Assembly (NCBI GenBank): GCA_015661205.1
Contig: JACVXV010000014.1
Span: forward strand, 1 to 32,304
From: Candidatus Brocadiaceae bacterium
Lineage (GTDB): Bacteria > Planctomycetota > Brocadiia > Brocadiales > Brocadiaceae
Reading direction: 5' to 3'
DNA: 32,304 nt
The notes under the pieces are model-generated. The model was not told the origin of the DNA, made no database searches, and saw nothing but the letters and a program-made list of their open reading frames with translations. How positions within the stretch are numbered: the first letter of the stretch is position 1; each line of letters opens with the position of its first letter. Position numbers and translations under genes: made by a program. This document shows positions 1-32,304 of the stretch, in pieces.

Positions 1-19
1 TTATTTTGTACCCAATATC

Positions 20-98
20 GCCCCTTCAGGGCTTGTTTTGCTAATAATGCTAAACCCAGGGCGCTGCCCTGGGCTGTCGTATTGCGCCCCTTTGGGGC
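20..98. repeat. Cluster of short GC-rich palindromes (REP-like)
   Basis: Three perfect or near-perfect palindromes follow each other: GCCCCTTCAGGGC at 20-32, CCCAGGGCGCTGCCCTGGG at 55-73 and GCCCCTTTGGGGC at 86-98. No reading frame with coding character covers them. A related pair of hairpins lies at about 8731-8780, so this is an interspersed family. It lies just downstream of the minus-strand ligase gene, where the hairpins could also stop transcription, although no clear T-run accompanies them. Confidence 0.7.
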
Positions 99-129
99 TG
101 TGTTGTTAATACGGTTAGGCTGAGTTTGT

Positions 130-195
130 CCTCCCTTTAGGGTTGCAATCTCTGGTAAATATGCAGAAAGGAGCAAGGCTGAAGCCTTACCCTAC
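130..195. repeat. Interspersed repeat family B, copy 1
   Basis: About 66 bases that match two other places in the window (5152-5223 and 8828-8903). The shared parts are a GGGTTGCAATC core, a GGT(A/G)NATATxCAGA stretch and a terminal hairpin built on GCAAGGCT..AGCCTTxCCCTAC. This copy is the most diverged, with CTCCCTTTAGGG in place of the GTAGGGCGACC start. Its last bases overlap the stop codon of the minus-strand ligase gene. Confidence 0.7.
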
Positions 196-2906
196 TGTTT
201 CCCTTCCTTTTTGTCCGCCAATTTTTTCAGCAATTCCGAAATTTCCTGGTTGCCGGGGAGCAAGGCGAGCGCCTGCCGTAACGGCTCTTCCGCAAGACTA
301 TTCTTATTCAAGTTGCAATATGCGAACCCCAGCAGTTTAAGCGCCTCTGCGGCGTTCTTGTCAATCGCAATAGCCTTTTTGCAGGCAGAAACAACGTTTT
401 CCCAATCGGCCTTTTTGTAATAAATACCGGACAGAAACAGGTGTATCTGAACCGAATTATGTTGGGGATTCGCATTGTTGAATCTCGTAAGTAATTCTAA
501 TGCTTCTCCTTCTTTTCCCGTGATGTTATAGGCGCCGGCCAGATTTTGGACGTAAGCGGCGTCTCCTGGTTTTAGCGCCACGGCCTTTTGGAAAGATGGG
601 ATGGCGTCTTCGTATTTGCCCACCTTATAAAGAAGCGCCCCAAGGTTGCTGTGATAAGCAGGTTCCGAAGGGAGAAGGGCGGTGAGCCTTTTTGAACAAA
701 TAATCGCATTTTGCAAGTCATCTTTTTGTAAATAGGCATTTATCAACCGCACCACGTAGCCGGGTTCTTCCGGGCGGGTGATGTGCGCTTGGTAGAGCGC
801 CGATATTGCCGTGTTAAGGTTGCTGTTTTCCCGGTATAAAGAGGCGATATTGCCGTAAAATGGCGCTTGAAACGGGTCCTGCTCAATGGCTTTTTTATAA
901 CAGAATTCGGCCTCTTTTATGGTATTCTTATTGAACTGTTCTGCTAACGTCTGATAAATAAGGCCGAGGTGGAAGAATCCTATAAAATGTTGTGGTATGA
1001 GTCCAAGCGAATTCCCGGCCTCTGCATAAGCCTTTTGCATCCACGTCTCGTCCTTGGTAGTCGTTGCAAGTTGTAGATATGACCTGCACAGTTCGTCCCG
1101 GTAAAAGGTTTCATACGGATTGAGCTGCACGGCAGTTTCAACAACAAATACGCCTTTTCCCGGTAAGGCCTGCGCGTTCTCTCTTTCAAATACCAGCAGC
1201 CTTCTTCCGTATTCAAAACAGACGTCGGCCTTATAGATGCGGAAGACAAAAAACGCCGCAAGACCCAGCGCCAACATTACGATGCCGCAGCACAGTATCC
1301 GATATACAGCGTGAGGGCGGGGCGTGGAGACGTCGTGAGACTGAAGGGACTGAGATTTGACACCATTGCTGTCTGCCACCCCCGTTTTCAACGGCAATCC
1401 GGTCTTGTCCGTATTTTTGGCTTTTTCAGCATCATTTATTTTGACTACGGAAATGCAAAGTCCCATCAGTACCCAAAAGATGGTTGAGACGGGCGTGTTT
1501 CCAAAGCTGAATTCGTTTTGGATAAGATAGCAGAGTATGCCTGACGACAACCCTAACAGCACAATCTTGTTTTGGTTGGTTAAACGGCGGTAGCTTTTTA
1601 TAACGTACACGCCGAGCGCGGCGAGCAGCCATAGATAGGTGGCGAGACCGATAAAACCGCGCGTGACGGTTGTGTCAAGTATGTCGTTGTGGATTCTATC
1701 CTGCCGGGGGAATTGAAAACCATTATCGCTTTCTTCTACTGAAAAGACCTTTGCCAGGTATTTTTGATATACAATGCCCGTTGTGTCCGGGCCGATACCC
1801 AGGATTGGGTAGTCCTTGATAATTTCAATCGCAGCCAGATACTGGAATATGCGAGAGAAGGATGAACCGTTAACCGGGTATTTTTTTGCATATTCCGGTC
1901 TGGGTTTGCTGTGAGTGTCATAAAAGACGGGAGGCCTTTCCGCGACGGCTTTCTGCTGCGCAGATTGTTCGTTATGATTGCCGGCAGGCTGGGTGTCGTC
2001 GGTGAGATATTTGATATAGGTCGTTTCGTGTTTGTGTTTGACAATTGACGTTTCGTATCTTACATTAAAAAAGAATCCTAACGCGATAAGTGAAACAATC
2101 AATGCGCCAAAACGATACCGTTCAGCAGTGTTTTTGGGAAAAACAAGGACAAGGAAGGGGATGAAGCTCCCCACTAACGCGATAAAACAGGCGCGGGTGT
2201 TGGTGAGCCAAAATGCGGTATAAATGGTTAATGACAGCGCCAAAAACGTCCATATAGCGGGTGTGTTCAGCAAATGCCGCCCATCGCTTTTCTGAAAAGG
2301 CGCATTGAAAAGCAGGACGGCAGCCAGCGGCAGGGTCATGACGAGATAAGCGGAAAAGAATACCGGGTTTCCAAAGGTGGAGAAGACGCGCCAGGTTTGG
2401 AACGTACTCCATTTGAACATGTCAAAACCCAGGTGTTGTGCGATCCCGTACCCTGAAGCAACGGTAGCGCCGGCAACGAGTGTAATAATGAGGAGATACA
2501 ACCTCTTTTTCGTGGACACAAAATTGGCCGTGACGTAAAAGATCATGAGGTAACATACCGTGGCGCTTAAGCCTTCAAAGCGTTTGTAGGTGCCGAGCAG
2601 GCTCATGAGGGGGTTTATTGACAGGAGTGAAGAGATAATAAAGACGATCAGATAGGCCAGGATGGGAATATCCAGCGCCGTGCGGGTCGGCCTGATTTCC
2701 GGCCTGAAGATGAGTATGATTGTCCACAACGACGTGATCATAATGGTCAGCAGGTATAAGAAGGCCACTTTGCTCAGGTCAAAAACACTGTAAAGCCGGA
2801 TATCAAAGAAAAGCGGTATGATGGTAACCGCGGCGAGCAGTAATCCGATAATTATTTTATCGCAGAGCAAGGCCGCGTTTCGGGAAATATTTTTTATTGA
2901 ATGCAT
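192..2906 (-). CDS. O-antigen ligase/polymerase (Wzy_C) family protein with C-terminal TPR repeats
   Basis: 904 residues, inner-membrane. The first ~490 residues are a chain of hydrophobic segments interrupted by a large polar loop (about 300-400), with a GNP motif near residue 178 and a DRIHND motif near 404 followed by more membrane segments. This is the Wzy_C/WaaL/PglL layout, where the loop His is important for transfer of a lipid-linked glycan. After a polar linker comes one more membrane segment (about 545-570), then a TPR region to the C terminus (about 580-895) with recurring A-x-Y...NLAxxY...KAxALxP patterns, probably periplasmic. Family members join undecaprenyl-linked glycan to an acceptor or polymerise it; which one cannot be told here. 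It has no operon partner in the window and is transcribed away from the GT4 gene at 3799. The stop codon lies inside an interspersed repeat. Confidence 0.85.
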   Translation of the reverse strand: MHSIKNISRNAALLCDKIIIGLLLAAVTIIPLFFDIRLYSVFDLSKVAFLYLLTIMITSLWTIILIFRPEIRPTRTALDIPILAYLIVFIISSLLSINPLMSLLGTYKRFEGLSATVCYLMIFYVTANFVSTKKRLYLLIITLVAGATVASGYGIAQHLGFDMFKWSTFQTWRVFSTFGNPVFFSAYLVMTLPLAAVLLFNAPFQKSDGRHLLNTPAIWTFLALSLTIYTAFWLTNTRACFIALVGSFIPFLVLVFPKNTAERYRFGALIVSLIALGFFFNVRYETSIVKHKHETTYIKYLTDDTQPAGNHNEQSAQQKAVAERPPVFYDTHSKPRPEYAKKYPVNGSSFSRIFQYLAAIEIIKDYPILGIGPDTTGIVYQKYLAKVFSVEESDNGFQFPRQDRIHNDILDTTVTRGFIGLATYLWLLAALGVYVIKSYRRLTNQNKIVLLGLSSGILCYLIQNEFSFGNTPVSTIFWVLMGLCISVVKINDAEKAKNTDKTGLPLKTGVADSNGVKSQSLQSHDVSTPRPHAVYRILCCGIVMLALGLAAFFVFRIYKADVCFEYGRRLLVFERENAQALPGKGVFVVETAVQLNPYETFYRDELCRSYLQLATTTKDETWMQKAYAEAGNSLGLIPQHFIGFFHLGLIYQTLAEQFNKNTIKEAEFCYKKAIEQDPFQAPFYGNIASLYRENSNLNTAISALYQAHITRPEEPGYVVRLINAYLQKDDLQNAIICSKRLTALLPSEPAYHSNLGALLYKVGKYEDAIPSFQKAVALKPGDAAYVQNLAGAYNITGKEGEALELLTRFNNANPQHNSVQIHLFLSGIYYKKADWENVVSACKKAIAIDKNAAEALKLLGFAYCNLNKNSLAEEPLRQALALLPGNQEISELLKKLADKKEGKQ

Positions 2907-3119
2907 GATTGCTTTCGGGAGGGTTTATGGTGATTGTTTATGTGATATAGCTAGCGAGTAGTCATTTCTAAAAAACATCCGGAACCACAGATTTCCTGGC
3001 GCGGCAAAGCCGCAACCAAATAAATCTTAACAACAGAGACACGAATTACACGAATTTCACGAATTATTGTTGTGATACGAAGAAAAATTTAAAAAAAAGA
3101 AGTCGTTACGCCGAATTAA

Positions 3120-3184
3120 TTTTTGACAGGATAACAGGATTAGCGGGATTATTTCTCCTGACTATCCTGTTATCCTGTCAAAAA
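3120..3184. repeat. Inverted repeat, 21-bp arms
   Basis: Arm 3120-3140 (core GACAGGATAACAGGAT) is the exact reverse complement of 3164-3184, with a 23-base loop. The outer flanks are A/T-rich and partly complementary. It could fold in RNA as a terminator on either strand or be a small palindromic mobile repeat. Confidence 0.75.
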
Positions 3185-3204
3185 TAATTTAACAACAAAT
3201 AGAC

Positions 3205-3334
3205 CTAGTGCTTAATTGCATAAATTAGCGATATGGTTTTTAAATTACAATCCCCGTACTTATTGTCACCAAAGGCGATAACATATATCGCTTGTTATTG
3301 CAATATATCGCTTGTTATTGCAATTAAGCACTAG
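3205..3334. mobile_element. Palindromic miniature element 1 (CTAG-bounded, 130 bp)
   Basis: The ends are exact inverted repeats: CTAGTGCTTAATTGCA at 3205-3220 and its complement TGCAATTAAGCACTAG at 3319-3334. The inside holds a perfect 20-base tandem duplication (unit ATATATCGCTTGTTATTGCA at 3283-3302 and 3303-3322) and no coding frame. This fits a MITE-like non-autonomous element; the parent transposase family is not shown by the sequence. Confidence 0.6.
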
Positions 3335-3477
3335 TATAGCGTTTCATTAAAACATTGACATAGTATTTGCCATTGCAAACAACATAAATCTGTCTTAAGT
3401 GATTTACCTACAAGGCATTAAACTAATCATAATGACACCTTTAACTATGTATATATTTTAATGAAACGTTATACTAG
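3331..3477. mobile_element. Palindromic miniature element 2 (CTAG-bounded, 147 bp)
   Basis: The left end starts CTAGTATAGCGTTTCATTAA and the right end (3455-3477) is its complement with one mismatch (GTTATAC against GTATAGC). It shares the CTAG at 3331-3334 with element 1, so the two are directly abutting. It is A/T-rich inside with no reading frame. It is likely a second, different MITE inserted at, or generating, the same CTAG/TA target. Confidence 0.6.
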
Positions 3478-3610
3478 CGCTGCCTTTGATCGCAACCAAA
3501 GATTTCAGAACTTCTCTAAAATCCGAAAACCCTGACTGATTAAAAACGCTTGGAACCACAAATTACCTAGCAATGCTTTTGGCTGCAAACAAAAAGGCCA
3601 GAACTTCTCT

Positions 3611-3704
3611 CGTTCCCAAGCTCCAGCTTTGGAATGTGCTTGTGCCGGAAGCTCCAGCTTCCTTCTCCCGTTTCTTTTCGTTCCCAAGCGCCAGCTTGGG
3701 AACG
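3611..3704. repeat. Interspersed repeat family A, two copies
   Basis: Copies at 3611-3636 and 3679-3704 are 26-base near-palindromes beginning CGTTCCCAAGC and ending GCTTGGGAACG (first copy degraded to TTTGGAATG). Each is followed by a second small hairpin based on GAAGC..GCTTC. Further copies lie at 8792-8817, 28699-28724 and 28859-28884. Confidence 0.8.
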
Positions 3705-3798
3705 TGGGTGTGCTGGAAGCCCGTGCTTCATTTTTCTGATGAACATAGTTTCTCTGTGTTCACCGCTGTGAACAGCGTCAATTTGCCAGGATAAAATA

Positions 3799-4965
3799 AT
3801 GAAAATTGCCATAAATGCTACTTCGGTCGTTGCAGGTGGGGGGGTAATCTACATAAAAAACCTGCTGGCCGGTTTATCAAAAACAGAGACGGTTCACCAC
3901 TACGTAGTTCTTACAACCACAGCAGGGTGGAGTATGTTGTATTTCCGGCATCCCCGCTTCACCTTTTTACCGCTAAAAATACCCTCCCTAAGTCCATTAC
4001 TCAGGCTTTGCTGGGAGCAGACGTTCCTGGTGTTGTTGTTAAAGAGGTTGAAGGTTGACGTGCTTTTTTCACCTGCAAACGTAGCGCCCCTTTTTTCCAA
4101 AATACCAAATGTGGCTATGATACAAAACATTGAGCCGTTTGGCAATACTGTTTCTGTAGGACGGGGACGTTTGAGTTCACTGAGGTTAAAACTGCTCAAA
4201 TGGCTGACGGTTTTATCAATCAACAAGTCGCAGGGGGTTATCTTCCCATCAATGAAGGCGTGTCGCGTGGTAGAGGAGTCCGGTGTTTCACTGAAGTATG
4301 CTGAGGTTGTTTATCATGGTATTGATGGAGAAATGTTTCATCCGTTACCTTGCGAACAGCCGCTGAAGAAATACGACTTAGGCAGGTTTATCCTCTTTGT
4401 ATCAAACATCCAGCGATACAAGAACTTTTTAGAGCTTATCCGGGCATTTGCGCACTTAAAGGGGAAGATAGACGACCGCATCCGGCTTGTCTTTGCCGGC
4501 AGGTGTTTTGACGTCGTGTATTACCAGGAACTGCACGCCTTTATTACGGAACAGAAACTTGAAGACCGGATTATCTTCCTGGGTGAAGTCCCTTACGGGC
4601 ATTTGCCGTACTTATACGCGAGTTGCGTGTTATTTGTGAACCCCTCAACGTGCGAATCATTTGGCATGACCATGGTGGAGGCCATGTCCTGCGGCGCACC
4701 CATCCTCGCCTCAAACAGAGAACCCATGCTGGAAATTTGCGGAGAAGCGGCTACCTATTTCGATCCTACGGACCCAGCCGCCATCGCCGAAGCGCTGTTC
4801 GTGGCGTTGAATGACCCATTGGCGTTGTCAACGATGAGTGCTAATTCGATAAAAATGGCGCGCCGTTTTTCATGGGAAAACACCGCATCCCGTGTTTTAA
4901 AAATCCTTGAAAGTCTTGAAATTACAAAGGAAAACACAAATACACAAGAGAACATGGAAACATAG
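3799..4965 (+). CDS. Glycosyltransferase family 4 (GT-B fold)
   Basis: 388 residues. It starts MKIAINATSVVAGGG with the Gly-rich N-terminal loop typical of GT4. The C-terminal Rossmann half has FVSNIQRYKN (sugar-nucleotide domain entry), FLGEVPYGHLPYLYASC and the E-x7-E motif ESFGMTMVE with Glu286 and Glu294, which in this family contacts the donor phosphates and sugar. It would transfer a hexose from a nucleotide sugar to a lipid-linked or polysaccharide acceptor at the inner face of the inner membrane. The last ~12 residues (Asn/Thr/Glu-rich) look encoded by a low-complexity repeat rather than by the conserved fold. It stands alone, divergent from the ligase gene across repeats; substrate unknown. 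Confidence 0.9.
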   Translation: MKIAINATSVVAGGGVIYIKNLLAGLSKTETVHHYVVLTTTAGWSMLYFRHPRFTFLPLKIPSLSPLLRLCWEQTFLVLLLKRLKVDVLFSPANVAPLFSKIPNVAMIQNIEPFGNTVSVGRGRLSSLRLKLLKWLTVLSINKSQGVIFPSMKACRVVEESGVSLKYAEVVYHGIDGEMFHPLPCEQPLKKYDLGRFILFVSNIQRYKNFLELIRAFAHLKGKIDDRIRLVFAGRCFDVVYYQELHAFITEQKLEDRIIFLGEVPYGHLPYLYASCVLFVNPSTCESFGMTMVEAMSCGAPILASNREPMLEICGEAATYFDPTDPAAIAEALFVALNDPLALSTMSANSIKMARRFSWENTASRVLKILESLEITKENTNTQENMET

Positions 4966-5022
4966 AGAAAAGCCTTGCAAGCTATATAGGTATATGCTAT
5001 TATCTCAGCTCGAAACAAGCTC

Positions 5023-5096
5023 GTAGCGCGGTGGTTCATCCCCCGTTGGTGGTGGGGCTTCCCAATGCCATTGCCGACCATGAAGGTCGGCGCTAC
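5023..5096. repeat. 74-base inverted-repeat unit
   Basis: Outer arms GTAGCGC (5023-5029) and GCGCTAC (5090-5096) enclose a second hairpin around 5074-5090 with CCGACC/GGTCGG arms. No reading frame. Probably a small palindromic intergenic element. Confidence 0.55.
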
Positions 5097-5151
5097 AAAA
5101 AGCCATCGACGTAGGTGACTTAATTTATGTACTAGGAATTTCAAAGCAACA

Positions 5152-5223
5152 GTAGGGCGACCCTTCAGGGTTGCAATCGCTGGTATATGTTCAGACAGTT
5201 GCAAGGCTAAAGCCTTGCCCTAC
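5152..5223. repeat. Interspersed repeat family B, copy 2
   Basis: Bounded by GTAGGGCGACC on the left and GCCTTGCCCTAC on the right, so the ends are partly inverted (GTAGGG/CCCTAC). Internally it has CCCTTCAGGG and GCAAGGCTAAAGCCTTGC hairpins. It is the best preserved of three copies in the window. Confidence 0.8.
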
Positions 5224-5266
5224 GTATGGCAGACTCTAAACAAACAACACAAAGAGGCAGTCCGTA

Positions 5267-5761
5267 ATGAGCAAAGAATTTAATGGAAATTTAATCGGCA
5301 CTGGTAAGACTTTTGGGATTATTGCCAGCCGGTTTAATAATTTTATTACAAAGCGATTGCTGGATGGCGCCCTTGACTGCCTTGTACGGCATGGCGTTGA
5401 TGATAGCAGTATCGACGTCTTTTGGGTACCTGGCGCATACGAAATTCCGGTGGCTGCCCTGAAAGTGGCGCAAAGCGGCAAATACAGTGCACTTATTTGC
5501 CTTGGCGCCGTTATTCGCGGAGAAACAGCGCACTTTGATTACGTGGCTGGCGAGTCCGCGAAAGGGATCGCCCAGGTAGGGTTATCTACCGGTATTCCAA
5601 CCATTAATGGGGTCATAACAACGGAGACCTTAGAACAGGCCATCAACCGCGCCGGGGCAAAAACGGGAAACAAGGGCGCTGAAGCCGCGTTATCCGCCGT
5701 GGAGATGGTAAATCTTTTTGAGCAAATCCAGGCCGGAGTTAAAACAAAAAACCGAGGTTAG
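5267..5761 (+). CDS. ribH: 6,7-dimethyl-8-ribityllumazine synthase
   Basis: 164 residues, the usual length. It condenses 5-amino-6-ribitylamino-uracil with 3,4-dihydroxybutanone 4-phosphate, the penultimate step of riboflavin synthesis, in the cytosol and usually as a large icosahedral or pentameric shell. Visible family motifs are FNNFIT near the N terminus, [22 protein letters not shown] with the catalytic His, and the C-terminal phosphate-binding GNKGAEAA. An AGAGG ribosome binding site precedes the ATG. The next gene encodes NusB, and ribH-nusB adjacency is a widely conserved bacterial order. The 125 bases between them show no obvious terminator. Confidence 0.97.
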
Positions 5762-5886
5762 CGTATTTATAGTAGTTCCATCCTCTCAGACGCAACCCCC
5801 AGTTGTTACCATTAGATTAACTAAGCCGTTCCATTTTCATACATTATTTTTTTGTCTTTTATTGCTCTTATAAAATCGAATAAACC

Positions 5887-7167
5887 ATGCGTAATAGAAC
5901 GATTGCCCGTGAACTTGCCCTCCAAGCCCTTTATCAACTTGATTTACGAAGCGACTATATGACCGGTGATATTGAAGCATTCTGCAAAGAAAATACCGAT
6001 AAACAGGACATATACCAGTTTGCCATGTCACTTATCCAGGGTTGCCGCTCTCATAAAGAGGAAATCGACGAGAAGATTTCCCGTGTTGCAGAGCATTGGG
6101 ATATGCACCGCATGGCCATTATCGACAAGAATATTTTGCGATTGGGCGTATACGAACTCCAATACCGGGAAGATATTCCTCCAAAGGTCTCCATCAATGA
6201 GGCCATAGACCTTGCAAAAAAATTCAGCACAAAAAATTCGGGTACCTTCGTCAACGGCATTTTGGACAAGATATACACCCAATTTGGCGCTGGGCAACTG
6301 CCGGCAACCGCAGGGGCAGAAAATATTCAAGCCATTCCTGAAATCGATTACGGCAACGCGGACTTACACGTCCATACCAACCTTTCCGACGGAACGATGT
6401 CGCCGGAGGAGGTTGTAGATGAGGCCATCCGGCTGGGCGTTACAACTATTTCCATTACGGACCACGACACCGTTGACGGCGTTATCGCTGCTGCCCGCTA
6501 TGGACAAGGCAAAAATATCAACGTCATTGCCGGCATAGAGCTTTCCGCATATCTCGCCCCCGCTGAAATCCACATATTGGGCTATTTTATTGACGTCAAT
6601 AACCTCTCATTGCAAAATATATTGAAGCAGTCGCACGAAGACCGGCGAAAACGCATTTATGCAATCGTAGATAAACTACACGGGCTTAACGTGAACGTTG
6701 GCGCGGAAGAAATCTTCACCCTCGCGGGAAAGGCGTCTCCCGGCCGTATGCACATTGCCGAAACGATATTGAAACACGGGTATTGCAAAACGATGGCGGA
6801 GGTTTTTTCAAGATACATCGGCGATCACGGACCCGCTTACGTTCCCAAGAAAACGCTTACCCCGCAACAAGCAATTGAATTGATTAAGGACGCCGGAGGC
6901 GCTTCCGCCTTGGCGCATCCCGGACTGACGCAAAGAGATCAAGTCATTGAAGAACTGGTTAAATTCGGCCTCAAGGGGATTGAGGTTTACTATCCTGCGC
7001 ATACCCCCCAGGACGTCAAGAAGTATCTTACGATAGCAAAAAAGCATAACTTGATTGCAACCGGTGGTTCTGATTTTCACGGAGAAAGGAAGGCGGAGAC
7101 GCCCATCGCTTTAGTAACCATTCCGGGCAGTTTAGTTAGTGAGCTTAAAAGGTCCATTTTAACATGA
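5887..7167 (+). CDS. nusB: NusB-PHP fusion: transcription antitermination factor joined to an RNase AM (YciV/TrpH)-like phosphoesterase
   Basis: 426 residues, three times the length of NusB. Residues 1 to ~135 are a complete NusB: RTIARELALQALYQ at the start, AIIDKNILRLGVYEL and a C-terminal GTFVNGILDKI. After a ~22-residue linker, residues ~157-425 form a PHP domain with its metal-binding residues in order: DLHVHT (His161, His163), DHDT (Asp192, His193), GIELS (Glu218), HILGYF, AHPG (His344) and GSDFH (Asp396, His398). Sequence order and spacing resemble E. coli YciV (RNase AM), a 5'-3' exonuclease that matures rRNA 5' ends. NusB works with NusE on boxA of rRNA leaders, so the fusion could couple rRNA antitermination to 5' trimming; that is inference. 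The frame is continuous with no internal stop. ribH is upstream and ftsY starts 14 bases downstream, implying one transcript. Confidence 0.93.
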   Translation: MRNRTIARELALQALYQLDLRSDYMTGDIEAFCKENTDKQDIYQFAMSLIQGCRSHKEEIDEKISRVAEHWDMHRMAIIDKNILRLGVYELQYREDIPPKVSINEAIDLAKKFSTKNSGTFVNGILDKIYTQFGAGQLPATAGAENIQAIPEIDYGNADLHVHTNLSDGTMSPEEVVDEAIRLGVTTISITDHDTVDGVIAAARYGQGKNINVIAGIELSAYLAPAEIHILGYFIDVNNLSLQNILKQSHEDRRKRIYAIVDKLHGLNVNVGAEEIFTLAGKASPGRMHIAETILKHGYCKTMAEVFSRYIGDHGPAYVPKKTLTPQQAIELIKDAGGASALAHPGLTQRDQVIEELVKFGLKGIEVYYPAHTPQDVKKYLTIAKKHNLIATGGSDFHGERKAETPIALVTIPGSLVSELKRSILT

Positions 7168-7181
7168 GGAGAGTGTAATTC

Positions 7182-8612
7182 GTGGAGCAGTTTTCAAATA
7201 AAGACAAAACCCCTGAAAAGAATACCTTACCAAGCCAAAAGCCTGTAAAGCAGAAAAAAGGCTGGTGGCATTGGTTTAAAAACCTTTCGATAGAACCGCG
7301 CAAGATCGTTATTTGGGATGGCGATAAGGTAACGTTGCTCCCCGCTCCGCCAGAGGGTGAAGTTGCTGCGATTGCCGTTGGAAAACCCGCCGTTACCGTG
7401 GAGAAACCGGTAGTCGTTGCGCCAGTGGTGGTTCCAAAACCACCGGTAGTGCCGATTCCACCGGTTGTACCGCCAAAGCCGGTCGTTAAAGAAAAGGTTG
7501 TCGAGGTTCCGAAGCCGCCGGTAGCGCCGATTCCTCCGGTTGTACCGCCAAAGCCAGTCGTTAAAGAAAAGGTCGTGGCGGTTCCAACGCCGCCGGTAGC
7601 GCCGATTCCACCGATTGTACCGCCAAAGCCAGTTGTTGAAGAAAAGGTAGTGGCGGTTCCGAAGCCACCGGTTGCACCAATTCCTCCGGTAGCGCCGCCA
7701 ACCGTTCCGGTTGACCGGCTGAAGATCGGTTTGGAAAAGACACGCGGCCGTTTTTGGTCGCGACTAAAGGGCATTTTTTCCTTTAAAAAAAACATAGACA
7801 AATCGGTTCTCGAAGAACTTGAGGACATACTTATCGGCGCGGATATTGGGGTAAAGCCCGTCCAGAAATTATTACAGGAACTGAACACGGCCTGGGAATC
7901 TAAAGCGATAACGGAAACTACGCAGATTCAGGGTTTTATAAAAGCGAAGTTGAAGGAATATCTCCGCGCCTGGCAGACGGACGTTCAATATGCCCCGGTG
8001 CCACCCACCGTTATCATGGTTGTTGGAGTAAACGGGGCTGGGAAAACGACGTCGATTGCAAAACTTGCCCATCTTTTTATTAAGGAAGGCAAAAAAGTCA
8101 TGGTTGCTGCAAGTGACACCTTCAGGGCCGCCGCAGTTGAACAATTGGAGATTTGGTGTAAACGTATTGGTGCGGAAATCGTGAAGCATCATACGGGTTC
8201 CGACCCAGCGGCGGTTGCTTATGACGCCCTGGAAGCCAGTATCGCAAGGGGATACGACGTGCTGATCGTTGATACGGCCGGACGGTTGCACACCCACGAG
8301 AATCTGATGAACGAACTCGGTAAGATCAAACGGGTTATTGCAAAGAGATTACCTGGCGCGCCTCACGAGGTGTTGATGGTGCTTGATGCAACAACCGGCC
8401 AGAATGCCGTCTCTCAGGCAAAGATGTTTAAGCAGACGGTAGACATTTCGGGCATATTTTTGGCAAAATTGGACGGCACGGCAAAGGGCGGCATTGTGCT
8501 TGGTATGCGCAATGAGATCGATGTCCCGGTAAAATTCGTCGGTCTTGGCGAAAAACCAGAGGACATAGAACGCTTCGACCCCGACACCTTTGTAAACGCC
8601 TTGTTTGAGTAG
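7182..8612 (+). CDS. ftsY: Signal recognition particle receptor FtsY with proline-rich repeat linker
   Basis: 476 residues from a GTG start preceded by GAGGAG. It is the SRP receptor GTPase that docks ribosome-SRP complexes at the inner membrane. Residues ~1-60 are basic and aromatic (KQKKGWWHWFK), a likely membrane-contact segment. Residues ~84-176 are a Pro/Val-rich linker made of nearly four 25-residue units. The NG domain fills ~175-476: G1 GVNGAGKTT (282-290), DTFRAAAVEQLE, G3 DTAGRLHTHENL, G4-region AKLDGTAKGG (Ala replaces the usual Thr before KLD) and a C-terminal GLGEKPEDIERFDPDTF. The acidic A domain of E. coli FtsY is absent, replaced by the Pro-rich linker. It follows the nusB fusion by 14 bases. 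Confidence 0.96.
   Translation: MEQFSNKDKTPEKNTLPSQKPVKQKKGWWHWFKNLSIEPRKIVIWDGDKVTLLPAPPEGEVAAIAVGKPAVTVEKPVVVAPVVVPKPPVVPIPPVVPPKPVVKEKVVEVPKPPVAPIPPVVPPKPVVKEKVVAVPTPPVAPIPPIVPPKPVVEEKVVAVPKPPVAPIPPVAPPTVPVDRLKIGLEKTRGRFWSRLKGIFSFKKNIDKSVLEELEDILIGADIGVKPVQKLLQELNTAWESKAITETTQIQGFIKAKLKEYLRAWQTDVQYAPVPPTVIMVVGVNGAGKTTSIAKLAHLFIKEGKKVMVAASDTFRAAAVEQLEIWCKRIGAEIVKHHTGSDPAAVAYDALEASIARGYDVLIVDTAGRLHTHENLMNELGKIKRVIAKRLPGAPHEVLMVLDATTGQNAVSQAKMFKQTVDISGIFLAKLDGTAKGGIVLGMRNEIDVPVKFVGLGEKPEDIERFDPDTFVNALFE
7431..7708 (+). repeat. 75-bp in-frame tandem repeat inside ftsY
   Basis: Units begin at 7431, 7506, 7581 and 7656; the fourth is partial. Each encodes about VPKPPVAPIPPVVPPKPVV followed by a charged KEKVV segment. 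Copies are very similar at DNA level, suggesting recent expansion or ongoing homogenisation. Copy number may vary between strains. Confidence 0.9.
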
Positions 8613-8791
8613 AGACACGGTGCCCGTGTCCTTACGTATGAACACGAACAATCTGTCAAATGGGTTTATTTACTGGATAGAAAATTCAAAGTTAGGACTG
8701 AAAGGCTGACAGGATATAGCGGGGGGGGGTGTAGCCCCCTGTAAAGATAATAAAAGAATACAAGCCCCGAAGGGGCGACATGATTTACGCT

Positions 8792-8817
8792 CGTTTCCAA
8801 GCTGGAGCTTGGGAACG
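8792..8817. repeat. Interspersed repeat family A copy
   Basis: 26-base near-palindrome starting CGTTTCCAAGC and ending GCTTGGGAACG. The asymmetric centre reads TGGAGC, so this copy is in the opposite orientation to those at 3611, 3679 and 28699. Confidence 0.75.
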
Positions 8818-8827
8818 AAAAATAACA

Positions 8828-8903
8828 GTAGGGCGACCCTTTTATGGTTGCTGCAATCACAGGTGCATATTCAGAGAGCCGCAAGACTAAAGCCTTGCCC
8901 TAC
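8828..8903. repeat. Interspersed repeat family B, copy 3
   Basis: GTAGGGCGACC at the left and AAAGCCTTGCCCTAC at the right, as in the copy at 5152-5223, with a few internal insertions. It ends 26 bases before the SdhB-like gene. Confidence 0.8.
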
Positions 8904-8929
8904 TTGCACATTATTAATAGGGCGCTACT

Positions 8930-9652
8930 ATGGGAAAAGAAACGGTTATCTTCAACATCAGTCGTTTTGATCCGGACAAAGATAAAAAACCACACTTCCA
9001 AAAATTTGAAATCCCCTTTTTACGTAAAGATTTAACCGTACTTGAGGGGCTTAACTACATCCAGCAACGGCTCGACCATTCCCTCGCATACCGCTCCTCA
9101 TGCAGGGCGGCAATATGCGGCTCCTGCGCTATGTATATCAACGGGAAATACCGTTTGGCCTGCAATACCCTGGTCTCGAAACTTGGGCCCGGCGCCGTTA
9201 CCATCAGCCCCCTGGCAAACCTGAAGGTACATAAGGACCTTTTCGTAGACATGAAACCCTTTTGGGAAAAATATGAACAAATAAGGCCTTATTTAATTAC
9301 GGGCAAGCCGTTACCGGCAGAGGGAGAGCATCCCCAAAGCCAGGAAGAAAGGGCAAAACTCGACAAACTGATTGATTGCATCCTCTGTTCCTGCTGTCAT
9401 GTATCATGCCCCGTTACGGCATCCCATGTAAATTATCCGGGCCCCATGGCATTGCTTAATCTCGACAGGTTTCTGTCTGATTCAAGGGACGGTGCGCGTT
9501 CGGAGAGGCTGTCAATCGTAAACGATGAGCAGGGCGTATGGCGTTGCCACACGGTTTTTAATTGCCAGGAGGCGTGTCCCAAAGACCTAAATCCATCCGG
9601 CGCAATTGCGCGTATCAAGATGAAGATGGTGAAAGAAAAGGGTAATCCTTAA
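8930..9652 (+). CDS. sdhB: Succinate dehydrogenase/fumarate reductase iron-sulfur subunit
   Basis: 240 residues, normal for SdhB/FrdB. It carries the electron relay between the flavoprotein and the membrane quinone site. The N-terminal ferredoxin domain has 2Fe-2S ligands Cys58, Cys63, Cys66 and Cys78 (CRAAICGSC, then GKYRLAC). The C-terminal domain has CILCSCCHVSCP (Cys150, 153, 156, 160) and CHTVFNCQEACP (Cys206, 212, 216), for the 4Fe-4S and 3Fe-4S clusters. No flavoprotein or membrane-anchor gene lies in the window, so the complex must be encoded apart, or its partners lie elsewhere. The LOG-family gene follows by 14 bases. Succinate against fumarate direction cannot be told from this subunit. 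Confidence 0.93.
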   Translation: MGKETVIFNISRFDPDKDKKPHFQKFEIPFLRKDLTVLEGLNYIQQRLDHSLAYRSSCRAAICGSCAMYINGKYRLACNTLVSKLGPGAVTISPLANLKVHKDLFVDMKPFWEKYEQIRPYLITGKPLPAEGEHPQSQEERAKLDKLIDCILCSCCHVSCPVTASHVNYPGPMALLNLDRFLSDSRDGARSERLSIVNDEQGVWRCHTVFNCQEACPKDLNPSGAIARIKMKMVKEKGNP

Positions 9653-9666
9653 TTACAACGACAATA

Positions 9667-10242
9667 ATGGAAATCACTAAACTCACCAATCGCGTATGTG
9701 TATTTTGTGGCGCCAGCTCAGGCGGGCGGCCCATTTACACAAAGGTTGCACAGCAATTGGGCAAGGCAATCGTTTCACACAACATGGGACTCGTCTTCGG
9801 CGGCGGCAGCGTCGGATTAATGGGGGTTATTGCAGACGCTGTTTTAAAAGAAAAAGGAGAAGTTATAGGCGTAATCCCTCATGCCCTTTCCTCCAATGAA
9901 ATTGCCCATCAAGACTTAACCGAACTAAGGTTTGTTTCCGGTATGCACGAGCGAAAGGCGATGATGGCAGAGCTATCAGACCTCTTCATTGCCATGCCTG
10001 GCGGCTATGGAACCCTTGACGAATTCTTTGAAATCCTTACCTGGTCGCAACTGGGATTGCACTCAAAGCCCATCGGATTACTCAACGTTGACGGTTATTT
10101 TGACTTGTTGCTGGCATTTATTAACCATGTCTTGCAGGAGGGCTTCATACAGCCAAAGCATCATCAACTCCTGGTCATCTCCTCTGATCCCGAAACACTT
10201 CTTTCCGAACTTATTAATCGCAGGGATTTGCTGGAAAAGTAG
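9667..10242 (+). CDS. LOG family protein (nucleotide 5'-monophosphate phosphoribohydrolase type)
   Basis: 191 residues, a Rossmann-like single domain. It has the N-terminal VCVFCGASSG phosphate-binding loop, a FGGGSVGLMG glycine-rich stretch, an MHERKAMM segment with the conserved Arg, and PGGYGTLDEFFE (111-122), the hallmark PGGxGTxxE motif of the LOG (lonely guy) family. Characterised members cleave cytokinin ribotides or other nucleoside monophosphates to free base and ribose 5-phosphate; the bacterial role is often nucleotide salvage or clean-up. Its closeness to the SdhB gene (14 bases) suggests co-transcription without an evident shared pathway. Confidence 0.92.
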   Translation: MEITKLTNRVCVFCGASSGGRPIYTKVAQQLGKAIVSHNMGLVFGGGSVGLMGVIADAVLKEKGEVIGVIPHALSSNEIAHQDLTELRFVSGMHERKAMMAELSDLFIAMPGGYGTLDEFFEILTWSQLGLHSKPIGLLNVDGYFDLLLAFINHVLQEGFIQPKHHQLLVISSDPETLLSELINRRDLLEK

Positions 10243-10401
10243 TTTTATACGAAAGGTGACAAGTTAATGCAACGCAAGAACTGGGGTTCCCATTCAGGCG
10301 TCGTTGTTGACAATTGCTACGATCATGGTTCCGGTACGGTCAAAAGTTCCTTCTCCTTCCTCCTTGTATTTTTTTTTGAGCGGCATTCCCCTAAAGAATC
10401 T
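10243..10401 (+). pseudogene. Remnant of a zinc-ribbon (zf-TFIIB-like) protein gene
   Basis: In the frame starting at the ATG at 10267 the sequence reads MQRKNWGSHSGVVVDNCYDH, then G. This matches the second half of the CxxC...VVVDxCxxHG zinc-ribbon pattern of zf-TFIIB proteins. Instead of the expected GxWFD continuation it runs into unrelated serine/phenylalanine-rich sequence and stops near 10401. The N-terminal CxxC half is missing, cut off by the LOG gene stop. Likely a gene scrap with no function. Recognition is from memory of the motif, so moderate confidence only. Confidence 0.4.
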
Positions 10402-10633
10402 TAACCAGTGTGGCGACAACACTGATAGCAATCACTATCATGCCGCCCAGTCGGAGAATAAGTTTATTTTCAAGTTCTTTGAGACGTTCGTCAAGATATT
10501 GTCGGGTAACTAGTTGTTCTTCTACTAATTGAGCAATGATATTGGTTTGTGTCTCGGCTTGCTCCTCTGTAAAACCAACGGCTTTGAGCTTTTTAACGTT
10601 TTCATGGGTATCGAAAGATATGGCATGATGCAT
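10391..10633 (-). CDS. Small coiled-coil protein with C-terminal membrane anchor (DUF1640/CCDC90-like)
   Basis: 80 residues. The N-terminal part (FDTHENVKKLKAVGFTEEQA) resembles the conserved start of DUF1640/CCDC90 proteins. A charged heptad region follows (about 30-57, ERLKELENKL) and then one hydrophobic segment (about 60-78, GGMIVIAISVVATLVKIL) ending at the C terminus. AAGGAAA precedes the ATG at a suitable distance on the minus strand. It probably forms helical oligomers tethered to the membrane; bacterial function unknown. It is short but compositionally clean and in one frame, so likely real. Confidence 0.75.
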   Translation of the reverse strand: MHHAISFDTHENVKKLKAVGFTEEQAETQTNIIAQLVEEQLVTRQYLDERLKELENKLILRLGGMIVIAISVVATLVKIL

Positions 10634-10727
10634 AATGGGTTTTCCTTATTTTGTTTTAGACTACAAGCAAAGTTTCACAAGTGTAACATTTTTCCTGAGT
10701 AATCAAACAACAATTTGGGGTTACGAG

Positions 10728-10755
10728 GTAGGGGCGAACGATCGTTCGCCCCTAC
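10728..10755. repeat. Perfect 28-base palindrome
   Basis: GTAGGGGCGAACGA at 10728-10741 is followed without a loop by its exact reverse complement at 10742-10755. It lies 30 bases beyond the stop of the minus-strand gene at 10785 and could act as a terminator hairpin for it, but there is no T-run. It resembles widespread GTAGGGGCGAAC-type intergenic repeats. Confidence 0.85.
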
Positions 10756-10784
10756 TATGGTACAACTATAACGGTTGTGCAGCG

Positions 10785-11878
10785 CTACTTCTTTTTCTTT
10801 ATCAGCTTGATCTTAAGATTCTTCTTTACTTCGTCTTTTTTCAGTTTTACCTTTTGAGTTGACGGCTTGTATCCATTTTTCATGGCGGTAATGTAGTAGG
10901 TATCCGCTTCTAAACCTGAAAAGCTAAAAGACCCGTTATCTTTCGACTCGGTAGTCGAAGTGAATTCTGTTTTTACGCCTTTGATACTTACTTCTGCGGA
11001 GGGAATCGGCTTATTTGCTGTACTTACGACAAGGCCTGATATCTTACCCTTAGCATCCGGCTTTTCCGCAAAAGAAAACAAGCCCGATGCAGTGCCGGCC
11101 ATAATATCGTCAAATTCCAACACGTTGACGTCCTCATGGGTGCTGCTGCAAGAGGTGCTGAATACCGCCCAGCTTGTCCCGCCGTCCGTAGTTTCGTAAA
11201 TGCAATTACCTACGGCTGCATAAGCGGTATCCGCGTTGTTCGGGTCAAGAGAAACTGCCGTGAAATTGGTGTTTGTAGATAGAGGGTGGTTACAGGGCCG
11301 GACCGGGTGACGGCAAAAAACGTATTACTATCGTATACTGAAATTGAGGTAACTTCGGCGCCGAAGCTATAGAGAAGGTCAAAAGAATCGGAAACCCCAC
11401 CGGTAGACCGGTAAACCTTTCCATCGAAAGTTCCAACGTACATGCCGGAACTGTGCCCAAGTAAGAGGTGAGGACCCATAATGGAGAAGATGCTTGACCA
11501 GCTTCCCAATGAGCCGCCGCTGTCGCTTCCATAGAGCATAACGATACCCGTTGTATCTGATATGACCGCATACACGTCGTTTTCATAGCCGGACGCAAGA
11601 TTCATTTCTATCTGTGAGGCCTTTCCTACAACGGCGGGATAGGTTACTGCCTGCCAAGAAGTGGCGCCGGACGTCCATTGGTAGACGCCTTTGATGCTGT
11701 CAGCGGCAATGAGTATCTCGGATGAACCGCCGTTGTTGTATGCGGCGATGTCACTCACCTGTGCGCCGTACACCCCCATATTGACCTTTTGGAGAGACGG
11801 GTACGCCTCATTTTGCAAAAAGAACGCCTGTAAAACAAAGAAAACAGCTACTCCTAAAAAACCTAACTTAAACTTCAT
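10785..11878 (-). pseudogene. Secreted beta-propeller-like protein with C-terminal carboxypeptidase-regulatory-like domain, frameshifted
   Basis: Two minus-strand frames join into one protein. The first (from ATG 11878, AGGAGG ribosome binding site) has a signal peptide (MKFKLGFLGVAVFFVLQAFF) and propeller-like repeats with YQWTSGATSWQAV and VYRSTGG blades. At about 11283-11290 the frame must change by one base: the second frame continues naturally with STNTNFTAVSLDPNNADTAY and YETTDGGTSWAVF, another blade. It ends in a carboxypeptidase-regulatory-like (beta-sandwich) domain: GKISGLVVSTANKPIPSAEV ... GSFSFSGLEADTYYITA, with a Lys-rich tail. One missing base explains the break, so it is either a recent pseudogene or a sequencing error. 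No catalytic residues were recognised; probably an extracytoplasmic structural or binding protein. Confidence 0.7.
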
Positions 11879-12062
11879 AGTACTTTCCTCCTAAAAAAAT
11901 AGTGATGACGTTCCCTGGTATTAAAGATTACGGCAAAATTGCATTTTAATAAAACCATCCTTTCCTTAAAAAGACCCGAACAACAAGAAATATGTTTCAT
12001 AAAATGGATTACTTTTAATAGAGTAATTAAACGTCATTATAACATTTTTTTCCAACAGGGTC

Positions 12063-12078
12063 TGTGACGTATGTCACA
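12063..12078. promoter_or_regulatory. CRP/FNR-family operator
   Basis: TGTGA-N6-TCACA, an exact match to the E. coli CRP core half-sites (TGTGACGTATGTCACA). It lies 185 bases upstream of the minus-strand start and 244 upstream of queD. Which CRP/FNR regulator binds, and for which gene, is unknown. Confidence 0.5.
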
Positions 12079-12199
12079 ATATATCAATTTTCTCTTGTGA
12101 AATAAAGTGCTTCTGATTAAAAACATCCGGAAAAATCTTTATAGCATTAACTGGATTCCCTATGAGTGGTTAAGCCCGCTGGAAGCGGTTAGAAATGCC

Positions 12200-12228
12200 T
12201 TGACTTTTATTTTTGATGGTGTTAAGAT
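12200..12228 (+). promoter_or_regulatory. Sigma70-type promoter for queD
   Basis: TTGACT at 12200-12205, a 17-base spacer and TAAGAT at 12223-12228. The expected start near 12235 would give a leader of roughly 87 bases before queD. Confidence 0.4.
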
Positions 12229-12321
12229 TTTCCGTGAAAAGAGTTTCATTTGCCGGATTTTGCTCTGAACGATACAACCCTCAGAGGCTTGAAAAACGGG
12301 TTATTTTTTGGAAAGTAATAC

Positions 12322-12687
12322 ATGTTTGAACTTATTGTTGAAACTGATTTTGCCGCGGCGCACAACCTGCGGGAATACCAAGGACAGTGCGAGAGGCTTC
12401 ATGGGCATAACTGGAAGGTTCAGGTTGTCCTTGCGTCAGGGAAATTGGATTCGTTGGGCATGGTGATGGATTTCAGAGACGCAAAGAAAATTATTGGGGA
12501 AATACTACATAAGTTCGACCACTCCTACCTTAATGAAACAGCAGATTTCAAAATACTCAATCCTACGACGGAAAACCTCTCCAAAGTGCTCTACCACGAT
12601 CTCGTGCGCGCCTTGCCCGCCGGAATAAAGGTCTCCAGGGTTACTACCTGGGAATCAGAACGTTGCGGCGCTACGTATTTTGAATAA
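12322..12687 (+). CDS. queD: 6-carboxytetrahydropterin synthase (QueD/PTPS family)
   Basis: 121 residues, typical of QueD. The enzyme converts dihydroneopterin triphosphate to 6-carboxytetrahydropterin, the second step of the 7-deazaguanine (queuosine/archaeosine) pathway. The zinc ligands His14 (FAAAHNL), His27 and His29 (CERLHGH) are present, with catalytic Cys23 in the CxxxHGH motif typical of QueD. FDHSYLN, NPTTENLS and WES near the C terminus are also family motifs. No queC, queE or queF lies in the window. The next gene begins 30 bases downstream and may be co-transcribed, although the two are metabolically unrelated. Confidence 0.93.
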   Translation: MFELIVETDFAAAHNLREYQGQCERLHGHNWKVQVVLASGKLDSLGMVMDFRDAKKIIGEILHKFDHSYLNETADFKILNPTTENLSKVLYHDLVRALPAGIKVSRVTTWESERCGATYFE

Positions 12688-12717
12688 CAGTTCTTTTACC
12701 GTTACCGGGAAATAATA

Positions 12718-14004
12718 ATGGCAATATTGCAAGTGGCTCTTGATTTTGTTGATCTTCACAGGGCCGTAAAGGTTGCCCGTGAGGCCGTTGAAGGGGGCGC
12801 CGGATGGATTGAAATCGGCACTCCGCTTATTAAGAGCGAGGGTATGAACGCGGTGCGCCACTTCAGGAGTTTATTCCCCGGCGTAACGTTGGTTGCCGAC
12901 ATGAAGACCATGGACGCCGGCCGCACCGAAATGGAAATTGCAGCCAAGGCAGGGGCAAATATTGCCGTTGTCATGGGAAATGCCCCTGATTCAACGATTA
13001 AAGAATGTATACAGGCAGGGAAGAATTACGGTATTAAAATCTGTGTAGATTTTTTGAACGATAGTACGGTTGAAGACCGTGTTTGTGACGTGGAAAAATG
13101 GGGGGCGGATTATGTGGCCGTTCATACGGCCATAGACGACCAGATGCACGGAAGTACTCCCTTTGACACGCTGCGCAGCATCAGCAGTCGGGTGAAAATC
13201 CCCATTGCGGTAGCAGGCGGCATAAATTCTGAAAATGCGGTAGACGCCGTGAATAACGGGGCAAGCATTGTCATTGTCGGCGGCTACATTACTAAAGCTG
13301 CGGATGCAAAGGCTGCGGCGGCGAGCATCAAAAAGGCCATCGAAGAAAACCGGAGGATTGCCACGACCCTGTTTACCCGTGTAAGCAGGGAAGGCATCAG
13401 GGACGCGTTGTTCAGGCTTTCTACAGCAAATATCTCAGATGGTGGTCACCGGGCGGAAGGCATTACGGAGATGCGCCGGATATGTCCTGACGTCAAATTA
13501 GTGGGAATTGCGGTTACCGTTCGGACTTATCCAGGAGATTGGGCAAAACCGGTAGAGGCCATAGACATTGCACAGGAAGGCGACGTAATCGTGATTGACG
13601 CCGGTGGGGTTGGGCCTGCCGTGTGGGGAGAGCTAGCTACCTGCAGCGCATTGCAAAAGAAAATTGCCGGTGTGGTAATAAACGGGGCAATACGGGACGT
13701 TGCCGATATCAGGAAGTTGCAGTTCCCTGCCTTTGCGAAGTTGGTGACTCCGATGGCGGGTGAGCCGAAGGGGTTTGGGGAGATTAATGTGCCGATTTCT
13801 ATTGCCGGGATTGAAATCAATCCCGGTGATTGGATTATAGGCGACGAGGATGGACTGATGGTGATATCCTCCCGCGAGGCTGAGGTACGGGTAAATTATG
13901 GCATGGACTGCCTGGAAAAGGAAAACAGGATTAGGCAGGAAATAGTATCTGAAAAAAGTTCTTTAGGAAAAGTCTTAGATGTGTTAAGATGGGAGAAGGC
14001 ATAA
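12718..14004 (+). CDS. 3-hexulose-6-phosphate synthase / RraA-like fusion
   Basis: 428 residues, two domains. Residues ~1-212 form a TIM barrel of the OMP decarboxylase/HPS family with the DxKxxD motif DMKTMD (61-66), EIGTPLI near the N terminus, and phosphate-binding AVAGGIN and IVIVGGYIT loops; HPS condenses formaldehyde with ribulose 5-phosphate, or runs backwards to supply pentose phosphates. Residues ~222-410 are an RraA-like domain with NISDGGHR, GDVIVIDAGG and GAIRDVADI, the last being the substrate/metal-binding signature of RraA-type aldolases. Such HPS-RraA fusions occur in archaea and some bacteria. No 6-phospho-3-hexuloisomerase lies nearby. A role in reverse ribulose-monophosphate flux for pentose supply is plausible but unproven. 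Confidence 0.88.
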   Translation: MAILQVALDFVDLHRAVKVAREAVEGGAGWIEIGTPLIKSEGMNAVRHFRSLFPGVTLVADMKTMDAGRTEMEIAAKAGANIAVVMGNAPDSTIKECIQAGKNYGIKICVDFLNDSTVEDRVCDVEKWGADYVAVHTAIDDQMHGSTPFDTLRSISSRVKIPIAVAGGINSENAVDAVNNGASIVIVGGYITKAADAKAAAASIKKAIEENRRIATTLFTRVSREGIRDALFRLSTANISDGGHRAEGITEMRRICPDVKLVGIAVTVRTYPGDWAKPVEAIDIAQEGDVIVIDAGGVGPAVWGELATCSALQKKIAGVVINGAIRDVADIRKLQFPAFAKLVTPMAGEPKGFGEINVPISIAGIEINPGDWIIGDEDGLMVISSREAEVRVNYGMDCLEKENRIRQEIVSEKSSLGKVLDVLRWEKA

Positions 14005-14023
14005 AGCTGTTTAGGTAGATAGG

Positions 14024-14081
14024 CTGAAGACTGAAGGTTAAAGGCTTCGGTTAGGTAAGGTCCTCAACCTTCAGTCTTCAG
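14024..14081. repeat. Inverted repeat, 16-bp arms
   Basis: CTGAAGACTGAAGGTT (14024-14039) and its exact complement (14066-14081), with a 26-base loop. It sits between the HPS-RraA gene and mcsA. It may attenuate read-through, but lacks a T-run; it resembles common palindromic intergenic repeats. Confidence 0.7.
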
Positions 14082-14133
14082 TCTAAACATCTCTCAAGAA
14101 GTTTCGCCGGTTTGTTTGTAAGGATAACAGAGA

Positions 14134-14634
14134 ATGAAATGCGAATCATGCAACAAAAAACACGCTACGGTACACTTGACGGAAATAACGGGTGCGGTAA
14201 AAAAAGAGCGGCACCTGTGTGAAGATTGCGCCCAGAACGTCAATACCCATCTTGCGAAGATGCCTTCGCCAACCGAGATTCTGGCCAGCCTTATTAATCA
14301 GGTGGCGCCGGAAGTCAGTGAGATGTCAAAAATCGTTTGTCCCGTTTGTGGATTGACCTATTTGGAATTTCGGTCCCACGGACGATTGGGTTGCCCGATG
14401 GACTACACCATCTTTAGGAAAGGTCTGACTCCACTGCTGGAAAAGATGCATGGCGGCACGCAGCACGTAGGAAAGGTGCCTTCCAGGGCCGGAAGGGAAA
14501 TGATCAAGAAGAACGAACTCATGCTTTTGAGAAGTGAGCTAAACAAGGCGGTTGAAAAAGAAGATTATGAGAAGGCCGTTGAATTGAGAGACAAGATTTA
14601 CGAACTTTCGGGTGACGATAATGGTGAAAATTAG
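14134..14634 (+). CDS. mcsA: McsA, zinc-finger activator of the protein-arginine kinase
   Basis: 166 residues. Two zinc-binding regions are visible: CESCNKK...HLCEDCA at residues 3-33 and CPVCGLTYLEF...GRLGCPMDY at about 70-90. A UVR motif sits at the C terminus (about 125-160, LNKAVEKEDYEKAVELRDKI). In Bacillus, McsA activates McsB and, through such motifs, contacts ClpC. The mcsA-mcsB-clpC order is kept here, but CtsR, normally the first gene of the Firmicute operon, is absent from the window. The stop overlaps the start of mcsB by 14 bases. Confidence 0.95.
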   Translation: MKCESCNKKHATVHLTEITGAVKKERHLCEDCAQNVNTHLAKMPSPTEILASLINQVAPEVSEMSKIVCPVCGLTYLEFRSHGRLGCPMDYTIFRKGLTPLLEKMHGGTQHVGKVPSRAGREMIKKNELMLLRSELNKAVEKEDYEKAVELRDKIYELSGDDNGEN

Positions 14635-15676
14635 CGATTTAGCGGACAATACCGGAGAATGGCTGAGGGGAACCGGCTCCGAGTCGGACATTGTAATAAG
14701 CAGCCGGATCCGCCTGGCGCGGAACGTTGCCAGATTCCCATTCCTTTCAAGGGCCAACGTCAAACAAAAGAAGGAACTTGAATTGACCGTGCGGAACAAG
14801 ATCAAGGATGCTGACATTACACCGGACATCTGCTACGTTAATCTGGCCGATATTACCTCGATTGACAGGCTCTTCCTGGTAGAGCGGCACCTTATCAGCC
14901 GTGAACATGCGGGGGGCGAAGGCGAAAGGGGGGTCGCCTTTGGCAAGGAGGAGACGATCAGTCTTATGGTTAATGAAGAGGACCATTTGAGGATTCAGGT
15001 AATACGCTCCGGCTTTGAGTTGCGTGAGGCCTGGAAAACGATTGATGACATTGATAACAAACTGGAAAAAAGGTTGAATTATGCGTACAATTCACGATTT
15101 GGCTACCTGACGGCGTGTCCTACAAACGTAGGCACGGGAATGAGGGCTTCGGTTATGCTGCACTTGCCCGCATTGGGAATGACGCACCATATTGAAAAGG
15201 TGTTCAATGCCGTAGCGAAGCTTGGCCTGGTGGTGAGAGGATTATATGGTGAGGGGACTCAGGTTTCGGGGGATCTGTATCAAATATCGAATCAGTTTAC
15301 CCTCGGCAAATCGGAAATGGAGATTATAGAAATCATAGAAAGCGTGATTCCGCGTATTACCAACTATGAGCGGATGGCGCGAAAGGCGCTGGTTGCTGAA
15401 AATAAAGAGCAATTGGAGGACCGCGTGTGGCGGTCTTATGGCATGTTGAAAGTGGCAAGGATGATTTCTTCCGAAGAGATCATGCATTTGCTGTCTCAGG
15501 TGCGCATGGGAGTCAATTTAGGTATAATTAGCGACGTTGAGATGAAGACATTGAACGAGCTCTTTATCCTCACGCTCCCCGGCCACCTTCAAAAACTAGA
15601 GGGACGGGAACTTTCGTCTGCACAAAGAAATATTATCCGAGCGGCGTACGTAAGAAAACGCCTGGAAAAGATATAA
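14621..15676 (+). CDS. mcsB: McsB, protein-arginine kinase
   Basis: 351 residues from the ATG at 14621. A GTG at 14612 is in frame, but the ATG start gives MVKISDLADNTGEWL, which matches the usual McsB N terminus in length. It phosphorylates arginines on damaged proteins, marking them for ClpC. It shows SESDIVISSRIRLARN, the NEEDHLRIQ loop, the nucleotide-binding and catalytic CPTNVGTG motif and RGLYGEGTQ, all typical of phosphagen-kinase-like McsB. It overlaps mcsA by 14 bases and lies 21 bases before clpC, so the three are almost certainly one operon. Confidence 0.96.
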   Translation: MVKISDLADNTGEWLRGTGSESDIVISSRIRLARNVARFPFLSRANVKQKKELELTVRNKIKDADITPDICYVNLADITSIDRLFLVERHLISREHAGGEGERGVAFGKEETISLMVNEEDHLRIQVIRSGFELREAWKTIDDIDNKLEKRLNYAYNSRFGYLTACPTNVGTGMRASVMLHLPALGMTHHIEKVFNAVAKLGLVVRGLYGEGTQVSGDLYQISNQFTLGKSEMEIIEIIESVIPRITNYERMARKALVAENKEQLEDRVWRSYGMLKVARMISSEEIMHLLSQVRMGVNLGIISDVEMKTLNELFILTLPGHLQKLEGRELSSAQRNIIRAAYVRKRLEKI

Positions 15677-15697
15677 AGTTGAAAGGTAGGTGTATTT

Positions 15698-18178
15698 ATG
15701 TTTGATCGATTTACAGACCGTGCCAGAAAGGTTATGGCCCTTGCACGAGAGGAGGCCAGGCGGTTTAACCACGAATATATTGGAACAGAGCATATTTTGT
15801 TGGGATTAGTGAAGGAAGGCAGCGGCGTTGCGGCAAACGTCCTGCAAAACCTTGATATAGAGATGAAGAAGATACGCCTGGAAGTGGAAAAAATCGTCCA
15901 AAGCGGTTCAGACCTGGTTTCCGTAGGGCAGTTGCCTTTTACCCCACGGGTAAAAAAGGTGCTGGAATACGCGATGGAAGAGGCACGGGCTTTGGGACAT
16001 AACTACATCGGTACGGAACACCTGCTCCTGGGTTTACTCAGAGAGCAGGAAGGCGTTGCAGCCCAGGTGTTGTTGAACCTGGGGGTAAAGCTGGAAGACG
16101 TGCGCGAAGAGGTCATCGGCCTGTTGGGTGCGGAATCCACTCAAGGCGCTGCAAATCCGGAAAAAGACGAAAAGAAGGGGAAGTCGAAGACCCCGGCCCT
16201 GGACGCCTTTGGCCGCGACCTTACGCAACAGGCACGGGACCACGAGCTTGACCCGGTTATCGGACGGCAGGGGGTAATCGAGCGGGTAATTCAGGTGTTA
16301 TGCCGCAGGACGAAGAACAATCCCGTGTTGTTGGGCGAAGCAGGGGTTGGAAAGACGGCCATCGTTGAGGGACTCGCGCAAGCCGTTGTGCAGGGCAATA
16401 TCCCTGAGTTGCTCAGAGACCGAAGAATCGTTGCCCTTGACCTTGCCATGATGGTTGCGGGTACGAAATACCGGGGGCAATTTGAGGAGCGGATTAAGGC
16501 CGTTATGTCCGAGGTAAAACGGGTAAAAAACGTCATCCTCTTTATTGACGAGTTGCACACCCTGGTTGGCGCTGGCGGCGCGGAAGGCGCGATTGACGCG
16601 TCCAACGTTTTAAAACCTGCCTTATCAAGAGGGGAAATCCAGTGTATCGGTGCCACCACCCTTGACGAATACCGAAAATACATCGAAAAAGACGGCGCAC
16701 TTGAAAGGAGATTTCAGACAATCGTTGTCGAACCTCCTACAAAGACCGAGACTGTCGAGATTTTAAAAGGCCTCAAAGACCGATACGAGGCGCACCACAA
16801 GGTGCAAATCACTGATGAAGCATTAGAGGCTGCAACGGAACTGTCAACCCGCTATATAACGGGCAGATTTCTTCCCGACAAGGCAATTGATGTAATTGAT
16901 GAGGCGTGTGCAAGGGTAAGGCTTAAAGCTACCACCCAGCCGCCCGATTTAAGGCACATAGAGGAGGAAATCAATAAACTTGAAAAAGACAAAGATGAAG
17001 CTGTGGCAATCCAGGATTTTGAAAGGGCCGCGCGGTTAAGAGATAAAGCGGATAAACTAAAAAAGAAAAAGGAAACCATTGAAAAAGAGTGGCGTGAAAG
17101 CCGTGCTGAGATTGAAGGCGTAGTGAATGGCGAGGTTGTGGCTGAAGTAGTTTCCAAGATGACGGGCATTCCCATTACGCGTATTGAATCTGCCGAGGCC
17201 AAACGGCTGCTTCGCATGGAAGAGGAATTGCATAAGATGGTAATTAGCCAGGAAGAGGCGACAAAGGCCGTCTCCAAGGCGATACGGCGGTCACGCGCCG
17301 GGCTGAAGAACCCCAACCGCCCGGTGGCTTCGTTTATATTCGTTGGACCGTCCGGTGTGGGTAAGACACATCTTGCTCGCTCGCTGGCAAAGTTTATGTT
17401 TGGAGAAGAGGATGCTTTGATCCAGATTGACATGTCGGAATACATGGAAAAGCACAACATCTCCAGACTCATTGGCGCACCGCCGGGCTACGTAGGTTAT
17501 GAGGAAGGTGGACAACTGACGGAAAAGATACGCCGCCGTCCTTACGCCGTTGTATTGCTTGATGAAATTGAAAAGGCCCATCCTGACGTCTTTAACATGT
17601 TGTTGCAAATCATGGAAGACGGAAAGCTGACGGACAGTTTCGGCCGCCACGTGGATTTCCGGAACGTGGTTATCATTATGACATCGAACATCGGGGCGGA
17701 CGTCATAAAAAACCAGGCGCACCTGGGTTTTAAAAAGTCGTCGGACGAACATTCCTACGATATCATGAAAGAACAGTTAAAGAAAGAGGTGGAAAAACAC
17801 TTCCGCCCTGAATTCCTTAACCGTGTGGATAATATTATCGTCTTTAAACCTCTGGCTAAAACCGACCTGAAGAAGATTATTGAAATCGAGTTGGAAACGG
17901 TTAAGAAGAGGATGGAAAACTATAACGTCAGCATCACGGTGACGGACGAGGCCTTGGATTTCTTAATAGATAAAGGATACAACCAAAATTTCGGCGCTCG
18001 TCCGCTCAGAAGGGCAATAGAAACTTATTTGGAAGACCCTATTTCGGAAGAAATACTCCAGGGCAAGTACGAAGGGAAAAAGCAGATTAAGGCAAAGGTG
18101 CTGGATGATAAGCTGGTATTTGAAGAGATCATTGATACCCCTGAGCCGCTATTGGCAAATGCCGGCAGCAGTCTTTAG
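15698..18178 (+). CDS. clpC: ClpC, AAA+ unfoldase of the ClpCP protease
   Basis: 826 residues. Two N-terminal Clp_N repeats (~1-145) bind substrates and, in Bacillus, phosphoarginine. D1 has Walker A GEAGVGKT (213-220); a coiled M-region follows, with a UVR-like motif ([17 protein letters not shown], about 430-450), as in ClpC. D2 has Walker A GPSGVGKT (550-557), the GYVGYEEGG pore loop, and an LGF tripeptide near residue 677, in the place where Clp ATPases dock to ClpP. It would unfold arginine-phosphorylated proteins for ClpP; clpP is not in the window. Expression is likely with mcsA and mcsB. No CtsR box or CIRCE element was recognised upstream of mcsA. A strong terminator follows at 18203-18234. 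Confidence 0.97.
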
Positions 18179-18202
18179 ATGAAATAAACTAGTGTTGAAA
18201 TA

Positions 18203-18234
18203 CAAAAAGGGAAGAGTAGGCTCTTCCCTTTTTG
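18203..18234 (+). terminator. Rho-independent terminator of the mcsA-mcsB-clpC operon
   Basis: A perfect 14-bp stem (CAAAAAGGGAAGAG and its complement) with a 4-base TAGG loop, and the right arm ends in a T-run. It lies 24 bases after the clpC stop. Confidence 0.92.
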
Positions 18235-18313
18235 TTTATGGATGATTGTGGTTTCGCTTTACTCAAACACTTATGTTTACCGTCAAAAGGTTTAAAATCA
18301 CTTACTGTGGCTG

Positions 18314-18342
18314 TTTACAGTATACACTCGGTGGCTTTTAAT
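18314..18342 (+). promoter_or_regulatory. Sigma70-type promoter of the decayed hicBA module
   Basis: TTTACA (18314-18319), 17-base spacer, TTTAAT (18337-18342); five of six bases match consensus in each box. The expected start is only about 11 bases from the hicB start codon, at the AAGGAGG ribosome binding site (18348-18354). Confidence 0.4.
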
Positions 18343-18359
18343 TGCTTAAGGAGGTACGT

Positions 18360-18578
18360 TTGAAATTTAAGGTTATAATAACCTATGACTCTGAATATGA
18401 TGGATATGTAGTTGATGTGCCTGAACTTGTTGGCTGTATGAGCTAGGGCAAGACAATAGACGATGCCTTAAATAATATAAAAGACGCAATCAGGGGATGG
18501 TTAGAGGTAGAGAAAAAACGCGGAAGATTTGAAGTCATAGAAGAATGGGAAGTGTTTCTGGGAGAGGTTACTGTTTAA
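18360..18578 (+). pseudogene. hicB: hicB antitoxin gene interrupted by an amber codon
   Basis: TTG start 5 bases after a perfect AAGGAGG. In one frame it reads MKFKVIITYDSEYDGYVVDV, then PELVGCMS, a stop, then GKTIDDALNNIKDAIRGWL and on to VTV and a normal stop: 72 codons, the usual short HicB length. The stop is TAG at 18444-18446, exactly where HicB proteins have Gln in the conserved LxGCxSxG/Q-GxT region, so a single CAG to TAG change accounts for it. HicB normally neutralises HicA and represses the operon. Suppression or a sequencing error would be the alternatives. Confidence 0.75.
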
Positions 18579-18888
18579 GTGAGTATCTTTTCTAACATTT
18601 CTGGCAAAGAAGCGGTAAAAATATTTCAGAAGCTTGGCTATGTCTTTGACCATCAGACCGGCAGTCACATGATATAGCCAAAAGCATCTGTTTTTCGAAA
18701 AAACGAGGCAGGCTTTTCCCATATTTACCGGTTTTATCATCGAAAACTTGATTTGTTTGGCTATATTTTATCATGAGTCAAGACCAACCTTATCAATACC
18801 TAGTCATAAGGAATTAGCACCCGGCTTGTTAAGAGGATTAATAAGAAAAAGCGGATTAACTGTTGATGAATTCTTAGATGCTAGGTGA
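18579..18888 (+). pseudogene. hicA: hicA toxin gene split by a miniature element
   Basis: It starts at GTG directly after the hicB stop. The N-terminal half reads VSIFSNISGKEAVKIFQKLG, then YVFDHQTGSHMI with the catalytic GSH. After an 89-bp insertion the other half resumes: RPTLSIPSHKELAPGLLRGL followed by IRKSGLTVDEFLDAR and a stop, as in HicA. Removing 18675-18763 plus one TA restores a continuous frame (GSHMIFYHESRPTLSIP). HicA is a double-stranded-RNA-binding-fold mRNA interferase. Inactivation of the toxin makes loss of the antitoxin tolerable. Confidence 0.8.
18673..18765. mobile_element. 89-bp MITE-like element inserted in hicA, flanked by TA
   Basis: The left end TATAGCCAAA (18673-18682) and right end TTTGGCTATA (18756-18765) are inverted repeats. 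The outermost TA on each side is best read as target duplication, since removing one copy with the element repairs the hicA frame. A TA target and short terminal repeats are characteristic of IS630/Tc1-mariner-mobilised MITEs; the family assignment is inference. No coding frame inside. Confidence 0.7.
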
Positions 18889-19060
18889 CTTTTTAAAAGT
18901 TGCGCATCAGTTAGCGTCGGCATAATAATGGTTTTCAATTAATGAACGCAAAGTTCTTATTTCAACCAATGCCTGTGAGCTTAACAAAACTTCTGGCTCC
19001 TTTATTTAAAATTAGGTAAGGTTGGGCGTTGAATTATGGGAAAAAATCGCTTTAAAGTAA

Positions 19061-19343
19061 ATAAAAATTGAATTGCCGGGTGACTTAGGAGGCATTGCTT
19101 CAAGCAAAGAAATAATAACGATGCTCCTGGATAAGGCGTTGAGCAAGGCGGAATATTTTGGAAGCAGGTGTAGAGTGTTTGAAGAAAAATATGGTATGGA
19201 TGTTGTTTTTTTCAAAAAACGGGTAGAAGAAAACAAGGATGAAATCTTTACAGAATGGGATGATCTGGTTGTCTGGGAAGGATATGCGCTTGGCTATGAA
19301 GAATGGAAAAAAATATGAGGAATTAAAAAGGTGCATGGAATAA
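19061..19343 (+). pseudogene. Decayed antitoxin of a TumE/DUF6516-type toxin-antitoxin pair
   Basis: A clear protein runs KIELPGDLGGIASSKEIITM, then LLDKALSKAEYFGSRCRVFE and EKYGMDVVFFKKRVEE... to EWDDLVVWEGYALGYEEW. I recognise the pattern from small proteins encoded beside DUF6516/TumE toxins; this is from memory. Two lesions: the start position carries ATA (19061) instead of ATG, and a run of seven A near 19311 shifts the frame so it stops early at WKKI. With one A fewer it would end KKYEELKRCME and stop at 19343, overlapping the toxin start. A TTG at 19073 could still give a shortened 81-residue product. Confidence 0.5.
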
Positions 19344-19502
19344 TATCTGCGCTAAAAGCATCTAACCTTTTTAATGCAATTGATGTCCTCGAACTTATAG
19401 ATGAAGATTGTGTAAAGTTACTCAAAATAAAGTCAAAGTATATTCATCTCATAGGGTTAATATTGAAGATGTAATAAAAAAGTAAAAGAAAGTATCAAAT
19501 AA
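19331..19502 (+). pseudogene. Decayed TumE/DUF6516-like toxin with internal deletion
   Basis: From GTG 19331 the frame reads HGIISALKASNLFNAIDVLE followed by LIDEDCVKLLKIKSK, resembling the N terminus of DUF6516-type toxins, and ends after 47 residues. A different frame directly downstream gives SSHRVNIEDVIKK and, after another A-run slip, VKESIK and stop, resembling the C terminus. The middle (expected tens of residues) is missing. So the gene is an internal-deletion relic. Family assignment is moderate. Confidence 0.45.
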
Positions 19503-19993
19503 GAAAAGAGAAAAATTAGTGAAAACGAAGATACACGGTGTCTTCTTCTACCGGTTCTCAATCAGGTTTTCGAGGATTCTTTAATTTTGTTTTAGCCGTC
19601 GAATATTTTGAAGAATTTCAAAAAATGAGCCATTCTCACAAAGAGTACCGTAGTCAAACGTGTATTTCGCCAATTAGCCAAAGCGTTACCTACCGAAAAA
19701 CAGTCACATCCTCAACCGTATGAAAATGTATTACCACAATCCACTCATGTTTGTACAAATTCCTCATCCCCTAAAAATTCAAATAAATGGTAGGCAATGC
19801 CTACCCTACCTGACCGGATGGGTTGTGCCACTCCGCAATATCAATTGCCGGGACGTAAAAAGGGAATTTTAACCGAATGATACTGAAAGTTAAGCAATGC
19901 GCGGTAATGGCGGTTTGTGAGTGGGGAAATCTCTTGACAGAACGAAGGTGAAGGAATAGAATCTTGCCGTCCTTCAAAACAGGGAGAAAGAAA
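19503..19993. other. 491-base region, no recognised gene
   Basis: Several short frames (for example VKRVFRQLAKALPTEKQSHP near 19653-19712) look like fragments of unknown proteins shifted between frames, but none is recognisable. A palindrome GGTAGGCAATGCCTACC lies at 19789-19805. It probably holds debris upstream of the polysaccharide locus. Confidence 0.5.
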
Positions 19994-20998
19994 TTGGCAA
20001 CTGTAAGCGTACTGATAGTAACTTATAATATACAAGAAACGATCGTGGAATGCCTTGAGTCCTTAAATGATCAAAAATTTAAGGATATTGAAGCTATTTT
20101 GGTCGACAATAATTCAAAAGATAATACGAAAGCGCTTGTCGAATCATTTAAAAGCAAGGCATCTTACCCGCTCAAAACAATATATTTAGATACCAACACA
20201 GGCTTTTGCCTTGGAAATAATACCGCATTGAAACATGCCGGCGGGAAATATATTGCACTGTTGAACCCGGACGCCAGGGCAGATAGCCGTTGGCTTGAGG
20301 AGTTAGTAGCGGCTATGGACAGCAATAGTGCGGTGGGGGTTTGTGCGTCAAAGGTGCTTACCTGGGACTCTAGTGCTATCGACAGCGCCGGAGACATGAT
20401 GTTATCAACCTTTCGATGCTTTAAACGTGAGGCTGCAAATCCCGATAGGTACCATCAGCCTGAACTCGTTTTTGGCGCTTGTGCGGCAGGAGCTTTATAT
20501 AGAAAAGAAATGATAGAACAAATAGGTTTCTTTGACGAAGATTTTTTCCTTCAGTGTGAGGATACGGATTTAAATTTCAGATCACAACTTGCCGGTTGGA
20601 AGGTTACTTACGTACCCACAGCCTTAATATACCATAAGGTCAGTAACTCGATAGGCAAGACGTCTGACGTAGGGGTTTACTATAGTCAGCGAAATATGGA
20701 ATTCGTCAGGATAAAGAACGTTCCGGTTTCGATATTAATTATGTATACTCCGCACATTGTGTTAGGTTTTATAATCGATTTTGTATACTTTGGCTTAATA
20801 CTCTCAAAGTGGAGGTTGTTCATCAAGGCAAAGATTGACGCCCTAAAGATGCTCTCTACGATGCTCAAGAAGAGGAAACAGATAGCAAAAGAGATCAAAA
20901 AGGTTGACAATGCCTATATAAGGTCGTTGATAAACCCGTTATTCAATGATAGACATTTTATTAAGTTGAAATTGAAAAGAATTGTGACAAAGAAATAG
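19994..20998 (+). CDS. Glycosyltransferase family 2 (rhamnosyltransferase-like)
   Basis: 334 residues from TTG 19994, which has GGGAG 8 bases upstream and gives LATVSVLIVTYN (initiating Leu codon read as Met). A TTG at 19964 with AAGGA would add 10 residues and cannot be excluded. It has the GT-A fold: VSVLIVTYN, DNNSKDNT, LLNPDARADSRWLEEL (the donor/metal region, NPD rather than DxD), and GACAAGALYRKEMIEQIGFF followed by QCEDTDLNFR, the acceptor-side ED motif. This pattern is that of WbbL/RfbF-like O-antigen rhamnosyltransferases. Two hydrophobic stretches near 245-275 suggest membrane attachment. First gene of the polysaccharide locus; the permease gene follows by 40 bases. Confidence 0.9.
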   Translation: MATVSVLIVTYNIQETIVECLESLNDQKFKDIEAILVDNNSKDNTKALVESFKSKASYPLKTIYLDTNTGFCLGNNTALKHAGGKYIALLNPDARADSRWLEELVAAMDSNSAVGVCASKVLTWDSSAIDSAGDMMLSTFRCFKREAANPDRYHQPELVFGACAAGALYRKEMIEQIGFFDEDFFLQCEDTDLNFRSQLAGWKVTYVPTALIYHKVSNSIGKTSDVGVYYSQRNMEFVRIKNVPVSILIMYTPHIVLGFIIDFVYFGLILSKWRLFIKAKIDALKMLSTMLKKRKQIAKEIKKVDNAYIRSLINPLFNDRHFIKLKLKRIVTKK

Positions 20999-21038
20999 TA
21001 GAGTTTTTTCAGAATATAATTATCATGAAGCTTCCCAA

Positions 21039-21869
21039 ATGGATGAGCAAGAACATACGCTACTAATAGAGGCCGGACGTACTGAACTGCATTACTGGAA
21101 AGACCTGTGGCGTTTTCGCGAGTTATTTTACTTCCTGTCGTGGCGTGATATTTTAGTACGGTACAAGCAGACGGTCATTGGCATTGCCTGGAGCGTAATC
21201 AGGCCGCTGATGACCATGGTCGTATTTACGGTTGTGTTTGGAAAACTGGCCAAACTTCCGTCTGAAGGGGCGCCGTATCCGATGCTGGTCTATGTCGCCA
21301 TGCTTCCTTGGCAGTTTTTTGCAAATTCGTTGACTGAAAGCAGCAATTCGTTGATTACGAATGCAAATATGCTGTCAAAGGTCTATTTCCCACGCATTAT
21401 TATGCCGGCCAGTGCGGTAATTGTCAGTTTGGTGGATTTTCTGATTTCTTTTTTTATTCTTGTTGTCTTGATGATTTGGTACCAATTTATACCCGATTGG
21501 CGGATAGTTACTTTGCCGTTTTTTCTGTTCCTTGCTTTGATCGCATCCCTAGGCTTCGGATTCTGGCTTGCTGCACTGAATGTAAAATATCGTGATTTCA
21601 GGTACATCGTGCCATTTATCGTGCAGTTCGGCCTTTACATTTCACCGGTAGGTTTTAGCACAAATGTAGTACCGGAGAAGTGGAGGCTCTTATATTCATT
21701 GAATCCGATGGTGGGGGTCATTGATGGTTTTAGATGGGCAATATTAGGTGGAGACGTCAAAATCTACTGGCAAGGTTTTTTTCTTTCAACAGGTCTTGTT
21801 TTTATATTATTTATAGCTGGTGTGTCATATTTCAGAAAAACAGAACGGTACTTTGCTGATATAATTTAA
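21039..21869 (+). CDS. wzm: ABC-2 type polysaccharide export permease (Wzm), first copy
   Basis: 276 residues. Six hydrophobic segments follow an amphipathic N-terminal region (YFLSWRDILVRYKQTVIGIA), the Wzm/TagG/KpsM signature. SVIRPLMTMVVFTVVFG, a PWQFFANSL loop, and NVKYRDFRYIVPF and ISPVGFS are typical of ABC-2 polysaccharide permeases. It would form a dimeric channel for an undecaprenyl-linked glycan. The matching ATPase starts 221 bases downstream, an unusually large gap inside such a pair. Confidence 0.93.
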   Translation: MDEQEHTLLIEAGRTELHYWKDLWRFRELFYFLSWRDILVRYKQTVIGIAWSVIRPLMTMVVFTVVFGKLAKLPSEGAPYPMLVYVAMLPWQFFANSLTESSNSLITNANMLSKVYFPRIIMPASAVIVSLVDFLISFFILVVLMIWYQFIPDWRIVTLPFFLFLALIASLGFGFWLAALNVKYRDFRYIVPFIVQFGLYISPVGFSTNVVPEKWRLLYSLNPMVGVIDGFRWAILGGDVKIYWQGFFLSTGLVFILFIAGVSYFRKTERYFADII

Positions 21870-22090
21870 AGATGAACTAGCTCTCATAGTGCATGAAATT
21901 AAACATACGGGGATAGAACTATTAAAAGAGTGATTAGTTAATGGTGAAAAGTGAAAGTTGTGGAGAAGACGGAAACAGATAATAAAACTGATGCAATTGC
22001 CGCAAAACTGGACTGGCAGGTCTAATTAAATATGCCAAACAGAAGGCAACCGAGAAGTGAGTTCTTTCACTATTTACCGTTCACGGATTT
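21870..22090. repeat. 221-base gap with inverted repeat between wzm and wzt
   Basis: AATGGTGAAAAGTGAAAG (about 21940-21957) is largely complementary to CTTTCACTATTTACCGTTCAC (about 22064-22084, 21 bases with mismatches). The ~105 bases inside carry no recognisable protein. It looks like a palindromic element inserted between the permease and ATPase genes. Confidence 0.45.
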
Positions 22091-23392
22091 ATGAATACAG
22101 TCATTAAGGTTGAAAATTTAGGCAAAAAATATTTTCTCAGGCATCAAAAAGAAGAGCGTTATTCAGCATTGCGTGATGTTATTACTAATAAGCTAAAATC
22201 TCTTGGTAAAAGAGTTTTTAATCACGAGAGTCACGAACCAACAATAGGGAATGCTTCAGTTGAAGAATTTTGGGCGCTTAAAGATGTATCTTTTGAGATT
22301 AAACAAGGGGATAGAGTAGGGATTATTGGCCGCAACGGCGCCGGGAAATCGACGCTCCTTAAGATATTAAGCCGAATTACTGAACCGACAACCGGGCGTG
22401 TTGCCATAAAAGGCAGGGTCGCAAGTCTTTTGGAAGTGGGGACGGGTTTTCATCCAGAGCTTACGGGGCGAGAAAATATTTTCCTTAATGGGGCAATATT
22501 AGGCATGCGTAGAGCGGAGATAATCCGGAAGTTTGATGAGATGGTTGCTTTTGCTGAAGTAGAGAAATTTCTTGATACTCCAGTCAAAAGATACTCTTCC
22601 GGCATGTATGTACGCCTAGCATTTGCCGTAGCCGCCCATCTAGAGCCTGAGATACTGATCATTGACGAGGTGCTTGCGGTTGGAGACGCGCAGTTCCAAA
22701 AAAAATGCCTCGGAAAAATGGAAGACGTGGCAAGAGGTGGGAGAACGGTGTTGTTTGTTAGTCACAATATGAACGCGATTGAACAGCTTTGCACAAGTGC
22801 GTTACTCTTGGAAAGAGGGGTTGTAAAAAAATACGATGCCGACGTTTGCTCTGTAATTAAAGAATATCTGTTTGGATCAGACGGTGAAACCAAAAATGAA
22901 TGGGTGAATCCCGGTAAGATTTTAGAAAATCCTTGGTTCAAACCCCTAAAATTATACTTAACAAATGAGCATGGTGGTAAGCATGATGGTGTTTTCAAAA
23001 ATGACACTGAAATTTGGCTTCAGGTAGAAGGGGAAATTAAGCAAACGGAACCCTCCCTTCAGATTGGATATGCAATATATTCCGAAGAGGGCAATCTATT
23101 GTATTGGTCATGCCACACCGACGTAATAGAAGAAGAATGGCCGAAATTAAATAATGGTTATTATGTATTCAGGAGCCAAATTCCCAAAAGATGGTTAAAT
23201 GAGGGAATGTATAGAATAGAGCTTATTGTTGCCCTTTACTTCAAACAATGGCTGAGTGAACCCGGTAAGAACGCCCCTTCTGTTTATTTGACCATTCAAG
23301 GGGGACTAAGCGACTCATCGTATTGGATGATAAGAAGGCCGGGTCTTTTAGCGCCGGTGCTGAGATGGGACACAAAGAACAAAACTACCTAA
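22091..23392 (+). CDS. wzt: Polysaccharide export ABC ATPase with C-terminal Wzt domain, first copy
   Basis: 433 residues. The ATPase half has Walker A GRNGAGKST (80-88), the signature YSSGMYVRLAFA (from 168), Walker B ILIIDE (Asp192) and the switch His in VSHN. Residues ~265-430 form a beta-rich Wzt_C-type domain, which in O9a-type systems binds the modified non-reducing end of the O-antigen and makes export depend on chain termination. That fits the two methyltransferase genes directly downstream. It pairs with the permease at 21039. Confidence 0.93.
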   Translation: MNTVIKVENLGKKYFLRHQKEERYSALRDVITNKLKSLGKRVFNHESHEPTIGNASVEEFWALKDVSFEIKQGDRVGIIGRNGAGKSTLLKILSRITEPTTGRVAIKGRVASLLEVGTGFHPELTGRENIFLNGAILGMRRAEIIRKFDEMVAFAEVEKFLDTPVKRYSSGMYVRLAFAVAAHLEPEILIIDEVLAVGDAQFQKKCLGKMEDVARGGRTVLFVSHNMNAIEQLCTSALLLERGVVKKYDADVCSVIKEYLFGSDGETKNEWVNPGKILENPWFKPLKLYLTNEHGGKHDGVFKNDTEIWLQVEGEIKQTEPSLQIGYAIYSEEGNLLYWSCHTDVIEEEWPKLNNGYYVFRSQIPKRWLNEGMYRIELIVALYFKQWLSEPGKNAPSVYLTIQGGLSDSSYWMIRRPGLLAPVLRWDTKNKTT

Positions 23393-23404
23393 AGACAGCG
23401 TTGT

Positions 23405-24118
23405 ATGCGAGGCTTAGGAGGATATCCGGTGTTTTTCCCTGAACGTATAAAAAATATTAAATCGACCGATTGTGTGTTGGAAGTAGGTCCGGGAGGTACG
23501 CCCCATCCAAGGTCTGATGTGTTTTTAGATTTGATTCATACAAACGATGAAAACGCGGCATTTCAACGGGGCAATGCGGACCAGTTGGTTACCAATAAGA
23601 AAACCGTTTACTATGAAGGGGGAAGGTTCCCTTTCTCTGATCTGGAATTTGATTATGTAATTTGTTCTCATGTTTTAGAACATGTTGAAGACGTGGAGTA
23701 TTTCTTGTCGGAACTTTTCAGGGTTGCTTCAAAAGGTTATATAGAGTTTCCGACTATCTACTATGAGTATTTATATAACTTTTCCGTTCATTTGAATTTG
23801 CTTAAGATAAAGAATAAAACTCTTTTTTATTTGGAAAAAGCTGCAACTCCATTATCGGTTTTCGGTACAGTTCAGAATTTGTTTTTACAATCGTTGAGTA
23901 AAGGATATACAAAACTCGTAGACGATTTGAAACAGGTAATGTTCGAGGGATTTGAATGGCTTGAGCCTTTTCCATGTAAGAAGGCATTATGTATACAGGA
24001 ATTGACCTTTGATGACATACTGCTTCCAATTTGCGAAACGTCAAAGTGTGGTGGACGTGTGCGTGAATATATTGTGCAAGTGATTAATCTGTTTTTCAAA
24101 AGGAAAAGTAAGCGGTGA
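23405..24118 (+). CDS. SAM-dependent methyltransferase (class I)
   Basis: 237 residues. SAM-binding motif I is VLEVGPGG at about residues 25-32, and FDYVICSHVLEHVEDVEYFL carries the motif IV/V region of Methyltransf_11 proteins, followed by GYIEFP. It probably methylates a sugar or modifies the glycan, and in context could supply the terminal modification recognised by the Wzt C-terminal domain. It starts 12 bases after wzt. The next gene overlaps by 4 bases (GTGA), so they are translationally coupled. Confidence 0.85.
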   Translation: MRGLGGYPVFFPERIKNIKSTDCVLEVGPGGTPHPRSDVFLDLIHTNDENAAFQRGNADQLVTNKKTVYYEGGRFPFSDLEFDYVICSHVLEHVEDVEYFLSELFRVASKGYIEFPTIYYEYLYNFSVHLNLLKIKNKTLFYLEKAATPLSVFGTVQNLFLQSLSKGYTKLVDDLKQVMFEGFEWLEPFPCKKALCIQELTFDDILLPICETSKCGGRVREYIVQVINLFFKRKSKR

Positions 24119-24768
24119 AGCTTCATCTCGGCTGTGGCCAGCGGTATCTGGACGGTTATGTAAATATCGATTTTCCTCTTTCAGCCCATTCCGTTCAGGG
24201 AACTAGTGTGGCAGACCTCCACGCCGACATTTTATCCTTGAGATACGCGCCCGAAACGATAGAAGAGGTGCGCCTTCACCATGTTTTCGAGCATTTTTCA
24301 CGGCCTGTTGCCTGCGCTTTATTGGCAATCTGGTTCTCATGGCTGAAGCCTGGTGGGATTATTCATTTAGAAGTCCCTGATTTTCAAAAAACTGCGCGTG
24401 TCATGTTAAGTTTCTTTACTTCGTTTAAGAAGCGTGCCGTGGCGGAAAGGCATCTATTCGGATCACATGAAGCATTTTGGGCGATTCATGGTGAGGGGTA
24501 CACTCCAGGGATGTTGAAAAAGATGATTACCGGGTATGGTTTCAGGGTGACGGATATTCGGAGAAACTCCTGGCTTAGCACCTATAATTTTGAACTGTTT
24601 GCTGAAAAGGTTTCTATCGAAATTGTAAAAAAAAATTTTGAAGATATTACCGCAAAATATTTGAAAAATTACCTGTTAGATGATAGCGGATCAGAGTCAA
24701 GACTGTTAAATATCTGGATGGAGGTTTATAAAGGCCAGATCGAAAAAGGTTGGATTCAAAATGGGTAA
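24115..24768 (+). CDS. SAM-dependent methyltransferase, glycan-associated type
   Basis: 217 residues from GTG. LHLGCGQRYLDGYVNIDF at the N terminus is the motif I of the O-antigen-cluster methyltransferase group; VRLHHVFEHFSRP and WLKPGGIIHLEVPDF are the later motifs. It is close in type to proteins found in many O-antigen clusters. It overlaps the previous gene by 4 bases and the next by 8, so it is part of a tightly packed operon. Acceptor unknown. Confidence 0.85.
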   Translation: MKLHLGCGQRYLDGYVNIDFPLSAHSVQGTSVADLHADILSLRYAPETIEEVRLHHVFEHFSRPVACALLAIWFSWLKPGGIIHLEVPDFQKTARVMLSFFTSFKKRAVAERHLFGSHEAFWAIHGEGYTPGMLKKMITGYGFRVTDIRRNSWLSTYNFELFAEKVSIEIVKKNFEDITAKYLKNYLLDDSGSESRLLNIWMEVYKGQIEKGWIQNG

Positions 24769-25582
24769 TGTTTCTGTTATCATCCCTACATGGAATAGGG
24801 AAGATACCGTCGGAAAAGCCATTTACAGTGCTCTTTCTCAAACAGTACCACCAATGGAAGTACTGGTGTGCGATGACGGCTCAACAGACAAGACCATGGA
24901 ACTGGTACGATCGATCAATGATCCACGGGTTCGATGGATTCAAGGTATTCGGGGAGGCAGACCTGCCATTCCGAGAAACCGCGGTATCAAGGAAAGCCAG
25001 GGCGAATGGTTGGCTTTTTTAGACAGCGATGATAGGTGGCTACCGGAAAAGCTTGAGAAGCAATTGCAACTGGCTGAAAAATCGAACTGTTTGGCCGTCT
25101 GCTCAAATGCCGGTCGCTTTATTCCTGATAAAGGGATGGTAGGCAATCTGCTGCTGTGGAATAACGACCAAGTCAATTTTGACGATCTGTTGTATGTTAA
25201 TCAGGTTATTTGCAGCTCAGCCATTATTCACAAATCGCTCTTTGCAACGGTTGGCGGTTTTCCGGAGGATGTGCGGTTTACCGCTATTGAGGACTATTCC
25301 CTCTGGCTAAGGGTTGCAACTCGAACAGATTTTGCCTTTGTCGGTGAACCGCTACTTATTTATTGTGATGACCCGGCGGCTAGCTTAAGAAGCAAAGACG
25401 CGGATGTCTTCGAACAGCGCAGAATCGTATTTGATAATTTTAAAGAGTGGGGGAAAGAACATAACATCCCTGGTGTTTATTTGCGAAAAGTGCGAATGCG
25501 GCGTGTGGTTGATTTACTGACTCTTCCTAAAGCGATGCTCCATGGCCTTATTGTGCATTTGAAGAAATATTTTTTAAAATGA
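24761..25582 (+). CDS. Glycosyltransferase family 2
   Basis: 273 residues, GT-A fold. VSVIIPTWNREDTVGKAI, CDDGSTDKTMELV and LAFLDSDDRWLPEKL (the DxD-type motif) are all in their usual order. EDYSLWLRVA near residue 185 is the acceptor-side motif. It adds a sugar from a nucleotide donor on the cytoplasmic face. It overlaps its upstream neighbour by 8 bases and its downstream neighbour by 4, so it lies within one operon. Confidence 0.92.
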   Translation: MGNVSVIIPTWNREDTVGKAIYSALSQTVPPMEVLVCDDGSTDKTMELVRSINDPRVRWIQGIRGGRPAIPRNRGIKESQGEWLAFLDSDDRWLPEKLEKQLQLAEKSNCLAVCSNAGRFIPDKGMVGNLLLWNNDQVNFDDLLYVNQVICSSAIIHKSLFATVGGFPEDVRFTAIEDYSLWLRVATRTDFAFVGEPLLIYCDDPAASLRSKDADVFEQRRIVFDNFKEWGKEHNIPGVYLRKVRMRRVVDLLTLPKAMLHGLIVHLKKYFLK

Positions 25583-26760
25583 AGATACTCCACACGGTTG
25601 AATTTTATCACCCTTCGGTTGGTGGGATGCAAGAGGTGGTTAAGCAACTATCGGAGCGTCTGGTGCGTCACGGCCATGATGTGACCGTGTCTACGGCACA
25701 CTTGCCGGATCGCAGGGACACGGTTATTAACGGAGTTAAAATCGAAGGGTTTGCGGTAAAAGGTAAACTTGCGATCGGAATTGACGGGGAGCTTGAGCGA
25801 TATCAACAATTTTTGCTTAACGGTGAATTCGATATTGTAACAAACTTTGCCGCCCAGCAATGGGCAACCGATGGAATGATTACCATCCTTGATAAGATTA
25901 GAGGTAAAAAAGTCTTTGTCCCCACGGGCTTTTCAGGGTTTTATCTGCCGGAATATAAAAAATATTTCGAATCAATGAGACTCTGGATGATGCAGTACGA
26001 TATGAACGTGTTTCTTTCGGAAGATTACCGTGACATAAATTTCGCACGCGGAAGTGGCGTAAAAAAAATTACCGTTATTCCGAACGGCGCGGCAGAGGAT
26101 GAGTTTTTGCCCGATATGAAGATTGACATTCGTGCGTTGCTGGGCATACCGCAGGATCACTTTTTGATCTTACACGTCGGTTCCCACACGGGAGTTAAGG
26201 GACACGCTGAGGCGATAAGGATATTCGGCAAAGCTCGTATACGCGAGGCAACGTTTCTGATCGTTGCAAACAGTTTTTGGAGGGGGTGTACAAACGCCTG
26301 CAAGCTTAAGGAGTTGGTTTACAATGGCTGGTTCAAGCTCAAATCAGGAGAAAAGAGGTTGATAATAACCTCTCTTCCCCGGACGGAAACAATCGCCGCA
26401 TATAAGGCAGCGGATATGTTTTTGTTTTCTTCCAATATCGAATGTTCGCCTTTAGTGCTTTTTGAGTGTATGGCTTCAAAAACCCCTTTTTTGACGACAG
26501 ACGTTGGAAATTCGGCGGAAATTATCGAATGGTCTCATGCCGGGATGTTGTTACCCACCGTAAAAGACGCAAAAGGGTTTTCGGTTGCGGATGTTAGAGG
26601 TTCCGCGAAAATGGTTGAGGACATGTACAATGATAGTGCCTTAAGGGAAAAAATGCGGGAAAGTGGTTTTAGGGTGTGGCAGGAACGTTTTACCTGGGAT
26701 AAAATAACCAGGACTTATGAAGCACTGTATCATAAGCTAGTGTTTGATGAAAAATGTTGA
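25579..26760 (+). CDS. Glycosyltransferase family 4
   Basis: 393 residues, GT-B fold. HPSVGGMQEVVKQLSERL is the N-terminal acceptor loop, VIPNGAAEDEF marks the interdomain hinge, LHVGSHTGVKGHAEAI begins the donor domain, and the E-x7-E motif ECSPLVLFE has Glu288 and Glu296. It overlaps the GT2 gene by 4 bases (ATGA), so the two are translationally coupled. Donor and linkage are not predictable. Confidence 0.92.
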   Translation: MKILHTVEFYHPSVGGMQEVVKQLSERLVRHGHDVTVSTAHLPDRRDTVINGVKIEGFAVKGKLAIGIDGELERYQQFLLNGEFDIVTNFAAQQWATDGMITILDKIRGKKVFVPTGFSGFYLPEYKKYFESMRLWMMQYDMNVFLSEDYRDINFARGSGVKKITVIPNGAAEDEFLPDMKIDIRALLGIPQDHFLILHVGSHTGVKGHAEAIRIFGKARIREATFLIVANSFWRGCTNACKLKELVYNGWFKLKSGEKRLIITSLPRTETIAAYKAADMFLFSSNIECSPLVLFECMASKTPFLTTDVGNSAEIIEWSHAGMLLPTVKDAKGFSVADVRGSAKMVEDMYNDSALREKMRESGFRVWQERFTWDKITRTYEALYHKLVFDEKC

Positions 26761-26866
26761 GACTGCGATCTGTTATGGACAGAATAAACATAAGATTATC
26801 GCTCCGAATGTGGGGTTGCCCGGTATGACACTGCTACGGTAGGGGAATAATGGTTAATTACAAAAC

Positions 26867-27757
26867 ATGATAATCGTTAAACTCATGGGTGGGCTGGGCA
26901 ACCAGATGTTTCAGTATGCGGCTGCGCGGAGGCTTGCCTATATCCTTAATACACCCGTAAAACTGGATGTAAGCTGGTTCAATAATATTGAGAATATTGA
27001 TACCTCCAGGAGATATGAACTCCATGTATTTAATATAAAAGAAGATTTTGCCTTACCCGAAGAAGTGGAGGACTTTAAAAGGATTCAAAAGGGCGCCTTC
27101 TTCCGGGCGTTTAAAAAATTGACGAACGCAGTATCCGCTTCCACCCATTCAACCTGGATACGTGAAAGGCACTTTCATTTCGACCCGGCTATTCTCAAAC
27201 TGCCGGATAATGTGTATCTCGAAGGTTACTGGCAGAGTGAAAAGTATTTTATTGACGTTGAAGGGATTATACGAAAAGAGTTTACTGTCAAAACGGAACC
27301 CGGTGAAACGAATCGGCAAATTGCAGAGATTATTAAGAATACAGAATCAGTTTCCGTTCATGTAAGAAGGGGAGACTATGTTACAAACACAACCACCAGC
27401 CAGTACCACGGAAGCTGTTCAATAGATTATTACCGTGAAGCGGTCGGGAAGGTTGTATCACAAGTACAGCACCCCTATATTTTTGTTTTTTCCGATGAGC
27501 CTGATTGGGTAAGGGAAAACCTTACATTGCCGTTTCCGGTAACGTACGTTGGCCACAACGGTGCTGATAAGGCTTTTGAAGATATGCGTCTCATTAGCTT
27601 GTGCAAACACCACATTATTGCGAACAGTTCCTTTAGCTGGTGGGGCGCTTGGCTATGCGCAAATCCGGATAAAACTGTATTCGCGCCTAAGAAATGGTTC
27701 AACAAGGCGGGATTGAATACGGCGGATTTGTTGCCCGGCTCCTGGCTTAAAATTTAA
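26867..27757 (+). CDS. Alpha-1,2-fucosyltransferase (GT11)
   Basis: 296 residues, typical of GT11. MGGLGNQMFQYAAARRLA at the N terminus is the GT11 hallmark. HVRRGDYV at 165-172 is the HxRRxD GDP-fucose-binding motif, and IANSSFSWWGAWL is the conserved C-terminal motif. It would transfer L-fucose from GDP-fucose to the 2-position of galactose in the glycan. No GDP-fucose synthesis genes (gmd, fcl) are in the window, so they must lie elsewhere. The 106-base gap from the GT4 gene holds no clear feature. Confidence 0.95.
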   Translation: MIIVKLMGGLGNQMFQYAAARRLAYILNTPVKLDVSWFNNIENIDTSRRYELHVFNIKEDFALPEEVEDFKRIQKGAFFRAFKKLTNAVSASTHSTWIRERHFHFDPAILKLPDNVYLEGYWQSEKYFIDVEGIIRKEFTVKTEPGETNRQIAEIIKNTESVSVHVRRGDYVTNTTTSQYHGSCSIDYYREAVGKVVSQVQHPYIFVFSDEPDWVRENLTLPFPVTYVGHNGADKAFEDMRLISLCKHHIIANSSFSWWGAWLCANPDKTVFAPKKWFNKAGLNTADLLPGSWLKI

Positions 27758-27773
27758 TATAAGTGTATCGGTT

Positions 27774-28607
27774 ATGGAACGTGTTCCCAAAGTCACTGTT
27801 TTGATGCCTGTGTACAATGGCGAGAAATACTTGAAAGAAGCAATCGACAGTGTCATCGCGCAAACACTTAAGGACTTTGAGTTTCTTATTATTAACGACG
27901 GTTCAACAGATAAAACGCAAGAAATTCTTGAATCATACAGAGATACCAGGATCAGGTTGTTCCGTCAGAATAATAAGGGATTAACAAAGTCTCTGAACAA
28001 GGGGATTCAGTTGTCAAGAGGTGAATATGTTGCCCGGATGGATGCGGATGATATTGCATTGCCTGAGAGGTTGGAAAAACAGGTGAAATTTCTCGACGAA
28101 TGTCCTGAAATTGGCGTCGTTGGTTCTTTTCATTGTGAGGTAAGCGAGTCTCTGCATAAATCAATAGTTAAAAAATTCCCTACAGATGATTCGGCAATAA
28201 GAAAGACGCTCATGAAAGAAAATCCTTTTTCACATCCGACGGTTATGATGAGAAAGAAGATATTTGTTAGAGCCAGCCTATACAACGAAGATGAAAAATA
28301 CAAATACGTAGAGGATTACGAACTGTGGTTTACCTTATTAAAGGTGTGTAAATTTGCTAATATTCAGGAAGCTTTGGTAATAAAACGATTTATTCCTACC
28401 GGCGCTTCAATCGCTAACGACGACGTGCAACTGAGGAACGCATTTTACCTTCGTTTGAATGCAATTCATGAAGGTTGCTTTCCCTGGTGGTACCGAATGT
28501 ATTTAATTAAGCCATTTACTGCATACAAAACTCCCCCGTGGCTAAGAAGGGTTATTAGAAAATACGTGTTTTCTAATAAAATGTATGACTTGCTTTCTCA
28601 TCAATAG
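27774..28607 (+). CDS. Glycosyltransferase family 2
   Basis: 277 residues. VTVLMPVYNGEKYLKEAI, INDGSTDKTQEIL and VARMDADDIALPERL are the GT-A nucleotide-sugar motifs, and VEDYELWFTLL is the acceptor-side motif. It starts 16 bases after the fucosyltransferase gene. A repeat-filled gap of about 317 bases follows, so the operon may end here. Confidence 0.92.
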   Translation: MERVPKVTVLMPVYNGEKYLKEAIDSVIAQTLKDFEFLIINDGSTDKTQEILESYRDTRIRLFRQNNKGLTKSLNKGIQLSRGEYVARMDADDIALPERLEKQVKFLDECPEIGVVGSFHCEVSESLHKSIVKKFPTDDSAIRKTLMKENPFSHPTVMMRKKIFVRASLYNEDEKYKYVEDYELWFTLLKVCKFANIQEALVIKRFIPTGASIANDDVQLRNAFYLRLNAIHEGCFPWWYRMYLIKPFTAYKTPPWLRRVIRKYVFSNKMYDLLSHQ

Positions 28608-28924
28608 TAAGTGAATGATATGGAATGGTGTGAATAAGTTTTCACCGCGGGCGCTAAATACTTTACGTCTGTGCCAGAAGTTCCTGCTTCATTTCTCTCG
28701 TTCCCAAGCTCCAGCTTGGGAATGCGCCTGTGCCTGAAGCTCCTGCTTCGTTTTTGGGGAAGATTTTTTTCTGACTCAAAGCAGTAAGGTAGGACAAGCG
28801 TTCCCGCTTGTCATTATAATGTCAGGCGAGGACGCCTGACCTACCATTAGTGCAATCCCGTTCCCAAGCTGGAGCTTGGGAACGAGGTGGAATTTTTTAA
28901 AAGCAAAAGCGTTGTGACATTGTG
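28608..28924. repeat. 317-base gap with families A and D repeats
   Basis: Family A palindromes lie at 28699-28724 and 28859-28884 in opposite orientation, the first followed by the GAAGCTCCTGCTTC hairpin. Between them, 28788-28845 is a unit bounded by GGTAGG and CCTACC that contains two hairpins, GACAAGCGTTCCCGCTTGTC and TCAGGCGAGGACGCCTGA. No gene. A new transcript for the next genes could start here, but no clear promoter was seen. Confidence 0.75.
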
Positions 28925-30004
28925 ATGAAAAAAATACTTCAAATAACATCAAGAGCCGATTATGGAGGCGGGCCTGAGCACCTTAAGCACTTAATAAGCG
29001 GGCTTAGCTCTTCCTTCGAATTTTTCATTGCGGCTCCTGTCGATAAGCCGTATTTTGAAATATTCAAAAAATATGGCACTTGCATTGAAATTCAACACCG
29101 AAAGTTTTCTGTATGGAGCTTGTTTTCTCTTTTAAAAACGGTTAACAAACACAGCATTGATATAATCCATTCTCACGGTAAAGGCGCCGGGATATATTCA
29201 AGGATATTGGGTTTACTGACTGGGAAACCGGTTGTGCATACATTCCATGGTTTTCACTATACACATCTGAATCCTTTTTATCGTTGGTTCTATCTGGGTA
29301 TTGAAAAGTTATTTGCCTATGCTACGGATGTTTTTATTAGCGTATCAGAATCCGAGAAAAACTCTTGTTTGAATGCCGGCATAGTCTCTCATGACAGTAT
29401 AGTAGTTGTGTTAAATGGCGTTCAAATTCCTACGTTCAGGAAAAGGGCGCTAACCAAGAAAGATACGACCTTAGTTAATATTTCAAGGTTGTCACGGGAA
29501 AAGGGCATGGATGTGCTTCTTGACATAGTGAGTTCGTTGTCTCAAAAGTATCAGGATTTTATATTGCTCATTATCGGTGATGGACCGGAACGTGTAAACC
29601 TGGAGCGCAAAGCACGTGAGTGCGGTATTGTGAAATATGTATCTTTCCTTGGCTTTCGGCATGATGTGTCTAATCTATTGGAGCAGGCGGACATTTATAT
29701 TACTGCTTCAAGGGGGGAGGGAATGCCACTGACGGTTCTCGAAGCCATGGCGGCGTCGCTTCCCATTGTAGCATCAAGTGTCGTTGGTAACGTGGACGTC
29801 GTGGTTCACGGGGAAAACGGCTTTCTCTTCAACATCAACAAGCCGAACGAGGCATCGGAATATCTGTGGGAACTTATTAACGACAATGCCCTTTACGATA
29901 GTATGTCAATAAATGCTTATAAAACTATTGCTGATAAGCATTCCCTTGACAAAATGTGCGCAGAAACAGCAAGTATTTACAATAAAATATCGGTTTCAAC
30001 ATAA
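28925..30004 (+). CDS. Glycosyltransferase family 4
   Basis: 359 residues from ATG 28925; an in-frame GTG at 28922 would add one residue. ITSRADYGGGPEHLKHLI is the Gly-rich N-terminal loop, IIHSHGKGAGIY and HTFHGFHY are the catalytic-face motifs, and VNISRLSREKGMDVLLDI opens the donor domain. E-x7-E is EGMPLTVLE (Glu265, Glu273). The C-terminal region VHGENGFLFNINKPNEASEY is repeated in a degraded form downstream of the second wzt (31600-31691). It precedes the second export pair by 57 bases. Confidence 0.93.
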   Translation: MKKILQITSRADYGGGPEHLKHLISGLSSSFEFFIAAPVDKPYFEIFKKYGTCIEIQHRKFSVWSLFSLLKTVNKHSIDIIHSHGKGAGIYSRILGLLTGKPVVHTFHGFHYTHLNPFYRWFYLGIEKLFAYATDVFISVSESEKNSCLNAGIVSHDSIVVVLNGVQIPTFRKRALTKKDTTLVNISRLSREKGMDVLLDIVSSLSQKYQDFILLIIGDGPERVNLERKARECGIVKYVSFLGFRHDVSNLLEQADIYITASRGEGMPLTVLEAMAASLPIVASSVVGNVDVVVHGENGFLFNINKPNEASEYLWELINDNALYDSMSINAYKTIADKHSLDKMCAETASIYNKISVST

Positions 30005-30061
30005 ATCGGTTCGTTTTTTTACATAGAATGTGAAACGTTCCCTGCGGGAAAAACACAGCGT

Positions 30062-30829
30062 ATGAATAGAAAAGTAAGGCATTATATTGATTTGGTAATA
30101 GTTTTAACTCAGAAAGAATTAAAACTCCGCTACAAAAACAGCTTTTTTGGCTATCTCTGGTCGGTCGGTCAGCCGCTTGCGTTTGCCTTTGTTTTTTTTA
30201 TTTCCTTTAAAATCGTGATGAAGGTTCAGGTGGAGGATTACACCGTTTTTATCATATCTGGATTGTTCCCATGGCAATGGTTTTCCAATTCAGTCAATGC
30301 ATCGCCTATGGTATTTCTCGGGAACGCATCAATCATAAAAAAGGTTTCTTTCCCGCGAAATCTGTTGCCGCTTTCACAAGTCATTCAGGATATGATTCAT
30401 TTTTTCTTTGCAATTCCGGTAATTGTGATCTTTCTTTTTGTCTATCATAAGACACCGTCACTCTCGTGGTTATACGGGATTCCCCTGTTATTATTCATAC
30501 AATTTCTGATGACCTATGGTATTTGTCTTATTGTCTCTTCGGTAAATCTGTTTTTCAGAGACCTTGAAAGATTAACGGAATTGATGGTCACGCTCCTTTT
30601 TTATTTTACCCCCATTCTCTACCCGGAAACGATGGTGCCGGAAAAGTATCGAACTATTTTACATTGTAATCCACTGGCACCTTTGATGATCAGTTGGAGA
30701 GACCTGTTCTTAAAGGGCACACTACATCCATTCTACCTCTTCACGAGCTTTGTCTATGCAGGTTTTACCGTTGCATTGGGATACTGGGTATACAGGAAGC
30801 TTTCGATGAGGTTTGCAGAAGTTTTATGA
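30062..30829 (+). CDS. wzm: ABC-2 type polysaccharide export permease (Wzm), second copy
   Basis: 255 residues with six hydrophobic segments. TQKELKLRYKNSFFGYLWSV is the amphipathic entry motif, followed by PWQWFSNSV, SSVNLFFRDLERLTELM and FTPILYPETMVPEKYR. It is only distantly similar to the permease at 21039. It overlaps the ATPase gene by 4 bases (ATGA), a normal arrangement for such a pair. Confidence 0.93.
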   Translation: MNRKVRHYIDLVIVLTQKELKLRYKNSFFGYLWSVGQPLAFAFVFFISFKIVMKVQVEDYTVFIISGLFPWQWFSNSVNASPMVFLGNASIIKKVSFPRNLLPLSQVIQDMIHFFFAIPVIVIFLFVYHKTPSLSWLYGIPLLLFIQFLMTYGICLIVSSVNLFFRDLERLTELMVTLLFYFTPILYPETMVPEKYRTILHCNPLAPLMISWRDLFLKGTLHPFYLFTSFVYAGFTVALGYWVYRKLSMRFAEVL

Positions 30830-31572
30830 GTGAATCGGTAATAACTTTCGATAACGTGAGCAAATATTATCCCTTATATCATCATCTAACGGGAGGTTTT
30901 AAGCATTTCCTGTTCAATTTTCCTCAATGGATACGCACCTTAAAACATTCGAGATTTAACGCGCTATGCAATATTTCCTTTGAAGTATCCAAGGGGGAAT
31001 CGTTTGGTATTATTGGTAGAAATGGTGCCGGAAAGAGCACGACGCTTGGCCTTATTGCCGGCGTCTTAAACCCATCACAAGGGAAGGTTGCCGTCAGTGG
31101 GAGAATTTCTCCACTCCTTGAGTTGGGCGCAGGATTTCATCCCGAACTTACGGGCAGAGAGAATATTATCCTGAACGGTGTTCTTATGGGGCTTTTGCGG
31201 GTGGAGGTAATGAGGAAGATTAACGAAATTATCGCATTTTCCGAACTGGGAGATTTTATTGATCAGCCGATAAGGATGTACTCAAGCGGTATGCTTGCAA
31301 GATTAGGCTTTTCTGTAGTAGCCCACCTTGATCCTGAAATTTTACTCATTGATGAAATACTGGCCGTTGGAGACATCGAATTTCAAAAAAAATGTGTAGA
31401 TAAGCTGATGGATTTCAAGAAAAAGGGCATTACGATGGTTTTTGTTTCCCATTCTTTAGACAGTGTAAAGATGATATGCGACAGGACCCTTTGGATTGAA
31501 AACCACGTTGTTAAAATGTTGGGTAGTACGGAAGAAGTGGTTGGCGATTATGCTAAAAGTTACGCAGTTTGA
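30826..31572 (+). CDS. wzt: Polysaccharide export ABC ATPase without C-terminal glycan-binding domain, second copy
   Basis: 248 residues from ATG 30826, which overlaps the permease stop by 4 bases. An open frame reaches back to 30694, but those extra 44 codons lie inside the permease gene and have no ATPase character. Walker A GRNGAGKST (64-72), MYSSGMLARLGF signature, ILLIDEILAVGD Walker B and VSHS switch are present. It stops soon after the ATPase fold (YAKSYAV), so unlike the first copy it has no Wzt_C domain and would export without terminal-cap recognition. It pairs with the permease at 30062. Confidence 0.93.
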   Translation: MSESVITFDNVSKYYPLYHHLTGGFKHFLFNFPQWIRTLKHSRFNALCNISFEVSKGESFGIIGRNGAGKSTTLGLIAGVLNPSQGKVAVSGRISPLLELGAGFHPELTGRENIILNGVLMGLLRVEVMRKINEIIAFSELGDFIDQPIRMYSSGMLARLGFSVVAHLDPEILLIDEILAVGDIEFQKKCVDKLMDFKKKGITMVFVSHSLDSVKMICDRTLWIENHVVKMLGSTEEVVGDYAKSYAV

Positions 31573-31691
31573 TTTTTTGAGTCTATTGTTGAAATTGTTG
31601 TTCACCGGAAAACAGCTTTCTCTTTAACGTCAACAAGCCGGACGAGGCATTGGAATATCTGTTGGAACTTATCAATGAAAATGGTGTTTGA
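31573..31691 (+). pseudogene. 3' remnant of a GT4 glycosyltransferase gene
   Basis: 31600-31691 aligns with 29804-29890, near the end of the GT4 gene at 28925, with about 80-85% identity by eye. The translation IVEIVVHR, then after a one-base deletion ENSFLFNVNKPDEALEYLLE and LINENGV and a stop, is the C terminus of a GT4. The rest of the gene is missing. It suggests a duplicated or recombined glycosyltransferase gene left as a scrap between wzt and the group II intron. Confidence 0.65.
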
Positions 31692-31729
31692 AGATACACC
31701 AGAACACTAAAAGGAGATTTCTACTATGA

Positions 31730-32304
31730 GAGCGCCGAGAAAGTGTATTAGTTCTTACCAGTGCAAGTCTGGTCTGGGCAAAGGTTAGCCACCAGTCCAG
31801 CACCGAATCACACACACGCGGAGGCGAGTCGTGCGAAGCTGTGAGGAGGGAGGTATCAGGCTACAACGCAAGTTCACCCTGTTAGATATGAGTTATCGAA
31901 TGGGGTGAGTCTGCTGGAATTTATTATCTAACAGGGTGAAGGTATAGAGCCTCGAAATAATCAACGTGTCGGAGGTCGATCCTGTTCGTGTAGTGGGAAG
32001 ACAGCATTCTCTGCATCGCTAAGGCAAGATGGAGCGAGCCCGACGGGGTCTAAGGCCGTTGCCTGATACAATAAGGAGCGAATATAAACTCGGGGAGAGC
32101 CATGGCACTCTTTTCTTTCTGTAGAGAGGGGGGGAAAGTAAGCAGCGACAAGCGGTAAAAGGTAAGGAGTTGTGAAGGTGTCATGGCAGTCGGACTACCT
32201 CATACTATTGAAGAAGCAGGGTAATGCCTGTGGAGAAAAGGGGGTAGCAGTAACGCAATGAGTGATAAGGAAACATCAACCATATTCCAAGATGGAGAAC
32301 GGGT
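31730..32304 (+). mobile_element. Group II intron, 5' part (domains I-IV), truncated by window end
   Basis: From about 31730 the sequence has the look of a bacterial group II intron RNA: GAGCGCCGAGAAAGTG near the 5' end, CAACGCAAGTTCACCCT (about 31863-31879), then a perfect 15-bp stem at 31873-31887 and 31926-31940, and further paired GC-rich segments to about 32250. Parts are similar to the Ll.LtrB layout (GAACGCAAGTT; GGGTAAxGCC before the maturase start). The reverse transcriptase start follows at 32258. The exact 5' splice boundary is uncertain by several bases because the canonical GUGYG is not obvious. Confidence 0.7.
32258..32304 (+). CDS. ltrA: Group II intron reverse transcriptase/maturase, N terminus only
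   Basis: The ATG at 32258 opens MSDKETSTIFQDGERV and runs off the window. This resembles the N terminus of group II intron RT/maturases I recall from related genomes (MNDKETSPIFxDGERVE). Only 15 full codons are visible, so domains cannot be checked; the call rests on that match and on the preceding intron RNA. The protein would aid splicing and retrohoming. Confidence 0.6.
   Translation, partial: MSDKETSTIFQDGER

Follow-up and report, generated by a model that had tools for sequence, protein, structure and literature searches.

In Escherichia coli, RNase AM trims the last 5' nucleotides of 5S, 16S, and 23S rRNA (PMC8406224, PMC9848016). Separately, the NusB-containing antitermination complex has been tied to how rRNA folds and matures (PMC10250234, PMC6614801), and the contribution of this complex to rRNA maturation in E. 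coli is described as unclear (PMC10250234). In the model for this complex, the leader-trailer helix forms with NusB still bound to boxA close to the RNA exit channel (PMC10250234, PMC6614801). Here, we analyzed a locus at which a NusB domain and a PHP phosphoesterase domain are encoded by a single gene. In a literature search limited to open-access papers, we found no prior description of a NusB-PHP (or NusB-COG0613) fusion.

The window, i.e., the whole stretch of 32,304 nucleotides of Brocadiaceae DNA that was analyzed, contains at positions 5887-7167 on the forward strand a single open frame of 426 codons that extends from an ATG at 5887 to a TGA at 7165-7167. As proposed in the initial annotation, both domains are encoded in this frame without an intervening stop codon. 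Based on PF01029, TIGR01951, and Foldseek, residues 1-134 (5887..6288, forward strand) form a complete NusB domain; based on PF02811, NCBIfam profiles, and Foldseek, residues 156-426 (6352..7164, forward strand) form a complete PHP phosphoesterase domain with an insertion, of the RNase AM/nucleotide bisphosphatase type. Both domains exceed the curated Pfam cut-offs (PF01029, residues 6-130, 127 bits; PF02811, from residue 159, above the gathering score), and the limits suggested earlier, 1-135 for NusB and 157-425 for PHP, fit these profile boundaries. The AlphaFold2 model comprises two well-folded domains (mean pLDDT, 85.8; pTM, 0.63). Between them, pLDDT values and length comparison delimit a linker of ~20 residues (135-155; 6289..6351, forward strand), of which residues 136-151 have a pLDDT of <50 and are modeled as disordered. 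The linkers of fused relatives range from 11 to 68 aa and are not conserved in sequence; because the length varies, a tether fits better than a rigid interface. The linker lacks an in-frame ATG, GTG, or TTG, the closest start codons being at residues 126 and 171; translation of PHP as a separate product from within the linker is therefore unlikely.

The gene is flanked upstream by ribH for lumazine synthase (5267..5761, forward strand; TIGR00114) and downstream by ftsY (7182..8612, forward strand; TIGR00064), and the order ribH-nusB-PHP-ftsY is conserved in the class. At positions 5869-5887 of the forward strand, TATAAAAT ends 10 nt upstream of the nusB ATG, so that the transcript might be leaderless; a promoter scan gave no site in this interval upstream of nusB. 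Further along the forward strand, positions 12718-14004 encode a hexulose-6-phosphate synthase fused to an RraA-like domain of the RNase E regulator family (NF005442, 539.5 bits versus a cut-off of 593). Positions 14134-18178 of the same strand encode in tandem a UVR-motif protein, an ATP:guanido phosphotransferase (McsB-like), and a ClpC-type ATPase, a row that resembles the McsA-McsB-ClpC protein-arginine phosphorylation cluster of Bacillus. Positions 19964-30829 hold a surface polysaccharide export cluster with glycosyltransferases, ABC-2 transporter genes, and a methyltransferase.

The NusB half scores 142.3 bits against TIGR01951 (positions 2-130 of 131), well above the equivalog cut-off of 88.35, and is the sole NusB match in the genome (3.9 Mb, 292 contigs, 96.7% complete). 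RsmB, another protein with a NusB domain, was set aside, as its matches are frames of ~465 aa below the TIGR01951 cut-off and represent a different gene. In Foldseek searches against the PDB, the NusB half matched numerous structures of NusB, among them that of the complex with NusE and boxA (3r2c; TM, 0.88 by target). The fold and many conserved positions fit a protein that binds S10 (NusE) and boxA RNA, and we infer that the NusB half does so.

The PHP half has as its top Foldseek match RNase AM of Vibrio cholerae (9etk; E, 2.8e-21; TM, 0.85 by target), followed by Bad1165, Cv1693, and then E. coli RNase AM. We aligned it to E. coli RNase AM using the residue map in the structure paper (PMC9410882). 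All nine ligands of the trinuclear metal site are present, in agreement with the initial annotation: H161, H163, D168, H193, E218, H229, H344, D396, and H398 (codons within 6367..7080, forward strand) align to H13, H15, D20, H45, E72, H83, H198, D255, and H257, respectively, and are invariant in 91 of 91 aligned PHP sequences. The wording of the motifs given there was approximate: GSDFH is present, while the window reads MAEVFSRYI and ALAHPG rather than MADVFxxYL and AVLAHPG. In the 5'-phosphate pocket, R253, R256, R287, and F307 (codons within 6643..6807, forward strand) align to R107, R110, R141, and F161 of E. coli RNase AM; the three arginines are invariant among the 91 sequences, and the stacking residue is Phe or, rarely, Tyr. 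Because ligands and pocket are conserved, the PHP half is very likely an active metal phosphoesterase that recognizes a 5'-phosphate. By contrast, Arg201 of E. coli RNase AM, which contacts a sulfate at the metal site (PMC9410882), corresponds to L347 in the fusion and to variable residues elsewhere; R350, three residues further on, could substitute for it.

The initial description of the PHP half as RNase AM-like thus held for fold, ligands, and pocket but not for specificity. The half scores 181 bits against RNaseRnm (NF047791; residues 158-399) and 180 bits against NF041577 for 3',5'-nucleoside bisphosphate phosphatase, and other PHP members lean to NF041577. Because the two profiles score equally, both far under their equivalog cut-offs (375 and 400, respectively), and Arg201 is not conserved, the term is not specific, and sequence alone cannot tell RNase AM from a 3',5'-bisphosphate (pAp) phosphatase. 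We classify the protein as NusB joined to a PHP phosphoesterase of the RNase AM/nucleotide bisphosphatase superfamily that probably works like RNase AM. We also note that in another genome (G077; L099, 1507-3324, reverse strand), an RNase AM-like PHP domain ends a 606-codon frame, in which codons 1-337 lack any Pfam match.

The fusion is genuine and widespread in the class. There, 45 genomes were read individually with both domain profiles, and each has the two domains in a single frame; four of them are single-contig assemblies (G009, G010, G012, and G024). A NusB match above the cut-off is present in 68 of 75 genomes of the class, and 63 of these 68 have it in frames of 424-527 aa; 18 further genomes were counted as consistent with a fusion by frame length only. 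The architecture is thus far from being absent in related genomes. The window protein shares 47-74% identity with 14 further full-length fusions. The full-length relatives at 69-75% identity belong to Candidatus Brocadia and other Brocadiaceae, which places the window in the anammox group. Five genomes of the class have unfused genes (G036 and G039 of family f5, G062 and G063 of f6, and G064 of f7). PHP lies directly 3' of nusB in four of them, while the two genes are on different contigs in G039. Because some members of the class keep NusB and PHP separate, the tether is not indispensable. In the rest of the Planctomycetota, NusB frames are mostly short and PHP, where checked, lies on another contig. 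On two contigs (L143 of G039 and L154 of G112), PHP is followed by ftsY without nusB, and ribH-nusB lies on another contig; the position of PHP next to ftsY may be independent of nusB.

The sole distant full-length match was to an Omnitrophota contig (L037), in which nusB (147 aa) and PHP (274 aa) are separate, overlapping genes in the order ribBA-ribH-nusB-PHP-ribD-ribE. In a survey of 88 Omnitrophota genomes, 36 of the 50 PHP genes examined immediately followed nusB in the same orientation, most of them overlapping it or ≤20 nt away, and 14 were elsewhere. A true fusion in this phylum was rejected, as each of five fused-looking matches has an in-frame stop between the genes. In a PHP tree, nusB-linked genes are mostly separate from unlinked ones, with weak deep branches. 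Because the downstream genes differ between the two phyla (ftsY in the class of the window and ribD-ribE in Omnitrophota), nusB-PHP is the shared constant pair.

As to how the fusion arose, we propose that overlapping neighbors were joined by loss of one stop codon or a small frame change. The trees require three changes between the fused and unfused states, and a single clade of fused genes was not rejected (AU p, 0.50 and 0.70). Because the unfused f5 genes nest within fused Brocadiales in the concatenated tree, fission in f5 is possible.

The genomes that carry the gene pair also share a set of RNases. In 14 genomes whose nusB and PHP are fused or adjacent, no RNase J scored above the cut-off, while control genomes have it, and all 14 have RNase E/G. 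E. coli uses RNases E and G, and the RNase set of the carriers would accordingly resemble the setting in which RNase AM acts in E. coli. We also read 12 rRNA operons, i.e., ten copies from seven Brocadiaceae genomes and two from Omnitrophota. All 12 have boxA in the 16S-23S spacer, 11 with the exact consensus (chance, about 0.01-0.06 each). In the 16S leader, boxA has no more than one mismatch in 7 of the 12 operons, and four others carry it at the same position with two mismatches. In Brocadiaceae, the leader boxA lies about 115-132 nt upstream of 16S and is followed by a conserved GCGTGCGAG. These leaders (L108-L121) have in common GAAGTC...GCGTGCGAG ~14 nt 3' of boxA, at the position of boxC. 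No 16S gene was found in the source assembly, and boxA was seen in the operons of its relatives only.

The fusion suggests that rRNA transcription is physically coupled to 5' processing. Specifically, we give an even chance to the protein being a 5'-phosphate exonuclease tethered via NusB to nascent pre-rRNA. In this scenario, the NusB half would bind S10 (NusE) as well as the boxA copies of the 16S leader and the 16S-23S spacer, and the flexible tether would carry a PHP enzyme of the Mn type that shortens 5'-monophosphate ends nucleotide by nucleotide. Once RNase III or RNase E/G has cut the nascent pre-rRNA at a site 3' of boxA, 5'-monophosphate ends would arise close to the PHP domain, and the latter, already nearby, would trim the new end, thereby taking the role of RNase AM in bacteria without RNase J. 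NusE/boxA binding, exonuclease activity, rRNA as the substrate, and recruitment are each what we infer for the protein. The wider version, in which the antitermination complex carries its own 5'-processing nuclease, so that boxA-bound NusB positions a 5'-3' exonuclease for cotranscriptional trimming that replaces RNase J, is more tentative, and we hold it to be somewhat less than an even prospect. The coupling gains support because nusB and PHP are adjacent in a second phylum, because RNase J is absent and RNase E/G present, and because relatives have boxA.

The strongest rival, which we nevertheless consider unlikely, is that the PHP half does housekeeping work on small substrates, as a pAp phosphatase or nano-RNase, and that the fusion is a near-neutral merger of two overlapping operon genes without functional coupling to NusB. 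A merger of overlapping operon neighbors can indeed be neutral. The NF041577 scores, which equal or exceed those of RNaseRnm in the window protein and other members, favor this rival, and the 5'-phosphate pocket serves RNase AM as well as bisphosphatase-type substrates and so suits both (PMC9410882). Moreover, PF00459 proteins (SuhB or CysQ type), and hence CysQ, were not found in the nusB-PHP carriers G066, G425, and G397, comprising one f9 and two Omnitrophota genomes, whereas all 14 controls have such a protein. However, CysQ is above the cut-off in G012, where the genes are fused, and in G036, where they are adjacent, so that these genomes have another enzyme for pAp. A neutral merger also leaves unexplained why nusB and PHP are adjacent in two phyla with different downstream genes.

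Two further roles are possible but less likely. The PHP half could mainly have a structural function within the rRNA antitermination complex, with catalysis secondary, as for E. coli SuhB, an enzyme with the inositol-monophosphatase fold that joins the NusB complex (PMC4807359, PMC6614801). The lack of a PF00459/SuhB-type protein in one f9 and two Omnitrophota genomes with nusB-PHP would fit such a role. We nevertheless regard this role as improbable: the catalytic site is invariant in every aligned member, Brocadiaceae including the source genome also have a SuhB-like protein, and the linker is variable and modeled as disordered. Slightly more doubtful still is the removal of FAD caps from RNA, with the location near riboflavin genes reflecting a flavin link. 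E. coli RNase AM has deFADding activity (PMC9410882), ribH precedes nusB, and the Omnitrophota pair lies within a ribBA-ribH-nusB-PHP-ribD-ribE row. Yet, ribH-nusB adjacency occurs without PHP in E. coli and L155, PHP is followed by ftsY and not by riboflavin genes in the class of the window, and PHP can pair with ftsY away from ribH-nusB (L143 and L154). Finally, the chance of an assembly or sequencing artefact or a split gene is negligible: the source genome is a draft in 292 contigs, but the joined frame in the 45 genomes, including the four single-contig assemblies, rules this out.

If the reading of the fusion as a tethered exonuclease is correct, then an enzyme for rRNA end maturation is directly and physically linked to the factor by which RNA polymerase on rRNA genes is marked. 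The fusion also suggests a way in which rRNA 5' ends may be completed in bacteria that lack RNase J. With a natural fusion and the same gene pair adjacent in another phylum, the question becomes testable using one purified protein.

Compared to described systems, the NusB half is like NusB (TIGR01951; 3r2c) in being a complete domain above the equivalog cut-off with a closely similar fold, in being the sole NusB of its genome, and in the ribH-nusB gene order; it differs in bearing a C-terminal enzyme domain, whereas the chains in the NusB structures found have lengths of 139-156 aa. The PHP half shares with RNase AM (Rnm, YciV) of E. coli and V. cholerae (7ug9 and 9etk) the PHP fold with an insertion, the nine ligands, and the three pocket arginines with the stacking Phe. 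Unlike RNase AM, it lacks Arg201, scores far below the equivalog cut-off, and is joined to NusB, while E. coli rnm adjoins trpL and yciO and not nusB. The 3',5'-nucleotide bisphosphatase Cv1693 of Chromobacterium violaceum (2yb1; NF041577) is similar to it in fold, site, and profile score (180 bits), but the Arg after the HPG motif that Cv1693 has in common with RNase AM is Leu in the fusion. In the way it would work, the fusion has its parallel in SuhB of the E. coli antitermination complex, in that a metal-dependent protein with a phosphatase fold is joined to NusB function; SuhB, however, is of an unrelated family and is a separate subunit rather than part of a fusion.
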